A stretch of DNA of 64,000 nt. Origin: Alphaproteobacteria bacterium MedPE-SWcel. Lineage in GTDB: Bacteria > Pseudomonadota > Alphaproteobacteria > Rhodobacterales > Rhodobacteraceae. The stretch lies in assembly GCA_001874255.1 (NCBI GenBank), contig MPDC01000010.1, positions 1 through 64,000 on the forward strand. Reading direction: 5' to 3'. Position numbers and translations under genes: made by a program. A model generated the notes under the pieces. The model saw only the letters and a program-made list of their open reading frames with translations. It was not told the origin of the DNA and did not search any database. Of this stretch, positions 1-64,000 are shown piece after piece (within the stretch, counting starts at the first letter, position 1; each line of letters opens with the position of its first letter).

Positions 1-521
1 GTGACGCCGCAGCCGATGTAGCAGATCTTGTCAAAGGGGGCGTCCTTGCGCACTTTGGCCAGGGCGATTTCCGGCACGACCGTGTGATTGGCAAAGGTCG
101 AACAGCCCATGTAGTGAAATATCGGGGTGCCATCGAGCATCGAGAACCGGGTGGTGCCATCGGGCAGCAGGCCCTGGCCCTGAGTCGATCGGATAGCTTG
201 GCAGAGGTTGGTTTTCGGGTTCAGGCAGTAGTCGCATTCGCGGCATTCCGGGGTATAGAGCGGGATCACGTGATCGCCGACTTCGAGGCTGGTGACGCCT
301 TCGCCGACCTCGATCACCACGCCGGCCCCCTCATGACCAAGGATCGCCGGAAAGAGCCCTTCGGGATCATCGCCGGAGCGGGTGAATTCATCCGTATGAC
401 ACAGGCCGGTCGCCTTGATCTCGACCAGCACCTCTCCGGCCTTGGGGCCGTCGAGGTTGACCTCCATGATCTCAAGCGGTTGTCCCGGGGCCACGGCCAC
501 GGCTGCGCGGGTTTTCATCAT
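1..521 (-). CDS. adhC: S-(hydroxymethyl)glutathione dehydrogenase / class III alcohol dehydrogenase, N-terminal part (cut by window edge)
   Basis: Only the first ~173 residues lie in the window; the rest is beyond base 1. The family oxidises S-hydroxymethylglutathione (the formaldehyde-glutathione adduct) with NAD in the cytoplasm and can act on S-nitrosoglutathione. Visible: the catalytic-zinc motif [14 protein letters not shown] (Cys41), GHEGAG near residue 63, the structural-zinc cysteine cluster [15 protein letters not shown] near 97-111, and [15 protein letters not shown], all typical of class III enzymes. Two adjacent ATGs (521 and 518) follow an AAGGA-type ribosome site, so the start is uncertain by one codon. 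It is divergent from the CueR-like gene. Family confidence is high. Confidence 0.93.
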
Positions 522-858
522 CGGTGTGTCCTTCTCTTCTGACGTTTCAGACCCTTGAGGTCGAAGGGGGAGGGGCGGCTCCGGGATCAGGTGGCGTCGT
601 ATGGGCGATCTGCCCGCAGGCCTGCAAATCTAGGCCTACATCAGCATCAGGTCGGGGTGCAACTGGCGAAGCGCCAGAGGGGCGGATGTTCCGGTCGCAG
701 CGAGGCGGGTTGGTACGGCGCCTCCCGTTTCCATGGGGCGGATTTGCGGCAATCCGGTCAAGTTTACGTGGAGTGACTTGAGATTGGCAGCGGGTTTGCC
801 CATCTTGAGGGAGCCGGGTGCGGGCAGCCGCACGGACGGAGCAGGGAGACGGAAAGAC
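522..858. other. Divergent intergenic region (adhC / cueR-like)
   Basis: This 337-bp gap holds no convincing gene; the small reading frames overlapping it have no ribosome site and odd composition. It should contain both divergent promoters. A 6-bp inverted repeat, TCAAGT at 758-763 and ACTTGA at 776-781, lies about 80 bp upstream of the MerR-type gene and is a weak operator candidate. I do not see a clear CueR-type promoter with 19-bp spacing. Confidence 0.4.
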
Positions 859-1260
859 ATGAATATCGGCGATGTCGCGACCAGATCAGGGCTGCCAGCC
901 AAGACAATCCGCTACTATGAGGATATTGGCCTGATCCGTCCGAACCGAAGTTCCAATGGCTATCGCTGCTTTGAAGATCGCGATCTGCATAAACTGGCGT
1001 TTCTGGGTCGCGCGCGGGCGTTGGGGTTCTCGATCGAAGATTGCCGCGTGCTTCTTGGATTATATGAAGACGAGAGCCGTGCCAGTGCCGATGTGAAACA
1101 GCTTGCGCAAACCCATCTGAGCAAGATCGAAGCGAAGATTGCCGACCTTGCGGCGATGCGGGCCACGTTGAAAGAGTTGATCACGTGTTGTGCGGGCGAC
1201 AGCCGACCGGATTGCCCGATCCTGAAGGATCTGTCCGGAGCGGGCGCGGGCGACACCTGA
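859..1260 (+). CDS. cueR: MerR-family transcriptional regulator, CueR/HmrR type (Cu(I)-responsive)
   Basis: A 133-residue protein, close to the usual CueR length. The N-terminal MerR helix-turn-helix is clear (IGDVATRSG, then TIRYYEDIGLI, residues 3-26), followed by a dimerisation helix at about 75-108. The C-terminal loop CCAGDSRPDCPI contains Cys111 and Cys119, matching the two cysteines that bind monovalent copper, silver or gold in CueR. The family twists the promoter DNA to activate copper-export genes. No copper ATPase or chaperone is adjacent here, so the target is elsewhere or is the gene itself. The start at 859 begins exactly at the MerR domain; longer upstream frames add unrelated residues. 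Confidence 0.88.
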   Translation: MNIGDVATRSGLPAKTIRYYEDIGLIRPNRSSNGYRCFEDRDLHKLAFLGRARALGFSIEDCRVLLGLYEDESRASADVKQLAQTHLSKIEAKIADLAAMRATLKELITCCAGDSRPDCPILKDLSGAGAGDT

Positions 1261-1427
1261 GCGCAGGGGCGGCTGCGCCCGATTGCCGGGCGGTTCAACG
1301 GCCGCACTCCACAACTGGGATGCCCCTTTGGTTCAGCAGTGTCGATTTCCTCAGCAGCGAGGCCGCCGTCTCCTCGTATTGCCGGAGCCGGGAGACTTCG
1401 CGCGGCTCGCGACAGGGTTCGCTACAG

Positions 1428-1492
1428 CCTGATCTGACTGCCTGATCTGACTGCCTGATCCGATGGCCTGACCCGACAGCCTGACCCAACGG
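1428..1492. repeat. Five tandem copies of a 13-bp unit
   Basis: Five 13-bp units start at 1428, 1441, 1454, 1467 and 1480. The first two are identical (CCTGATCTGACTG); the others diverge at 3-5 positions while keeping the CCTGA core. The array sits in the 256-bp gap between the CueR-like gene and the 3' end of the PHP gene. Because 13 is not a multiple of 3 it would shift frame if translated, and no gene is predicted across it. Confidence 0.85.
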
Positions 1493-1516
1493 CAGCTCGC
1501 AAGACCGGCGCCGGGG

Positions 1517-2446
1517 TCAGATCTGGTCGGGCCAGATCGGATTGGACCAGGCACGCTTCCCGGCCCGGTCAATGACCGTCACGCGTAGCCAGGGGCTCTT
1601 GCTCAGCCGTCCGAGTTCGACTTTGGCCTCGGTCATGGCGTCGCCGATCACCATTTCAGCGGCGTTTCCATGGGCTTGAAGAACCACGGTAGACGCGGCT
1701 GAGCAGGCAACGCGGACATGGGTATCCTCCAGCCAGATGCCGTGGATCTGCGGTCCCTGCGACGAATAGAAATGACCGGCCTTCAGGGCTGCGAGCAGGT
1801 GGTCGGGATCGTTTTCGGCCGCCTTGACCATGACCCAGCCGCCAAAGGCGTCCGACCCTTTGAAATGCGCGTCGTCGGTGGCGATCATTGTCAGGTCGCG
1901 CCCTTCGGACAACAGCAGGTCCTGCATCGGCATGCCGGTGCCACGGTCGCTGAGGCTGTGGGCACCATGGTTGTAGATCTCGACCGCATGGGCCGCCGTG
2001 ATGCTGCGCGCGTCCTCCATGGTCAGGCCGGACCATTGCGGATGCGCGATCGCGACAAAGGCACCGGCCTCACGGGCTCGCAGTGCAATCTCCGGGCCGG
2101 TTTCCTGATCCGGGACAGGCTGGAAGTCGGGGGAATTGGACGGCGCGAAATCCGCTGGAAGACCCACAGCCAGCAGATGCCAAAGCTCGCCATTGGCCTG
2201 GGCGCCGGAATGCAGTTCCGCACCGAGCAACGTGGTGAAGCGGTCGTCGCGAAACGGCAGGGTGTCGGTGATCGGATAATCCCATCGACCTACAAAGTGA
2301 TCCGTCAGCGAAATGAAATCATACCCTTCGGCCTTGTATCTGCGACAGACCTCTGCGGGGGGCTGCATCCCATCGGACACAGTGGAATGCGTGTGCAAAT
2401 TGCCCCGGAAAAAGGAACCGGCGACAGAGAAGGGGGACAGCAGCAT
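1517..2446 (-). CDS. PHP-domain metallohydrolase, CehA/McbA family
   Basis: A 309-residue protein with the PHP metal-binding fold. Visible motifs are GNLHTHSTVSDG (His18, His20, Asp25), SLTDHF (Asp49, His50), GAELHSG near 75, AIAHPQW near 133 and TDDAH near 192, which together supply the His/Asp ligands of a multinuclear metal centre. CehA/McbA relatives hydrolyse phosphoesters or carbamates; the substrate here cannot be read from sequence. No signal peptide is obvious, so it is probably cytoplasmic. It stands alone, with the tandem repeat just beyond its stop and a long AT-rich gap upstream. Family call is firm, specific activity unknown. Confidence 0.85.
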   Translation of the reverse strand: MLLSPFSVAGSFFRGNLHTHSTVSDGMQPPAEVCRRYKAEGYDFISLTDHFVGRWDYPITDTLPFRDDRFTTLLGAELHSGAQANGELWHLLAVGLPADFAPSNSPDFQPVPDQETGPEIALRAREAGAFVAIAHPQWSGLTMEDARSITAAHAVEIYNHGAHSLSDRGTGMPMQDLLLSEGRDLTMIATDDAHFKGSDAFGGWVMVKAAENDPDHLLAALKAGHFYSSQGPQIHGIWLEDTHVRVACSAASTVVLQAHGNAAEMVIGDAMTEAKVELGRLSKSPWLRVTVIDRAGKRAWSNPIWPDQI

Positions 2447-3123
2447 GGTGGGGCTCGTTTCTTGAATTTGGGCATCGACCGGCCTGACCTAGCGGTTCTG
2501 TGCAACAGTCATGTGACCCCCTGCAGACATCTATTTGACCGTTCCGAAAGGTCACGATGACCTTCGCGGAGGCGTCGGTGGCCACTGGGCTGTGGCGGTG
2601 TCGGCAAGAGCTGGACACCGCCAACTGATCGACGTGCCGGGCGAGCGTATCGAGATCGCTGAGTCGCTGACCTGCCACTCCTGTCCCGGAAATGGCCTCA
2701 TCCTGTGCAGAAGGCACCGCTTGCCCCGTGAATGCCCCCGTGAAGAGGCTGGATCTGCCGTGGTTGACCTAAGGTAATCTTTGGGGGCGGCGGAATATTC
2801 CAACGGAAAAGCTAAATTAATATGCCATCAATTCTGCCGATGACGATTTCCAAGCGATTTCATATAATTCGGCTTGTCGGATCTTCGAAATACAATACAT
2901 GTTATGCAAGTATAGGTTGTGCCATCATTCGATCTGTTAACGATTTTTAGGACAGGTTTACAATCTGTTAATATCTTGAAAGGAAAGAGGTTTATATAAT
3001 ATCCCTTTTTTTGTTGGCCGGTCACGGTTTTGGTGGTTTAATGATAGGCGTGAGGTTGCATATGGGCAATTTACGAGTGTTTTGCCACAGCATCTCTGGT
3101 AATGGTTATGGCGAGAGTGTCCA
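2447..3123. other. 677-bp non-coding region, AT-rich in its second half
   Basis: No convincing gene is seen here on either strand. The first 330 bases have the composition of the surrounding DNA and contain only short overlapping frames without ribosome sites. From about 2780 to 3120 the sequence becomes strikingly AT-rich, with runs such as ttatataatatc near 2991, compared with the GC-rich genes around it. That half probably contains the promoter of the downstream regulator and may be acquired DNA. Confidence 0.5.
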
Positions 3124-4788
3124 ATGGTAGTAGTTTTAAAAGTCCGTCAGTGCGGTGCGTTTGGTGTATTCCGGCCTGATGGAGAGTCTATACAACTCGG
3201 TGCGAAGCATCAGGCGCTTATGGCGCTTTTGGTTACGGCCGAAGATGGAATTCGCACACGTGCATTCCTTGAGCACATATTATGGAGTTTCGCACAGCCC
3301 GAGCAGGCCAAAGCCAGCCTGCGCACCGCGCTGTCGACTTTGCGAAAACACATCGGTCCCCTGGCATCCGGGGCTCTGGTCGCCAACAGGGAAAGGGTGA
3401 CGCTTGATCTCAGCATGATAGAGATCGAAGCCGACGCCTCCCGAGGCGATTTCATGGAAGGCTTTGAATTGCCGCATGAACATGTCTTTGCGGACTGGCT
3501 TTCCGAAATGCGGTCACAAACCGACAGCTCGGCCAGCCAGGGCAAGGATCTGCCCTGGGCCCCCCGAGACCGCAGCCGGGTCATTCTCGACGAACTTTTG
3601 CCTTCGATTGCGGTACTGCCATTTGTGCAGCGTTCGCCCGGAAGCTCCACGGCGCCTCTCGGTTCGATCCTGTCGGAAGAACTGTCGCGGCAATTGTCAC
3701 GGAGCCAGGCCTTTTCCGTCACCTCCTACATGGCCTCGCGTCAATTCAGTATCGAGGATGTGCGCCCGGCCGATGTGTCCTCCGTCGCCGGAGTGAGCTA
3801 TCTCGTATCGGGATCGGTATTCATCAATGACCACGATTTCATCGCGCAGGTGGATCTGCATGATGCGCATCGTGAAAAGGTGATCTGGTCGCGGGAATTC
3901 AAGGGGGCACTTTCCGACCTTCTCATGGGCCAGAGCAGCTCTCTGCGGGAGGCGACCAGTCAGATCGGACAGACCGTTGTCGGGGAAGCCGTGCGATTGG
4001 TCAGCTTTCGACCCTTGTCCAACCTCGCCAACCACACCCTGTTGATGGCCGCGATCGTGATGATGCAAAGCAAGCATCCCGATCAATTTGAAAAATCGCA
4101 TGAGATTCTCGAGACCCTGCTGGAGCGGGAAATGCATCATCCCGTGGTTCTGACCTGGGCGGGTATCTGGCATGTGATGCAGGTTCAAAAAGGCCTGTCT
4201 GCCGATCGCCACAAAAGCACGCTGATGGCAGGAAACCTTGCCAGTGCCGCTTTGGCGCAGGATCCGGCGTTTTCACTGGCTCATACACTTCGGGGGATGA
4301 TCGCCAGCTATCTGACCTTTGACTTCGACACCGCGCAATACTCCTATGACAAGGCGCTTCAGGACAACCCGAACGAGGCTCTGGCCTTGCTGCTGAAAGG
4401 CGCAACCCGAGCGATGCAAAACCATCCGGACGAAGGGCTTCGCCTGACGGAGGCTGCGCGGAAACTGACCCCTCTGGGCCCGCAGCGGTACTATTTTGAC
4501 TCCTTGGCGGCTTCGGTGAATTTGGCTGCCCGGGACTATGACCGTGCGATTGAACTGGCGGATCAGTCGCTGCAGGAGAACGATTCCTACCCATCGACCC
4601 TGCGCACAAAGGCGATAGCATTGCAGATGTCGGGCAGGGAGGACGAAGCACGGGATGTCGTGGCCTGTCTGATGCGGGTCAGCCCGGATTTCAGCCTGTC
4701 TCGATACATGCAGGAACATGCGGCCGCCTTCACGCCTTCGGGTCAGGACTGGGCCAGTGCGCTGCGCGAAGCCGGGGTCCCGGAGTAG
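3124..4788 (+). CDS. Winged-helix (SARP/OmpR-like) and TPR regulator-like protein
   Basis: A 554-residue protein in three parts. Residues about 1-100 resemble the DNA-binding winged helix of SARP-type activators (LGAKHQALMALLVTAEDG, then LRTALSTLRKHIG). Residues about 155-290 resemble the TolB/FlgO-like segment found in adenylate-cyclase-like and CadC-like regulators (LPSIAVLPFVQRS, then LSEELSRQLSR and YLVSGSV). Residues about 300-540 are helical TPR-like repeats. There is no membrane helix and no cyclase domain. Such proteins are usually transcription regulators; target and signal are unknown. It lies alone between an AT-rich region and a tRNA gene, a setting often associated with horizontal acquisition. 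Confidence 0.8.
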   Translation: MVVVLKVRQCGAFGVFRPDGESIQLGAKHQALMALLVTAEDGIRTRAFLEHILWSFAQPEQAKASLRTALSTLRKHIGPLASGALVANRERVTLDLSMIEIEADASRGDFMEGFELPHEHVFADWLSEMRSQTDSSASQGKDLPWAPRDRSRVILDELLPSIAVLPFVQRSPGSSTAPLGSILSEELSRQLSRSQAFSVTSYMASRQFSIEDVRPADVSSVAGVSYLVSGSVFINDHDFIAQVDLHDAHREKVIWSREFKGALSDLLMGQSSSLREATSQIGQTVVGEAVRLVSFRPLSNLANHTLLMAAIVMMQSKHPDQFEKSHEILETLLEREMHHPVVLTWAGIWHVMQVQKGLSADRHKSTLMAGNLASAALAQDPAFSLAHTLRGMIASYLTFDFDTAQYSYDKALQDNPNEALALLLKGATRAMQNHPDEGLRLTEAARKLTPLGPQRYYFDSLAASVNLAARDYDRAIELADQSLQENDSYPSTLRTKAIALQMSGREDEARDVVACLMRVSPDFSLSRYMQEHAAAFTPSGQDWASALREAGVPE

Positions 4789-4820
4789 TCAATCGGCGTC
4801 TCTTGTGGCGTTTTACTGCG

Positions 4821-4851
4821 GTAAACAGAGGGCTGCGGGCTCTCTGTTTAC
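4821..4851. terminator. Hairpin after the winged-helix/TPR gene
   Basis: A perfect 10-bp stem, GTAAACAGAG (4821-4830) with CTCTGTTTAC (4842-4851), and an 11-nt loop, starts 32 bp after the stop codon. There is no strong T-run after it, so termination is plausible but not certain. Confidence 0.6.
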
Positions 4852-4994
4852 GTCTGCGAAATCAATGTTGCTCAGAGTTTAATGTGATGATTTTGTTGCG
4901 AAAATTGGCCTCTTCGCGGCGGCTGGAACTTTTTTCGCAAAAACCACTTGCAGCGCTCTGAAACACTCATTAGAAGGCCTCTCACACAGAGCGC

Positions 4995-5069
4995 TGGGAT
5001 GTAGCCAAGTGGTAAGGCAACTGTTTTTGGTACAGTGTACCGTAGGTTCGAATCCTACCATCCCAGCCA
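4995..5069 (+). tRNA. tRNA-Gln (anticodon TTG)
   Basis: A 75-nt cloverleaf can be folded by hand: acceptor stem TGGGATG with CATCCCA, D-stem GCC/GGC, anticodon stem ACTGT/ACAGT enclosing loop TTTTGGT with anticodon TTG, and T-stem GTAGG/CCTAC around TTCGAAT. The discriminator G and the CCA end are encoded. The sequence resembles bacterial glutamine tRNAs in length and layout. It marks the left side of the region that holds the IS110 element and decayed genes. Confidence 0.96.
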
Positions 5070-5223
5070 ATTTTCATCAGAGAGTACATAGTTCCCAATG
5101 GGATCGCAGGTAGGCAACCTGCACGCTTCAGGTCTTCATGTGCCCGGAGTTCACTACCGGTCCTCGGGGTGGCTCACACAGACCGGCGCGAAGATGGCGC
5201 GATCCATTGCTGAAGTCGGGGCC

Positions 5224-5337
5224 TCACCTCCTTGGCGGAACTGACGTGTTCCGTTTCGACCTCCTTGGGGCAGTCAAAATCAGTTCTCTGATTGCGGCCT
5301 TGTCAAGCGGGATAGCGATCTGTCCGTCGGGGGTCAT
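5224..5337 (-). CDS. Very small hypothetical ORF (37 aa), possibly a gene fragment
   Basis: A short frame starts at the ATG at 5337-5335 and stops at 5224. It is supported mainly by a good ribosome site (GGAG six bases before ATG). The product begins MTPDGQIAIPLDKAAIRELI and ends in a basic tail. I do not recognise a family. It may be a 5' fragment of a gene truncated near the tRNA/IS110 region, or a chance frame. Low confidence. Confidence 0.25.
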   Translation of the reverse strand: MTPDGQIAIPLDKAAIRELILTAPRRSKRNTSVPPRR

Positions 5338-5466
5338 GGTTCTCTCCGAGGTCGCAGTCTTTTGCGCCTCATAATGGTGTTCGGTGGCAGAACGTCTCCA
5401 ATGTCGTTTGCGGGGTCAGCAGGCGAGCCTGTGTCCCAACCGCTTTTACGAGATCGATCAACCTCC

Positions 5467-5506
5467 GTCCCTTCGGGACTTCGCTTCCCGCCGTCTTCAG
5501 CGGCGG
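5467..5506 (-). other. Two strong hairpins immediately downstream of the IS110 transposase
   Basis: Hairpin A pairs GTCCC (5467-5471) with GGGAC (5475-5479) around a 3-nt loop. Hairpin B pairs CCGCCG (5488-5493) with CGGCGG (5501-5506) around a 7-nt loop. They begin 10 bp beyond the transposase stop. They could be transcript-end structures, or part of the structured non-coding RNA that IS110/IS1111-family elements carry in one of their ends. Confidence 0.55.
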
Positions 5507-5515
5507 AAATTCGGA

Positions 5516-6556
5516 TCAGGCAGTGGCCTCCTTTGTCCATTGATAGTCAGCTTCGCTCTTCCATAGTGTCAGCATCAGAACGGCGATCTTGCGTGCGGTG
5601 GCGACGGCTGCTTTGCGGAATCCGCGCCGACCGGCCAGGCGCACAGCCCAACTTTTCAGCGGCGAAAAGCGTTTCACCTGGCGGATCACGCAGGACGCTG
5701 CCTCAAACAACAGTCCGCGCATCGCCCCATCACCGCATTTCGACACGCGGCCTGACCAGTCTACCTCTCCGGACTGATGGCGCTTTGGCGTCAGTCCAAG
5801 AAACGCGCCGACATCCGCGGTGCGGCTGAACCTGCCCGGATCTTCGACCAGGGCAATGAAGCTGAGCGCATTGACCGGGCCGACACCTGGAATGGTCATC
5901 AGGCGGCGCGCCACGGGATGGGCTTCGGCCTTTTTCTTCACGGCTTTGTCGAGATCATCGGCCGCCTGGCACAAAGTGGCATGGGCAGTGATGAAGCCAT
6001 CCGCGATCGTGCGCAGGATCGGATCACTCTCACCCGCCTCCGCGAGTTGATCGCGGAATCGCTGGCGCTGACGGCCCTGACCGATACCAGTCATACGGAT
6101 GCCGAAAGTTTTCAGGACACCTCGGATGTGCCCCTCCAGGTCTTTGCGCAACCGGATCATTCGCTCGCGGGCTCCGACAAGGCTACGTAGCCGGTCGGCC
6201 GCTGCGCTGCGGACGTGGACGGGCGTGAACCAGCCGGTGCGGGCGAGCTGTGCCAGGCCTTCGGCATCAGCGGCGTCGGACTTGTTGAGCCGCGCCGAAA
6301 GCGCCTTGTGTGCCTTGCGCGCGTCGATGCATGTAGCGGGCAATTCCAAACGCATCAGCCCGCGCTGCAACCAAATTGAAAGCTGACCACTCTCATGCAC
6401 AATGCGGTGCGGCGTCAGTGAACGGGTGCGAAACCAGCCTGCCACGCCCTCGGGATCAGCAGGGCAAGTCCCGCGTGCAACGGTCTTGCCATCCCTGTCC
6501 ACGACACAGATCGAAATCTCTTTCAGTGACACATCCAAACCGGCACAATGTTCCAT
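5516..6556 (-). mobile_element. IS110-family transposase (DEDD/Transposase_20), apparently intact
   Basis: A 346-residue recombinase. The N-terminal RuvC-like DEDD domain shows GLDVSLKEI (Asp8), HESG near residue 55 and KSDAADAEGLA near 95. After a coiled middle segment, the C-terminal Transposase_20 domain has IPGVGPVNALSFIAL, FLGLTPKRHQSGE and a conserved serine region (WSGRVSKCGDGAMR). Length and domain order are normal, and no frameshift is seen. IS110 enzymes move DNA without classical terminal inverted repeats and use a bridge/seek RNA encoded in the element. The upstream leader with GGAG just before the ATG is typical of the family. Element ends were not resolved. Confidence 0.93.
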
Positions 6557-6770
6557 AGGTCGTTCTCCTCACGGCTGTTATCCATGAGGCCAACATACCG
6601 GACCTCGCTCGCCTCGGAGAGCGGCCGCCGCAATCACACCATGTCGTTTTCGGATGGGCCTGCCAGGGTAGATGGAAACACACTAGGTGGCAGCTACTGT
6701 GAAAACCTGCAGTGGAATGCGATAAAACGGACGAACCCGTCGGATCAGACCGGTAGATCTTCCGGGGCAC
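6557..6770 (-). ncRNA. Candidate bridge-RNA region in the left end of the IS110 element
   Basis: In IS110-group elements the guide RNA is transcribed from the non-coding end upstream of the recombinase. Here roughly 200 non-coding bases precede the transposase ATG, ending in a conserved-looking leader with GTGAGGAGAACGACCT just before the start. I did not fold it or locate target- and donor-binding loops, and the outer limit given is arbitrary. This is positional inference, not recognition of an RNA sequence. Confidence 0.3.
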
Positions 6771-6939
6771 CGGACCGTACCACCGTCGGGGCCACCGTCG
6801 GGCATCTTCGGAACAGGCCTGCCTGCACCGGTCTCGTCAGGGTATCACCCAAGACCTCCCCAATCATCGGCAGAATCCGGAGCGGGCAGGCAATCTGCAT
6901 CCAACACCAAACATGCAGATGTGGTGCCCCCAGTGACCA
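6771..6939. other. Unassigned flank between the IS110 leader and dioxygenase-like fragments
   Basis: No gene is seen here. Together with 6557-6770 it forms a stretch of more than 300 bases without coding capacity. One boundary of the IS110 element should fall within it or just to its left. Confidence 0.35.
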
Positions 6940-7181
6940 TGATCCTCGACAGTCCGACCAGCCCATACCAAATGGACCGACCTGAACCGTGGCGTGACCC
7001 AATGGATCGAGGGCCCGGAAGAAGATGCCAGGGTCTGGGTCTCGACCCGGTTTTGTCCGGCGTGCGCACAGAAGATGAAGGTCTCTTCGTTGTGCAGCAC
7101 AGCAACTGGTCTGAACGCATAGGCGAAGCCGCTGTTAGGGAACGCCGGGCCACGCCTTCACTGTCGGTCGCAGCCGAGTGA
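6940..7181 (+). pseudogene. Remnant resembling the C-terminus of a ring-hydroxylating oxygenase alpha subunit (frameshifted)
   Basis: Two adjacent frames together read like one protein tail. In the first frame (from about 6967) TDLNRGVTQWIEGPEEDA is followed, after a frame change near 7030, by GLDPVLSGVRTEDEGLFVVQ and a stop at 7179-7181. The TEDEGLF..QH..W pattern resembles alpha-subunit tails of Rieske oxygenases, and a beta-subunit-like start follows 12 bp later. Nothing upstream encodes the Rieske or iron domains, so most of the gene is gone, perhaps through the neighbouring IS110 event. The family assignment is tentative and from memory. Confidence 0.4.
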
Positions 7182-7193
7182 GGAGAAAAAATC

Positions 7194-7275
7194 GTGACAA
7201 CCGCAATACTCGAACGCCCCGCCACCGATGTGTTGAGCTTTGAGGACATCCACACTGTGCACCGCCTGATTGGCG
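7194..7275 (+). pseudogene. Remnant resembling the N-terminus of a ring-hydroxylating oxygenase beta subunit
   Basis: A GTG start at 7194 follows a good ribosome site (GGAG). The product begins VTTAILERPATDVLSFEDIH and continues TVHRLI, similar to small subunits of aromatic-ring dioxygenases. After about 27 residues the frame continues into sequence with no family resemblance and runs into the terminator and antisense strand of the next gene. It is interpreted as a 5' fragment left after deletion. The spacing to the alpha-like fragment fits an original alpha-beta operon. Confidence 0.35.
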
Positions 7276-7352
7276 CAGGGGCTCCGTGGTGCGCCGCCGG
7301 GATCGGGGCCAATCAGCTCAAACTGAACGAATGGGCCATCGCGCCCGAAATG

Positions 7353-7375
7353 GCCCGCCCTGAGATCGGACGGGC
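7353..7375 (-). terminator. Terminator hairpin of the oxidoreductase operon
   Basis: An 8-bp GC-rich stem (7353-7360 with 7368-7375, one G-T pair) and a 7-nt loop lies 10 bp beyond the stop of the minus-strand MDR gene. No strong T-run is present. Confidence 0.6.
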
Positions 7376-7384
7376 CTGCGGTCG

Positions 7385-8371
7385 TCAGACCTCGATCACC
7401 ACCTTGCCAAGGGCCGCACCGCTTTGCAGCCGGGCGTAGGCGGCATCGACCTCGGTCAGAGCGAAGCGCTCGCCATCCAGCAGCGGTTTGACGGCGCCGT
7501 TATCGACCAGTTCCGCCAGACGGCCAAGGATCTCGCCATGGACGGCACGGTTCACGTCATGCAGCATCGGCAGCAACATGAAGACAATGTGCAGCGACAG
7601 CCCTTTGAAATGGGCGGGGCTGAGGTCGATCTCGGAGAGGGCGACCGTCGTGACCACATGCGCATTCAGCGCTGCGGCGGCAAAGGAGTTGGTCAGGTTC
7701 GCCCCTCCGACCGCGTCGAAGATCACGTCGAACCCGGCACTGGCGGTGTGCTCGGCCAGGTAGTCGTCGATCTGAGCGGTCTTGAAGTCGATCGGGTTGG
7801 CTCCGAACCGCTCGATCACCTCCATCTGACCGGTTCCCGTGCCCGTGGCCGAGACCCTCGCCCCCAGATGGCGGGCGATCTGCACGGCCAGGTGACCCAC
7901 ACCACCTGCGCCGCCCTGCACAAGGACGGTCTGGCCGCTGGTGACCCCGGCGCGATGCAGGCCTTCCCAGGCGGTGATGCCCACCAGCGGCAGGGCCGCC
8001 GCCTCGCGCATGGTCAGGCTTAGCGGTTTCCTGGCAATCAGTCGCGCGTCGGCCAGCATGTATTCGGCCAGCGCGCCTTGCAGATCGGCCAGCCCTCCGG
8101 CGCAGCCATAGACCTCATCGCCGACCGCAAAATGGGTCACATCCGGGCCGATCTCTTCGATCACCCCGGCGAAATCCATGCCCAGCACGGCAGGCAGGGC
8201 GGGTGACAGCGGCAGGTCGGTGCCGAGGTCCCTGATCATCGTGTCGATGGTGTTGACGCTGGTCGCCTTTACGCTGACGACGACGTGTCCGGGCACAGCC
8301 TCGGGGCGCGGCGCATCGGTTTCCTGGAAGCGGGCGTCGGCACCGTAGGCGGTGAGGGTCATGGTCTTCAT
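7385..8371 (-). CDS. Zinc-independent MDR / quinone oxidoreductase-like NADP-dependent alcohol dehydrogenase
   Basis: A 328-residue medium-chain dehydrogenase/reductase. The GroES-like half carries VLGMDFAGVIEEIG (residues 63-76), and the Rossmann half has the glycine-rich GGAGGVG at 153-159. The cysteine and histidine zinc ligands of classical alcohol dehydrogenases are absent, which places it with quinone or enone reductases. It is the last gene of the minus-strand set 10932-7385, with 21 bp between it and the upstream SDR gene. The likely role is NADPH-dependent reduction of a reactive carbonyl or quinone, probably under the divergent LysR regulator. The substrate is not inferable. Confidence 0.88.
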   Translation of the reverse strand: MKTMTLTAYGADARFQETDAPRPEAVPGHVVVSVKATSVNTIDTMIRDLGTDLPLSPALPAVLGMDFAGVIEEIGPDVTHFAVGDEVYGCAGGLADLQGALAEYMLADARLIARKPLSLTMREAAALPLVGITAWEGLHRAGVTSGQTVLVQGGAGGVGHLAVQIARHLGARVSATGTGTGQMEVIERFGANPIDFKTAQIDDYLAEHTASAGFDVIFDAVGGANLTNSFAAAALNAHVVTTVALSEIDLSPAHFKGLSLHIVFMLLPMLHDVNRAVHGEILGRLAELVDNGAVKPLLDGERFALTEVDAAYARLQSGAALGKVVIEV

Positions 8372-8392
8372 GGGGTGTCCTTTCAGGGGGGC

Positions 8393-9169
8393 TCAGACTT
8401 GGGTGAGAAGGGTGTTGATCTGCGCGGCCACCGCGTCCGCCGTGGCGGTGTCGTAGCGCGGCGCCAGCCTGCCGGCGTCGTTGTCGAAATAGCGACCGGT
8501 GGCCTCGGCGAACTCCTCCGACAGCGCGGCGCGGGTCAGGATGTCGACGCCGATGGCCAGGTCATTGCCGGAGGTGCCAAAGCCCTCGCGCACCATGCGC
8601 GTCGCCAGCAGCGAGCCGGGGTTGATGGCCAGCGATACCGGGCCGTCCGGGTGGGTATCGCCAAAGCTCTGGTTCCAAAGGGTGATGGCCAGCTTGCTCT
8701 GAGCGTAGGCCTCCATGTGCTGCAGCTTGCGTGCGCCCGCGAGGGCCTGCGGATCCACCGGCGCCTGCGCCGCAGAGGACAGATGAAGGATGCGCCCGTC
8801 CTGTGCGATGACCGGCAGCAGCCGTTCAGCCAAAAGCGCCGAGGCCAGCGTGTTCACCGTGAAGCGCACATCGCGCCCGCCCGCCTCGGTCAGGGTGGTC
8901 TTGAATACGCCGGCATTGTTGATCAGCACGTCGATCTGCGGATGGCTTTGCGTCACACGCGCCGCCATGGCCGCAACTTCGGACAGGTCGGACAGGTCCG
9001 CCAGTTCGGTCGAGACCTCCGCCCCGACCTGGCGCAGCTCTGCGGCGACTTCGGAGAGTTTCGCGCCGTCGCGGCCGTGCAGGATTAGCGTATGTCCATC
9101 TTCGGCCAGGGTTTGCGCCGTGGCACGGCCAAGGCCCTGCGTCGCGCCGGTGATCAGAATTGTCTTCAT
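8393..9169 (-). CDS. Short-chain dehydrogenase/reductase
   Basis: A 258-residue classical SDR with all core motifs: cofactor-binding TGATQGLG (7-14), NNAG (84-87), the serine pair SS (131-132) and the catalytic YAQSK (Tyr155, Lys159). The arginine in HGRD (Arg33) suggests NADP preference. Composition and order resemble retinol-dehydrogenase-like SDRs. It lies between the truncated LLM gene and the MDR gene on the same strand with short spacing, so it is probably co-transcribed. The exact carbonyl substrate is unknown. Confidence 0.88.
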   Translation of the reverse strand: MKTILITGATQGLGRATAQTLAEDGHTLILHGRDGAKLSEVAAELRQVGAEVSTELADLSDLSEVAAMAARVTQSHPQIDVLINNAGVFKTTLTEAGGRDVRFTVNTLASALLAERLLPVIAQDGRILHLSSAAQAPVDPQALAGARKLQHMEAYAQSKLAITLWNQSFGDTHPDGPVSLAINPGSLLATRMVREGFGTSGNDLAIGVDILTRAALSEEFAEATGRYFDNDAGRLAPRYDTATADAVAAQINTLLTQV

Positions 9170-9181
9170 CTGTTGGTCCTT

Positions 9182-9611
9182 TCAGGCAAACTGGGGCAGC
9201 ACGTCCCGCGCCAGCCGATCCAGCGTCTGGTCAATGGGCGCACGGTTGAACCGCAGGTTCAGGGCGACGTGGCTCACGCCGATCTCTTCGAGGTGCTTGA
9301 AGTAGGTCGAAAGCCAGCGATGGCCCGCCCGTACGCCAAGGTGGATTGGCTCCGGTCCGGCGTCTGCCTCGTCGGACAGATCGTGGGAGAGCGGTTGCAG
9401 AACCGGTTTCATGGGCTGCCCCAGGGCCTTCAGGCGGGCGTGCCGGCCCTGCAGAACCCGGTCCTGCGCCTCACCGGGGCGCTTGTAGGTCATCCAGCCA
9501 TCGCCCTGCTGCGCGATCCAATCCGGCGATTGTCGGCTGGAACCGGTGATCAGCAGCGGCAACCGGGGCCCATGCGGCTTTGGCAGTATCTCGCTGGTGC
9601 CATCGGCGTGG
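9182..9611 (-). pseudogene. LLM-class (luciferase-like) flavin oxidoreductase, 5'-truncated
   Basis: About 140 C-terminal residues of a flavin-dependent luciferase-like protein remain. PLLITGSSRQSPDWIAQQGD then GWMTYKRP is the usual substrate/flavin-side segment, and SHVALNLRF is the last beta strand. Full-length relatives are roughly twice as long; the N-terminal half of the barrel is missing. The frame stays open upstream but runs into the stop of the DUF1330-like gene at 9612, with no plausible start except a weak TTG at 9562. This looks like a deletion junction. The remaining protein is very unlikely to fold as a working enzyme. Confidence 0.75.
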
Positions 9612-9914
9612 TCAGGCGAGGTCGTCTTTGCCCTCGATCAGCCAGTGAAAACTGTCCGATCCGGCCTGGCGCGCCGTGCGGTGGGGCACATAGTCGGGAT
9701 CAGCCATGAAGGCGTCGGCCGCCTCTTTCGAGGGCCATTCGATCAGGATACGCAGGGCGGCTCCACGCGCGTCCCCTTCGATTTGGTCATGGCGCGTCGT
9801 ACGGGCGAGGTATTTGCCGCCGTGTTTCGCCAGCACCGCATTGGCCGTCGGCAGGTAGCCAGGAATCCAGTCTTCGCTGGTTGGGGTGACTTCGAGAACA
9901 GAGTAGTAGGTCAT
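9612..9914 (-). CDS. DUF1330-like / ferredoxin-like-fold small protein
   Basis: A 100-residue protein beginning MTYYSVLEVTPTSEDWIPGY. The start at 9914 has AAGGA seven bases upstream; the ATG at 9929 lacks a ribosome site. The pattern (beta strand, helix with a conserved Lys-Tyr-Leu, then ALRILIEWPSKEAADAFMAD and a final strand) fits the dimeric alpha-beta barrel family that includes DUF1330 and antibiotic-biosynthesis monooxygenase-like proteins. Function is unknown; such proteins often accompany oxidoreductases. Its stop coincides with the break point of the truncated LLM gene. Confidence 0.75.
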   Translation of the reverse strand: MTYYSVLEVTPTSEDWIPGYLPTANAVLAKHGGKYLARTTRHDQIEGDARGAALRILIEWPSKEAADAFMADPDYVPHRTARQAGSDSFHWLIEGKDDLA

Positions 9915-9936
9915 TTTTGCATCCTTCATTGTGGTT

Positions 9937-10932
9937 TCAGGCAGAAAGTCCCGGCAGCACCTGCTTGCCGATCACACGGCCGCTTTCCTGACGTTCATGC
10001 GCGGTGGCGAGGGTCCGGGCAGTCAGCGCGTCCGCACGGTCAGTGACGGTAGAGATCAATACGCCCGCATCCAGCATCGCCGACACGCGGTTCAACAGGG
10101 CACGCTGCGCATCCATGTCGGTTTCGAACATCGAGCGGGTGAACATGAACTCCCAGCTGAGCGTCAGCGCCTTGGGCTTGGCAGGCGCAATGTCCAACCC
10201 CTGCGGGTCGTCGATCAGCGCGACATGTCCGCGCGGCGCGATCAATTCGACGATGGTGGTCCAATGCTGATCCGTGGCAGTCAGCGCGGCCACGTAATCG
10301 GGCGTCAGTGCCAGATCGCGCAGCTGCGCCGCCATGTCGCCGCGATGGTCGATGACGTGATCGGCGCCCATCTTGCGCACCCAATCCTGTGTTTCCGGAC
10401 GCGAGGCGGTGGCGATCACGGTCAGCCCGGTCAGCTGTTTGGCCAGCTGGATCAGGATCGAGCCAACGCCGCCTGCAGCACCGATCACCAGCAGGCTCTG
10501 GCCCTTGCCCGCGCCTTCGCTCAGGCGGAAGCTGTCGAACAGCATCTCCCAGGCGGTGATGGCCGTCAGCGGCAGTCCCGCCGCTTCGGCAAAGTCCAGC
10601 GTGGCGGGTTTGCGCCCGACGAGGCGTTCGTCCACCGCCGGGAATTCCGCGTTGGTTCCCGCGCGGGTGACATCCCCGGCGTAGAAGACCGCGTCCCCCA
10701 CGGCGTAGCCCGTGACCTGTGGCCCGGTCTCGACCACCACCCCCGCCGCATCGAAACCGAGGATGCCAAACCCGTCAGGCATCCGTGCGGCACGCAGCTT
10801 CACGTCGACGGGATTGACCGAGATGCCCTTGACCGCGACCAGCAGGTCCCGCGGGCGCAGAGTAGGCCTGGAGGCCTCCTGTTCGGTCAATTCGGTGGCG
10901 GGGCCGGTTTGCCTGTAGCCGATGGCTTTCAT
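9937..10932 (-). CDS. Zinc-binding-type alcohol dehydrogenase family protein (MDR, QOR-like)
   Basis: A 331-residue MDR protein starting [10 protein letters not shown] at 10932. It shows [15 protein letters not shown] (residues 59-73) and the nucleotide-binding GAAGGVGS (151-158). Despite the family name it lacks obvious catalytic zinc ligands. The C-terminal half keeps the pattern of NADPH:quinone oxidoreductase relatives. It is the first gene of the minus-strand group and diverges from a LysR gene with 99 bp between starts, so it is the most likely direct target. The longer frame extending to 11184 runs through the promoter and into the LysR gene and is rejected as the start. Confidence 0.88.
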
Positions 10933-11000
10933 GGTGGGACTCCTTTGCGTTTGGCCTGAACGCAGATATACACCTTGGAATTTCCATAAAAACCGCCAAT

Positions 11001-11021
11001 ATCGGAGTTCAGTTTTCCGAT
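11001..11021. promoter_or_regulatory. Candidate LysR operator between divergent genes
   Basis: A perfect 6-bp inverted repeat, ATCGGA (11001-11006) and TCCGAT (11016-11021), with a 9-bp spacer lies 11 bp before the LysR start and about 70 bp from the divergent dehydrogenase start. Position and symmetry fit a LysR-family binding site; this is inference only. Confidence 0.5.
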
Positions 11022-11031
11022 TTTGGAGATA

Positions 11032-11937
11032 ATGGCTTTGGAGATCGAGACTCTGCGCCTGTTTGTTGCGGCAGCGGAACGGCTGAACATCAGCGCGGCC
11101 GGACGCAGCCTTGGTCTTGCGCCTGCCATGGCCAGCGCCCGTCTGGCCAAGCTGGAACACGAACTGGGCGCGGAGCTGCTGCATCGCACCACGCGCAAGG
11201 TGTCCGTGTCACAGGAAGGCGCGGCATTCCTTCCTTACGCGCGCGAGATCCTCGCTCAGTCAGAGGCCGCCCGCGCCGCCCTTGGGCTCAACGCCGGCAA
11301 ACCGTCGGGCACCCTGCGCTTTGCCGCGCCCAGCAGCTTTGCGCAGCTGCATATCATGCCGCTGCTGCCGGCATTTCACGCGCAATACCCCGAGATCACG
11401 CTGGATTTGCGCCTGTCGGACACCCGTATCGATTTGATCGAAGGCAGCTTCGACCTCGCCTTGCGCAGCGCACCATTGCAGGACAGCAGCCTGCGCGGCC
11501 GCAAGCTGGCCGACGACACGCGGGTGCTATGCGCCGCGCCGGAATACCTCGCGCAGCGCGGCACGCCTGTAACGCCGGAGGATTTCGACGGTCACGATCT
11601 GCTGTCCTGGGGCAGTGCCGCGCCCAGGGAATTCATTGCGGACGGCCAGCGGTTCACGCTCGATCCGCGCCGGATGGTGTGCCGCACGATCCTCGACGAT
11701 GGCACGGCACAAAGGATCGCAACGCTGGCGGGGGGCGGCATTTCGGTCAACTCTCTCTGGAGCGTTGCGCATGAAATCCGTGCCGGACGGCTTGTGCATC
11801 TGCTGCCGGACTGGCGGCTCGATGATGCCTCGGTGCTGTGGCTCATCTATCCGCGATCAAACGTGCTGACTCCAAAGGTGCGGGTGTTCATGGATTTCCT
11901 GTTGGCAGAGCTGACGCCCGCGCCATGGCTGCGCTGA
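11032..11937 (+). CDS. LysR-family transcriptional regulator
   Basis: A 301-residue LysR-type regulator. The N-terminal winged helix is clear: [20 protein letters not shown], then [20 protein letters not shown] and [15 protein letters not shown]. The substrate-binding domain follows from about residue 90 ([12 protein letters not shown]). The start at 11032 ([11 protein letters not shown]) is preferred to the TTG nine bases upstream. It is divergent from the dehydrogenase at 10932 and probably senses a small molecule related to the oxidoreductase set. The effector is unknown. Confidence 0.9.
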
Positions 11938-12136
11938 CGGCTCCCCCTCCCTCCCAAGGCCACCTGCTGGCGCGCCGGCCCGGTCGCCACTTGGGCGGGG
12001 TGAAGGGCTGAACCGCACCCTGTTTACCAGAGAGCCAGATCGGCACGGCGGGGGCTTCTGACGACAGGAAGGCGGAAATCCGAGCCGTTCGACGCGGCGC
12101 AAATTGTCCTCGCCATATCGGGGGGGCAGGGCGGTC

Positions 12137-13282
12137 TCAGGCTTTGAGACTGTCCAGAATACGGTCCATCATCGCGTCGCAGGCCGCAAGCTGCGAGATT
12201 TCGATATATTCGTCCGGCTTGTGGCCCTGACCCGCCATCGAACCGGGGCCACAGACCACGGTTGGAATGCCAAGCCCCTGAAAGAACCCGGCTTCGGTGC
12301 CAAACGCCACTTTTGTGGTCGCATTGCTCCGGGCCAGTGATTTCGCGAGCGAGACGATTTTCGCGTCTTCGGGCACATCAAGTCCGGGGTAGGCGTTGAC
12401 CTGTGTCAGATCGATGCTGGCCTCAGGGTCGAGGGCCTGAAACCGGGCGCTCACATGCTCCGCAGCGGCAAAAATCCGGGCCGCGATTTCTGAGGTGGGG
12501 TCGGCGGCGAGGTGGCGGTATTCGAGCCGCATTTCGGCCCGGTCCGGTACGATATTCAACGCGGTGCCCCCCGTCAGCGTCCCGACATGGACGGTGGAAT
12601 AGGGGACGCCGTAGGCCGCATCGCGCGCGCCCTTTGTGGCATAATGGCGCTGAATGCCGCGCAGCTCTGTGATGAACTCTGCCGCCAGATGCAAGGCGTT
12701 GGTGAACTGTGGCGCCAGAGCGGAATGCCCGCTTTGCCCACGGCAGATCGCCTCAAACGCGGCTTTGCCCTTGTGCCCGATGGCCACCTCCATCGAGGTC
12801 GGTTCCCCGACGAAACAGGCGCGCGGGGTGCCGAGCGCCCGCGGCAAATGGGAGATCATCGACTGCATGCCGACACAGCCGATCTCCTCGTCATAGGAGA
12901 TCGCCAGTTTCAACGGCTCTTTGAGGGGGACTGTGCTGGCGCGATCTGCCAGTGCCAGCATCGCCGCCAGATAGCCCTTCATATCGGTGGTGCCGCGGCC
13001 ATAGAGACGGTCCCCATCGCGGCTCAGGCGAAAGGGATCGCGCGTCCAGATCTGACCCGTCACCGGCACCACATCCGTATGTGCCGACACCATCACCCCG
13101 TCGCCCGCAGGCCCCAGCACCGCGAAAAGTCCGGCTTTGAGACCGGTGTCATCCGGCACGCGGGTGACCTGGAAACCACGGGTTTTCAGATAGTCCTCGA
13201 CAAATTCGATCAGCGGCAGGTTTGAGGCGGCGCTGGTGGTTTCAAAGGCGATCAGCCGGTCGAGAAGGGTCAATGTATTCAT
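12137..13282 (-). CDS. argE: Acetylornithine deacetylase (ArgE) family, M20 peptidase
   Basis: A 381-residue M20 metallopeptidase. Visible are the metal and catalytic motifs SAHTDVVP (His68, Asp70), GRGTTDMKG (Asp100) and SYDEEIG (Glu132, Glu133), with the lid/dimerisation domain in the middle. ArgE removes the N-acetyl group from acetylornithine, but many family members in catabolic operons act on other N-acyl amino acids. The start MNTLTLLDRL at 13282 is preferred over the frame start at 13324. It lies 38 bp downstream of the truncated aminotransferase on the same strand, so it may have lost its original promoter. The specific ArgE role is likely but not certain. Confidence 0.85.
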   Translation of the reverse strand: MNTLTLLDRLIAFETTSAASNLPLIEFVEDYLKTRGFQVTRVPDDTGLKAGLFAVLGPAGDGVMVSAHTDVVPVTGQIWTRDPFRLSRDGDRLYGRGTTDMKGYLAAMLALADRASTVPLKEPLKLAISYDEEIGCVGMQSMISHLPRALGTPRACFVGEPTSMEVAIGHKGKAAFEAICRGQSGHSALAPQFTNALHLAAEFITELRGIQRHYATKGARDAAYGVPYSTVHVGTLTGGTALNIVPDRAEMRLEYRHLAADPTSEIAARIFAAAEHVSARFQALDPEASIDLTQVNAYPGLDVPEDAKIVSLAKSLARSNATTKVAFGTEAGFFQGLGIPTVVCGPGSMAGQGHKPDEYIEISQLAACDAMMDRILDSLKA

Positions 13283-13320
13283 GATATGCTTGGGCAATAG
13301 GCCTGGATTGGGGCGGCAGG

Positions 13321-13889
13321 TCACAGACCCACAGCGACTTCGGTGATGGCGGCACGCAGGATGGCTTCGATTTCGTCGATCATGGCCTCATCCATGATCA
13401 GGGTCGGGGACAGGATCAGGACATTGCCGAGCGCGAGCGCGATGAGGCCGGGTCTTTGACAGGCGCTCGCCACCTTGAGTCCAACCTCGGCCTCGGCGGG
13501 GTGGCTGGTTTTGGTGGCGCGGTCCCTGACGAATTCGAGGCCGATCATGAAATGGCTGCCGCGCACTTCGCCGACAAGCTCCAAATCCATGAGCCCGCGC
13601 AGCTTGCGTTTGAAATAGGCACCGGTGGAGCGCACCCGTTCGGGGATCCCCTCGCGTTCCATGGTCGCGATATTGGTCAGCGCGGCGGCAGCGGCAGCCG
13701 GATGACCGGAATAGGTCATGCCATGCAGGACCATGCCGCCCGGGCCGGAGATCACATCGTGGATTTCCTCGGACAGGATGGTGGCCGACATCGGCTGATA
13801 GCCGGAGGTCAGTCCCTTGGCCGTGTTGATGATATCCGGGAAGGTGTCGAACACCGCCTCCGAGGCAAAGAAATGGCCGAGACGGGTCC
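13321..13889 (-). pseudogene. Class III (PLP-dependent) aminotransferase, N-terminal ~60% deleted
   Basis: The surviving C-terminal ~185 residues begin at RLGHFFASEAVFDTFPDIIN and include the PLP-lysine segment NTAKGLTSGYQPMSA, GMTYSGHPAAAAAALTNIA and the terminal domain to VAVGL. Full-length relatives are about 450 residues; the front part with the cofactor phosphate site is gone. Upstream of RLGHFF the sequence abruptly becomes unrelated at about 13885-13890, where it meets the truncated LuxR gene on the other strand. It was probably the first gene of an operon with the ArgE-type gene. It should be inactive. Confidence 0.85.
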
Positions 13890-13900
13890 ATGCCCGTCTC
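13879..13900. repeat. 22-bp palindrome at the junction of two truncated genes
   Basis: A perfect 8-bp inverted repeat, GAGACGGG (13879-13886) and CCCGTCTC (13893-13900), with a 6-bp spacer, sits exactly where recognisable aminotransferase sequence ends and LuxR-type sequence begins. It may have promoted, or been created by, the deletion that joined the two genes. Confidence 0.75.
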
Positions 13901-14536
13901 GACAGCGCCTATCCGGAGGGGGCCTATCTGCTTGATCCCTTTCATCAGCTTCACCTCGACGCCGCGCCGGACGGGATATATCGGTTGCAAGATATCGCGC
14001 CCGATCATTTCACCCGTGGCGAGTATTTCCTGACCTATTATGTCGGCACGACGCGGACCGACGAGATCGCCTATCTGGTGGCGCCCGCAGCCGGGGTGAG
14101 CGTGACCCTCTGCCTTGGGCGGGATGCCTCCTCGGCGCGGCGGTTTTCGGTGCGCAATCTGGCCCAGGCCAGCCGGATTGCCCCGATTTGCCTGTCGTTG
14201 ATGCGGCGGCATTGGGCGGCGCTGCGGGCGGAGCGCGATACAAATCCGAGGCCCGGGGCAGGGCCCGCACCGGAGCCGGACAGCGCCCCCATTCCTGAAC
14301 GGCTGCGCCGCAATGTTGGCGCGCGTCTGGCAATTGATCTGACGCCGCGGCAGGCCGATGTGGCGGTTTTGATCCTCAAGGGGCATTCGACGGCCTCTAT
14401 TGCGCTGCGGCTCGCCCTCAGCCCGCAAACCATCAAGGTGTTTCGCAAACAGCTCTATCATCGTTGCACGATCAGCTCTCAGGCGGAGTTGTTTTCTCCG
14501 TTGTTGCCGATGTTGGCTGGGCCTGCGGACCGCTGA
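13893..14536 (+). pseudogene. LuxR-type HTH regulator, 5'-truncated
   Basis: The conserved part starts near LDSAYPEGAYLLDPFHQLHL (about 13895) and continues with DIAPDHFTRGEYFLTYY, then a C-terminal LuxR-type helix-turn-helix (LTPRQADVAVLILKGHSTAS, then IALRLALSPQTIKVFRKQLY). Relatives have roughly 60-70 more residues before this. The open frame continues upstream to 13817 only by reading antisense through the aminotransferase remnant, so the true start and promoter are lost. The last 65 bp overlap the end of the convergent LysR gene. Probably non-functional, although the DNA-binding domain is intact. Confidence 0.75.
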
Positions 14537-15464
14537 GCTGGCGGGCGAAGCCATCGGGGGTAAACCCGTCGCGCACCCAGTTCTGGGCAAAGTCGACAAA
14601 GCGGGCGACGACATGGGTGGTCTCGGCCCGGGGCAGCAGCAACAGGCCGATCTTCATCGGACGTGGTGACCCGGCGAGCGGAATGAAACGCAGTTTCTTG
14701 CCGTCCGGCGACAGCCCGTTCAGCGGCCGCAGATTGGCGATGGAATAGCCAAACCCATTGGCCACGAGGCTGCGCACCACGGCAATATCACGCGAGCGTT
14801 CGGCGATTTCGGGCTTGATGCCTTTTTCCAGAAAGAACGACAGGAAATAGTCGGAACTCAGCGGCAGATCCAACAGCACCATCGGCAGGGCTTTCAATTC
14901 TTCGACCGTGATCTCGTCATGATCGGCCAAGGGATGTTCGGCCGAGATCAACACGAAGGGCGGCAGTTCGATCAGCGGAATAAACGTCAGATCCGACGGC
15001 ATCATGAGATCATAAGTCAAGGCGACGTCGATCTCGGCCCGGCGCAGGGCGCTGACGATTTCATTGGCGTCACGTTCCGTCTGGGTAAACCGCACCTCGG
15101 GGTAGGTCTCGACGAATGCCTTGCGCAGAGCGGGCAGGACCACCTGCGCAAAGGTCAGCATACAGCCGACAGACATCGGCCCGCGCACCTGCCCGGAAAT
15201 ATCGCCCGCCAGATCCACAAGCCTGTCGGCTTCGCGCAGCACCAGTTTCGCCTGATCCATCAGGGCGCGGCCGGCCTGTGTCAGCGACAGCCCTTGCGCA
15301 TGTTGGCGCACGAACAGCGGCATTCCGAATTCGCTTTCCAACTGGGAAATCGCCGTGGAAATCGATGGCGAAGAGACATTGACCCGCCCGGCCGCGACCG
15401 TAATGCTCCCGGCCTCTCCGACGGCGACAAAATACTCCAGCTGCCGGAGGGTGTATCGGATCAT
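14472..15464 (-). CDS. LysR-family transcriptional regulator
   Basis: A 330-residue LysR regulator starting MIRYTLRQLEYFVAVGEAGS at 15464; the longer frame to 15512 overlaps the upstream gene's end. The HTH continues ITVAAGRVNVSSPSISTAIS, and the effector domain starts near residue 90 (GPMSVGCMLTFAQ). It lies 26 bp downstream of the aldehyde dehydrogenase on the same strand, as the last gene of the Rid-DUF1028-ALDH set, so it may regulate that set from within. The C-terminal extension after about residue 305 is rich in Ser, Thr and Pro. Confidence 0.88.
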   Translation of the reverse strand: MIRYTLRQLEYFVAVGEAGSITVAAGRVNVSSPSISTAISQLESEFGMPLFVRQHAQGLSLTQAGRALMDQAKLVLREADRLVDLAGDISGQVRGPMSVGCMLTFAQVVLPALRKAFVETYPEVRFTQTERDANEIVSALRRAEIDVALTYDLMMPSDLTFIPLIELPPFVLISAEHPLADHDEITVEELKALPMVLLDLPLSSDYFLSFFLEKGIKPEIAERSRDIAVVRSLVANGFGYSIANLRPLNGLSPDGKKLRFIPLAGSPRPMKIGLLLLPRAETTHVVARFVDFAQNWVRDGFTPDGFARQLSGPQAQPTSATTEKTTPPES

Positions 15465-15490
15465 AGGGCGCCTTTTGTCCAGGTGGTGAC

Positions 15491-16984
15491 CTAGAGTGTG
15501 TACTTTATCCAAGTGGTTTTCAACGCTGTGTATTTGTCAAAGGAATGAAGCGACAGATCGCGTCCGAACCCGGATTGCTTCATGCCGCCGAAAGGCGTCT
15601 GGGCCGAAAGCGCATCGACCGTGTTCACAGAGACCGTGCCGACATTCAGCCGGTCGGAGACCCGGATTGCACGGCTCAGATTGTCGGTCCAGACCGACGC
15701 GGCCAACCCGTAGATGCTGTCATTGGCCATGGCGATGACCTCCTCCTCGCTGTCAAAGGGGATGACGGCCAGAACCGGACCAAAGACCTCTTCGGATGCG
15801 ATGGCGTCCTTTTGATCGACGTCGCCAAAGATCGTCGGCGTGATGAAACAGCCCTTGCCCTTGACCGTCACGCGGTCGCCGCCGCAGACAAGGGTCGCGC
15901 TTTGGCGCGCCGCCTCGATCCGGGCCATGACAGAAGCCGTTTGCCGTTCATCGACGAGAGCGCCGAGTTTCGTGTCGGGGTCGAGCGGATCACCCGGCGT
16001 CAGCGCCTCCGCGCGGGTCTTCAGCAGGGCAAGGAATTTGTCCTGAATCGCGCGCTCTACATAGAGCCGACTGTTGGCGGAACAGACCTGGCCGCTGTTG
16101 AAGAAAATGCCAAAGGCGGCCATATCTGCGGCGGCTTCGAGGTCTTCGCAATCGGCAAAAATGATATTCGGGCTTTTGCCGCCGGTCTCTGGCCAGACCT
16201 GCTTGAGGTTTGATTGGCCGGAATATTCCATGAATTTCTTGCCCACCACAGTAGAGCCGGTGAAGGCCAGGCAATCCACATCCATATGCAGGCCAAGCGC
16301 CTTTCCCGCGGTGGCCCCATATCCCGGCACGACATTGAACACGCCGGCGGGAATTCCCGCCTCTGTTGCCAGTTCCGCCAAACGCAGAGCCGAGAGCGGA
16401 GATTGTTCGGCAGGCTTCAAGACCACGGAATTACCCGCAGCCAACGCCGCGGCGGATTTCCATGTCGCCATGTCGAGCGGAAAGTTCCAGGGCACCACCG
16501 CGCCCACCACACCCAAGGGCACGCGCCGCACCAGCGCCAGATCGCCCTTGCCGGTGGGGGCGACCTCGTCGTAGATCTTGTCGATGGCCTCGGCGTGCCA
16601 TTGAAAGAAATGCGCCGCGCCCGGCACATCGACCGTCGCCGCGTCGGTCACCGGCTTGCCCATATCGAGGCTGTCCAGCAGCGCCAGTTCGACCAGATTG
16701 TCGCGAATGAGATCCGCCAGTTTCAACAAGACCGCCTTGCGCCCGCCGGGATCCATCCGTGACCAACGCCCGTCTTCAAAGGCCGCCCGCGCGGCTTTGA
16801 CCGCACGGTCCACATCGGCCGCGTCGCATTCGGAAATCCGGGCGATGTCTTCGCCGGTGGCCGGGTTGATCGTGGCAAAGGTCCTGCCGGAAATCGCGTC
16901 GGTGAATTGGCCATCAATATAGGCCTGGGTGCGGAAATTGAGCGCTTTGGCGCTGTTCTGCCACTCGGCAAAGCTCAGGGTCAT
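15491..16984 (-). CDS. NAD(P)-dependent aldehyde dehydrogenase, PuuC-like
   Basis: A 497-residue aldehyde dehydrogenase with an intact active site: general base Glu266 in PETGGKSPNIIF and nucleophile Cys301 in NSGQVCSAN. The motifs VVPWNFPLDMATWK (163-176) and FTGSTVVGKKFM (241-252) mark the cofactor site, and EEVFGPVLAV is near 395. Sequence character resembles gamma-glutamyl-gamma-aminobutyraldehyde and betaine-aldehyde dehydrogenases. It follows the DUF1028 and Rid genes and sits near a polyamine-type importer and a GMC alcohol oxidase, consistent with oxidation of an amino-aldehyde to an amino acid. The precise substrate is inferred from context only. Confidence 0.88.
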   Translation of the reverse strand: MTLSFAEWQNSAKALNFRTQAYIDGQFTDAISGRTFATINPATGEDIARISECDAADVDRAVKAARAAFEDGRWSRMDPGGRKAVLLKLADLIRDNLVELALLDSLDMGKPVTDAATVDVPGAAHFFQWHAEAIDKIYDEVAPTGKGDLALVRRVPLGVVGAVVPWNFPLDMATWKSAAALAAGNSVVLKPAEQSPLSALRLAELATEAGIPAGVFNVVPGYGATAGKALGLHMDVDCLAFTGSTVVGKKFMEYSGQSNLKQVWPETGGKSPNIIFADCEDLEAAADMAAFGIFFNSGQVCSANSRLYVERAIQDKFLALLKTRAEALTPGDPLDPDTKLGALVDERQTASVMARIEAARQSATLVCGGDRVTVKGKGCFITPTIFGDVDQKDAIASEEVFGPVLAVIPFDSEEEVIAMANDSIYGLAASVWTDNLSRAIRVSDRLNVGTVSVNTVDALSAQTPFGGMKQSGFGRDLSLHSFDKYTALKTTWIKYTL

Positions 16985-17026
16985 GGTGGTAGCCTCTTGG
17001 TCTGGGGCGTCTGTGCTACGCCGATC

Positions 17027-17701
17027 TCATTCGTCGCCCGGAACCCCGTAGGAGGGGGCTGCGCGCGGGTCGAGCGCGCGCTGGATGTAGGCGTCGAGCT
17101 GGGGTTTGTAGATGTCCCACGCGGTGGCGATGGACTCGATCGGGCAGTCTTCGGTCCAGTCGCAGCGCAATTCGGCCACCGGCCAGGAGACCCTGTCCAC
17201 GATCAGCATCCCGGCCGAATGCACGGGGCCTGCTTCACCGCCCGCGGCGAGCCCCGCGCGCATCGCGGCGATCAGCCGGTCACCAATATGGCCGGAGCTG
17301 GCGAGATAGCCGTCGACGATGGCCTGCGGGACGCTGTCATTGGCCAGAAGATTGCCGCCGGAGGCTACGTTTTCGGCGCTGGCTTGGGTCCAGATGCCGA
17401 GAGAATTGGGCCCGGAATGGATTGCCGTACGACCTTGGGAGTCTACGGCGAGCAACTGGCGGTATTCCAGGAATTCACGGGTCTGTTGCACCTCTTGGAT
17501 CGCTGCGGAGGCGCTCAGGCCACGCTCCATCAAATCGAGCGTCAATGGTCCAAGCGTCGGGTCGGTCACATTTTGCGAGGCCACAGCCCCGACGCCCGCG
17601 CGGGTATGGGAACAGCGTGCCGCCACCGCCGGCGAGGACGACGAAATACCTACGCCGAACATGCCGGTCTGGGGACAGCGGGCGACAAGGGAAAAGGTCA
17701 T
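17027..17701 (-). CDS. DUF1028 family protein (putative Ntn-hydrolase-like)
   Basis: A 224-residue protein beginning MTFSLVARCPQTGMFGVGIS. The alternating strand pattern, VGAVASQNVTDPTLGPLTLD and the LAAGGEAGPVHSAGMLIVDR segment are typical of DUF1028, a family that resembles proteasome-type Ntn hydrolases and has no settled function. There is no signal peptide. It starts 4 bp after the Rid protein's stop and precedes the aldehyde dehydrogenase, so the three are co-transcribed. A role in hydrolysing an amide intermediate is possible but unproven. Confidence 0.85.
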   Translation of the reverse strand: MTFSLVARCPQTGMFGVGISSSSPAVAARCSHTRAGVGAVASQNVTDPTLGPLTLDLMERGLSASAAIQEVQQTREFLEYRQLLAVDSQGRTAIHSGPNSLGIWTQASAENVASGGNLLANDSVPQAIVDGYLASSGHIGDRLIAAMRAGLAAGGEAGPVHSAGMLIVDRVSWPVAELRCDWTEDCPIESIATAWDIYKPQLDAYIQRALDPRAAPSYGVPGDE

Positions 17702-17705
17702 CGGA

Positions 17706-18143
17706 TCACTCCTGTGCCGGGGTATAGTCGTCCGGGATCACGGCGGTGCCGTCAATTTCGACCAGCCAGTCGGGACGGGCCAGGGCCTGAACCACCAGTC
17801 CGGTAGAGACCGGATGCACGCCTTTGATATAGGCGCCCATGGTGCGGTAGACGGCTTCGCGGTGGCGCACGTCGGTGATATAGACCACGACTTTGACGAG
17901 ATGCTCAATGGAGCCGCCCGCCTCTTCGATCAGCTGTTGGATGTTCTGCATGACCTTGTGGGTCTGTTCGACCGGATCATGGCTGTCGATGGTCTTGGCG
18001 TCATCGAGGTTTTGGGGACACTGACCACGCAGCCAGACGGTCTTGCCACCCTGCGTAACGACGGCCTGACACAGATCGTTGTCGAGGTTTTGCTCGGGGT
18101 AGGTTTCTTTGGTGTTGAAGGTGCGGATGCGCGTATGGGCCAT
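17706..18143 (-). CDS. Rid-family (RidA/YjgF-like) protein
   Basis: A 145-residue Rid-fold protein starting MAHTRIRTFNTKETYPEQNL at 18143. The family trimerises and, in RidA itself, hydrolyses reactive enamine/imine intermediates using a conserved arginine. Here that stretch reads HPVSTGLVVQALARPDWLVE, without the canonical arginine, so it probably belongs to a Rid subgroup of different function. It is the first gene of the Rid-DUF1028-ALDH-LysR operon. The frame upstream of 18143 lies in the intergenic terminator region and is not coding. Confidence 0.85.
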   Translation of the reverse strand: MAHTRIRTFNTKETYPEQNLDNDLCQAVVTQGGKTVWLRGQCPQNLDDAKTIDSHDPVEQTHKVMQNIQQLIEEAGGSIEHLVKVVVYITDVRHREAVYRTMGAYIKGVHPVSTGLVVQALARPDWLVEIDGTAVIPDDYTPAQE

Positions 18144-18193
18144 TTGGGTCTCCGGAAGGGTGTCACCGTCGTGACTTTGACACCGGGGTCGCG

Positions 18194-18237
18194 AAAAAAA
18201 GGCCCCCCGTCTCACGAGGGAAACAGAGACGGAGGGC
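18194..18237 (-). terminator. Rho-independent terminator after the polyamine-type importer
   Basis: Reading the minus strand, a 12-bp GC-rich stem (18226-18237 with 18202-18213, one mismatch) is followed by a run of seven T's (A's at 18194-18200). It lies just beyond the stop of the substrate-binding protein gene and should separate that operon from the Rid operon. Confidence 0.85.
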
Positions 18238-18247
18238 AGGCGGGAAG

Positions 18248-19261
18248 TTATTGCAGCAGGTCGGTCCAGACCTTGGTCACCAGATCCTGTGCTGCGGGGC
18301 TGCAGGCCTGAGCGAAGACCACGGGCACCTCCGGGAACAGCTCCGGCGCGTTCTCAGTCGTATAGAGCGCTTTGCTTTCGTCGATCGCCACCGGCGCCGA
18401 GTGGGCGTAGTAGTTATACTGCACGGTGGCGTTTTCGACGGTGGACATGAAGTCGATAAAGGCTTTGGCATTGTCCACATTCTCGGCCCCGGCCGGCACC
18501 ACGAAACTGTCGAGCCAGCCCACCAGACCCTCTTTGGGCATGGCGAATTCGATGTTCGCATCATCGTTGCGCAGGCGCAGCGAGTTGCCGTCCCACCAGA
18601 AATGCGCCGCCACTTCGCCAGAGCCGATGCGGTTTTCGATGTTGTCGGACGTATAGGCCGCAACAGAGGATTTCTGCGCCTTCAGCAGGTCATAGACCTT
18701 TTTCATCTCGGCCTTGTCCTCGGTGCAGAATTCGATGCCGAGGTAAAGCTGGGCGGCGGAGACCACTTCGTCCGGGTAGGACAAAAGCGCGATGGACCCG
18801 GCCAGATCGGTCGGCTCGAAAATCGCTTTCCAGCTGTCGACCGGGCCGTCGTATTTGTCGCGGTTGACGGTATAGCCGGCGGTGCCATAGGCGAGCGGGA
18901 TCGAATAGTCGTTTTCCGGGTCCCACCACTGGCCTTTCCAGCGCTCATCCAGCTGCGCATAGGCGTCAAGCTCAGAGGCGTCGATATCCATCAACAGGCC
19001 TTCGTCGGCCATGATTTTCACAAAGTGCTGCGAGGGTGTGACGAGGTCATAGCCGGAGGCACCCGCCTGCAACTTGGTCAGCGCATCTTCGTTGGAGGAG
19101 AAGCTGTCGACATTGACGTCGATGCCGGTTTCCTCGGAGAACTTGGCGATGAGATCGGGCGAAAGGGAATCCGCCCAGGCATAGATGTTCAGCGTGCCCT
19201 CGGCCGAGGCGGCAGGGGCCATCGGCAGGATGAGCGTGGTGGCAAGCAGCAGTTTCTTCAT
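18248..19261 (-). CDS. ABC importer substrate-binding protein, PotD/PotF-like (spermidine/putrescine type)
   Basis: A 337-residue periplasmic binding protein. It begins MKKLLLATTLILPMAPAASA, a signal peptide with probable cleavage after ASA. The mature part, starting EGTLNIYAWADSLSPDLIAK, is typical of PotD/PotF proteins that bind polyamines or related cations; FSSNEDALTKLQAG and YDLVTPSQHFV match the first lobe. It ends the importer operon: ATPase, two permeases, binding protein. The gap to the upstream permease is 64 bp. Binding of a polyamine or another small amine is plausible; specificity cannot be determined by eye. Confidence 0.9.
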   Translation of the reverse strand: MKKLLLATTLILPMAPAASAEGTLNIYAWADSLSPDLIAKFSEETGIDVNVDSFSSNEDALTKLQAGASGYDLVTPSQHFVKIMADEGLLMDIDASELDAYAQLDERWKGQWWDPENDYSIPLAYGTAGYTVNRDKYDGPVDSWKAIFEPTDLAGSIALLSYPDEVVSAAQLYLGIEFCTEDKAEMKKVYDLLKAQKSSVAAYTSDNIENRIGSGEVAAHFWWDGNSLRLRNDDANIEFAMPKEGLVGWLDSFVVPAGAENVDNAKAFIDFMSTVENATVQYNYYAHSAPVAIDESKALYTTENAPELFPEVPVVFAQACSPAAQDLVTKVWTDLLQ

Positions 19262-19325
19262 GGGTCGTGTCTCCTTGTTGTGCCCTATTGGTCGGTGTGG
19301 TGGTGGCCCCAGGGCTGGGCCAAGA

Positions 19326-20141
19326 TCATCCGCGCCGCATGGCACGGGCGTTGAGGATCAATACGAGGGTTGCGAGGATCAGGGACGCGAGGATCAAGAG
19401 CGTCGAAATCGCGTTCAGCTCCGGCGTGGTGCCCTGACGGATCAGGCTGAAGATATAGACGGGCAGGGTGGTCGCGCCGCCGGAGTTCAACAGGTTCGAG
19501 GTGATGAAATCATCCATCGACATCACGAAAGCGGTCATCGCGCCTGCGAATACTCCCGGCAGGATCATCGGCAATGTGACCCTGCGAAAGGCGGTCAGGG
19601 GCGGGGCATAGAGATCGCGCGCGGCCTCTTCGAAATCCAGTGACATGCCCTGAAGACGGGCCCGGATCGGCAGAAAGGCGAAGGGGGTGCAAAAGGCCGT
19701 ATGCGCCAGCACCAGTTTCACCAGACCGTTGGTCAGCCCGAGCTGCGAGAACAGGATCAGGACCGCCACGGCCAGCACGATCTCTGGCAAGAGAAGCGGC
19801 AGGTTGACCATGGTTTCCGACACCCGCCGGAATTTCAGATTGGGCGCACGGGTGAGAACCATCGCCGCCAGCAGCGCGATCAGCGTGGCGCATGTGGTCG
19901 AGATCACCGCAACCTTGAGCGAGATCTCCAGCGCGGACATCAGGGCCTTGTTTTCAAGCGCCACGAGATACCATTTGCCCGAAAACCCGCCCCAGACCGA
20001 CACCAGACGGTTGTCGTTGAACGAATAGATCACCACCACCACGATCGGCAGATAGAGCCAGAGAAAGAACACCAGGCTCAGCGGGCCCAGGCCGGGATAG
20101 GACCGGATGTCATGATGCCGGGTCATAGGATACCGGGTCAT
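19326..20141 (-). CDS. ABC importer permease, PotC/PotI-like
   Basis: A 271-residue inner-membrane protein with six hydrophobic segments (the first is LSLVFFLWLYLPIVVVVIYS). The cytoplasmic EAA loop is visible as DFEEAARDLYAPPLTAFRRV and couples to the ATPase. It starts at 20141, overlapping the stop of the preceding permease by 4 bp (ATGA), evidence of translational coupling. It is the second transmembrane subunit of the polyamine-type importer. Confidence 0.9.
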   Translation of the reverse strand: MTRYPMTRHHDIRSYPGLGPLSLVFFLWLYLPIVVVVIYSFNDNRLVSVWGGFSGKWYLVALENKALMSALEISLKVAVISTTCATLIALLAAMVLTRAPNLKFRRVSETMVNLPLLLPEIVLAVAVLILFSQLGLTNGLVKLVLAHTAFCTPFAFLPIRARLQGMSLDFEEAARDLYAPPLTAFRRVTLPMILPGVFAGAMTAFVMSMDDFITSNLLNSGGATTLPVYIFSLIRQGTTPELNAISTLLILASLILATLVLILNARAMRRG

Positions 20142-21013
20142 AGGCCGATCTCCGACTGACGCGGCATCCGGCGCGCGTTGATCAGCAGCACGAGGACCAC
20201 AAAGGCCAGAAGCACCATCGCGATCGCCGCGCCAAAGGGCCAGTTGCGTGCGCCGCCGAACTGGGTCTGGATCAGCGTCCCCATCATCAACTGCTTGCCG
20301 CCCCCCAGGAGCATCGGCTCCAGCACCGTGCCAAGGCAGGGCACGAACACAAGGATGCTGCCCGCCATCAGACCCGGCGCCGTGAGCGGCAGGATCACCC
20401 GGCGCAATGTCACCCAGCGGCTGCCATAGAGGTCATGGCTGGCCTCGATCAGCGCCGGGTCGATCTTCTCGACAGAGGCATAGACCGGCAGCACCATCAA
20501 AGGGATATAGCTATAGACCATACCCGTGATCATCGCTCCGGAGGTGAACAGAAACCCGGAGACATCCGCACCGCCAAACAGTCGATACACACGTTCCAAG
20601 ATCCCGTCATTGCCGAGGATGATCAGCCAGGCATAGACCCGTACGATCATCGACACCCAGAACGGCAGGGTCACAAGGTAGATCAGGATGATTTTCACCC
20701 GCGCCGACTGCTGCGCGATGAAGTAGGACACGGGCAGGGCAAGCGCGACACAGATCACCGTGGTGGTCAGTGCATACAACATGGTTCGGGCAATGATCCA
20801 GAGGTACTTGGGGTCGAATTCCAGCGCGTCGGTCCACCCTTCGGTGAACAGGATCTGCCGGTAGGATGTCAGATCGAACGCCCAGTCGAAGCCGCCATAG
20901 GCGCCGCGTTCGGCGACGCTGACCCCGGCGACGATCAGGATCGGCACGATCAAGGTCAGGATCATCAGGGCCCAGGCCGGAGCCAATCCCCAGAAACGAA
21001 ACGCTTTGCTCAT
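20138..21013 (-). CDS. ABC importer permease, PotB/PotH-like
   Basis: A 291-residue inner-membrane protein with six predicted helices, beginning near [20 protein letters not shown]. The EAA loop [20 protein letters not shown] lies in the last third. The first periplasmic loop is large, as in PotB/PotH. Its start overlaps the ATPase stop by 4 bp and its own stop overlaps the next permease, so the transport genes form one tightly coupled unit. It supplies one half of the translocation pore. Confidence 0.9.
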
Positions 21014-22083
21014 TGGCCCAGGATCCTCGCGTTGCTGTCGCGAAATCCGATGCGGACCGCGTCCCCGATATCAAAAGCGTCCTGATGCGATTGGGCATTG
21101 CGCCGCGACAGGCGCAAATCGATCTCGCCGACGCGGACCGTGTAATGGGTGAACCCGCCGAGGTAATTGCGCGACAGCACCGTGCTGGTGAGAATGAGCC
21201 CTTCGGCCTGTTCGCCAACGCCGATTTTTTCGGGACGGATCGACAGGGTCGCAGGCCCCGGTCCCGAGACGTTTTCGCAGGTTGTGGTCACATCGGTGCC
21301 AAGCGCGGTGCGGATCGTCGCCGTGCTGCCGTCGCTGGCGATCACCTCGCCCTCGAGAAAATTGGTGTCCCCAATGAAATCCGCCACAAAACGGGTTTTC
21401 GGGTCTTCGTAAATCTCGATCGGTGTGCCGATCTGTTGCACGCGCCCATGCCCCATGACCGCAATCCGGTCGGACATATCAAGCGCCTCCTCCTGATCGT
21501 GGGTCACAAACACAAAGGTGATGCCGGTGTCGCGTTGCAGCGCGCGCAGCTCGTTGCGCATGGCTTGGCGCAGTTTGAGATCGAGCGCAGAGAGCGGCTC
21601 ATCCAGCAACAAGACCTCGGGTTCCGAGGCCAGCGCCCGCGCCAGCGCGATCCGTTGGCGTTGCCCGCCCGACAGCTGGTCGGGCTTGCGCGCCGCGAAG
21701 TCTTCCATATGCACCATTTCAAGCATCCGCCCGACGCGCTCGCGGATGCGCGCCTTGTCCCAGCCAAGGTTCTCGAGACCAAAGGCGATGTTCTGGCTTA
21801 GCGTCATATGGGGAAACAGCGCGTAGTTCTGGAACACGGTGTTCACCCGCCGCTTGTGGGCTGGCATCTGGGCGATTGCCTTGCCCTTCAGCAACAGCGT
21901 GCCGGCCGAGGGCGTCTCGAACCCCGCGATCATCCGCAGCAATGTGGTCTTGCCGCAGCCGGACGGCCCCAGAAGCGTGAAAAATTCGTTCTGGAGGATC
22001 TTGAAATCGACGTGATCGAGCGCGGTATAGTCGCCGAATTTCTTCGACACGTTCACGACTTCGATGGCGGAGGGGCGGCTCAT
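21010..22083 (-). CDS. ABC importer ATP-binding protein, PotA/PotG-like
   Basis: A 357-residue ATPase starting [20 protein letters not shown] at 22083. The Walker [11 protein letters not shown]-loop [10 protein letters not shown], signature [15 protein letters not shown], Walker [12 protein letters not shown] and H-loop [10 protein letters not shown] are all intact. The C-terminal TOBE domain (about 265-357) contains [13 protein letters not shown]. This is the canonical PotA/PotG architecture energising uptake of polyamine-like substrates. It follows the GMC oxidoreductase by 47 bp on the same strand, suggesting shared transcription. Confidence 0.92.
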
Positions 22084-22130
22084 GCATTGGTCCTTGGGTC
22101 TTGGTTGGCGCTCTTGGCCAATGTTCTGTT

Positions 22131-23729
22131 TCACGCGGCGCCGGACAGGATCATGCGCGCGCATTTCTCGCCGATCATCATGGTCGGTGAATTGGTGTTG
22201 CCCCCGATCAGGGTTGGCATGACAGAGGCGTCGGCGACCCGAAGCCCCTCGATTCCGCGCACCTTGAGAGAGGCCGGATCGGTGACGGCCATCGCATCCG
22301 TGCCCATCTTGCAGGTCCCGACCGGGTGAAAGACCGTCAATGCCGCATCGCGCAGGTAGGAGAGGATGTCGTCGTCAGTTGCCACCGACTCCCCCGGCAA
22401 CATTTCCGGGCCGCGGATCTCGTCAAAGGTCGTGTCCGCCAGAATGCTGCGCGCGACTTTGATGCCTTCGACCAGAACCTTGGCGTCTTCCGGATCTGAG
22501 AAAAACCTGGGGTCGATTTCGAGCGCGCCGGTTTTGTCCAGCCGGATTTCCCCGATGGATTTCGGGCGCAACACGCAGGTGTGTACCGCATAGCCATGGC
22601 CATATTCCACAACCCGCCCGCGGTGGCTGCGATAGCCCGGCACGAAATGGAACTGGATATCCGGGTCATCATTGGCGTATTTCGTCCGCGCGAAGCCGCC
22701 GGCTTCGACGTAGTTGGTGGCAAACATCCCCCTGCGCCCGAAAACCCAACGGAGCGGCGCGGCGAGCATCGAAGGCAGGTTGCGCAGCGACAGGCCCAGC
22801 GTTTTTGTCGATTTCGAGCGCACCGTGATCATCCCGTCGATATGGTCGCGCAGGTTTTGGCCGACGCCCGGCAGATCATGCTTCACCTTGACCCCGGCGG
22901 CGGTCAGCATCTGCGCAGGACCGATCCCGGAGCGCAGCAGGAGCTCTGGCGAATTGATCGCACCGGCGGACAGGATCACCTCCTTGTCGGCCTTCAGAGC
23001 CCGCAGCCCCCCGGGACCGTTGATTTCGATCCCCGTGGCGCGGCCCTTTTCGACGATCACTCTTTGGGTCTGCGTCCCGGTCAGGATGGTCAGATTGGCA
23101 CGGTCGCGCACCGGGTGCAAAAACGCACGATATGCGGACCAGCGCATCCCGTCATGCTGGGTGACATTATAGATGCCCAGACCATCCTGGCGTTCGCCGT
23201 TCATATCCGTGGTCTCTGCGAGGTCGGCCGCGCGCCCGGCCTTGATGAACATTCTGCCCACCGGGTTCGGGTCGCGGTGCAGGTTCACATGCAATTCGCC
23301 GCCGGTACCATGATAGGCAGGGTCCTGACCTATGTGATTGTTTTCGAGATCCTTGAACACGGGCAGCACGTCTGGCCAGCTCCAGCCGGCACAGCCCAGC
23401 TCTGCCCAGTCGTTGTAGTCCGATGCCGCGCCCCGGATATACAGCATCGAATTGATCGCCGAAGACCCGCCGAGCGCCTTGCCCCTGTTCATCGGAATGC
23501 GCCGGTTCTTCAGCTCCGGTTGCGGCACGCTCATATAGCTGTAATCATATTTCGGGTCATTATAGAGCGTCAGGATCCCGGCCGGGATGCGAATACGCCA
23601 AGAGCTGTCCTGACCGCCGGCCTCAATGATGCAGACCCGGGTGTCCGGATCTTTGGACAGGCGATTGGCCAGCACACAGCCCGCCGACCCGGCGCCCACG
23701 ATAATGTAATCGAACGTGTCGTTGTGCAT
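22131..23729 (-). CDS. GMC-family FAD-dependent oxidoreductase (choline dehydrogenase-like)
   Basis: A 532-residue GMC flavoprotein. The FAD-binding fold is at the N-terminus ([20 protein letters not shown]), with the GMC signature [20 protein letters not shown] near 78-97. The C-terminal active-site segments are [11 protein letters not shown] and [16 protein letters not shown]. Family members oxidise alcohols such as choline, glycerol derivatives or polyethylene glycols. It is encoded directly upstream of the polyamine-type ABC importer, so the importer may deliver its amino-alcohol substrate. It is a paralogue of the DddA-type protein at 35474-37150, with which it shares overall architecture. 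Confidence 0.88.
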
Positions 23730-24003
23730 GTCGCCCTCGTTGTGTGTCTTGTCCTGTAAGTGCCAGTCGGCGCAGGTGTTTTCCCATTCGTAAGAACTGA
23801 TTTTATGGTTAGGCAGTGTCTAATCATGCGCGTTATCAGTGACTTGTCCCGGTGCTGCGGCCCGCATTCACGGGACGTGCCTAATTTTCGAGCGACTTGG
23901 CTGGGGAACCGGCCGAAAAATCCCGGTATCTGCTCGCAGCCCCTGGGGGGCAACGCTCCACCCGGCCCGAACGCGGAGGGGTGGCTCATACGGTCCGCCG
24001 CAG

Positions 24004-25290
24004 CTACCCGTTGGCGACCTGAGGTGCGGCTGTCGTTTTCTCGGCGCCTTCATAGTTGGCATAGACGCGACGGGTGGCGATATGATCCGCGATGTACTTC
24101 GCATCGTGCCAGACGCCCCAGATAAACGTGGAGCCCCGCCGCGACTGCCACGGCAGACCGAGGAAATAGACCCCCTGTTCCGTCGAAACACCGCGTTGAT
24201 GCGCGGGCTTGCCGTCCGCATCAAAGGCATCGACATTGAGCCAGCTGTAGTCCTGACCAAAGCCCGTCGCCCAGATTACCGATTTGATCCCCGCCGCCTG
24301 CAGATCGAGATCGACAAGCGGATGCGCCACACAGTCGGGATCCGGCCGTTTCCGGCGGGCGTTGGGGTCTTGCGGCAGATCCAGCCCATTGCGTTCGATA
24401 TAGGCATCGGCGGCATCGAGCACCGAGAGGTGATCCGCATCGCCAGCCGTGATATTCGCGGCGAGATCGGCGCCGAATGTCACCTTGCCCTCGGTGTAGC
24501 CGTTGGTTCGACCGACCAGTGTCATGCCTTGCGCCGCCAGTTCGCGGAAGTCGATGGTCTTGCCGCCCTCGGCGCCGCTGACGGCGATGGTCACATGTTC
24601 CTTGCCCGGCTCCATCGCAGGCGCATCCCAAAGCCCGAGCACGCCAAGCCACCACACGAAGTCACGGCCACGGTAGCTGCGCGGTGGGCGGTCATGCGGT
24701 CCGACAGACAAATAGACCTTGCGTCCCGAGGTCATCAATTCGTCGGCGATCTGCACCCCAGAGGAGCCCGCGCCGACCACGAGAACAGCGCCCGCCTCGA
24801 GTTGATCGGGATTGCGATAGGCGCTGGAATGCAGCTGCGTGACCGGCACGTCGGCTGGGATCACGGGCGGGATCACCGGGGTCTGGAACGGCCCGGTCGC
24901 CGCCACGACGGTGTTGGCCTCATAGGTGCCGTCCGAGGTTTCGACGACAAAGCCCGCTGCGCGGTTCTTCTTGCGCACGCTTTTGACCTCAACCCCGCAG
25001 CGGATCGGGGCATCGATCATTTTGGCATAGTCTTCGAAATAGGTCGCGACATCGTCTTTGGGGACAAAGTCATCCGGTCCGAAGCCGTTGAATTCAAGGT
25101 TCGGGAACCGATCGTGCCACGCCGGGCCATTGGCCACCAGAGAATCCCACCGCTCCGAACGCCAGCGTTCGGCAATGCGAGACCGCTCCAAGGCGACATG
25201 CGAAATCCCCAAACTGCCGAGATGTTCGCAGAGCGCAACACCCGCCTGTCCTGCGCCCACAATGAGGGTTTCGACTTTTTCAATCGCCAT
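24004..25290 (-). CDS. Flavin-containing monooxygenase-like NAD(P)/FAD oxidoreductase (CzcO/YUCCA-like)
   Basis: A 428-residue two-dinucleotide-binding protein. The FAD site is IVGAGQAGVALCEHLG near residue 10, and the NADPH site VVGAGSSGVQIADELM is near 177. IWATGFGQDYSWLN matches the ATG-containing motif of class B/YUCCA-type monooxygenases. Relatives oxygenate nitrogen or sulfur atoms or act as Baeyer-Villiger enzymes. It lies 274 bp upstream of the GMC gene on the same strand and may belong to the same catabolic unit (N-oxidation of an amine would fit), but this is inference. Confidence 0.85.
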   Translation of the reverse strand: MAIEKVETLIVGAGQAGVALCEHLGSLGISHVALERSRIAERWRSERWDSLVANGPAWHDRFPNLEFNGFGPDDFVPKDDVATYFEDYAKMIDAPIRCGVEVKSVRKKNRAAGFVVETSDGTYEANTVVAATGPFQTPVIPPVIPADVPVTQLHSSAYRNPDQLEAGAVLVVGAGSSGVQIADELMTSGRKVYLSVGPHDRPPRSYRGRDFVWWLGVLGLWDAPAMEPGKEHVTIAVSGAEGGKTIDFRELAAQGMTLVGRTNGYTEGKVTFGADLAANITAGDADHLSVLDAADAYIERNGLDLPQDPNARRKRPDPDCVAHPLVDLDLQAAGIKSVIWATGFGQDYSWLNVDAFDADGKPAHQRGVSTEQGVYFLGLPWQSRRGSTFIWGVWHDAKYIADHIATRRVYANYEGAEKTTAAPQVANG

Positions 25291-25599
25291 CGCCTGATCC
25301 TTTCGGTGACTTCAATGCAGATGCTCGCGGCGACGAGCAGCCCTTTGGTAGGACTGTATGAAAGGGCGTGAATGAGGCAAAACATGATTTCCTGAAGCCT
25401 AGGTTTCGCTGAGTCTAATCAAGAACCGCGACTGGCCCTCGATGCAGCCGAGGCGAGGGCGCCGGACTGACCGCAGCGCCACCGAGATCATCGGCCCGCT
25501 TGCTATCGCGCATCAGCCCGCGCGACCGAGGAGCCTTGTTGCGGGCTGCCATCTAGCAGGTCGGCGCTGTGCAAACCGAGCGGGCCGGGGCTGTGCAAA
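25291..25599. other. Region without recognisable gene upstream of the monooxygenase
   Basis: These 309 bases contain no frame I can support. The part nearest 25290 should hold the monooxygenase promoter. The part approaching 25600 may contain further decayed IS1182 sequence that is too degraded to align by eye. Confidence 0.4.
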
Positions 25600-26112
25600 C
25601 CGTCAGTATCGGCACCTGCTGGCTGGTTGAACGCAAGATTAACCCGCACATGCCCCTCTTCGACAAATCTGGCTGCAGCGAAAGCACCTGGAGCCGGGCT
25701 GACTTCGAGTGGGACGCAGAGAACGACCAATACATCTGCCCCGTGGGCCAAGAGCTAAAGCAGTTCCGGCGGCACTATTCCGGTCCAAACCGATGGTCGA
25801 CCGGATAGGGCAGAAACAAATACCGTGCCCTAAGACTGACCTGCCAGGCCTGCGCGTCCAAGGCGAAATACTGCCCGAATGCAGACGCCAGATCGATCAC
25901 CCGCGAAGAACATGAAGACGCCCGCCAGGTCGCCCGAGGCATCGCTAAGACCAAGCAATACGATATCTCCATGAGGCTCCGGAAGAAGGCCGAGATGCTC
26001 TTCGCGCACCGCAGTAACCGCGAAAAGCCTGACAGGAAAGGCGCTCGCGCCCAACTCAAGCGACGAAATTCTGCGCTCGCGAACGGGTGTTATTCCACGA
26101 AATCGGTCGGAA
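25600..26112 (+). pseudogene. IS1182-family transposase remnant (frameshifted)
   Basis: Fragments of a DDE transposase appear in successive frames. First comes VERKINPHMPLFDKSGCSES then TWSRADFEWDAENDQYICP, ending at a stop near 25806. After a frameshift, YRALRLTCQACASKAKYCPN then ADARSITREEHEDARQVARG and ISMRLRKKAEMLFAH follow. This order (zinc-ribbon-like cysteine segment, then RKKAEMLFAHLKR-type motif) is characteristic of IS1182-type transposases. Homology breaks after FAH at about 26010, where the frame is lost again. The N-terminal half and the element ends were not found. A dead insertion sequence. Confidence 0.8.
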
Positions 26113-26373
26113 TTTGCCGCCTGGGCAGAGCCTATACCCAAGCGATTCCCATCGGTTGACAAAGAACGCATAGGGGGCACTTCGAAGAGGGGAGCGTGTT
26201 AACTCAGGTTGACAATATCGGCCAGGCCTTCATTCTGGTGCCGGGTCAGGGCTACCCGCCGCGTGCATCCTTTGGGAACGGTGAAAGCCCCGGAGAAACA
26301 GAAAACCGGATTTCCGACCAGCGTTCGGTCGGCAACGCACGCACCGCTGAAAAACGCTGGTATGGAGACAACC

Positions 26374-26916
26374 ATGATGAGCTCTGACCAGGCCAAGTCG
26401 ATGGCCAAGAAACTTCGTGCGGCTCTCGGCGCGGGTGAAATTGACGTAACACACGGAAAAGCCTTGGAACTTGTAGCGGCCAGTCTCGGTTTCGCCGATT
26501 GGAATGCCGCCAAAGCTGCGCTGGCCCCGACGGCCCTGACCGCCCCGGACGCAATCGAATTCACGTCATGCAATCCGATCATTCGGTTTTTCGACGAAGC
26601 AAAGGCGCGAGAATTTTATTGCGGGTTCCTTGGGTTTTCTACCGTTTTTGAACATCGCTTCACCGAGGAGCTCCCGCTTTATATGGCTGTGCAGCGCGCA
26701 GGGGTACAGCTCCATCTGTCGGAGCATCACAACGACGCCAGCCCCGGGTCAAATGCATTCGTTCCCACGACAAATATCCGCGCATTTCATCGTGAACTGT
26801 CGGAGAAGAACTATGCGTTCAACCGACCTGGTCTGGAGAAGATGCCCTGGGGTCTGCAAATGCAGGTGCACGACCCTTTCGGAAATCGCCTGAGATTCTG
26901 CGAACAGGGCGCATAG
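26374..26916 (+). CDS. Glyoxalase/bleomycin-resistance (VOC)-fold protein with N-terminal glyoxalase-associated domain
   Basis: A 180-residue protein starting at the ATG at 26374, which has GGAG six bases upstream; a longer frame exists but lacks support. Residues about 5-45 (QAKSMAKKLRAALGAGEIDV, then HGKALELVAASLGF) resemble a helical domain that accompanies some glyoxalase-related proteins. Residues about 60-178 form a VOC domain (FFDEAKAREFYCGFLGFSTV and MQVHDPFGNRLRFCEQG). VOC proteins include drug-binding resistance proteins and metal-dependent isomerases; which applies here is unknown. It stands alone between IS1182 debris and the DMSP island. Confidence 0.8.
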   Translation: MMSSDQAKSMAKKLRAALGAGEIDVTHGKALELVAASLGFADWNAAKAALAPTALTAPDAIEFTSCNPIIRFFDEAKAREFYCGFLGFSTVFEHRFTEELPLYMAVQRAGVQLHLSEHHNDASPGSNAFVPTTNIRAFHRELSEKNYAFNRPGLEKMPWGLQMQVHDPFGNRLRFCEQGA

Positions 26917-27146
26917 ATCAGGGGATGCCCTGGTCGGTATCCGGTTTGCGACCTGCACCATGCGGGGACCGGGTACCAAATTCGTCATCGCGTCATTGGT
27001 CAATTCCGCTGCATTCGGCACAATCGCTTCACGGCGGCCTTGCAGGGCTGCCGCGGCAGTATCGTTAGAAACCACGCAAGGCCCCCAGAGACAGAGAAAC
27101 GCTGGCGCACTGTCATGGCAGTGCTGCAGTCAAAGCAAAGCGCCAA

Positions 27147-28262
27147 CTATGCGACAAAGGGGATATCGTGTTCCTGTGCGCTGTAAGATGTGTCGGCGAT
27201 GAGGATCGTATAGTCATCTGAACCGGTCGGCAGGTCGGCCCCGGCGACCCCGACGGCAATCGTTTTGTCCAGTCGCTTTGAAAACGCCCATTCGCTGACA
27301 AACCCGGCCTTCGTGCCGCGATGGAAAAGGGGGACCGGATGACCGACCAAGGGCGGCCGGCCGTCGATGGTCAATCCGACCCGCCTGCGTGTCGGGGGCG
27401 TGGCCGCAAGACGGGTGAGCGCGGCGCGGCCGACAAAGTCGATGTCGGCCTCAAGGTCGATCAACGCGCCAAAACCCATCTCGAAGGGGGTGGTTCGATA
27501 GGTCTGCCAGCGCATGTCCGCGCCATATGAAATCAATCCGCTTTCGAGACGCTCAACATCATTGGGTGCGCCCGGGCCGATGTCGAAATCGGCGCCGGCC
27601 GATTTTACGGCGTCCCAAAGGTCGGCGCCGCGCGTCTGATCCTGTAGGTAGAGCTCAAATCCACCCTGTTTGGACCATCCCGAACGCGCCAGAACCAAGG
27701 GAATGCCATCAAGCGCGGTTTCTTCAAAGCCAAAGTAGCGGAACGCGCGGACCCTGTCGCCAAACAGCCTGGCTGCCACGTCCACCGCTTTTGGTCCCTG
27801 AATTGCCAGCGGCGAGACATCCGGCTCGCTGACCTCGACATTCCATCCCCTTTCGCGGCCCAGCGCGGCGGCCCAGAGGTGTATGTCACTGTCCGCGACC
27901 GACAGCCAATAGCGGTCATCGGCCAGCTTCAGCAGGACCGGATCATTGATGATCCATCCGTCATGATCGCAGAGCGGCACGTACCGGCCCTGGCCGACCT
28001 TGGTGTTGGTCAGGTTGCGGGGGGTCAGGTATTGCGCCATCCGTCCTGCATCGGGCCCTGACAGCTGAACCTGTCGCTGCGCCGCCACATCCCACATTGC
28101 GACGCCGTTCAGCAGGCGGTCATATTCGGCCTCCGGGTCGCCAAAGTGGCCTGGAATATACATGTGATTGTAGACAGAGAAACTCTTGACGCCGTCGCGC
28201 AGGGTTGCGTCAAAGTAGGGCGATTTGCGAATGTTCGGGCCGATGCCAATCGAGAACGTCAT
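27147..28262 (-). CDS. dmdA: DmdA-like protein: DMSP demethylase / glycine-cleavage T (aminomethyltransferase) family
   Basis: A 371-residue folate-dependent aminomethyltransferase-fold protein. Residues RYVPLCDHDGWIINDPVLLK, DRYWLSVADSDIHLWAAALG, EPDVSPLAIQGPKAVDVAAR and LARSGWSKQGGFELYL strongly resemble dimethylsulfoniopropionate demethylase, which transfers a methyl group from DMSP to tetrahydrofolate to give methylmercaptopropionate. Length matches DmdA. DmdA-like paralogues with other substrates are common, so the activity is probable rather than proven. It lies 319 bp downstream of the MmsA-type gene, on the same strand, beside the DddD cluster. That setting supports a DMSP or betaine-like substrate. 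No dmdBCD genes are nearby. Confidence 0.7.
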   Translation of the reverse strand: MTFSIGIGPNIRKSPYFDATLRDGVKSFSVYNHMYIPGHFGDPEAEYDRLLNGVAMWDVAAQRQVQLSGPDAGRMAQYLTPRNLTNTKVGQGRYVPLCDHDGWIINDPVLLKLADDRYWLSVADSDIHLWAAALGRERGWNVEVSEPDVSPLAIQGPKAVDVAARLFGDRVRAFRYFGFEETALDGIPLVLARSGWSKQGGFELYLQDQTRGADLWDAVKSAGADFDIGPGAPNDVERLESGLISYGADMRWQTYRTTPFEMGFGALIDLEADIDFVGRAALTRLAATPPTRRRVGLTIDGRPPLVGHPVPLFHRGTKAGFVSEWAFSKRLDKTIAVGVAGADLPTGSDDYTILIADTSYSAQEHDIPFVA

Positions 28263-28277
28263 TGCGGGTCTTTCAGG

Positions 28278-28313
28278 TTGATGTGGCCTGTGTCTCTTGA
28301 TGTGGCCTGTGTC
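28278..28313. repeat. 17-bp direct repeat upstream of the dmdA-like gene
   Basis: TTGATGTGGCCTGTGTC occurs at 28278-28294 and again at 28297-28313, a 19-bp spacing close to two helical turns. It lies 16-51 bp upstream of the dmdA-like start, within a 319-bp gap that otherwise contains no gene. It could be a tandem regulator site or a simple duplication. Confidence 0.6.
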
Positions 28314-28581
28314 GCCAAATTCAGAACATGCCTGGGCCGTCGGAGTAAAGTCAAAGAATGTGCTCTGAACAGCTTCTTGCGATGATCATACCCGGTTTCT
28401 TCGATGGATTTGGGGCCGGCATCAGTACAGTCGAGCAGCCTTTGAGCCACAGCGGGACTGGAACATTGGGATCAGTGCCGTCGGACGGTGCCCCAAGGGG
28501 GACTGAAACCGGGAAACGATGTGGCCCGACAAATATGCCGGGCCGCTGTGTGATCAGGGTCTTGGGGGCGCGAACCGCGTC
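28314..28581. other. Remainder of the mmsA / dmdA-like intergenic gap
   Basis: No gene is seen. A short hairpin, GGCCCG with CGGGCC around 28518-28540 and without a T-run, lies about 40 bp beyond the MmsA-type stop and could end that transcript. Confidence 0.4.
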
Positions 28582-30084
28582 CTACCCCAGCGTTGGCATG
28601 GTGAACTCAGGGTCTGTACGTTGACCGGAAGGCCAGCGCGTCGTCGTGGTCTTGATGCGGGTGTAGAACCGCACGCCTTCCATCCCGTGCATGTGATGCT
28701 CGCCAAAGATCGACGATTTCCAACCGCCGAACGAATGGTAGGCCATGGGCACGGGGATCGGGACGTTGATCCCGATCATGCCCACCTCGACGTCCTGGCT
28801 GAAGCTGCGCGCAGTATCGCCATCACGGGTAAAGATCGCCGTACCGTTCGCGTAGTCGTGGCTGTGCACCAGATCAAGCGCGTCCTGATAGGAGTTGCGC
28901 CGCACGACTGACAGGACCGGTCCAAAGATTTCCTCTTTCCAGACCGTCATGTCGGGCGTGACATTGTCCAGCAGCGTGCCGCCAAGGAAATAGCCGTTCT
29001 CGTGACCCTGCATCGTCTGGTTGAAGTCGCGGCCATCGACAACGACCTTTGCGCCTTCGGCTTCACCGGCGTCGATGTAGCCGCGAACCTTTGCGAGGTG
29101 CTGCTCGGTGACCAGCGGCCCCATTTCAGACGCTTTGTCGGTGGTCGGGCCGATCTTCAGCGCGTTGATCTTCGGGACCATGATTTTGATCAGGGCATCG
29201 GCCACCGCATCGGTGACAGGCACGGCGACGGAAATCGCCATGCAGCGTTCACCGGCGGACCCATAGGCAGCCCCCATCAGCGCGTTTGCGGTCATTTCCA
29301 GATCCGCATCGGGCATGATGATCGCATGGTTCTTGGCGCCGCCAAGGGCCTGAACACGCTTGCCATTGGCTGTGCCGGTCTGGTGAATGTATTTCGCGAT
29401 CGGGGTCGAGCCGACAAAGCTGACGGCTTTGACGTCCGGATTGTGCAGCAGGGCGTCGACGGCTTCCTTGTCGCCGTTGACGACGTTGAACACGCCTTCA
29501 GGCAGGCCCGCCTCTGACAGCCATTCGGCCAGCTTCAGCGATGCCGACGGCACGCACTCGGAGGGCTTCAGAACGAAGGTATTGCCGGTCACCAGGGCGA
29601 CAGGGAACATCCACATCGGCACCATGGCCGGGAAGTTGAACGGTGTGATGCCTGCGCAAACGCCAAGCGCCTGCCGAATGTTGTGGCTGTCGACAACTGA
29701 CCCGACATTCTCGGAAAACTCGCCCTTCATGAAATGTGGCGCGCCAACGGCGAATTCCACAACCTCGAGCCCGCGTGTCACCTCGCCGACGGCATCGTCG
29801 TGGGTCTTGCCGTGCTCGGACGCCAGGATAGAGGCCAGCTCATCCGCGCGTTCCCAAAGGATGTTCTTGAACTTGTCAAGGATACGGGCGCGGCGCAGGA
29901 CCGGCGTTTTGGACCATTTCGGCCAGGCTGCCTTGGCAGCCGCTACCGCAGTGTTGACTTCGTCCGTTGACGCCAGCGGGACGTCCCGTTCGGACGCACC
30001 GATGGCCGGGTTGAAGACAGGCTGCGACCGGCCGGATGTGCCCTGCACATGTGCGCCGTTGATATAGTGGGTCAGTTCAGGCAT
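28582..30084 (-). CDS. mmsA: CoA-acylating (methyl)malonate-semialdehyde dehydrogenase, MmsA/DddC type
   Basis: A 500-residue aldehyde dehydrogenase. The nucleophile Cys281 is in GSAGERCMAISVAV, while the usual general base glutamate is replaced (ALGGAKNHAIIMPDADLE), as in CoA-dependent methylmalonate-semialdehyde dehydrogenases. PFNFPAMVPMWMFPVALVTG is another hallmark. MmsA converts methylmalonate or malonate semialdehyde to propionyl- or acetyl-CoA with NAD and CoA. In DddD-type DMSP clusters the equivalent enzyme, DddC, turns malonate semialdehyde into acetyl-CoA. It diverges from a LysR gene 99 bp away and has a strong AGGAGGAGA ribosome site. The DddC role is inferred from neighbours; valine/inositol catabolism is an alternative. 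Confidence 0.9.
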   Translation of the reverse strand: MPELTHYINGAHVQGTSGRSQPVFNPAIGASERDVPLASTDEVNTAVAAAKAAWPKWSKTPVLRRARILDKFKNILWERADELASILASEHGKTHDDAVGEVTRGLEVVEFAVGAPHFMKGEFSENVGSVVDSHNIRQALGVCAGITPFNFPAMVPMWMFPVALVTGNTFVLKPSECVPSASLKLAEWLSEAGLPEGVFNVVNGDKEAVDALLHNPDVKAVSFVGSTPIAKYIHQTGTANGKRVQALGGAKNHAIIMPDADLEMTANALMGAAYGSAGERCMAISVAVPVTDAVADALIKIMVPKINALKIGPTTDKASEMGPLVTEQHLAKVRGYIDAGEAEGAKVVVDGRDFNQTMQGHENGYFLGGTLLDNVTPDMTVWKEEIFGPVLSVVRRNSYQDALDLVHSHDYANGTAIFTRDGDTARSFSQDVEVGMIGINVPIPVPMAYHSFGGWKSSIFGEHHMHGMEGVRFYTRIKTTTTRWPSGQRTDPEFTMPTLG

Positions 30085-30183
30085 GGGTTTCTCCTCCTAA
30101 TGCTTGGTCCATCTCCTACAGCCGTGCTAAACTCGAAAACATACACAATTCTGACGACCTGTTATTCGTTTCTGGATGTAGTC

Positions 30184-31077
30184 ATGAACTGGGACGACCT
30201 GAGATTCTTTTTGGCTGTTGCGCGTGAGGGGCAAATTCTTCGCGCGGCGCAACGGCTCGGCACCAGCCAGGCGCGTGTCAACCGGCGGATCACCCAGTTC
30301 GAAGAGGCCTTGGGGGAGAAGCTGTTTGACCGGCGCACGGTGGGGTGCAGCCTGACACAATCCGGCCGGGCTCTGATGCCCAATGCCCTGGCCGCCGAAG
30401 AGGCAATGCTGAAGTTGCGCAGCCCCCCGGGAGCGGCTGGTTCAAGCCGGATCAACGGGACCGTGCGGATTGGCGCTCCTGACGGTTTTGGCGTGGCCTA
30501 TCTTGCGGCGCATCTGCCAAAACTTCGCGCCCTGTATCCGGATCTGAAGGTGCAGCTTGTGCCCGCCCCGCGTGCCTTTTCCCTGTCACAACGTGAAGCG
30601 GATATCGCCATCGTCATCGGGCGCCCGCAAAAGGGGCGGCTCAAGGCGACCAAGCTGACCGACTATTCACTCGGCCTCTATGCCTCGAGGTCCTATATTG
30701 CCGACCGAGGCGCGCCCCAGTCCATTGCGGATCTCGGCGAGCATGAACTTGTCGGATATGTGGACGATCTGATTTATACGCCGGAGCTTGAGTTCAACAA
30801 AAGCTTCTGGCCGGGCTGGAACTCGCAGATCGAGATTTCGAGCGCGCAGGCGCAGGTGACGGCGGTGCGCGCGGGGGCCGGGATCGGTGTCTTGCATGAC
30901 TTTGTCGTCCGGGAGGATCCGGAACTGGTCGCACTGTTCCCCGAGACAAAGGCAGAGAGAAGCTATTGGGTGGTCTGGCATGAGGCGATGGATGCCATTC
31001 CGCATATCTCGGTGACGACACGGTTTATTGTCGAAACCGTACGGCAGGATCGCAGGCTGTTTTCTGCGGAGACCTGA
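30184..31077 (+). CDS. LysR-family transcriptional regulator divergent from mmsA
   Basis: A 297-residue LysR regulator starting MNWDDLRFFLAVAREGQILR. The HTH continues with AAQRLGTSQARVNRRITQFE, and the effector domain begins near GTVRIGAPDGFGVAYLA. The ATG at 30184 gives the standard family N-terminus; the upstream frame extends into the promoter. Similar LysR genes are often found divergent from mmsA-type dehydrogenases, so it probably regulates that gene. It converges on the BCCT transporter gene, with a shared palindromic terminator between them. Confidence 0.88.
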   Translation: MNWDDLRFFLAVAREGQILRAAQRLGTSQARVNRRITQFEEALGEKLFDRRTVGCSLTQSGRALMPNALAAEEAMLKLRSPPGAAGSSRINGTVRIGAPDGFGVAYLAAHLPKLRALYPDLKVQLVPAPRAFSLSQREADIAIVIGRPQKGRLKATKLTDYSLGLYASRSYIADRGAPQSIADLGEHELVGYVDDLIYTPELEFNKSFWPGWNSQIEISSAQAQVTAVRAGAGIGVLHDFVVREDPELVALFPETKAERSYWVVWHEAMDAIPHISVTTRFIVETVRQDRRLFSAET

Positions 31078-31089
31078 TGTCGGGCGAGA

Positions 31090-31114
31090 GAAAGGGGGCC
31101 ATGAGCCCCCTTTC
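31090..31114. terminator. Bidirectional terminator between LysR and BCCT genes
   Basis: A perfect 10-bp palindromic stem, GAAAGGGGGC (31090-31099) with GCCCCCTTTC (31105-31114), and a 5-nt loop lies between two convergent genes, 12 bp after the LysR stop and 5 bp before the BCCT stop. The flanking A and T bases in the stem allow it to act in both directions. Confidence 0.85.
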
Positions 31115-31119
31115 AGACG

Positions 31120-32775
31120 TTATTCGACAGCGTGCACTGTCTGGACGCCGTTCTTCGAACGGATACCGTCTTTCACGATAGCTTTAACGAGGGAAATGCA
31201 CATCAGAACCATCACAAGCGAGAACGGCAACGCGCCAATGACCATGGCGGATTGAATTGCCCCCACGCCACCAGCGACCAGCAGACCACCGACAACCAGC
31301 GACAGAGCGGCGCCCCAGAAGATGATGTGCGGGCGGCCGGATGGTTTTTCAGCACCGGCGGCGTTGATTGTGTTCACGATCAGGATCGCGGAGTCGGCTG
31401 TTGTCACCAGATATGTGAGCAGCAGAACCACGACGATCACGGCCATGCACCACGCCAGACCAGACCCGAGGATGAAGTCGAGCATCGCGAACAGCTGGTT
31501 CTGCTGACCCGCGCCAGAGATCGCATCGCCTGCGCCACCGTTCAGGCTCAGGTCGATGGCTGTGCCGCCGACGACCGTGAACCAGACGAAACACATCAGG
31601 GAGGGGATGATGATCGCACCGAGGATGTACTCGCGCAGTGACCGGCCGCGGGAAATCCGTGCCAGGAACACGCCGACGAACGGTGCAAACGCGATCCACC
31701 ATGCCCAGTAGAAGACGGACCAGCCACCTTGCCAGCTCGCCAATTGCGCCGCTTCGCTGCCTTCAACACCGTCTGACGTCCAGACTGTGAACAGCAGCTT
31801 TGGCAATTGAACGAGGTATGCGAACAGGCCCTCGACCAGCGCGCTCAGGCCAAAGAACGTGGACCCGAAGAGCAAGAAGAAAGCAAGCAGGAAGAAGCTC
31901 AGGCCCATGTTGATGTTCGACAGCCACTTGATGCCTTTGCCGACGCCGGACAGGGCGGACATCGTGGAGGCCCCCATGATGATCAGGAGTGCCGTGATGA
32001 TACCGGCGGTCGAGGGCGACCCTGTTTCCGCAACGATCAGCCAGTCCCCAAATCCAATGCGATGCAGACCGGATACGAACTGCTCGACACCAAAGCCAAG
32101 GGTTTGTGCCACGCCGAGAATGGTTGCGACAACGGCTACGATGTCGACGACGTGACCCAGGAGCCCAGAGAGGTTCTCACCAAAGAGCGGCGTCAACGCG
32201 GAGCGGATCGTCAGGGGCAAATTGCGACGGTATGAGAAATAGGCCAGCGACAGCCCGACGATGGCGTAGCACGCCCAGGCCGAAAACCCCCAGTGCAAGA
32301 AGGACCAGAGGTAGGCGTTCGTGACGTTGTCAGCGGCGGACGCACCGCTCTGTCCCATGATGACATTGGGGTTGGTTGCAAAGTGATACATGGGTTCGGC
32401 GGTTGCAAAGGTGAGCATGCCAATGCCGATACCGGCCCCGAACATCATCGAGAACCAAGAGAAGCTGGAAAATTCCGGGGTGTCGTTTTCTAGACCGAGC
32501 TTCAGACGGCCGGTGCTTGGGATCAACGCCAGAACGATGCAGATGAGCAGGAACAGGGCGACCACGTAGATGTACCAGCTCGAGAACGTACCAAGCAATG
32601 ACCCGTTCAAGTCACCCAGAATTTTTGCAGCTGTATCGGGCACTGCAATGGCCCAGACAATGAGGGCGGCAATGAGAATTTTTGATGTGATTGCAACGTC
32701 TTTGCTGAAACCAGTATAAAATCCGCGATCAGCGGTTTGGATGGGTAAATCCATCAATGGGGGTTTATGTGCCAT
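31120..32775 (-). CDS. BCCT-family betaine/carnitine/choline-type transporter (probable DMSP uptake, DddT-like)
   Basis: A 551-residue secondary transporter with about 12 membrane helices. The BCCT signature region FYWAWWIAFAPFVGVFLARI followed by SRGRSLREY is present, as is AYLWSFLHWGFSAWACYAIV with the tryptophan-rich substrate cage. BCCT carriers import quaternary ammonium compounds and DMSP with sodium or protons. The start at 32775 has a near-perfect ribosome site (AGGAGG); the frame to 32847 is rejected. It is downstream of dddD on the same strand, as in known DddD clusters where the transporter is called DddT. DMSP as the substrate is inferred from the neighbours. Confidence 0.9.
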   Translation of the reverse strand: MAHKPPLMDLPIQTADRGFYTGFSKDVAITSKILIAALIVWAIAVPDTAAKILGDLNGSLLGTFSSWYIYVVALFLLICIVLALIPSTGRLKLGLENDTPEFSSFSWFSMMFGAGIGIGMLTFATAEPMYHFATNPNVIMGQSGASAADNVTNAYLWSFLHWGFSAWACYAIVGLSLAYFSYRRNLPLTIRSALTPLFGENLSGLLGHVVDIVAVVATILGVAQTLGFGVEQFVSGLHRIGFGDWLIVAETGSPSTAGIITALLIIMGASTMSALSGVGKGIKWLSNINMGLSFFLLAFFLLFGSTFFGLSALVEGLFAYLVQLPKLLFTVWTSDGVEGSEAAQLASWQGGWSVFYWAWWIAFAPFVGVFLARISRGRSLREYILGAIIIPSLMCFVWFTVVGGTAIDLSLNGGAGDAISGAGQQNQLFAMLDFILGSGLAWCMAVIVVVLLLTYLVTTADSAILIVNTINAAGAEKPSGRPHIIFWGAALSLVVGGLLVAGGVGAIQSAMVIGALPFSLVMVLMCISLVKAIVKDGIRSKNGVQTVHAVE

Positions 32776-32870
32776 GTTTCCTCCTAAATGGCTATTTAAC
32801 GCCAGACGCACTTGGTCCTCCCACGCGCGCAATTCACGCGTGCCCAATGTCGTTGGTCTGACTTACATGT

Positions 32871-32917
32871 GGTGGGCGCAGGTCTCTGACCTTTCGGCCA
32901 GGTGACACACGCCCACC
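32871..32917 (-). terminator. Large intercistronic hairpin downstream of dddD
   Basis: GGTGGGCG (32871-32878) pairs with CGCCCACC (32910-32917). The loop contains a smaller stem (AGGT/ACCT). It starts 7 bp beyond the dddD stop and precedes the BCCT gene by about 95 bp. No T-run follows, so it may only attenuate transcription or protect the dddD transcript end. Confidence 0.45.
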
Positions 32918-32923
32918 GACAGG

Positions 32924-35431
32924 TTAGCTCGGCAAATACTCCTCGCTCCAGGACTCGCTCAGGTTGCCGGATTTGATCATCGCCTCGATGGCGGTGTCGA
33001 CGTAGCCCAACTCGCGCAGGATCGCGCGGGTCGAGGCTCCAAATTTTTCGGCCGGTGTCACGGCCATGACTTTGCCCCGCACAGTGCGCACGGCATAAGG
33101 GTCCAGTTGGATGACTTCGTGGCCGCTTGGGTGGTCGGGATATCGGGAAAACGAATAGCTGCCGTTACCTGTTCCGGCGTCGCCATCAGCGTCCCGCAGG
33201 TTCATCGCCCGCAATGAATTGAGGTTTTCACAGATCACCGCGCCAATGTCAGCAGCTTGCAAACGTTCGATCCATTCCTTGGCAGGCTGCGCCTGAAATG
33301 CGGTCGCCAAATAGGCTGCGCGGTCTTCTTCCGGCAGATCCGGAAGCTCTTCCAGCCCCTCGACGTTGCGGAACCGCGGCAGGTCATGCTCATAGGCGCT
33401 GAGCAGAATATGACGCGATGCAGTGCTGTAGAAACGAGTGAGTGCATCATACCCGCTGGCCTCGGGGCCCGAGGGTTCGTCATACAGTCCACGCCCTTTG
33501 TAGTCAAAGGCGAAAGGAACCTGCAGCAGGCCGCTGTTTGACGACAGCGATGTGCGGCCACGGCCGATGCGCCCGTGGCGATGTTTCTGATACAGAGCCG
33601 CCGCGACGCCCAACGCGCCCCCAAACCCGCACATGACATCGATCGTGCCGACATGGGCATGTTCTTCGGGACGATCCATCGCACCACCAAAACGCAGCAT
33701 GATCCCCGTGGTTGCCTGCACGAGATCGTCATAACCGATATAATCCGTGCGCGCGCCGCGCCGCACGCCGCTGAAACAATCCAGCTTGCAAAACAGGGCG
33801 TCCGGGTTGAGCTTGCGCAGGTTTTCCGCATCCAACCCCATCTTCCTGATCTGGTTGTCAGGCGCGTTCCAGACAATCACATCCACCGATTTCACCAGAT
33901 CTTCAAACACCTGACGCCCGTGGCGCGATGTGATGTCGGCCAGGATAGAGCGTTTGCCCCGCATCTGGGACATGCCGTAGATAACGGTGTTCCAGCTGTC
34001 ATACATTGGATCGGCTGGCTCGAGCTTGATCACCTCGGCGCCGAACCGCGCCAGATAGCTGGCAGAATGCGGCCCCGCGATCACATTGCACAGGTCCAAC
34101 ACCCGCACCCCGGAAAGCCAGCCTTCTTGCTCAATCGCTTCGGAGGCATCGGGAATTTCGGTCCGGTGTTTCCTGAGGAGCTTCAGGGCTTCGTCATATT
34201 CGACCCAGCGACGGGGCGCCGGCTGCAACGCCTCTTCGCCGCTTTCCTCCATCCAGACCACGGGGCCGGGTTGCGTCATGTCGCCATAGACGGGATCATG
34301 CACGTCGATCATCAGGCCAGAGGTTTCCGCAAATTCGTCATGCACCCATTCCTGCAACCAGCGCTGCGGCGCACCGGGAATAAGCCCACGGCCAAACATC
34401 TTTTTCCACTCATGCGAGGTGCGGGTCATAAAGACCTCTTTCATCCGCGCCGAGATCTTGTCAGCCCAGTCCTTCGGCATCGGATAAACCCCGAGCGACG
34501 TCTTGCTCTCCCATTCAGACCAGGGCCTGTAGGTGTTTTCCTCCGATGTCAGCCCCTCTTCGACCAGCTCATCATAAATGCCGAGCACCTCAAGGCAGCG
34601 CCGCGCGTGGTTCTTGTGACTTGGGCAGACAACATAGAACCCGCGTCCGTCCTTGCACATGTAGCTGCGAAAGAACGGATCCATCAATTCCTGAAGGTCT
34701 TCGTAGCTGACGTTCATCGGCAGACCTTCGACGCGCCGGCGTTCGATTTCGACTTCGCGTTGGGTCAGGTAGCGTTCCGGCATGCCGTCGACATGGATCG
34801 AGTTGTAGCACAGCCCTTCCATGACCGCGGCCGCCAGCGGCACCTCTATCTGATCACCGAGGCCGGTCAGCTGACGCGACTGAAGCGCCAGAACCGTTGC
34901 AGATGCCGCGATCTGTGACGCATAGGCCGAGGCCAGGGGCAGGGGCGAGAACGACGGGTTCAGCCCCATGAGAACACGGTTCAACCCCATGTCGGTGAAC
35001 ACGCCGGAACTGGCCGACACGATGCTTTCATAAGCGCGCAACTCGCGGCGCTCAGCGTCGTTGGATGCAAAACCCGGCACGGATATCGTAATCAGTTCCG
35101 GGCGTTCTGCGCGCATTGCGGCGAAATCAAACCCCAGCTTGGCAAACTTTCCGGGGCGGAAGTTTTCAACGATGATGTCAGCCTCGGCACATAGGTTACG
35201 CGCCTTTTCCAGCCCGTCTTCGGACTTCAGATCGAGGTTCACGATGACCTTGTTGCGGTTCAGCGTGGCATTGGCCGGGCTGTCCCACATCGGCCCTTCC
35301 GGCGGGTCGATATGCACGATAGTGGCCCCCAGGTCACCAAGCAGCATAGCGACAGCAGGGCCAGCAATATACTGTCCAAAATCAACGACCTTCACACCGG
35401 TGAGCGGCAGTTTGGAAAACGAATTACGCAT
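32924..35431 (-). CDS. dddD: DddD-type DMSP CoA-transferase/lyase (class III CoA-transferase, fused two-domain)
   Basis: An 835-residue protein with two CaiB/BaiF class III CoA-transferase domains (about 8-420 and 437-835), matching the length and tandem design of DddD. DddD transfers CoA from acetyl-CoA to DMSP and cleaves it, releasing dimethyl sulfide and 3-hydroxypropionate(-CoA). Recognisable segments are VKVVDFGQYIAGPAVAMLLG, EGPMWDSPANATLNRNK, VENFRPGKFAKLGFDF and, in the second half, HVGTIDVMCGFGGALGVAAA. In the last of these, Asp598 lies close to the catalytic aspartate reported for Marinomonas DddD (recalled, not checked). It is 42 bp downstream of the DddA-type gene, and a BCCT carrier follows. 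Strong assignment. Confidence 0.92.
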   Translation of the reverse strand: MRNSFSKLPLTGVKVVDFGQYIAGPAVAMLLGDLGATIVHIDPPEGPMWDSPANATLNRNKVIVNLDLKSEDGLEKARNLCAEADIIVENFRPGKFAKLGFDFAAMRAERPELITISVPGFASNDAERRELRAYESIVSASSGVFTDMGLNRVLMGLNPSFSPLPLASAYASQIAASATVLALQSRQLTGLGDQIEVPLAAAVMEGLCYNSIHVDGMPERYLTQREVEIERRRVEGLPMNVSYEDLQELMDPFFRSYMCKDGRGFYVVCPSHKNHARRCLEVLGIYDELVEEGLTSEENTYRPWSEWESKTSLGVYPMPKDWADKISARMKEVFMTRTSHEWKKMFGRGLIPGAPQRWLQEWVHDEFAETSGLMIDVHDPVYGDMTQPGPVVWMEESGEEALQPAPRRWVEYDEALKLLRKHRTEIPDASEAIEQEGWLSGVRVLDLCNVIAGPHSASYLARFGAEVIKLEPADPMYDSWNTVIYGMSQMRGKRSILADITSRHGRQVFEDLVKSVDVIVWNAPDNQIRKMGLDAENLRKLNPDALFCKLDCFSGVRRGARTDYIGYDDLVQATTGIMLRFGGAMDRPEEHAHVGTIDVMCGFGGALGVAAALYQKHRHGRIGRGRTSLSSNSGLLQVPFAFDYKGRGLYDEPSGPEASGYDALTRFYSTASRHILLSAYEHDLPRFRNVEGLEELPDLPEEDRAAYLATAFQAQPAKEWIERLQAADIGAVICENLNSLRAMNLRDADGDAGTGNGSYSFSRYPDHPSGHEVIQLDPYAVRTVRGKVMAVTPAEKFGASTRAILRELGYVDTAIEAMIKSGNLSESWSEEYLPS

Positions 35432-35473
35432 GTGACCTCCTGTAAGACGTCAAGATATCGGTGATAAGTGGGG

Positions 35474-37150
35474 TTACTGGCCGGCCAATATCCAGCCAGC
35501 GGCCTTTTCGGCGATCATGATGGTGGGCGAGTTGGTGTTGCCGCTGGTGATTTCCGGCATGACGGATGCATCCACCACGCGCAGTCCCGCGATCCCCTTC
35601 AGGCGCAGATGCGGGTCCAGAACAGCCGCGTTGTCCTCCTCGCGGCCCATTTTGACGGTTCCGACGGGGTGGAAAATGGTGCTGGCAATATCGCCGGCAA
35701 GCCGTGCCAGATCATCGTCGCTTTGATACTGAATGCCGGGTTTGTACTCTTCCGGGGCGTATGGCTTCATTGCGGGCTGCGACATGATTTCGCGCACCTG
35801 CCGCAGGCTATCGGCCGCGACTTTGCGGTCGTCCTCGGTGTCGAGGTAATTCGGCGAGATCTTGGGGGCATCGCGGAAGTCACCCGATGCAATCCGCACA
35901 TGCCCGCGGCTGGTCGGGTTCAGGTTGCACACACTGACCGTCATGGCCGGGAAATCATGCAGGTCGTCTCCGAAGGCTTCGAGGCTGAGCGGCTGCACGT
36001 GATATTCGAGGTTGGCGTGGCTGCGGCTTGGGTCTGACCGGGTAAAGGCCCCAAGCTGGCTCGGGGACATGCTCATCGGGCCAGAGCGTTTGAACAGATA
36101 TTCCAGACCGATCTTGGCTTTGCCCAGCATGGAATTGGCCAGCGTGTTCATTGTGTTCGTGCCTTTGACCTTGAACACCGCCCGGATTTGCAGATGGTCT
36201 TGCAGGTTTTCACCGACGAAGGGCTGGTCCAGGACCACGTCGATACCATGCTCTTTCAGCAAAGCGGCGGGGCCGACTCCCGACAATTGCAGGATCTGGG
36301 GGGAGTTTACGGCTCCGGCAGACAGGACAACCTCTTTGCTGGCGGTCACCGTGACGGGTCTACCTTCGCGATGTACTCTTGCGCCGACACAGCGCAGGGC
36401 ACCGTCGGGGCCTTTCGCGAAGGTCAGTTTCTCGACTTGTGCCTCTGTCCAGATGGTCAGGTTCGCGCGGCTCTTGGCGGGGCGCAGAAATGCCTTGGAG
36501 GTGTTCCAGCGCCAGCCAGACCGCTGGTTCACATCGAAATATCCCACCCCGGCATTGTCGCCGCTGTTGAAATCGTCAGTCTTCTGGATGCCGTTTTCTT
36601 CTGCGGCATCGGCAAAGCTGTCCAGGACATCCCAACGCAGGCGCTGCTTTTCAATGCGCCACTCGCCACCATGCCCGTGCATGTCCGAAAACCTGCTGTT
36701 GTTACCTGTGACCGGATCGGCGCCATCATCCAGCTTGTAGTGGTTTTCATGGGCCTTGAAATCGGCAAGCGAGTTTTCCCAGTTCCAGGCCTCTTCCCCG
36801 GTCAGCTCGGCCCAGTTGTCATAATCGCGGGCCTGGCCACGCATGTAGATCATGCCGTTGATGGACGAGCATCCACCCAGCGTCTTGCCACGTGGATAAA
36901 GCAGGCTGCGCCCGTTCAGCCCCTTGTCTGCTTCCGTCTTGTACATCCAGTCGGCGCGCGGGTTGCCGATACAGTACAGATAGCCGACGGGGATATGGAT
37001 CCAGGGATAGGTGTCCGGCTTTCCCGCTTCCAGAAGCAGCACCTTGTTGGCCGGATCGGCGCTGAGACGATTGGCCATCACACACCCGGCGGAACCGCCG
37101 CCAACCACGATATAGTCGAACCCGTTCAAACCTTCAGACATTTTGGTCAT
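35474..37150 (-). CDS. dddA: GMC-family dehydrogenase, DddA-like (3-hydroxypropionate oxidation)
   Basis: A 558-residue FAD-dependent GMC oxidoreductase. The FAD site is YIVVGGGSAGCVMANRLSAD, the GMC signature LYPRGKTLGGCSSINGMIYM is near residue 85, and the active-site region contains IFHPVGTVKMG and GNTNSPTIMIAEKAA. Several GMC members oxidise choline, but in characterised DddD clusters the adjacent GMC enzyme DddA oxidises 3-hydroxypropionate to malonate semialdehyde. It is the first gene of a minus-strand operon with dddD, divergent from a LysR gene over an AT-rich palindrome. Two starts (MTK at 37150 or MSE three codons later) are possible. Role by context; family certain. Confidence 0.85.
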   Translation of the reverse strand: MTKMSEGLNGFDYIVVGGGSAGCVMANRLSADPANKVLLLEAGKPDTYPWIHIPVGYLYCIGNPRADWMYKTEADKGLNGRSLLYPRGKTLGGCSSINGMIYMRGQARDYDNWAELTGEEAWNWENSLADFKAHENHYKLDDGADPVTGNNSRFSDMHGHGGEWRIEKQRLRWDVLDSFADAAEENGIQKTDDFNSGDNAGVGYFDVNQRSGWRWNTSKAFLRPAKSRANLTIWTEAQVEKLTFAKGPDGALRCVGARVHREGRPVTVTASKEVVLSAGAVNSPQILQLSGVGPAALLKEHGIDVVLDQPFVGENLQDHLQIRAVFKVKGTNTMNTLANSMLGKAKIGLEYLFKRSGPMSMSPSQLGAFTRSDPSRSHANLEYHVQPLSLEAFGDDLHDFPAMTVSVCNLNPTSRGHVRIASGDFRDAPKISPNYLDTEDDRKVAADSLRQVREIMSQPAMKPYAPEEYKPGIQYQSDDDLARLAGDIASTIFHPVGTVKMGREEDNAAVLDPHLRLKGIAGLRVVDASVMPEITSGNTNSPTIMIAEKAAGWILAGQ

Positions 37151-37312
37151 CCACCCATCAGTCGTTTCAATGCCGTGTGCGTGCTGAGAGGGGCAAAGAA
37201 ATATCTCGCTTTAACACGGCATATCGAGCGGCCGTGGAAAGCCCGGGGTGCGGTTTGCGTTCCCTCCCAGAACGCTGACTTGGCTTTTCTCTGGGCGATG
37301 GGCGCGAAAAAA

Positions 37313-37344
37313 TCTAATGACAAATCGCACAATGCGATATTAGA
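37313..37344. promoter_or_regulatory. Nested palindrome, probable LysR operator of the ddd operon
   Basis: An inner perfect inverted repeat, ATCGCA (37324-37329) and TGCGAT (37333-37338), carries the T-N11-A LysR consensus. An outer pair, TCTAAT (37313-37318) and ATTAGA (37339-37344), surrounds it. It lies 9 bp before the LysR start and about 165 bp from the dddA start. The closeness to the LysR start suggests autorepression plus activation of dddA-dddD. Confidence 0.65.
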
Positions 37345-37353
37345 ATTTTTTAT

Positions 37354-38265
37354 ATGGATCGTTTTTCGAATATTAACACCATCTTGGCATTTGTGACTGT
37401 GGCGCGGGAAGGAAGCGTTTCGCGTGCTGCCGAGGTGCTGAACCTGACCCAACCGGCCGTCAGCCACCAGATCAAGCGGCTGGGTGAAGAGACGGGAATC
37501 ACGCTGTTCAACAGAACGCCCACGGGTCTTCAGATCAGCCATGACGGGACGGCAGTGTTGTCAAAGGCCGAACGGGTCCTGGATGCAATGAGCGACTTCC
37601 AGCGCAGTGCCCGCCAGCGCTCCGGCCAGATCGCGGGCAAGCTCCGGATCGGCACCATCGTCGATCCGGAATTCATCCGATTGGGACGTATGCTGGCCCG
37701 GCTGCGCACTGAACATCCCGGCATTGAAACCCAACTGGTGCATGGCGTCAGTGGCGATATTTTGAAATGGTTGAAGAACGGTCGAATTGATGCCGGTTTC
37801 TATTTGTGTGGCCCCGATGACCTTGAGCAGATGGGCGCCGAAAGAGAAGATCCGATCCGTGCGATCAAGCTCGCAGATTTCACATATCGCGTCATAGGGC
37901 CGGTCGGTTGGCAGAAAGACGTCGAAAACGCCAACTGGACATCGCTGGCGACGCTCCCCTGGATCGGCACGCCTGAAACCTCGGTCCATCATCGCCTGTT
38001 GGCCAAGATCTACGATGATCTGGACAATCGGTTGAACGTGGTCGCGTTGGTTGACCAGGAGGCTTCGATGTTGGAGATGGTGCGATCCGGCATCGGCCTG
38101 AGCCTGTGCCGCGATTCCATAGCGCTCCACCAAAAGCAATCTTTCGGCCTGGCTGTCTGCAATTCAGTTTCCGTGCCTGCATGTCTTTGCTTCGTTGCCT
38201 TGGATCGTCGAAAGGATAGCCCGATACTCTCTGAGACATTCAACCTGTTGCAAAGTTCCTGGTAA
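37354..38265 (+). CDS. LysR-family regulator of the ddd operon (DddR-like)
   Basis: A 303-residue LysR regulator with HTH residues TILAFVTVAREGSVSRAAEV, then LNLTQPAVSHQIKRLGEETG and LFNRTPTGLQISHDG. The effector domain starts near GKLRIGTIVDPEFIRLG. It is divergent from dddA-dddD, a position occupied by a LysR regulator (DddR) in known DddD clusters. A palindromic site sits directly before its ATG. The effector could be DMSP or 3-hydroxypropionate; this is inferred from family and context. Confidence 0.88.
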   Translation: MDRFSNINTILAFVTVAREGSVSRAAEVLNLTQPAVSHQIKRLGEETGITLFNRTPTGLQISHDGTAVLSKAERVLDAMSDFQRSARQRSGQIAGKLRIGTIVDPEFIRLGRMLARLRTEHPGIETQLVHGVSGDILKWLKNGRIDAGFYLCGPDDLEQMGAEREDPIRAIKLADFTYRVIGPVGWQKDVENANWTSLATLPWIGTPETSVHHRLLAKIYDDLDNRLNVVALVDQEASMLEMVRSGIGLSLCRDSIALHQKQSFGLAVCNSVSVPACLCFVALDRRKDSPILSETFNLLQSSW

Positions 38266-38408
38266 CGGTCCGCCCGCGTTTCAAACTGGACCAGTCACGA
38301 CTGAAACGGCATTGCCCGACCAAGAGGGGGCGGGCGGCGCGCTGGCGTGACGACTTCGCCCACCATCGCCCAGACAGGGAGCTTCGACGGGCACAGTTCC
38401 CGGGTCAA

Positions 38409-40973
38409 TCACGAACTCAATGCACGCAGGCTGAGGCGGGCTTCGTGCTGCAACACAAAGGCACGCAATTCGTCAACCGGAAGCGGCTTGCAAAAGGCGT
38501 AGCCTTGTAGGGTGTGGCACCCGATGTCGCGAAGCATTCGGGCATGCTCCATGGTTTCCACACCCTCGGCAATTATGCGCAAGTCGAGTAGCTGCGCCAT
38601 CCCAATGATATGTGTGAGCATCTCATGGGCCAATGGGTCTGCCGTGATCGGGCGGATCAGGCGTTGATCAACTTTCATGGCGTCGGGACGCAATTGCATC
38701 AGGCCCACGACCGAGGCGTGACCGGAGCCGAAGTCGTCAATCTCGATTTGAACGCCGGCGTCCCGCAAACGGTCCAGGCCATAATGGAAATGGTCGTTCT
38801 GCTCCTCGACGAGAACAGATTCCAGAATTTCAAACACGATCATCGGCCCATCTGAATGATGCGTTTTGATCTGTTGGTAGACTTCCTCGTTTCCTATGCG
38901 GTCGACTGTGACATTGACGGACACTTTTGGGATCTTGATCCCAAGAGGTTGAAGGCTGTCGATCTGTTTCAGAGCTTTTTCAAAAATCTGATTGTCGATG
39001 TCCTCAATGAGAGACAGCTGTTCCGCGACCGGTAGAAATTGGGTCGGCATCTGGAGCCCCAAGTCTGGCGAATGCCACCGGGCGAGAGTTTCCACGCCGA
39101 CGATCTCATGAGTGCGGGCATCAAATTGAGGCTGGAAATAGGGCTCAAACTCTTCGCGCTCCACTGCGTGGCGCAGTTCACGCGCGAGTGTCCGGTGGTT
39201 CAGAACCTTGTGATGCAGCTCGGAGGAGTAGATATGAGCACAATTCCGTCCAGAGGCCTTTGCCTCATAGAGCGCGGCGTCGGCACCGATGTTCAACTGA
39301 TCGAAGGCGAGAAGGCCATCGCGGGTGCTCGCGACGCCGAAACTGGCGCCTACTCGAACGGGTTTGCCGTCAAAGATGGCTGGGGTGGAAATGCGTTCCA
39401 GCATCCGCAAGGCCAGTCTTTCGCCATCCTGTGAGGTTGCACTGGGGTCAAGAAGCACGACGAACTCATCACCACCGACCCGGGCGGCCAGGTCGGTGGA
39501 CCGGGTTTCGGTTTGCAGGATGTGGGCCACTTCGCGGAGAAGGAAATCCCCGGCATCGTGACCCATTGTGTCGTTTACGTTCTTGAAATGATCCAGGTCG
39601 AAGCGGACAATCGTCGTTGACTGATCGGGAATTTCGGCCCGCAGCGCCAAGGCACGGTCCAGTCCACGCCGGTTCTGGAGGCCCGTCAGTGGATCATGTA
39701 TCGCCTGATGTTCAATTTCACGCTTTGCGGCAATGATCGCTTCGTGCTGTGCACGGGCTTCGGTCACATCGTTGGATATGGCCATATAGCCATAGGGCTG
39801 TCCCTTGTCGGTCTTCAGCGGTGAAATGCTGAGGCTGACCCAATATGACGTACCGTCATGCCGGTAGTTGAGGATGTCTGCCTGAACCGCCTGCCGCCTT
39901 TCCAAGGCGTTGCGGATTTTCGCCCGCGTCTCGATGTCGGTGTCCGGCCCTTGCAGGAAGGCGGCGGGGCTCATTCCCCGAACGTCTTCCAGAACATGGC
40001 CTGTCAATGCTTCGAAGGATGGGTTGGTCCATACGATCTTGCTGTCGAGGTCTGTGATTATGATGGCGTCATTGGCGCGTTGAGCGATTGCGGCCAATTC
40101 GCTCAACTCAGCCTGTTTTGCTTCCAAGGCCTGGTGCGGTTCTATAATGACCGCCTTGCTCGCAATGGCAAAAATGGCGAATGCACCGACAAGGACGATG
40201 GAAATCGCAAGTGTGCTATTGGACAGAAGCGCGCGTCCGGCCGTCTGAACGGCGACTTGATCTGGCACCAGGATGACGGAAATCTGGAAATCCTCTAGGG
40301 CGCGCACTTCGGCAGAGCCGCTTTGGACCATATCAGAAGGCGTTCGAACCAGATATGTGCGTTTCACAATATCATTGGCGGGGAAAATCGCCTCGGTGTC
40401 GAGCCGGTACCCCGATAGAAGCATTCCCTCAATGTAGCCCTGATGCAGCACCGGTGTGGTGAGGACCAGATAAGTGTCCTTGCCGCGTGCGTGCAGAAGG
40501 ATCGGTTGCCGCAGGGGAGTTGCCTCCCTGTGCGCGTCCGCCAACAGGTCGGATATCTCGCCCTGTTCAAAGAATTGCCGTTCGTCAGGACGGACATCAT
40601 AGGTTGAAAGAGGCTCATCAAAGGCGTCATAGAATGTTACCCAGGACAGCTCCTGCGTCATGCGCAATCCCTGCAAGACATCCGGCATGTATTCGGGGTT
40701 TTCATCGAAGCCCAGCGCGATATTGATTAAATTCGGATCATTGGCGATAATCGACATCAAAACCTGATTGTGAGACAGCAGGGCGTCGAGATGGCCGCTG
40801 GCTTCATCAGCCTGTGCCTGAATTGCGCTGTATTGATAGTTCTTGAAGAATGGCAAGGCGACGTATCGGATGGCCAGCATCGAGCTGAGCAGCGTCAATG
40901 CGAGGACAAGGGCGGTCAGAACCCAGAAACGACGCGCCACCGCGGTCGATCGCAATGTGAGTTCGGTTTGCAT
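38409..40973 (-). CDS. Membrane sensor with periplasmic domain, PAS, GGDEF and EAL domains (c-di-GMP turnover)
   Basis: An 854-residue protein. Membrane helices lie at about 16-38 and 252-275, enclosing a periplasmic sensing region. PAS/PAC spans about 295-410 (NDAIIITDLDSKIVWTNPSF). The GGDEF motif at 500-504 is intact and is preceded five residues upstream by RSTD (491-494), a classic RxxD inhibitory site. In the EAL domain (about 595-845) the signature reads VETLARW (EAL changed to ETL), but FEILESV, IDDFGSG and AEGVET are kept. It should make c-di-GMP; phosphodiesterase activity is possible but altered. Its ATG abuts the stop of the periplasmic binding protein gene, so the two are translated together and probably signal together. 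Confidence 0.9.
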   Translation of the reverse strand: MQTELTLRSTAVARRFWVLTALVLALTLLSSMLAIRYVALPFFKNYQYSAIQAQADEASGHLDALLSHNQVLMSIIANDPNLINIALGFDENPEYMPDVLQGLRMTQELSWVTFYDAFDEPLSTYDVRPDERQFFEQGEISDLLADAHREATPLRQPILLHARGKDTYLVLTTPVLHQGYIEGMLLSGYRLDTEAIFPANDIVKRTYLVRTPSDMVQSGSAEVRALEDFQISVILVPDQVAVQTAGRALLSNSTLAISIVLVGAFAIFAIASKAVIIEPHQALEAKQAELSELAAIAQRANDAIIITDLDSKIVWTNPSFEALTGHVLEDVRGMSPAAFLQGPDTDIETRAKIRNALERRQAVQADILNYRHDGTSYWVSLSISPLKTDKGQPYGYMAISNDVTEARAQHEAIIAAKREIEHQAIHDPLTGLQNRRGLDRALALRAEIPDQSTTIVRFDLDHFKNVNDTMGHDAGDFLLREVAHILQTETRSTDLAARVGGDEFVVLLDPSATSQDGERLALRMLERISTPAIFDGKPVRVGASFGVASTRDGLLAFDQLNIGADAALYEAKASGRNCAHIYSSELHHKVLNHRTLARELRHAVEREEFEPYFQPQFDARTHEIVGVETLARWHSPDLGLQMPTQFLPVAEQLSLIEDIDNQIFEKALKQIDSLQPLGIKIPKVSVNVTVDRIGNEEVYQQIKTHHSDGPMIVFEILESVLVEEQNDHFHYGLDRLRDAGVQIEIDDFGSGHASVVGLMQLRPDAMKVDQRLIRPITADPLAHEMLTHIIGMAQLLDLRIIAEGVETMEHARMLRDIGCHTLQGYAFCKPLPVDELRAFVLQHEARLSLRALSS

Positions 40974-42197
40974 TCAACGAGGGTCCTCGAGACGACCGTC
41001 CGCACCAAAACGCGCGAGACAAAGGTCCGTCTGTCCCAATGCCTCGTGGGAATCGGGCGCGGTCACATCATAGGGCGAAAAGGGGGTCTTGTAGTTCTTG
41101 AGAACCCCGGGGACCGGTTGGTGGAGGTTTTCCAGCGCAGCCTTCAGCGCGCGTCGTTTGGCGTCGATATCGCCCTGCCAATCGGAGCCTCGAGCCGCCT
41201 GTTCCGCGGCGGAAATCAGAATGCGGGTCAGGTCGTACCCATGCACAAAGCCGGTTGGCGCGGACACGTCTGAGAGGCTTCGCGCTTCGGGCAGAGCTTG
41301 GCGCAATGCAGCGCGCAAGACAGGATTGCCGCTGCGCTCGCGCCGCAATCCACAGGTCTGCAGTACCGACAGTGAAAGAGCCGTACGCGTTTCATGCGGT
41401 ACATTCTGACTGAACGCTCCGCCCATGATGCCCCAATGGCTGAACAGTTTGACACCGGGAAGACGGTCGGCCAGTGCATTGGCAATGAGCGCGCCGTTTC
41501 TCCAATCGGACAGCATGATGACGCACTCCGGATTGAACCGTCCGAGCTCGTCCACGAGCGTACCTGCTGCGGCTTCGCCTATTGCGGTGGGAAAAAACTC
41601 CACGTGATCAGGCCGGAGGTCGCGCGCTGCCAGGGCTGCCTCCAATGTGTTGCGATTGGCATGCCCCCAGCCGGTATCCATCAACAGCAAGGAAACAGAT
41701 TGGCACCCTCCCTGCGTAATCGCCGCGTCCACGAGGAAGCGACCGGATTGAAAATCGTCAACGGACAGGCGGAAAATCCAGTTTTCGAGATCCCGGCCCG
41801 CGCGGGTGATGGGGCCGGCCGCTGACCAGGGCAGGGCGGTCAGGAGGCTGTTTTCGTTAATGAAATCCCTATGGGTGAGATAGGGGGGAGAATGCATTCC
41901 GCCAAACATGAGCAGCGCGGTTTCGCTTGCCTGCATCTCTTGCATATGTCGGAAGGAGCGTTTCACGTTGCCGCGATGATCCTTCTGTACAACGGTGACC
42001 GTCAGGCCGCCCAATCGGTAATCGACCTCTTCCAGAGCGGTTCGAATTCCAAGCTCGATTGAGGTCGATGAGGCAGGACTCTTGGCAAAATCGGCGTCGA
42101 TGAATATTTCCAGGGGTGTCGCCGCGGCAGGGTTATTTTTGCTCACGCTGACACAGACGCAGATCGCAAGGAGCCATTTCAAAACATCGCGCAACAT
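40974..42197 (-). CDS. Periplasmic type I binding protein (Leu/Ile/Val-binding-like), paired with the GGDEF/EAL sensor
   Basis: A 407-residue exported protein. The N-terminus MLRDVLKWLLAICVCVSVSK resembles a signal peptide or anchor. The body has the alternating fold of type I solute-binding proteins: LEIFIDADFAKS, IRTALEEVDYRLGGLTVTVV, ALLMFGGMHSPPYL, SVSLLLMDTGWGHANRN and CVIMLSDWRNGALIANAL. No ABC permease or ATPase lies nearby. Instead its stop codon directly touches the start of the GGDEF/EAL gene. It is therefore likely a ligand-binding partner that feeds a signal to that sensor rather than a transport component. The ligand is unknown. This role is inference from gene order. Confidence 0.8.
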   Translation of the reverse strand: MLRDVLKWLLAICVCVSVSKNNPAAATPLEIFIDADFAKSPASSTSIELGIRTALEEVDYRLGGLTVTVVQKDHRGNVKRSFRHMQEMQASETALLMFGGMHSPPYLTHRDFINENSLLTALPWSAAGPITRAGRDLENWIFRLSVDDFQSGRFLVDAAITQGGCQSVSLLLMDTGWGHANRNTLEAALAARDLRPDHVEFFPTAIGEAAAGTLVDELGRFNPECVIMLSDWRNGALIANALADRLPGVKLFSHWGIMGGAFSQNVPHETRTALSLSVLQTCGLRRERSGNPVLRAALRQALPEARSLSDVSAPTGFVHGYDLTRILISAAEQAARGSDWQGDIDAKRRALKAALENLHQPVPGVLKNYKTPFSPYDVTAPDSHEALGQTDLCLARFGADGRLEDPR

Positions 42198-42336
42198 CTG
42201 AGAACTTTCACTGACTAAACAACCGTCGACCCTCCGAGCCTAGGTGAGCCCGGTTAATGAAGGGAAAAACAATCCTTTCAATTTTGTACTTTCCAGAGAT
42301 ACCGGCGAATATTTGCTGTCCAATTACGATGGCGGC

Positions 42337-42966
42337 TCAGATCCGCACAATCGCTCCGCCTGCCGCCCGGGCATCTTCGTCATCATGAGTGACCAGCATC
42401 GTCGGCAGGCGCCGCCGAGATGCAAAGGCAAACACGAGCTCTCGCATCCTGGCTCTGAGCGGTGCATCCAGCCGCGAAAAGGGCTCGTCCAGCAACAACA
42501 GCGCCGGATCTGACAGAAGCATTCGCATCAAGGCAACGCGGGCTTTTTGCCCGCCGGAGAGGCTGTGCGGATCGCGGTCGTGAAACCCCTCCAGCCCGAT
42601 GTCGGCCAAGGCGTTTTCAACCTGCACCCGCCGTGCGGCTCGGGCAAGGCCCGGCCTGAGGCCAAACGCGAGATTTGCACCGACGCTCAGGTGGGGAAAC
42701 AGCAAATGGTCCTGATACAGAATGCCGACGCGGCGGGCCTGTGGCGGCAGCTCGGTCAGGTTGCGCCCGTTGAGTGTGATGCTGCCGCTCAATGTGAAAT
42801 CTCGCGACAGCTGGCCGGTTATGGCCGCGAGGAGCGTGGATTTCCCGGAGCCGGACGGCCCCATCACGCTCAGGATCGCGCCGGGGGCGACATGCAGATC
42901 GAGCGACACCAGCACATGGTCCAAATGGCGGATCGTGACGGTGTTCAGGCGCAGCCCGTCATCCAT
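42337..42966 (-). CDS. ynjD: ABC transporter ATP-binding protein, YnjD-like
   Basis: A 209-residue ATPase starting MDDGLRLNTVTIRHLDHVLV at 42966. Walker A GPSGSGKST, Q-loop LYQDHLLFPHL, signature LSGGQKARVALMRML, Walker B LLLDEPFSRLD and H-loop LVTHDDEDA are all present. It lacks a TOBE domain, as YnjD and ThiQ do. The start overlaps the end of the permease gene by 8 bp. It powers the YnjBCD-type importer, whose substrate is not established. Confidence 0.88.
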   Translation of the reverse strand: MDDGLRLNTVTIRHLDHVLVSLDLHVAPGAILSVMGPSGSGKSTLLAAITGQLSRDFTLSGSITLNGRNLTELPPQARRVGILYQDHLLFPHLSVGANLAFGLRPGLARAARRVQVENALADIGLEGFHDRDPHSLSGGQKARVALMRMLLSDPALLLLDEPFSRLDAPLRARMRELVFAFASRRRLPTMLVTHDDEDARAAGGAIVRI

Positions 42967-44668
42967 GCTGCATGCCCCGCCGATTGCGCCAGACGAGTGC
43001 CGGTAGCGCCAATGCCAGCGCAAAGGGCAACAGTGCGATTGCCGCCTGCAATAGGGCGTAGACGCCGATCACGCGGCGATCACCGCCGGCTGCGAGGGCA
43101 AGCGCTTCTGTCGTCAGAGTTTGCACGCGGCCGCCGCCCACCAGCAAGGTTGGCAGGTATTGCCCCACCGATACGGCCATTGCCACAGCGCAGGCCGTGA
43201 GAATGGGCGCCAGCAGCATTGGTAGTCGCAAACTGAGAAAAATCCTGCTGGCTGAGGCCCCCATGGCAGCAGCCACCGCCGCCTGGCGCGCGTCCCAGCT
43301 CTTGTAGGACCCTTCAAGGGACAGCCGCAGATAGGGCAGCACAAACACCAGATGGGCGAGAACCACGGCCCAGATGGTGCCATCCACGCCGAAATTCAGC
43401 AGGCCGGTCTGCATCCCCGGCAAGAAGGCCGTTTGCGGGATCAGCAGCGGCAGGTACAGCAGCCACAGGCCTCTTTGGGTCAGGCGCAGGTGACGGCGCT
43501 CTTCTGTTTCCAGGCAGCCAATTGTCAGCACGAGCCCGATCAGTGTCGCAGAGCCCGCGATGGCCAGGGTCGTGCCCAGAGTTGCCAGAGCCACGGGCGC
43601 GCTGCGGTGCCAGGTTTTCAGGGACAGGGCCTCAGGCAGGACCGCGGGAAAATTCCAGCGGGCGGCAAAGGACCAGACCGCGAGGCCGAGCAGGCCTGTC
43701 AGAATGGCCAGCACAGAGACCGTTCCGAGCCCGAGTGACGCTGCGCGAAGCCAACCATCCCCGGCCCAACGGTTGCCGCGATAGGCCATATGCCGCGCGA
43801 TTTGGCCGGTCGTGACTTCGGCCAGGCGCCAGACCATCAGCGCAGAAACCACAAGCGCCAACTGTGCCAGCGCGGCGGCGGATGCCAGGCTGCGCATCTT
43901 CAGATCCGGGTCCCCCATCCAGCGCACGATCTGAACCGACAGGGGCGGCGGAGTGTTGGGGCCAAGGATCATGGCGACGTCAACCACAGACATCGAATAG
44001 GCGAGCACCACATATACAGGCAGGCGGATGCGCGGATAAAGGGCCGGCAACACCGTGAAGAGCCATCCCGCGATCCGGCCGTAGCCAAGCGCGGTTGTGA
44101 CCTTCTGGCGGCCGTCGCTGTCAATCTGACCCAGAGCCGCGAGCGTGACCAACAGAAGGAATGGAACTTCCTTGGCCACCAGACCGGCAATCAGCGCGAT
44201 GCCCATGGGGTCCTGAACCAGCAGCAGATCTGGTGGCCTGTCCCAGCCGCTGAGCCAGGGGCTGAGACCACGGGCAATCCATCCCGACGGCTGGATCAGG
44301 AACAGCAGGCCAAACGCGGCCGCAGCGTGGGGGACGGACAGTAGCGGCGACAGCAGACGCAGCAGCAGGCGAAAGGGCCGTGTCCCCGCCCAACCGGCGA
44401 CCAGAAGCACGACGACGAACAGCGAGATCAGCGTCGCGGCAACTCCGGTCTGCAGGCTGAGCCGGACGGCCGGGACGATCCCCGGCCAATTCCAGAGCGC
44501 CCGGAACGGCTCTGTCGACGGACCGGTCAGCCCGGCCGCGGGCAGATGGCCAAACCCTGCCATCACCGTTCCCACGAGACCTGCCATCACAGGTCCCAGA
44601 AGCGCCAGCAGGGTCAGGGCAGGCAGGATTGGCGGCATCAGGGACCGCCATGTCAGGGGCAGGCTCAC
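42959..44668 (-). CDS. ynjC: ABC transporter permease, YnjC-like (fused double permease)
   Basis: A 569-residue membrane protein made of two fused permease domains, each with about six helices, as in YnjC and ThiP. Coupling-loop-like segments appear in both halves (ALGYGRIAGWLFTVLPALYP near 195, and AMGASASRIFLSLRLPMLLA near 470). It sits between ynjB-like and ynjD-like genes on the same strand. The fused architecture allows one polypeptide to form the whole pore. Confidence 0.88.
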   Translation of the reverse strand: MSLPLTWRSLMPPILPALTLLALLGPVMAGLVGTVMAGFGHLPAAGLTGPSTEPFRALWNWPGIVPAVRLSLQTGVAATLISLFVVVLLVAGWAGTRPFRLLLRLLSPLLSVPHAAAAFGLLFLIQPSGWIARGLSPWLSGWDRPPDLLLVQDPMGIALIAGLVAKEVPFLLLVTLAALGQIDSDGRQKVTTALGYGRIAGWLFTVLPALYPRIRLPVYVVLAYSMSVVDVAMILGPNTPPPLSVQIVRWMGDPDLKMRSLASAAALAQLALVVSALMVWRLAEVTTGQIARHMAYRGNRWAGDGWLRAASLGLGTVSVLAILTGLLGLAVWSFAARWNFPAVLPEALSLKTWHRSAPVALATLGTTLAIAGSATLIGLVLTIGCLETEERRHLRLTQRGLWLLYLPLLIPQTAFLPGMQTGLLNFGVDGTIWAVVLAHLVFVLPYLRLSLEGSYKSWDARQAAVAAAMGASASRIFLSLRLPMLLAPILTACAVAMAVSVGQYLPTLLVGGGRVQTLTTEALALAAGGDRRVIGVYALLQAAIALLPFALALALPALVWRNRRGMQHG

Positions 44669-44694
44669 GCTGCGGACTCAGGCTGGCACCGGGA

Positions 44695-45894
44695 TCAGTT
44701 CCCGACACCGTAGCGTGCGACCCACTCTTCTGCGATGCGGGTCATCCAACTGGGGTGGGGTTCCGGCTGGACGGTGCCCAGCTCCTCTGGCGACAGGGTC
44801 GCGGGGCCGAGGTCCAGTGCCTGAAACGCCCTCTGGACCTGAGACGGCAGCGCGCCCAGGTCGAGAACGGTACCATAGCCGAGGACCGCGGGGTCCTGCG
44901 CCCGTAGCTGTGCCTCGGGCGAGAGCAGAAAGTCGGCCACGACCATGGCTGCGGCTTTGGCCCCGGAATTGTAGGGGATTGCGACAAAGGACGCATTGCC
45001 GATCGTTCCCTTGTCCAGCACGAAGGTACGTACGCTGTCCGGGAGTTGATAATTGGCAATCGCCGTGCTGGCCTCTCCGGGGCTAAAGGAAATCGCCAGA
45101 TCAATTTCGTCGTCGCTCATCAACTGCAGTTGCCGGGGCCCACTCTGCGGGTAGGCCCGCCCTGTGCGCCAGAGCAGCGGTGTCAGCTCGTCCAGGAACG
45201 CCCAAAGCGGAGCCGATACCTCGACATAGCTTTCCTCGGTGACAGGTGCCGCAAGGGCCGCGCCATCGGTCGTCAGATCGATCAGCGCCTGTTTCAGAAA
45301 GGTCGTGCCCAAGAAATCCGGCGGTTGCGGATAGGTGAAGCGGCCGGGGTTGGATCGGGCCCAGTCCAGCAGCGCCTCCATGGACCCCAGCCGGTCGGGC
45401 AGATCATCGGTATCATGCATGAAAACCACCTGAGCCATTGCCCAAGGGGATTCGTAGCCTTCGGTCGGCACCGTGAAATCATGGCGCAGGGACTTTGTCG
45501 CCGTATCCGCATAATGCCAGTTCGGCAGCGCCTCTGCGAAGGGCCCAAACAGCAGGCCTGCGCTCTTCATGGCGGCGAAATTCGCGCCATTGATCCAGAT
45601 CAGGTCCACTGCACCCTGCTCGTCCTGGCCTGCCGTCTTTTCCGTCAGCACCCGCGTCACGGCGTCGGATGTGTTCTCCAGCTTCACATGGGTCAGCACG
45701 ATGTCATGCTCCTGCGTGAGGCGGGAGCCGACCCAGGTGATAAAGTCATTGGTTGCCGTCGACCCGCCCCAGGCATGCCAGTGAACAGTCTGCCCCGCGG
45801 CCTCTGCCAGCACCGCGTCCCAGTCGGCCGGATCGGGATCTGCCCAGCCGACGACGGGCCATACTGCCAAGACGAGAGATAACATCCGTTTCAT
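44695..45894 (-). CDS. ynjB: ABC transporter substrate-binding protein, YnjB-like
   Basis: A 399-residue secreted binding protein. The preferred start at 45894 (MKRMLSLVLAVWPVVGWA, a signal peptide) has AAGGGA six bases upstream; an ATG two codons earlier is possible. The mature protein shows WDAVLAEAAGQTVHWHAWGG, DLIWINGANFAAMKSAGLLF and AISFSPGEASTAIANYQLP, matching the YnjB type II binding-protein family. It is the first gene of the ynjBCD-like operon, 26 bp before the permease. No riboswitch-like element such as a thiamine-pyrophosphate box was visible upstream. Confidence 0.88.
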   Translation of the reverse strand: MKRMLSLVLAVWPVVGWADPDPADWDAVLAEAAGQTVHWHAWGGSTATNDFITWVGSRLTQEHDIVLTHVKLENTSDAVTRVLTEKTAGQDEQGAVDLIWINGANFAAMKSAGLLFGPFAEALPNWHYADTATKSLRHDFTVPTEGYESPWAMAQVVFMHDTDDLPDRLGSMEALLDWARSNPGRFTYPQPPDFLGTTFLKQALIDLTTDGAALAAPVTEESYVEVSAPLWAFLDELTPLLWRTGRAYPQSGPRQLQLMSDDEIDLAISFSPGEASTAIANYQLPDSVRTFVLDKGTIGNASFVAIPYNSGAKAAAMVVADFLLSPEAQLRAQDPAVLGYGTVLDLGALPSQVQRAFQALDLGPATLSPEELGTVQPEPHPSWMTRIAEEWVARYGVGN

Positions 45895-46075
45895 GACCAT
45901 TCCCTTGATATTCTGCTTCTGCGTGGCATCCCGCCGGAGCGACGTCCCCGGTTCGCGACCCTACCGCCCAGATTGCCGATCTGCACGGCAAGGTCCACGT
46001 CCTTGACGAAAACGTGACAGACAGTGTGGGGGATGGCCGTGCGATGATTGCGGCCGCTTGCGTTGAGCGGGCCGG

Positions 46076-47017
46076 TCAGGGTGTGGCGCCTGCGGCCGGG
46101 GCTGGCGGTGGCGATGTGACGGCCTGCAACCCCGGATCAGACCTCAGCCGGTCGCGGGCGAAGTCTATGAAACTGCGCACTTTTGCGGGCGCGCGGCGAC
46201 CCTCGGCGTGGACGAGATGAACCGGCATGCTGCTCTGTTCATAGGCCTCCAGGACTGTTTGCAAGCGACCTGACAACAGGTCCGGCCCAATCTGATAGGA
46301 CAGCACCCGACACAGCCCCCAGCCGGCACGCGCCGCGTCCAGACCGGCCGCGACAGTGCTGACACTGAGCCGCGGGGTGATGCGGACGGTCCTGGTGTCT
46401 TTGCGGCCAAACCGCCATTCGATGCTTGGTGTGACCGAGGCAACAGAGATGATTTTGTGCTGGGCCAGATCCTCCGGGGTTTCCGGGTGGCCTGCCTGTT
46501 GGAAATATTCCGGGGCGCCACAAATCACCCGCCGCACAGCGCCAACCTTTGATGCGACCAAACTGGAGGAGGGCAGATGGCCAATTCGCAAAGCGATGTC
46601 AAACCCCTCTTCGACGATGTTGACCACCCGGTCCAGCAAAACCAACTCCGCCCGCATGTCCGGGTACTGATCGAGGAAATCCAGCAGGATCGGCTGGATA
46701 TGTATACGCCCGAATTCGTTCGGGCAGGTCAGCCGCAACAGGCCGACCGGCGCAGTGGCTGCCCCGCGTGCCGTGTCGTCGGCCATCTGCAGCAGCGACA
46801 GGATGTGACGCGTATCGTCCAGATAGCGGCTGCCCACCTCTGTGAGGTGCAACCCCCGCGTGGTGCGGGTAAACAGTCGCGCCCCCAGCAGGCGTTCCAG
46901 CCCATTGATGGCCCGGGTGGCCGACGGCGCACTCAGCCCGGCCCGACGGGCCCCGGCGGCAAACCCTTCTTCCTCGGCGACGGCGACGAACACCCGGAGG
47001 CTTTGAATACGGTCCAA
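46076..47017 (-). CDS. LysR-family transcriptional regulator
   Basis: A 313-residue LysR regulator if started at the TTG at 47017 (LDRIQSLRVFVAVAEEEGFA), which has GGAG six bases upstream. A GTG at 47065 would add 16 residues not seen in the family. The HTH continues AGARRAGLSAPSATRAINGL, and the substrate domain begins near GLLRLTCPNEFGRIHIQ. It is divergent from the PNPOx-fold gene at 47235, its likely target. Ends in a Pro/Ala-rich tail. Confidence 0.87.
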   Translation of the reverse strand: MDRIQSLRVFVAVAEEEGFAAGARRAGLSAPSATRAINGLERLLGARLFTRTTRGLHLTEVGSRYLDDTRHILSLLQMADDTARGAATAPVGLLRLTCPNEFGRIHIQPILLDFLDQYPDMRAELVLLDRVVNIVEEGFDIALRIGHLPSSSLVASKVGAVRRVICGAPEYFQQAGHPETPEDLAQHKIISVASVTPSIEWRFGRKDTRTVRITPRLSVSTVAAGLDAARAGWGLCRVLSYQIGPDLLSGRLQTVLEAYEQSSMPVHLVHAEGRRAPAKVRSFIDFARDRLRSDPGLQAVTSPPPAPAAGATP

Positions 47018-47234
47018 GGCTGGCTCCCATTCCTGGTGTTTGTTGAAATTATCTCTTTCTTTCACGGCTCATTATTTCGATCAACGGTTTGACCTACATC
47101 TGTCATCGCAATTGATCACGGCCGTTTGCCGCAAGGAGACAGAGAGATGGAACACCCCCAGCGCCGCAGGAGATCTGAGAGCGCCTGACTGATCAGCGTT
47201 TCATCCCTGCATTTGCCTCAGAAGGAGACCTGCC

Positions 47235-48206
47235 ATGAGCCGGGCCCGTCACGTTTTTCACAGCGCAGAGCTGGCGCTTCAGGCCAGGGCTGGCGTGCCG
47301 CAGTCCTACACCGAAAAGGTCGCGCGGGCGCTCCGGTCTGAGATGCCTCGGCACCATCGCGACTTCTTCGAGAGCCTGCCTGTGGTGTTCCTCGGGGTGA
47401 TGGATGCCCGGGGACGGGTCTGGGCCACGCCTGCGGTGGGGCAGCCGGGGTTCCTGCGCGCCCGCGAGCCGGAGGTGCTGTCGGTCGCAGGGCGTCCGGT
47501 TCTGGGCAGGACCCTCGGGCTCGATCTGCGACGCGGGGCAAAGATCGGCGTGCTGGGAATGGAATTGGTCAGCCGCCGTCGCAATCGCATGAACGGCACC
47601 ATCCGCAGCGTCAACGCAGAGGGTTTTGAAATCGCCGTCGACCTCAGCTTTGGGAATTGCCCGCAATACATCCAGACCCGGCAGCTTGATTGGCCGACTG
47701 CCGGGCCTACAGCAGAGGCTCGCCTGACAGGAGATTGGGACGCGGCTACTCGGGCGATTGTGGCGCGGGCCGATACGTTTTTTATCGCGTCGCGTGCGGC
47801 AGAGATGTCGGACAGCCCGGTTGACGGTGTGGACGTTTCCCATCGCGGGGGGCGGCCGGGCTTTGTGACCGTCAATGCCGATGGAACGCTCTCATTCCCT
47901 GATTTCAGCGGCAACCGGTTCTTCAATACGCTGGGCAATATTGCTGCCGACGGGCGGGTCGGGCTGTTCATTCCGGATTTTTCCACGGGGGCCGGGGTCT
48001 TTGTGACGGGCCTCGCCTCGGTCGACTGGACCTCCGACAGGATTGCACGTTTTGCGGGGGCAGAACGGATTGTCGATGTGGTGCCGGATGAAATCTGGCT
48101 CTGCGCGCACGCTTTGCCGGGGCCCGCCCCCTTGGTCGAGCGCTGGGCGTTGCTGCAGGAGACAGGCATTTGGGCCGCTCCGATTCAATCGACTTCAGCC
48201 CTGTGA
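47235..48206 (+). CDS. Pyridoxamine 5'-phosphate oxidase-fold (flavin-binding split-barrel) protein
   Basis: A 323-residue protein. Two split-barrel segments are visible: VVFLGVMDARGRVWATPAVG (near 50-69) and DTFFIASRAAEMSDSPVDGV with SHRGGRPGFVTV, NRFFNTLGNIAADGRVGLFI and a final strand. This matches PNPOx-like flavin proteins that reduce or bind heme, nitro compounds or F420/FMN; some members are fused to ferredoxin-type modules, which are absent here. The ATG has AGGAG upstream. It is divergent from a LysR gene, suggesting inducible control by an unknown compound. Confidence 0.82.
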   Translation: MSRARHVFHSAELALQARAGVPQSYTEKVARALRSEMPRHHRDFFESLPVVFLGVMDARGRVWATPAVGQPGFLRAREPEVLSVAGRPVLGRTLGLDLRRGAKIGVLGMELVSRRRNRMNGTIRSVNAEGFEIAVDLSFGNCPQYIQTRQLDWPTAGPTAEARLTGDWDAATRAIVARADTFFIASRAAEMSDSPVDGVDVSHRGGRPGFVTVNADGTLSFPDFSGNRFFNTLGNIAADGRVGLFIPDFSTGAGVFVTGLASVDWTSDRIARFAGAERIVDVVPDEIWLCAHALPGPAPLVERWALLQETGIWAAPIQSTSAL

Positions 48207-48506
48207 CATATCTTCGGCATCGGTGCTGGTCGCGTTTGGATGATGAGACTGGGCGTTGATACTGGGCGCGAGCCGTGACCTGTGCTCATAGATGAGGCAG
48301 CGAGGCTGGTTGCCGAAACCGGCCGAGGTGAAAGACATTTCGTGCACAAAAATCAGGTGTTTGGAAGAGCGCGGGATCGTTCCTTGGGGCCGTCGACCCG
48401 CAGTGGGGTCCAGGAAATACTTCAATGATATAAATTTTAAACTTGAAATTTATGAGCAAGACGCCGAAGCTTTCCCCAACGACAACCGTATGGGGATGAC
48501 GTATCA
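48207..48506. other. Promoter region of the anthranilate operon
   Basis: This 300-bp gap contains no supportable gene. Its last 100 bases turn AT-rich and contain a perfect inverted repeat (separate entry). The operon promoter should lie here, since every following gene to 61026 is closely spaced on the same strand. Confidence 0.5.
48430..48453. promoter_or_regulatory. 24-bp AT-rich inverted repeat, probable MarR operator
   Basis: ATAAATTT (48430-48437) and AAATTTAT (48446-48453) form a perfect 8-bp inverted repeat with an 8-bp spacer, 53 bp before the first gene of the operon. MarR-family repressors typically bind such AT-rich dyads, and a MarR gene is the third gene of this operon. Binding by that protein is inference. 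Confidence 0.65.
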
Positions 48507-50801
48507 ATGCGCATTGCATGTCTGGGGGGAGGCCCGGCCGGTCTGTATTTCGCAATTTCGATGAAGCTGCGCGATCCCGGTCACGACATCACCGTTTTCG
48601 AGCGCAACAAAGCCGACGACACCTTCGGCTGGGGGGTGGTGCTGTCGGATGAAACGCTCGACAATCTGGCCAGGAACGACCCCAAGAGCGCCGAGACGAT
48701 CCGCGCCCATTTTGCCTATTGGGACGATGTCGCCCTGCATTTCAAGGGCGCGCGCCAGGTGTCGTCGGGACATGGGTTCTGTGGCATCGGGCGCAAGCAG
48801 CTGCTCTTGTTGCTGCAGGATCGTGCGCGGGAGCTGGGCGTCGACCTGCGGTTCGAAACCGAGATCGCAAGCGCCGAGGATTACCGGCAGGACTACGACC
48901 TTGTGGTCGCCAGTGACGGGCTGAACTCGCGTACTCGTTTGCTCTATGCCGATACGTTCAAGCCGGATATCGATACGCGTCTGTGCAACTTTGTCTGGCT
49001 GGGAACAAAGCAGACCTTCAAGGATGCCTTCACCTTCATCTTCGAAGAGACGGAGCACGGATGGGTCTGGGCGCATGCGTATCAGTTCGACGAAGAAACG
49101 GCGACCTTCATCGTAGAGTGCTCTCAGCAGACCTTCGACGCGTTTGGCTTTGCCGATATGACCCAGCAGGACAGCATTGCCGTCTGCGAAGAGATTTTCA
49201 AAGACCATCTGGGCGGCCATCCCTTGCTGACCAATGCGGGTCACATCCGGGGCTCCGCATGGATCAGGTTTCCGCGCGTGTTATGTGAGAAATGGAGCCA
49301 TGAAAACGTCGTGCTCATGGGCGATGCGGCCGCGACCGCGCATTTCTCCATTGGTTCAGGCACGAAGCTGGCGCTGGAGTCCGCGATCGCGCTTGCCGAA
49401 CTGCTGCACAGCAAACCCGATCTCAAAACGGCCTTTGCGGAATATGAGGCGCAACGCCGACTGGAAGTGCTGCGCCTGCAATCGGCGGCCCGCAACTCGA
49501 TGGAGTGGTTCGAGCGGGTGGAGCGATACCTTGATCTGGACCCGGTGCAGTTGAACTATTCGATGCTGACCCGCAGCCAACGCATTAGCCATGAAAACCT
49601 CCGGGCGCGCGACAAGACCTGGCTGGAAGGGGCGGAGCGTTGGTTCATGGATCAAAGCGGCGCTGCCGAGGATGCGCCGCTGCGTGCGCCGATGTTCGCG
49701 CCGTTCAAACTGCGCGAGATGGATCTTAAAAACCGGATCGTTGTCTCCCCGATGGCGCAATACAAGGCCGAGAGCGGGTGCCCCACGGATTGGCATCTGG
49801 TGCACTACGGCGAGCGCGCCAAGGGAGGCGCAGCGCTGGTCTATACCGAAATGACCTGCGTCTCGCCGGAGGGGCGGATCACGCCCGGCTGTCCGGGGCT
49901 GTATGACCCCGCGCACGAGGTGGCCTGGAGCCGGGTGACAGATTTCGTGCATGATCAGGCCGGGGCCAAGATCTGCTGTCAGATCGGCCATTCAGGTCGC
50001 AAGGGGTCGACGCAGGTCGGCTGGGAGGAGATGGACGCTCCGCTGCCCGAGGGCAATTGGGACCTCGTCAGCGCCTCGGCGATCCCGTGGTCGCAACGCA
50101 ATGCCACACCGCGTGAAATCACCCGGGCCGAGATGGATATCGTGCGGGACCAGTTTGTGGCCGCCGCGCAAATGGCGGACCGCGCGGGCTTTGACATGAT
50201 CGAGCTGCATGCCGCCCATGGCTATCTGATCTCGTCCTTTCTGTCGCCGATCTCGAACCAGCGCGCAGACGCCTATGGCGGAAGTCTGGAAAACCGACTG
50301 CGCTACCCGATCGAGGTCTTTGCGGCGATGCGCGCCGTCTGGCCGGAGGCAAAGCCGATGTCGGTCCGGATCTCGGCGACCGACTGGAGGGGGGCGGAAG
50401 GTGTCACTCCGGATGATGCCGTTGCGATCGCGCGCGCCTTCTGGCGGGCCGGTGCGGATTTGATCGATGTCTCTGCAGGTCAGACCTCGCCAGAGGCCAA
50501 GCCGGTTTACGGCCGCATGTTTCAGACTCCGTTTTCGGATCAGATCCGCAATGAAGCCGGCATTTGTACCATGGCCGTCGGCAACATCTACGAGGCAGAT
50601 CACGCCAATTCCATCCTGATGGCAGGACGTGCGGATCTGGTTGCCGTGGGCCGCCCGCATTTGGCCGATCCCTATTGGACCCTGCGAGAGGCCGGCAAAA
50701 TCGGTGACCGCGAGGCCCGTGACTGGCCTGAACCCTATGAAGCGGGCCGCGATCAGGCCTGGCGATTGGCGGATCGCGAGACGGAGGTCCTGCGGGCATG
50801 A
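48507..50801 (+). CDS. 2-aminobenzoyl-CoA monooxygenase/reductase (FAD monooxygenase fused to old yellow enzyme)
   Basis: A 764-residue natural fusion. Residues 1-~380 form a class A flavin monooxygenase: FAD motif GGGPAG at 7-12, and [20 protein letters not shown] near 270. Residues ~395-764 form an old-yellow-enzyme/NADH:flavin oxidoreductase domain ([17 protein letters not shown], then [20 protein letters not shown] and [11 protein letters not shown]). This architecture is that of 2-aminobenzoyl-CoA monooxygenase/reductase of Azoarcus and the related salicylyl-CoA 5-hydroxylases. The enzyme hydroxylates and then reduces the aromatic ring of the CoA thioester. A benzoate-type CoA ligase in the same operon supports the aminobenzoate assignment. 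Salicylyl-CoA hydroxylation is the alternative. Confidence 0.87.
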
Positions 50802-51544
50802 CCGGACGACACATCATAATCAGCGGCGGCGGAACCGGGGTTGGCGCAGCCTGCGCGCGGTCCTTTGCAGCCGCAGGCGAAACGGTGACAATCCTGGGAC
50901 GGACCGAGGCGACATTGGCAGAGCAGGGGCTTCCCTATGAAGTCTGCGATGTGACCGATGCGGCCAGCCTGGGCAGGGCTGTTGCGCGGGCCACGGCGGC
51001 CCGCGGCCCGGTCTCTGTGGCGCTGGCAAACGCGGGGGCGGCACAGAGCGTGCCCTTCCCGAAAATGACTGCCGGAGTGTTGAACGACATGATGGCGGTG
51101 AATCTGAATGGCGTGGTGAATTTGTGGCAGGCGGTCTTGCCGGACATGACGTCTGCGCGGACTGGGCGGACTGGGCGGATGATCGCGATCGCTTCGACGG
51201 CGGGGTTGAAGGGATATCCCTATGTCTCGGCCTATTGCGCGGCGAAACACGCGGTGATCGGCTTGACTCGGGCCCTTGCAAAGGAACTGGCGCACACGGG
51301 AATTACCGTGAATGCGATCTGCCCCGGTTTTGTCGAGACCCCGATGCTGGAGCGCAGCATCGACAATATCATGGAGAAAACCGGGATGAGCGCCGAGGAT
51401 GCGGCCGAGGTGCTGAAGGCGGATAACCCGCAAGGACGGTTCGTGCAGCCCGAGGAGGTCGCCGATGCCGCGGTTTGGCTGGCCAGTGATGCGGCGCAGT
51501 CGGTGAATGGCCACGCGCTGGCGTTGACGGGGGGCGAGATATGA
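50798..51544 (+). CDS. SDR-family (3-hydroxyacyl-CoA-type) dehydrogenase
   Basis: A 248-residue SDR. The cofactor loop is GGGTGVG (10-16), NAG is at 78-80, and the catalytic residues are Ser133, Tyr146 and Lys150 (SAYCAAK). It overlaps the monooxygenase/reductase stop by 4 bp and the next gene by 4 bp, so translation is coupled. In the CoA-dependent aminobenzoate route a beta-oxidation-like dehydrogenase is needed after ring reduction and opening; this gene is the natural candidate. Substrate inferred from the operon. Confidence 0.88.
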
Positions 51545-52023
51545 ACCGCCCCAAGACCGAGATCGCCGACACCGAGGCCCCGTCCAAGGCCCGCCTGCGC
51601 CTGTGGCTGAAGCTGTTGAAAACATCCGGCGGCATCGAGGCGGCGTTGCGCCGCCGCTTGCGGGACCGTCACAGCACCACCTTGCCAAGATTTGATGTCA
51701 TGTCGGCATTGTCCCGCAATCCCAACGGCTTGAAGATGAGCCAGCTGTCGCAATTCCTGCGCGTGTCCAATGGCAATGTCACCGGCATTGTCGACAGGCT
51801 GACGGGGGACGGATTGGCTGAGCGTGTGGCCGTGCCCGGCGATCGCCGGGCGCAGGTGGCGCGTCTGACCCCTGCGGGCGAGGCAGAGTTTGCCCGTCTG
51901 GCCACCGAGCATGAGAGCTGGATAGACGAGATGATGGCAGGCCTCGCCTTGGATGAAATCAACGAGATGAGCGCCCTTCTGGACCAGATCCATCCCGTGG
52001 CGCGCGAAGAGGAGCAGTCATGA
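51541..52023 (+). CDS. MarR-family transcriptional regulator
   Basis: A 160-residue winged-helix protein. The DNA-binding part runs from about 50 to 115 ([20 protein letters not shown], then [19 protein letters not shown] and the wing [20 protein letters not shown]). Flanking helices form the dimer interface. MarR proteins in aromatic operons are usually repressors released by the CoA thioester or free acid. It lies inside the operon, overlapping both neighbours by 4 bp, which implies autoregulation through the operon promoter; a matching AT-rich palindrome lies at 48430-48453. Confidence 0.9.
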
Positions 52024-52823
52024 CATCTGTCGAGCCGACCCAGTTCAAATGTGAGATAGCGGGAGGAATTGCCAGGATTTCTCTCGACCGGCCAGACCGC
52101 AAGAACCCTTTGACCTTCGAGAGCTACGCCGAGCTGCGCGATTGGTTTCGGTCATTGCCCTATTCGGACGACGTGCATGCGGTGGTGATCCTGCCCAATG
52201 GTGGCAATTTTTCCTCCGGGGGTGATGTGCATGACATCATTGGCCCGCTCACCCGTATGAGCATGAAGGAGCTTCTCTCCTTCACCCGCATGACGGGCGA
52301 TCTGGTGAAGGCGATGATAAACTGCGGCAAGCCCGTGATTTCGGCGGTGGACGGCGTCTGTGCGGGGGCGGGGGCGATCATTGCCATGGCCAGCGATCTG
52401 CGTCTTGCAGGCCCCGATGCCAAGGTCGCGTTCCTGTTCAATCGGGTCGGTCTTGCGGGCTGCGATATGGGAGCCTGCGCCATGCTGCCCCGGATCATTG
52501 GCCAGGGCCGCGCGGCGGAGCTGCTTTATACGGGGCGCTCTCTGGGGGCCGCCGAGGGGGAGCGTTGGGGCTTTTTCAACCGCACGGTCGAGGCCGATGC
52601 CTTGGAGGCGGAGGCGATGACGATGGCTGAACGCATCGTCGCAGGCCCGACATTTGCCAATATGATGACCAAGACCATGCTGGCGCAGGAGTGGTCGATG
52701 GGACTTGAACAGGCGATCGAGTCGGAGGCGCAGGCGCAGGCAATCTGCATGCAGGGCAACGATTTCCGTCGCGCCTACGAGGCCTTCGTGAACAAGGAAA
52801 AGCCAGTGTTTGAGGGCGATTAG
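52020..52823 (+). CDS. Crotonase / enoyl-CoA hydratase-family protein lacking the canonical glutamate pair
   Basis: A 267-residue crotonase-fold protein. The oxyanion-hole segments [15 protein letters not shown] and [19 protein letters not shown] are intact, so it should bind an acyl-CoA. By eye alignment to enoyl-CoA hydratase, the two catalytic glutamates are replaced by Ile120 and Phe140, and an aspartate (Asp149 in GLAGCDMGA) lies in the active-site helix. It is therefore unlikely to be a plain hydratase. In this pathway a crotonase-type hydrolase could open the non-aromatic ring. The upstream overlap is 4 bp; the next gene is 68 bp away. Confidence 0.87.
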
Positions 52824-52891
52824 GCGGCGCAGACCACAGGCACTGATGGCACAGACGGAACCGATAAAACGACAGCAACAGGGAATAGAAC

Positions 52892-54046
52892 GTGGCGGAC
52901 CGGAGTTTCTTGAACTGGCCCTTCCTGGACGACAGTCACCGCATCTGGGCGGGCGATGTCGAAGAGGTCGCGGGGGCCTTGCGCATAGATCATGGCGATA
53001 CGGATGAGGCCTGCCGGGCGCTGGTCGCCGACTTGGGGGCTGCGGGTCTCCTGCAGGTGACGGGCAATGAGCACGGCGAGGCTCTGGACGTGCGCAAACT
53101 GTGCCTGGCCCGCGAGATCCTCGCCCGTCACAACGGCCTGGCCGATTTTGCTTTTGCGATGCAGGGGCTTGGCACCGGTGCCATCACCATGTTCGGGTCA
53201 CGGGAGCAGCGTCGGACGTGGCTGCCGAAAACCTGCGGCGGCACCGCGATTGCGGCCTTTGCCCTGACCGAACCCCAATCGGGATCGGATGTGGCCAATT
53301 CAACGATGACGGCGGTGCGGGACGGGGGCGACTATGTCCTCGATGGCGAGAAGACCTGGATCTCGAATGGCGGCATTGCGGATGTCTATACCGTCTTTGC
53401 CCGTACCGGCGAGGCGCCGGGAGCGAAGGGCCTGTCGGCGTTTGTCGTCACTCCGGATCTGGCTGGGTTCGAGGTCACGGAGCGCCTCGACACCATTGCG
53501 CCGCACCCTTTGGCCAGCCTGAAGTTCACCGAGTGCCGGATCCCGGCCAGCGCCATGATCGGAGCTCCGGGGCAGGGGTTTCGGATCGCCATGTCGGTTC
53601 TGGATGTGTTTCGCTCTACCGTTGCGGCAGCGGCGCTGGGATTTTCCCGCCGTGCACTGGATGAGGCGCTGACCCGCGTCGGCACCCGTCATGTCCAGGG
53701 GGCGCCTCTGTTTGATCTGCAGATGGTGCAGGGACATATCGCGGATATGGCGCTTGATGTGGATGCGGCGGCCCTTCTTGTCTATCGCGCGGCCTGGGCC
53801 AAGGACACTGGCGCCCCGCGGGTCACCCGCGAGGCCGCAATGGCCAAGCTGTTTTCGACCGAGGCGGCGCAGCAGGTGATTGATCGGGCGGTGCAGTTGT
53901 TTGGCGGCGAAGGGGTTCGCTCGGGCGCGCGGGTCGAACGGCTCTATCGTGAGATCCGCGCCCTGCGGATCTACGAGGGGGCCAGTGATGTGCAGCGTGT
54001 GGTGATCGCGCGTCAGGCCATGAACGCCCATACAGGAGAGACGTGA
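52892..54046 (+). CDS. Acyl-CoA dehydrogenase
   Basis: A 384-residue flavoprotein starting at a GTG (52892). Motifs: [20 protein letters not shown] with [20 protein letters not shown] (flavin and substrate side), [20 protein letters not shown], and the C-terminal [18 protein letters not shown] with Glu362 at the catalytic-base position. It oxidises a CoA thioester with transfer of electrons to ETF. In the aminobenzoyl-CoA pathway it fits the beta-oxidation of the ring-opened product. Its stop overlaps the ligase start by 4 bp. Confidence 0.9.
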
Positions 54047-55656
54047 TGCTGGGACCCACCGCACATACCGACAGTTTCACCCGCGACGCTCTGCCACCTG
54101 CGGATCAGTGGCCGGATTTTCGCCTGGATGGATTTCAGTATCCCGACCATCTGAACGCCGGCGTCGAGCTGACCGATGCGATGGTCAACAAGGGTTTCGG
54201 CGACCACACGGCTCTGGTCGGCAACGGTCGCCGCCGGACCTACAAGGAGCTGGCAGACTGGACCAACCGGCTTGCCCATGCGTTGGTGGCTGACCTCGGC
54301 GTGGAGCCGGGCAATCGGATCCTCATCCGATCCGCCAACAATCCGGCGATGGTGGCCTGCTGGCTGGCCGCCACCAAGGTCGGGGCTGTTGTGGTCAATA
54401 CCATGCCGATGCTGCGCGCGGCCGAGTTGAAAAAATACATCGAAAAAGCCCAGATCCGGTTTGCCCTTTGCGACACCCGCCTGATGGCGGAAATGCTCTC
54501 CTGTGCGCAAGACTGCGACGTATTGGAGCGGGTCGTCGGCTTTGACGGGACCTCCAATCACGACGCCGAACTGGATCGTTTGGCGCTGGAAAAACCGGTC
54601 CGGTTTGAGGCGGTGAAGACGGGGCGCGACGATGTGGCATTGCTGGGCTTTACGTCCGGCTCTACTGGCGAGCCGAAGGCGACCATGCATTTCCACCGGG
54701 ATCTTCTGATTATTGCCGATGGCTATGCCCGCGAGGTGCTGAAGGTTACGCCGCAGGACATTTTTGTTGGCTCGCCGCCACTTGCCTTTACCTTCGGGCT
54801 TGGCGGTCTGGCAATTTTCCCGCTACGGTTCGGGGCAACCGCGACGCTTCTGGAACAGGCAACTCCGCCCAACATGATCGAAATCATCGAGAAATACCGT
54901 GCGACCGTCTGTTTCACCGCGCCGACTGCCTATCGGGTGATGTTGTCGGCGATGGAAGAGGGCGCGGATCTGAGCTCGTTGCGGGCGGCGGTTTCAGCCG
55001 GCGAGACGTTGCCAAAACCCGTCTATGATGACTGGATGGCAAAAACAGGCAAGCCGATGCTTGACGGGATCGGCGCCACGGAGATGTTGCATATCTTCAT
55101 TTCCAACCGCTTTGACGATCACCGACCGGCCTGTACCGGCAAACCGGTGGGAGGCTATGAGGCGAAGGTGGTGGATGATGCCGGGCGGGACGTTCCGGAC
55201 GGGACCATCGGTCGCTTGGCGGTGCGTGGTCCGACCGGCTGCCGCTATCTGAACGACGACCGCCAGGAAGGCTATGTCGTCGATGGCTGGAACATTACCG
55301 GCGACAGTTTTGTCCGGGACAAGGATGGCTATTTCCATTTTGCCGCGCGCAACGACGATATGATCGTCTCTGCCGGCTACAATATCGCGGGCCCCGAGGT
55401 GGAGGCCGCCCTGCTGAGCCACGCAGCCGTCGCGGAATGTGCCGTCATTGGCATGCCGGACCCTGACAGGGGCCACATCGTGCAGGCACATATCGTTCTT
55501 GTCGCAGGATATGACGCTGGTCCAGACCTTGCAAAGGCCCTGCAAGATCACGTCAAGGCGACGATCGCCCCCTATAAATATCCCCGCGACATCGTTTTTG
55601 CAGAGAGTTTACCCAAGACCCAGACTGGAAAAATCCAGCGTTTCAGACTTCGATGA
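54043..55656 (+). CDS. 2-aminobenzoate-CoA ligase (benzoate-CoA ligase family)
   Basis: A 537-residue ANL-superfamily ligase. The P-loop [20 protein letters not shown] is near 203-222. A5-like [11 protein letters not shown] and A8-like [20 protein letters not shown] follow. The catalytic lysine lies in the C-terminal [14 protein letters not shown]. The family activates benzoates via an acyl-AMP. The co-encoded aminobenzoyl-CoA monooxygenase/reductase points to anthranilate as the substrate. It is the first committed enzyme of the pathway. Confidence 0.87.
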
Positions 55657-55707
55657 AAAGCATCGAAAAACCAACAGACAGAACACAAAACACAGGGAGT
55701 GTTGACT

Positions 55708-56838
55708 ATGAAGACGCTAATTCTGGCCACGGCGGCTGCGGCTCTTGCTGCGGGGAGTGCGGTTGCAGATGTCAAAGTGGGGATGATCACCACGCTTTCG
55801 GGCGGCGGTGCCAGTCTCGGTATCGATACACGCGACGGCTTCATGCTGGCGATCGAGGCGGCAGGGCGTGATGACATCGAGGTGGTGATCGAGGATGACC
55901 AGCGCAAGCCCGACATTGCAGTGCAGCTTGCGGACAAGATGATCCAGTCGGAAAAGGTCGATGTGCTGACCGGTATCGTCTGGTCGAACCTCGCCATGGC
56001 GGTGGTGCCTGCGACCACCGCGCAGGGGCTGTTCTATCTCTCGACGAATGCGGCACCGGCGCAATTGGCAGGCAAGGGCTGCAACGCCAATTATTTCGCG
56101 ATCTCCTATCAGAATGACAACCTGCATGAGGGTGCCGGCGCCTATGCCGCCAAGGAAGGGTTCAAGAACACCTTCATCATGGCGCCCAACTATCCGGCCG
56201 GGCACGACAGCCTCAATGGGTTCAAACGCTACTACGAGGGGGATCTGGCGGGCGAAGTCTTCACCAAGCTTGGCCAGACCGACTATGCCGCCGAGATTGC
56301 GCAGATCCGTGCTTCGGGCGCCGACAGCGTGTTTTTCTTCCTGCCCGGCGGCATGGGGATTTCCTTCCTGAAGCAATATGCTGACAGCGGTGTGGATCTG
56401 CCGGTGGTGGGCCCGGCGTTCAGCTTTGATCAGGGCATCCTGCAAGCGGTGGGAGAGGCCGCGCTTGGCGTGAAGAACTCCTCCACCTGGTCCAAGGATC
56501 TGGACAATGCGGCCAATACCGCCTTCGTGGCCGATTTCCAGCAAAAATACGACCGCCTGCCATCGATCTACGCGGCGCAGGGGTTCGACACCGCAAACCT
56601 GTTGCTCTCGGCCATGGACAAGGCTGATGTCAACGATGATGCGGCCTTTGCCGATGCGCTGAAATCGGCGGATTTTGCGTCGGTGCGCGGGACGTTCTCC
56701 TTTGCGGCGAACAATCACCCGGTTCAGAATGTCTATGTGCGCGAAGTCATCAAGGAAGGTGACATCTACACCAACAAGATCGTCGGAACCGCCCTTGAGA
56801 GCCACGCAAACGCCTATGTGGACGAGTGCAAGATGTAA
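55708..56838 (+). CDS. Liv-type ABC importer substrate-binding protein (aromatic acid?)
   Basis: A 376-residue type I periplasmic binding protein. It starts MKTLILATAAAALAAGSAVA, a clear signal peptide, and the mature protein begins DVKVGMITTLSGGGASLGID. The fold continues with DVLTGIVWSNLAMAVVPATT and FIMAPNYPAGHDSLNGFKRY. Such proteins, though annotated as branched-chain amino-acid binders, serve aromatic acids when placed in aromatic operons. Here the gene follows the CoA ligase by 51 bp, so anthranilate or a related acid is the likely ligand. The TTG at 55699 is less likely as the start. Confidence 0.9.
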   Translation: MKTLILATAAAALAAGSAVADVKVGMITTLSGGGASLGIDTRDGFMLAIEAAGRDDIEVVIEDDQRKPDIAVQLADKMIQSEKVDVLTGIVWSNLAMAVVPATTAQGLFYLSTNAAPAQLAGKGCNANYFAISYQNDNLHEGAGAYAAKEGFKNTFIMAPNYPAGHDSLNGFKRYYEGDLAGEVFTKLGQTDYAAEIAQIRASGADSVFFFLPGGMGISFLKQYADSGVDLPVVGPAFSFDQGILQAVGEAALGVKNSSTWSKDLDNAANTAFVADFQQKYDRLPSIYAAQGFDTANLLLSAMDKADVNDDAAFADALKSADFASVRGTFSFAANNHPVQNVYVREVIKEGDIYTNKIVGTALESHANAYVDECKM

Positions 56839-56847
56839 GCGGCGCGG

Positions 56848-56879
56848 CCCCGGACCGAGACCCGCGTCCCGGTCCGGGG
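56848..56879 (+). other. Intercistronic hairpin after the binding-protein gene
   Basis: A perfect 10-bp GC-rich stem, CCCCGGACCG (56848-56857) with CGGTCCGGGG (56870-56879), sits in the 62-bp gap between the binding protein and the first permease. It lacks a T-run. Such hairpins often stabilise or partly terminate the transcript so that more binding protein is made than membrane components. Confidence 0.7.
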
Positions 56880-56900
56880 ACATCACGAAAGAAGACTTGA

Positions 56901-57821
56901 ATGTCCACGATACTGATTATCGAGCAGGTGCTGAACGGATTGCAATCCGGCGTCATGCTGTTCCTGATGGCGGCCGGGCTGACGCTGATCTTTGGCGTCA
57001 TGGGGCTGATAAACCTCGCGCATGGCTCGCTCTATATGGTGGGGGCCTTTGCCGCTGCCGCTGTGGCGGGGCTGACGGGGTCCTTTGTGCTGGCGCTGAT
57101 CGCGGCGCTGGCGGCGGCGGCGCTGGCGGGGGCGGTGATCGAAACGCTGGTGATCCGCAGGCTCTATGACAGCGACCACCTGGACCAGGTGCTGGCAACC
57201 TTCGCTCTGATCCTGATCTTTTCCGAAGGCACGCGCTGGGTCTTTGGCTCGTTTCCCCTGTTCCTCGACATCCCCGATGCGCTCTCCGGACCGGTGACGC
57301 TGCCCGGTGGCATCGAATACCCTTTGTACCGCTTGGCCCTGATTGTCGCAGGTCTGCTGGTCGGGGTCGGCCTGTGGGTTTTGATCGAGCGGACCCGGAT
57401 CGGTATTCAGATCCGTGCGGGCGAGAATGACCGCGAGATGATCGCGGCGCTGGGCGTGGATATCTCGAGGCTCTATACACTTGTCTTTGCCCTTGGGGCC
57501 GCCCTTGCAGGCCTCGCCGGAGCGCTTGTCGGTGCGATCCAGTCGGTGCAGGTGGGCATGGGCGAGCCGGTGCTGATCCTGGCCTTCGTGGTGATCGTGA
57601 TCGGCGGTATCGGCTCGATCAAGGGGGCCTTTATCGGGGCGCTTCTGGTCGGGCTCACGGATACGCTGGTCGGGATCTTCCTGCCCGAAGTGCTGAAGCT
57701 CTTCATGGATGCCGCGCCCGCGACCTCGGCCGGATCCGCCATTGCCTCCATGTCGATTTACATCCTGATGAGCCTCGTGCTGATCTGGCGTCCCTCGGGC
57801 CTGTTCGGAGCGCGCATATGA
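56901..57821 (+). CDS. livH: Liv-type ABC importer permease, LivH-like
   Basis: A 306-residue inner-membrane protein with about eight helices. It starts with EQVLNGLQSGVMLFLMAAGL then TLIFGVMGLINLAHGSLYMV, the conserved LivH opening, and has IRAGENDREMIAALGVDISR in the coupling region. It forms half of the translocation pore. The stop overlaps the next gene by 4 bp. Coupled with the upstream binding protein and downstream LivM/G/F genes, it serves the presumed anthranilate importer. Confidence 0.92.
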   Translation: MSTILIIEQVLNGLQSGVMLFLMAAGLTLIFGVMGLINLAHGSLYMVGAFAAAAVAGLTGSFVLALIAALAAAALAGAVIETLVIRRLYDSDHLDQVLATFALILIFSEGTRWVFGSFPLFLDIPDALSGPVTLPGGIEYPLYRLALIVAGLLVGVGLWVLIERTRIGIQIRAGENDREMIAALGVDISRLYTLVFALGAALAGLAGALVGAIQSVQVGMGEPVLILAFVVIVIGGIGSIKGAFIGALLVGLTDTLVGIFLPEVLKLFMDAAPATSAGSAIASMSIYILMSLVLIWRPSGLFGARI

Positions 57822-58801
57822 CGCGGGAAACCACTTTTAACGCGGTGCTGCTGCTGGGCCTCATTGCGGTGCCGACCTGGGCGCTGATCATGGACCAGCC
57901 GTTCACGATCACCCTTGCGACGCGTGCGGTGATCCTGGCGCTGGCTGCCGCCGGCCTGAACATCGCACTGGGCATCGGTGGCCTTGTCAGTCTTGGTCAC
58001 GCGGTGTTCTTTGGCATCGGCGGCTATGCCATGGGTATCCTTGCCCATCACGCCCAAAGCTATAGCCCCTTGATGGACTGGCCCTTTGTGATCGAGGGCA
58101 CCAAGTTCATGCCGGTGATCTGGCTTGTGGCCAGCGTGGTGTCGGCGCTGGCCGCATTGGTGATCGGCATCTTGTCCCTTCGCACGACCGGGGCCTATTT
58201 CATCATGATCACGCTCGCCTTTGGTCAGATGTTTTACTATTTCGCCATCTCCTGGAGCGCCTATGGCGGCGAAGACGGAATGTCGATCTATGTCCGCAAT
58301 GACTTTCCCGGCCTCAATACGCTGGCGCCGATCCAGTTCTACGGGCTGTGTCTGGCCATGCTTGTGATCGTATTGATCTTCAGTGCGCGGCTGCGAAAAT
58401 CGCCCTTTGGTCTGGCGCTGAACGCCGCCCGGCAGGTGCCTGCCCGCCTTGATGCGGTGGGCCTCAACCCGGTGCGACTGAAGCTGGTGGCTTTTGTGAT
58501 CTCTGGCGTCATTACCGGGCTGGCCGGGGCGCTGTTTGCGGATCTCAACCGATTTGTCAGCCCGACGATGTTCAGCTGGCAATTCTCTGGCGAGATCATG
58601 GTGCTGGTCATCCTCGGAGGCGTGGGGCGGCTGTTTGGCCCGGTTGCCGGGGCGGTGACCTTTGTGGCGCTCGAGCATTTCCTCGGGGGGCTGACCGAAT
58701 TCTGGCACATCTTCCTTGGGGTGATCCTGTTGGCCGTGGTGCTGTTTGCCCGGGGCGGGATCACCGGGCTGGTGGCTGGCAAGGAGGCGAGCCATGACTG
58801 A
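57818..58801 (+). CDS. livM: Liv-type ABC importer permease, LivM-like
   Basis: A 327-residue membrane protein, second pore subunit. Conserved LivM segments are LNIALGIGGLVSLGHAVFFG, YFIMITLAFGQMFYYFAISW and GALFADLNRFVSPTMFSWQF. It overlaps livH by 4 bp and the following ATPase by 8 bp. With LivH it makes the membrane channel for the substrate delivered by the periplasmic protein. Confidence 0.92.
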   Translation: MTRETTFNAVLLLGLIAVPTWALIMDQPFTITLATRAVILALAAAGLNIALGIGGLVSLGHAVFFGIGGYAMGILAHHAQSYSPLMDWPFVIEGTKFMPVIWLVASVVSALAALVIGILSLRTTGAYFIMITLAFGQMFYYFAISWSAYGGEDGMSIYVRNDFPGLNTLAPIQFYGLCLAMLVIVLIFSARLRKSPFGLALNAARQVPARLDAVGLNPVRLKLVAFVISGVITGLAGALFADLNRFVSPTMFSWQFSGEIMVLVILGGVGRLFGPVAGAVTFVALEHFLGGLTEFWHIFLGVILLAVVLFARGGITGLVAGKEASHD

Positions 58802-59543
58802 CATCGTGCTCAGAACCGATGGGATCAGCAAAAGCTTTGGGGCGCTGACGGCCAGCAATGACATCTCGATCGATCTGCGGGCGGGGGAAATTCACGCCAT
58901 CATCGGCCCCAACGGTGCGGGGAAATCCACCTTGATCGCCCAAATCTGCGGCTCCCTTCAGCCCGATGCCGGCAAGGTGGAGCTGATGGGGCGCGATGTG
59001 ACCGGGTTCAGCACCGACCAACGCGCACGCGCCGGGCTGGGGCGGACCTTTCAGATCTCTGCCCTGGCGATGGAGGATACGGTTCTGCAGAACGCGCTCC
59101 TGGGCGCGCTGGGCGCCAGCGGCCGCCCCTGGCGGTTCTGGGCCGGGGTGCTTGGTGACACGGCGCTGCGGGCCCGGGCCGAAGAGGCGCTGGCGCGGGT
59201 TGGCCTCGACGGGGTTGCGTCCAAACGCTGCGCCGATCTCAGCCACGGCCAGCGTCGCCAGCTGGAGGTCGCCGTCGCGCTCACCCTGCGCCCCTGCGCC
59301 TTTGTCATGGATGAACCCATGGCAGGGCTCGGGGCGGCCGGATCGAAAGAGATGACCACCTTTCTCGACGGTCTGCGGCAAGAGGCGCCGATCCTGTTGG
59401 TCGAACATGACATGGATGCGGTCTTTGCACTGGCGGACCGGATCAGCGTGCTGGTGTATGGCGAGGTGATCGCAACCGGCACCGTCGATCAGATCCGCGC
59501 GGATGCACGTGTCCGCGAAGCCTATCTGGGGGAAACCACATGA
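58794..59543 (+). CDS. livG: Liv-type ABC importer ATP-binding protein, LivG-like
   Basis: A 249-residue ATPase starting MTDIVLRTDGISKSFGALTA at 58794, inside the end of livM. Walker A GPNGAGKST, the degenerate signature LSHGQRRQLEVAVAL, Walker B FVMDEPMAGLGA and H-loop VEHDMDAV are present, and GLGRTFQISAL is the Q-loop region typical of LivG. It heterodimerises with the LivF-like protein encoded next, whose start overlaps by 4 bp. Confidence 0.92.
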   Translation: MTDIVLRTDGISKSFGALTASNDISIDLRAGEIHAIIGPNGAGKSTLIAQICGSLQPDAGKVELMGRDVTGFSTDQRARAGLGRTFQISALAMEDTVLQNALLGALGASGRPWRFWAGVLGDTALRARAEEALARVGLDGVASKRCADLSHGQRRQLEVAVALTLRPCAFVMDEPMAGLGAAGSKEMTTFLDGLRQEAPILLVEHDMDAVFALADRISVLVYGEVIATGTVDQIRADARVREAYLGETT

Positions 59544-60226
59544 GCCTGTTGCAGATCAAAGGGCTGACGGCCTCATACGGTGTCAGTCAGGCCTTGTTCG
59601 GCGTTGACCTCGATATCGCCGCTGGCGAGGTCGTGGCCCTGATGGGGCGCAATGGAATGGGGAAATCCACCACGGTCAAGGCGATCTGCCGGATGATCTC
59701 GGCCACCGGCACCCTGCGCTTTGACGGTCATGATCTGCACATGCTGCAGAGCCACAAGGCCGCGCGCCTCGGGTTGGGGTTGGTGCCGGAGGGACGGCGG
59801 TGTTTTCGGGATCTGACGGTGGCCGAGAACCTGCTGGCGACCAGCCGCGCAGGCCCCTGGGACATGCAGGCGGTCTGTGCCCTGTTTCCGCGTCTGGGCG
59901 AACGGCAGGGGCAGATCTCCGCGTCCCTTTCGGGCGGAGAGCAGCAGATGCTGGCGATCGGCCGCGCCTTGATGACCAACCCGCGGCTGCTGATCCTGGA
60001 CGAGGCCACCGAAGGCCTAGCGCCGATCATCCGGCAGGAGATCTGGGCGGCCATCACGCGATTGAAACGCGACACCGACATGGCCATTTTGCTGATCGAC
60101 AAGACGGTCTCTGAACTGGCGCAGGTCTGTGACCGGGCGGTGGTGCTTGAACGTGGCAAAACGGTCTGGAGTGGGGCGATGGCGGCGCTGACGCCGGATG
60201 TGAGCGAACGTTACGTGGGGGTTTGA
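59540..60226 (+). CDS. livF: Liv-type ABC importer ATP-binding protein, LivF-like
   Basis: A 228-residue ATPase. Walker A GRNGMGKST, signature LSGGEQQMLAIGRALMTNPR, Walker B LLILDEATEGLAP and a D-loop are present; the H-loop position reads LLIDKTVSE, where the usual histidine (xEQ/xDH) is not evident. The family normally has a glutamine or histidine there, so the second ATP site may be altered. The spacing (3 bp to the next ATG) ties it to the thioesterase gene. It completes the five-gene importer. Confidence 0.9.
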   Translation: MSLLQIKGLTASYGVSQALFGVDLDIAAGEVVALMGRNGMGKSTTVKAICRMISATGTLRFDGHDLHMLQSHKAARLGLGLVPEGRRCFRDLTVAENLLATSRAGPWDMQAVCALFPRLGERQGQISASLSGGEQQMLAIGRALMTNPRLLILDEATEGLAPIIRQEIWAAITRLKRDTDMAILLIDKTVSELAQVCDRAVVLERGKTVWSGAMAALTPDVSERYVGV

Positions 60227-60229
60227 TTG

Positions 60230-60634
60230 ATGTTTACGATGCCGCAGAAAGTGCTGTTCAAACATTGCGACCCGGCGGGGATCGTTTTCTATCCCCGCTA
60301 CTTCGAGATGATGAACGATTGCGTCGAGGCCTGGTTTTCCGAGGCGTTGGAATGGCCCTTCGAGGAAATTCACTACACAGGGGGCGTGCCGACGGCCAAT
60401 ATCGAAACGCGGTTTACCTCTCCCAGCCATCACGGCGACCAGCTGAACCTTCAGCTCAGGGTGACAAAGCTTGGCCAGACATCTTTGACCTACGAGATGA
60501 CGGCCACCTGCAAAGGCGCCCCGAGGTTCAGAACCGAGGCGACTTTGGTTTATGTGGATACTGACGGCCGCCCGACCCCGTGGCCGGCGCCTGTCAGAAT
60601 GAAAATACAATACGAAATGAAAGGGCAGACATGA
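60230..60634 (+). CDS. Acyl-CoA thioesterase, 4-hydroxybenzoyl-CoA thioesterase family
   Basis: A 134-residue hot-dog-fold protein. FKHCDPAGIVFYPRYFEMMN contains the catalytic-type aspartate (Asp14) and the tyrosine/phenylalanine signature of the 4HBT family. It starts 3 bp after the livF stop and overlaps the Rid gene by 4 bp. In CoA-dependent aromatic pathways such thioesterases release CoA from dead-end thioesters, preventing CoA depletion. A dedicated catabolic role is also possible. Confidence 0.88.
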   Translation: MFTMPQKVLFKHCDPAGIVFYPRYFEMMNDCVEAWFSEALEWPFEEIHYTGGVPTANIETRFTSPSHHGDQLNLQLRVTKLGQTSLTYEMTATCKGAPRFRTEATLVYVDTDGRPTPWPAPVRMKIQYEMKGQT

Positions 60635-61026
60635 CCCACAAGACCATTCATCCCGAGGGCTGGGCCGCGGCCAAAGGGTATGCAAATGGCATGCTGACGC
60701 CAGACGGTGTGTTGCACATTGGCGGCCAGATCGGCTGGGATGAGAACAAGAGTTTCGTCTCCGATGATTTCATTGGCCAGATGCGGCAGGCCTTGAAAAA
60801 CATCACGGCCATAGTCGAGGCCGCCGGCGGGGTGCCGTCCGATGTTGCCCGGCTGACGTGGTTTGTGACCGACAAACAGGAGTATCTGGCGCGTCAGTCC
60901 GAAGTAGGGGCCGTCTACCGCGAGGTATTTGGCAAGCATTTCCCCGCCATGTCGATGGTGATTGTCGCCGGACTAGTCGAGGATCGCGCCTTGCTGGAGA
61001 TCGAGGCGACCGCGCATATCACCTGA
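60631..61026 (+). CDS. Rid-family protein of the anthranilate operon
   Basis: A 131-residue Rid-fold protein starting MTHKTIHPEGWAAAKGYANG. The segment FPAMSMVIVAGLVEDRALLE occupies the position of the RidA catalytic arginine, which is missing here, so it is probably not a standard enamine deaminase. Its place in an operon that forms an enamine-type intermediate (2-amino-cyclohexene-carboxyl-CoA) makes a pathway-specific deaminase or chaperone role attractive. It is the last gene before a strong terminator. Function inferred, fold certain. Confidence 0.88.
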   Translation: MTHKTIHPEGWAAAKGYANGMLTPDGVLHIGGQIGWDENKSFVSDDFIGQMRQALKNITAIVEAAGGVPSDVARLTWFVTDKQEYLARQSEVGAVYREVFGKHFPAMSMVIVAGLVEDRALLEIEATAHIT

Positions 61027-61055
61027 GCCAGGCAGTGGCTCTGCCTTCAAACACA

Positions 61056-61084
61056 AAGGCCCCCGGAGCAGGGGGCCTTCTTTC
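61056..61084 (+). terminator. Rho-independent terminator at the end of the anthranilate operon
   Basis: AAGGCCCCC (61056-61064) pairs perfectly with GGGGGCCTT (61071-61079) around a 6-nt loop, followed by CTTTCGT. It lies 30 bp after the Rid stop and 19 bp before the end of the convergent oxidoreductase gene, so it may serve both. Confidence 0.9.
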
Positions 61085-61102
61085 GTATCAGACTCGCGCG
61101 GA

Positions 61103-62101
61103 TCAAAGCGTGAGAATTGCATTGCCGATCAACCCACCGGCTTCCACGGCTTCATGCGCCAGAGCGATGTCATCCATCGTGAACTCGGCGTCAATGCGCG
61201 GGGACAACTGACCGGAGGCCAGCAGCGCATTGATGTCGGCTATTGCCTCGGCTTTTGCTGCATCGCTCATCGAGTAGACAAAGACCGGCTGCAGCTGAAT
61301 ATTGCGAAACGCCAATGGGTAAAACGGCAGCGCAGGCGTCAGGTTCGACGCCGAGGCATAGGCGCCGACCGACCCATTCATCTTCAGGATCTGCGGGTAA
61401 CTTTCCATATGGGCAGCGATATCGACGTCCACCACATGGTCAATGCCGCCAGCCCCGACCAGCTCCAGAATTTGATCTGCAACCGGCGCTGTCTTGTAGT
61501 TGATGACGTCATCGGCACCGGCGTCCCGCGCGACGGCGGCCTTGGCATCACTGCTGACGGTGGCAATGACCCGGGCGCCCTTGGCCTTGGCGATCTGAAT
61601 GGCGCTGTGACCGACCGCCCCGGCGCCACCGGTGATCAAGACGGTCGCCCCGGCCACGGGTCCGGCCCACATCAGGGCGCGATGGGCCGTCATGGCAGGC
61701 ACGCCCAGGCAGGCACCGGCTTCAAAGCTCGCAGGCTCCGGCAGTTCGATTGCCAGATGAGCGGGCACGATGGCATATTCTGCAGCGGTGCCAAGCGGCC
61801 CCTGGCCGAGGCCATCCACCGAGCGGTTGACATTGTATAGCCAGACCCGTTGGCCGATGCGTGCGGGGCCAACCCCGTCTCCGACGGCTTCGATCACACC
61901 GGCACCATCGTTGTGAATGAGCACGTCTTCCGCGATCATCGGCCCCTGTGCGCCAGAGCGCAGCTTCACGTCGGATGGGTTGACGCCGGACGCGCGCATG
62001 GCGACCAGCACTTCACCGGCCGCGGGGGCCGGTGTCGGTACATCTTTCACGATCAGCGTCTCGCGTGCGGTGCCGCGTGCGGTATTGAATATCGCTTTCA
62101 T
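61103..62101 (-). CDS. NADPH:quinone reductase-like MDR protein
   Basis: A 332-residue MDR protein starting MKAIFNTARGTARETLIVKD at 62101. GASGVNPSDVKLR-type residues (MRASGVNPSDVKLRSGAQG) precede the nucleotide-binding ITGGAGAVGHSAIQIAKAKG near 143-162. Zinc ligands are absent. The family reduces quinones or enones with NADPH. The frame continues to 62344 but the upstream part overlaps the promoter region of the divergent GGDEF gene and is not credible. It converges on the anthranilate operon but need not be related to it. Confidence 0.87.
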   Translation of the reverse strand: MKAIFNTARGTARETLIVKDVPTPAPAAGEVLVAMRASGVNPSDVKLRSGAQGPMIAEDVLIHNDGAGVIEAVGDGVGPARIGQRVWLYNVNRSVDGLGQGPLGTAAEYAIVPAHLAIELPEPASFEAGACLGVPAMTAHRALMWAGPVAGATVLITGGAGAVGHSAIQIAKAKGARVIATVSSDAKAAVARDAGADDVINYKTAPVADQILELVGAGGIDHVVDVDIAAHMESYPQILKMNGSVGAYASASNLTPALPFYPLAFRNIQLQPVFVYSMSDAAKAEAIADINALLASGQLSPRIDAEFTMDDIALAHEAVEAGGLIGNAILTL

Positions 62102-62329
62102 GCTTACTCCTGTCGTTTGGAGGGTTTCCCCGTTGCGCGCATGAGCCCCTAATTCTTCTCGGAAGGCAAGTGGAGGCAGGGCGGATTTGGACCGGCGGCG
62201 CGACGGCCCGACCGCAATGGTGGCATTAACCAACATGACCGAAGTCGGGCAGGAATTAGCTATTGGGCAAGAAAACCTAACTAGCCTCGCCCCGTTGTGA
62301 GTAAAGAATTCGGTCCGGGAGGCTCGTCG

Positions 62330-64000
62330 ATGCGGCTGGGGCAAACATTGACATTATTTGCGTTGATCCTTGCTGTTTTGACTGGGATTTCGTTCCTTGG
62401 CTACCGGTATCTGACGCTCGCTGGCGAGTATCGGGCAGGTACTATGTCGCATTTTACCACGACACACGAAATCCTTGATATCCTGGCTGAGAACCCGGTT
62501 GTGCGGCCCGCCACCGCTGCAAGATTGCAGAGCTTGCTCCACACTGCCGACGATCAGGTGCATTGGTGTATTGAAAACATCTCCACGGTCGAGCGGCGCG
62601 TGCTGGAGATGATGGGGGCGGCCGACGCGCTGGGTTTGTGCGAAGACGCCATTCAGGAAACTCATGTGTCTCTGAATATTCTGGCACCTCTTCTTCTGGA
62701 GGACGCCGTACAGCGCGTTGGCGAAGACGGCCCGTTTGCGCGCAATCTGGCACTTGCGGAGTCTGTCACCCGAGTACAGGAGCTGAGCCACGCATTTCGT
62801 CCCCATCTCGATATGCTGGAGGCGAGACTGACCCGTCTTGTCGAGATCGGCACAGCGATAGCGAGCCTTTGTCTGGCGGTGGTCTTTGTCTTCCTGTCGA
62901 AGCAGTTGATCCGCTCTTGGCGCAATCAGGCAGATCAGACCTTGCAGCTGAAACGGATGTCACAGCGGGCCGGTGCGGCAATGGGTGCGGCGACCGACGG
63001 CTTCGCGATATTTGATGAAAAACAATGCCTGGTGACATGCAACGGCCGCTACCGTGCCCTGAGCCACAGCCACCCGGAGCACGTCAGACCCGGGATGTCA
63101 GTGGAGGAAATCCTCATCAGTGCAGTCGAAGCCGGCCACTATGCGCTCAATGGCCAGTCGGCGGACCATTACGTCTCGAATTACGCGCGTCGCGTGGAGG
63201 ACAACAATTTCCGGGTCGAAACACAGCTGGAGCTTTCGGACGACCGGCACATCATCTCGCGGGTGAACGAAACCGATTTCGGCGACAAGGTCGAGACGCG
63301 GTCCGATATCACCTCGCTGGTCCGCGGGGAGCGGGATCAGCGTCATACCGCAGAGGCGCTTCAGGAAGCGAAGGATCGGGTAGAATTGCAATCCCTGCGC
63401 GATCCGCTGACGCAGTTGCCGAACCGGCGCCACCTGGACCGGGAGCTGGCGCGACGGCTCAATACCGAGGCCGTTACACTGGTCCGGATTGACCTCGACC
63501 GGTTCAAGAAGATCAACGATATCCTCGGCCATGAGGCGGGGGATTTCGTGCTTTGCCATGTTGCCGATGTCCTTCGTGATCACAGCAAGGAAGGCGATCT
63601 TCCGGCGCGTGTGGGCGGCGATGAATTTGTCGTATTGTGCCAGTCAGGAACAACACTTCGCGAAGGCGAAATACTGGCAGACCGGATCCTGAAGGCGGTT
63701 CTTGAACCCATCGCCTGGGGCAACAAGAGGTGCAATTTCGGTGCCAGTTTCGGGGTCGCGAGCGGCGAACCGGGGGTGACAGACGCCAGTGAATTGCTGA
63801 GCAATGCCGACGCTGCGCTCTATCGTGCCAAGGCCTCGGGGCGGGCGACGGTCGAAGTCTTCACCTCTGAGATGCGCGCGGAGGCGCTTGCCGAACGTGC
63901 GCTTGCCGATCGATTGCCACACGCGCTCGATGCGGGGGAAATCGTTCCCTACTACCATACCCAGCATGACGCGCAGAGTTGGTCGCTTGCCGGGGTCGAA
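62330..64000 (+). CDS. Membrane GGDEF-EAL protein, N-terminal part (cut by window edge)
   Basis: The frame is open from the ATG at 62330 (GGGAGG upstream) to the window end, at least 557 residues. A first membrane helix spans about 5-24 (TLTLFALILAVLTGISFLGY), and a second is near 177-193. A PAS-like region follows at about 220-340 (GAAMGAATDGFAIFDEKQCL). The GGDEF motif is intact at 429-433 (RVGGDEFVVLC). The usual RxxD inhibitory site is replaced by KEGD (420-423). An EAL domain begins near the end (LADRLPHALDAGEIVPYYHT). It should make, and perhaps degrade, c-di-GMP; whether the EAL is active is beyond the window. Confidence 0.9.
   Translation, partial: MRLGQTLTLFALILAVLTGISFLGYRYLTLAGEYRAGTMSHFTTTHEILDILAENPVVRPATAARLQSLLHTADDQVHWCIENISTVERRVLEMMGAADALGLCEDAIQETHVSLNILAPLLLEDAVQRVGEDGPFARNLALAESVTRVQELSHAFRPHLDMLEARLTRLVEIGTAIASLCLAVVFVFLSKQLIRSWRNQADQTLQLKRMSQRAGAAMGAATDGFAIFDEKQCLVTCNGRYRALSHSHPEHVRPGMSVEEILISAVEAGHYALNGQSADHYVSNYARRVEDNNFRVETQLELSDDRHIISRVNETDFGDKVETRSDITSLVRGERDQRHTAEALQEAKDRVELQSLRDPLTQLPNRRHLDRELARRLNTEAVTLVRIDLDRFKKINDILGHEAGDFVLCHVADVLRDHSKEGDLPARVGGDEFVVLCQSGTTLREGEILADRILKAVLEPIAWGNKRCNFGASFGVASGEPGVTDASELLSNADAALYRAKASGRATVEVFTSEMRAEALAERALADRLPHALDAGEIVPYYHTQHDAQSWSLAGVE

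Follow-up and report, generated by a model that had tools for sequence, protein, structure and literature searches.

Does this locus of Alphaproteobacteria bacterium MedPE-SWcel carry two competing routes for DMSP, cleavage by DddD and demethylation by DmdA, in physical linkage, as proposed by an earlier note on the same DNA? That a single bacterium can have both DddD and DmdA has been published before; the question here concerns the identity of the demethylase-like gene and its link to dddD. The window is the whole 64,000-nucleotide stretch analyzed.

Gene content of the locus

The ORF list and profile searches confirmed all seven ORFs named by the earlier note within 27147-38265, each belonging to the expected family. 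The features of the locus and its flanks are as follows.

25569..26107, no strand assigned: remnant of an IS1182-family transposase close to the left side (partial NF033551 match at 25569-25808, 2.5e-7)
27147..28262, minus strand: DmdA-like (GcvT-family) methyltransferase, 371 aa, with GCV_T and GCV_T_C domains; a predicted paralogue, not a DmdA orthologue
28263..28581, no strand assigned: gap of 319 bp that separates dddC from the DmdA-like gene and is not part of the shared dddD block
28582..30084, minus strand: dddC, mmsA-type malonate/methylmalonate semialdehyde dehydrogenase, 95% identical in pP13_b
30049..31077, plus strand: LysR regulator 1, 93% identical in pP13_b
31120..32847, minus strand: BCCT carrier (BCCT family match) in a DddT-like position
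32924..35431, minus strand: dddD, predicted fused double class-III CoA-transferase DMSP lyase with two CoA_transf_3 stretches
35474..37150, minus strand: dddA, GMC 3-hydroxypropionate dehydrogenase (GMC oxidoreductase match), with a putative function assigned from its place beside dddD
37354..38265, plus strand: LysR regulator 2, divergent from dddA, at the right end of the shared block
38409..45900, minus strand: right flank, its contents named by eye as a GGDEF-type gene, ABC genes and binding proteins

The dddC product matched the profile of CoA-acylating methylmalonate-semialdehyde dehydrogenases at 667 bits (cut-off 448.5). The listed ORF of LysR regulator 1 overlaps dddC, and since its HTH match begins at residue 48, the true start probably lies further inside. 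The right-flank block is present without dddD in the congeners G293, G296, G304 and G305, while positions 25618-26107 are repeated in congeners and at the host's own contig ends. An Rfam search of 23000-42500 returned no match, and promoter-like and terminator-like matches in the 319-bp gap did not exceed those in shuffled sequences.

The dddD island and its borders

Similarity, architecture and gene clustering agree with the DddD cleavage island described in the earlier note, and the block at 28582-38266 (LysR, dddA, dddD, BCCT, LysR, dddC) is, as far as sequence comparison can tell, an authentic dddD island. Its DddD shares 91% identity with the Phaeobacter piscinae homologue, 66% with that of S. 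fredii NGR234 and 52-54% with homologues from Pseudomonas; one of the Pseudomonas genes is clustered with mmsA, a BCCT gene and an alcohol dehydrogenase gene. By identity alone, it sides with known DddD rather than with other CaiB proteins, a paralogous group lying at 41-44%. The protein comprises two fused class-III CoA-transferase domains with an Asp in domain 2. This residue, D598 of the GT(I/L)D motif, which we take to be catalytic, occurs in all five aligned homologues, one of them from the 42% group. None of the 41-44% group was counted as DddD; its one annotated example (Ruegeria AD91A) lies among saccharopine dehydrogenase-like and cyanophycin genes. The neighbors of dddD include dddA, dddC, LysR genes and the dddT-like BCCT gene, which adjoins dddD at 77-89% identity in four of 12 family loci fetched and at 32% in a fifth.

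The same six genes in the same order were found on the P. piscinae plasmid pP13_b (NZ_CP010769.1) at 82-84% DNA identity, the BCCT carriers sharing 79% identity. The DNA identity is limited to window positions 28583-38266, and on pP13_b an integrase gene follows dddC where the host has the DmdA-like gene. The dddD block is a complete, transferable set of DMSP breakdown genes, with the DmdA-like gene just outside it. It illustrates clearly how the cleavage pathway can occur as a single unit in two different settings, a conjugative plasmid being one.

Comparable islands are known as dddBCDRT in Marinomonas MWYL1, dddTD-dddCA in Halomonas HTNK1/D47 and dddD in S. fredii NGR234; they share DddD, a BCCT carrier, a DddA-type 3HP dehydrogenase, DddC and LysR with the host (PMC9327192, PMC13104084). 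The host differs in its gene order, LysR-dddA-dddD-BCCT-LysR-dddC, in having two LysR genes, and in a six-gene block without acuN, acuK or acuI.

Identity of the DmdA-like protein

The earlier note had read the gene at 27147-28262 as a DMSP demethylase, a reading that the sequence comparisons do not favor. The protein scored 370.8 bits, below the 410-bit equivalog cut-off of NCBIfam NF009133, whereas a true DmdA gene lies beside acuI on another contig (G000:C5:86403-87506; 700.3 bits). Its identity is 35% to Pelagibacter ubique DmdA (3tfh) and 42% to the host's own DmdA. Phylogeny against proven DmdA, the check that the note had proposed in advance, placed it outside the DmdA clade, a result largely contrary to the note's claim: the 14 DmdA rows formed a clade with 100/100 support in a 61-row tree, and a 122-row tree gave the same split. 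The 61-row tree combined 46 of the 122 rows with six genus orthologues and nine of 29 further DmdA loci; the 122-row tree left out L142, which has one internal stop and was translated with X. Both trees were built without SAR92 DmdA, R. pomeroyi DmdA and SAR11_1265. We therefore regard the gene as a paralogue, a look-alike rather than the genome's DmdA.

Structural features are shared with DmdA (P. ubique 3tfh; P. inhibens pPGA1_262): both have GCV_T and GCV_T_C domains and SG(W/Y)SKQGG with the following Glu and Tyr, whereas the window protein differs by its 35-42% identity, its separate clade and its score below the cut-off. DmdA genes adjoin acuI or dmdBCD, while the window clade has megL or no conserved partner. 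The Trp, Glu and Tyr retained in SGWSKQGG-x-E-x-Y were assigned to DMSP and folate contact in a study of DmdA. Other DmdA-like clades also keep these residues, which are accordingly not discriminating.

As the earlier note had observed, dmdBCD do not accompany the gene: no dmdB/C/D match of note was found in the 64-kb window, and neither acuI nor dmdB/C/D lies beside the DmdA-like gene there or next to members of its 22-row clade. A whole-genome search with P. inhibens DmdD, run without a positive control, returned no match at E<=1e-30.

Distribution beside dddD and megL

The DmdA-like gene was found beside dddD in none of the 12 other family loci fetched and in none of the four dddD loci of the genus, so that the linkage looks like a juxtaposition in the host genome. 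The proposed DMSP switch of physically linked, competing routes was rejected; among the loci examined, the arrangement occurs in the host genome only. Six congeners have the DmdA-like gene without dddD beside it, and in five the orthologue sits at a ribosomal-protein locus; G299 and G303 carry both genes on separate contigs. Co-occurrence of dddD with the DmdA-like orthologue in the family was borderline (2/9, p = 0.054). In L017, a Sulfitobacter MAG, the DmdA-like gene directly precedes a dddA 85% identical to that of the window, so that an association with genes for 3-hydroxypropionate or DMSP may be more than pure chance.

The partner that recurs is methionine gamma-lyase (MegL), an association newly described here. 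The 22-row clade comprises 20 distinct genomes, and in six of these megL is followed by the DmdA-like gene, with genes for an Lrp regulator and an E1-like protein alongside; MegL exceeds the equivalog cut-off in L021, L022 and L028 and was assigned by similarity in the other three. The remaining 14 genomes, including the host, showed no megL beside the gene, some of the fetched stretches being short. For the count of 20, identical rows were merged (L213 with L020, L215 with L024); two Nioella loci without megL beside the gene (L025, L026) are outside both this count and the 61-row tree. Genes of relatives were mechanical ORFs or codon-usage picks, and absence of a neighbor was judged by BLAST inside the fetched stretch only; several stretches ended at contig ends (L019, L027, L029, L152, L155, L161, L217 and L220). 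Among 295 sampled family genomes, the orthologue (>=57% identity) occurred in nine and MegL (E<=1e-150) in 28, with five genomes having both (Fisher p = 5e-4 for co-occurrence); in all five the two genes were adjacent, their matches 29-80 bp apart. On the tree, megL-linked rows surround the window protein (15 rows, 100/87; 14 rows, 97/85; 12 rows, 97/92), and megL linkage amounts to two changes on the 61-row tree. In the window itself, no megL lies directly upstream of the DmdA-like gene. Frequent pairing with a methionine-degrading gene in relatives suggests a substrate other than DMSP. Searches for literature on the DmdA-like/MegL pair or on an S-methylmethionine-THF demethylase found none, judged by title or abstract start.

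Proposed functions and alternative explanations

We consider it likely that the locus joins two independent units: a transferable dddD island and a sulfonium demethylase of a megL-associated lineage. Judging from the protein families, the BCCT protein would import DMSP, and DddD would transfer CoA and free DMS, so that either 3-hydroxypropionate or its CoA ester remains. DddA would convert the DddD product to malonate semialdehyde and DddC would convert this to acetyl-CoA, with the LysR proteins possibly sensing a pathway intermediate. The DmdA-like protein may be a THF-dependent demethylase from a lineage that once worked with MegL. It would pass a methyl group from S-methylmethionine to THF, yielding methionine and 5-methyl-THF; reaction direction and regulation are likewise presumed. 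In relatives, MegL would cleave methionine to methanethiol, ammonia and 2-oxobutyrate, the last being taken up by the E1-like protein. Since the host genome encodes no MegL above the cut-off (best 382 vs 550 bits), the gain there would be methionine and one-carbon units.

That all of 27147-38265 forms one operon-like DMSP island of co-selected genes is hardly credible: five of its seven genes share a strand, but the pP13_b copy ends at dddC, which counts against a co-selected seven-gene island, as do the 319-bp gap and the ribosomal-protein locus of the five congeners' orthologues. It is unlikely that the island recruited the protein as a second DMSP demethylase, one that has diverged and offers a local choice between DMS and methyl-folate, though this would suit the position beside a full dddD island in the host and beside dddA in L017, and the retained domains and motif. 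A related DmdA-like clade also sits with dmdB/C/D genes (L049, L068, L094, L098), whereas no such match adjoins members of the protein's own 22-row clade, whose recurring partner is megL. The position outside the DmdA clade, the DmdA-acuI pair already in the genome and the lack of dddD beside the gene at any other examined locus also weigh against it. Distance from DmdA does not in itself exclude DMSP activity, because SAR92 DmdA proteins with only 35-40% identity to the two ratified DmdAs were able to restore activity in vivo (PMC10746254).

Demethylation of a nitrogen betaine (glycine betaine or dimethylglycine) imported by the same carrier is very improbable. BCCT carriers commonly transport betaines, and the GcvT fold is shared by TMAO demethylase and by enzymes acting on dimethylglycine and sarcosine; however, no oxidoreductase domain is fused to the DmdA-like protein, and none of 20 neighbor proteins from 14 loci is a dimethylglycine- or sarcosine-type FAD enzyme. 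The surroundings point to sulfur amino acid metabolism, and the nearest solved structure is DmdA (3tfh, 1e-78), with N-methyl enzymes far behind. The earlier note's fallback, a betaine-type relative of DMSP as substrate, is supported as to a DMSP relative but found no support as to the betaine type, the context pointing to a methionine-type sulfonium. For the sulfonium demethylase that we propose, S-methylmethionine is the most likely substrate.

Relation to known enzymes

More tentatively, the family may represent an undescribed enzyme group: a THF-dependent demethylase of S-methylmethionine or a similar methionine-type sulfonium, evolved beside DmdA and encoded in Rhodobacteraceae with MegL under an Lrp-type regulator, possibly opening a route that bypasses DMSP and converts a plant and algal sulfonium into methanethiol and methyl-folate. 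Counts of dmdA-like genes are a common estimate of marine DMSP demethylation. A related clade with another substrate, here right beside dddD, could be mistaken for a DMSP switch; if the S-methylmethionine activity is real, gene surveys would credit an extra source of methanethiol and one-carbon units to DMSP.

Known bacterial demethylation of S-methylmethionine (MmuM) and of DMSP and betaine (Bmt) is due to homocysteine S-methyltransferases, which differ from the proposed enzyme in using homocysteine rather than THF as methyl acceptor and in belonging to another protein family (PMC12366255). SAR11_1265 is, like the window protein, a DmdA-like paralogue in a genome with a true DmdA; unlike the megL-linked group, it lies next to metF, and its authors guessed at a second DMSP demethylation (PMC3160333). 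A search meant to place the functional SAR92 DmdA proteins did not locate them; it covered 369 genomes from the class to which a Gammaproteobacteria MAG belongs, and 26 of these had a match at E<=1e-75. The order dmdA-acuH-dmdB-dmdC appeared in none of the 20 surroundings read among the 41 matches listed; in one of them, L279, the DmdA-like gene adjoins a gene resembling dmdB and another weakly resembling dmdC.

The DmdA-like gene and the DmdA of the genome

Open reading frame and family searches recovered all seven genes of the earlier note at their coordinates and in the families it had assigned. The genome is 4.08 Mb in size, the window being positions 1-64000 of its contig C2, and its closest relatives in our trees are Roseobacteraceae/Paracoccaceae. 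The features discussed are as follows.

27147-28262, minus strand: DmdA-like gene, encoding a GcvT-family methyltransferase of 371 aa (the window protein)
28582-38266: dddD island, a six-gene block of LysR2, dddA, dddD, BCCT carrier, LysR1 and dddC
25569-25808: IS1182 transposase fragment
19326-25290, all on one strand: ABC transporter genes, a GMC (choline dehydrogenase-like) gene and an MSMEG_0569-like flavin oxidoreductase gene

Judged by its sequence, the DmdA-like gene is a paralogue and not the genome's DmdA. The window protein scored 370.8 bits, below the 410-bit cut-off of the NCBIfam DmdA model, as did a third paralogue on contig C23 (371.6 bits), whereas the protein encoded at C5:86403-87506, directly adjoining acuI, scored 700.3 bits. 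Proven and canonical DmdA proteins formed one clade excluding the window protein, both in a 122-row tree and in a bootstrapped 61-row tree (14 rows, support 100/100), these trees being built without the SAR92 DmdA proteins of PMC10746254. The window protein shares 35% identity with Pelagibacter ubique DmdA and 42% with the genome's own DmdA. Because functional SAR92 DmdA proteins have just 35-40% identity to the two ratified ones (PMC10746254), distance alone is a weaker argument against DMSP activity. The window protein retains the DmdA motif around SGWSKQGG, with the tryptophan at W196 (W197 in the P. ubique structure 3tfh); the own DmdA has tyrosine at this position. This tryptophan also occurs in DmdA-like clades classed as non-DmdA (PMC7487153, whose W171, E178 and Y180 were equated with the motif Trp, Glu and Tyr by their spacing), and the motif therefore leaves the substrate of the window protein undecided. 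SAR11_1265 is a known example of a DmdA-like protein without an assigned substrate (PMC3160333).

Methionine gamma-lyase as recurring partner

The window protein belongs to a related group whose recurring partner is methionine gamma-lyase (MegL), not the partners of DmdA. Within the 22-row clade around it, megL lies directly before the DmdA-like gene in 6 of 20 distinct genomes (loci L021=G123, L022, L028=G280, L178=G200, L179=G178 and L180=G222). The gene order there is a divergent Lrp/AsnC gene, megL, the DmdA-like gene and a large 2-oxoacid dehydrogenase E1-like gene; in three of the six, another Lrp gene intervenes before the last. MegL scores reached 715 (L021), 739 (L022) and 710 bits (L028) against an equivalog cut-off of 666, and among solved structures the L022 protein matches L-methionine gamma-lyase best. 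Among 295 family genomes, 28 carry MegL (E<=1e-150) and nine a DmdA-like orthologue (57% identity or more); in all five with both, the genes adjoin each other, their matches lying 29-80 bp apart.

The window protein is nested among megL-linked rows (15 rows 100/87, 14 rows 97/85, 12 rows 97/92 in the 61-row tree), its 12-row group being without megL. The most parsimonious history of the link takes two changes on that tree, for example one gain and one loss. No MegL above cut-off was found in the window's own genome, and the 14 clade genomes without adjoining megL showed no common partner except the ribosomal locus of the congeners.

DmdA is established to transfer a methyl group from a sulfonium to tetrahydrofolate (THF) (PMC5395565). 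A GcvT-fold protein with the DmdA motif would likewise take a methyl off a sulfonium and pass it to THF, and a partner that degrades methionine together with an Lrp-type regulator suggests S-methylmethionine as substrate and methionine as product. Lrp-type regulators often sense amino acids. MegL, whose products are methanethiol, ammonia and 2-oxobutyrate, would then act on the methionine, and the E1-like protein could consume the 2-oxobutyrate; the gene order suggests this whole chain. Bacterial use of S-methylmethionine is described via homocysteine methyltransferases such as MmuM (PMC12366255). No DmdA-like protein tied to MegL or S-methylmethionine, and no earlier report of the megL-linked group, was found among the papers that the searches listed, as judged by titles and abstract openings; this group is the part of the finding worth testing.

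The dddD island

The DddD cleavage island proposed earlier is genuine, and it is ordinary, adding one member to an established island type. In architecture, the 835-aa DddD is a fused double class-III CoA-transferase, and tblastn found relatives in 42 plasmid records at E<=1e-100, the best being two Phaeobacter piscinae plasmids (91% identity). The relative in Sinorhizobium fredii NGR234, counted among dddD-bearing strains (PMC3338564), shares 66%; that of Pseudomonas sp. MPC6 shares 53-54% and is adjoined by a BCCT carrier, an iron alcohol dehydrogenase and an mmsA gene. Halomonas D47 is reported to regulate dddTD and dddCA through LysR in response to 3HP and acrylate (PMC13104084).

The six-gene block looks like a mobile unit. 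Its order is identical in the P. piscinae plasmid pP13_b, and the DNA common to both (window 28583-38266, 82-84% identity by blastn) runs from the dddC stop to where the second LysR gene ends. The plasmid, typed as conjugative, has a tyrosine recombinase gene after dddC. Four congeners (G293, G296, G304, G305) have the right flank, an ABC set and a GGDEF-type gene recognised by eye, without dddD beside it, and the repeat holding the IS1182 fragment recurs at the genome's own contig ends and in congeners.

Several neighbouring observations concern related genes. Since dddA occurs without nearby dddD in L218 (G301), L219 (G298) and L017, with the divergent LysR2 also in the first two, a 3-hydroxypropionate dehydrogenase gene can exist without dddD. 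A DddD-like group of 42-43% identity in roseobacters (L164-L166, L170) is probably not made up of DMSP lyases, yet is readily annotated as DddD; the annotated example, L170, has saccharopine dehydrogenase-like and cyanophycin genes in its vicinity. The unit at 19326-25290, whose ABC ATPase exceeds the polyamine potA cut-off and whose permeases were named by eye, is likely another uptake and oxidation unit.

Linkage of the two

The linkage of dddD with the DmdA-like gene, pointed out in the earlier note, is not conserved among relatives. Window-kind dddD (65% identity or more) is present in 13 of 295 family genomes, own included, one being a partial match at 86%; none of the 12 other loci retrieved, 9.7-19.9 kb long and in some cases truncated at contig ends, contained the DmdA-like gene. 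Among the 18 genus genomes, own included, four others have dddD and six others the DmdA-like gene, never adjacent (0/4); G299 and G303 carry both on separate contigs. In five of those six (G300, G303, G304, G297=L024, G305=L020) the DmdA-like gene sits at a rplQ-rpoA-rpsK-rpsM ribosomal locus, recognised by eye from translations, and in four of the five a PhnA-type gene adjoins it (PhnA domain confirmed for L212). Co-occurrence with dddD among family genomes was 2/9 (p = 0.054). In the Sulfitobacter metagenome-assembled genome of L017, 280 bp separate the DmdA-like gene from a dddA downstream of it that shares 85% identity with that of the window; this second contact with the 3-hydroxypropionate module, arranged differently, counts against the linkage being unconserved. 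The DmdA-like gene beside the dddD island is most likely a juxtaposition.

That one bacterium can have both DddD and DmdA is already established. Three SAR92 strains combine them; their dmdA genes restored methanethiol production in a Ruegeria pomeroyi mutant, and two of the three strains themselves gave no detectable methanethiol (PMC10746254). Rhodobacterales HTCC2083 encodes a DddD homologue as well as dmdA-acuI (PMC3338564).

Other DmdA-like clades

Another DmdA-like clade is accompanied by dmd genes, with dmdB, dmdC and dmdD all present in L094 (Mesorhizobium) and L098 (Marivivens plasmid) and two of the three in L049 (Rhizobium) and L068 (a metagenome-assembled genome). Because the related C23 paralogue scores below the cut-off, the NCBIfam DmdA model may miss an alternative demethylase clade. 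Phaeobacter and Loktanella plasmids (L173, L174, L176) carry a repeated cassette of an Lrp regulator, a DmdA-like gene, OsmC, an enoyl-CoA hydratase and an acyl-CoA synthetase, with recombinase, transposase or conjugation genes close by. O-acetylhomoserine sulfhydrylase-like genes adjoin DmdA-like genes or lie within ~2 kb of them in L090, L294, L295, L050, L061 and L057, and their products could reuse methanethiol for methionine. In five loci of SAR116 and related bacteria (L038, L042, L043, L056, L070), the DmdA-like gene directly follows a threonine-aldolase-like PLP gene.
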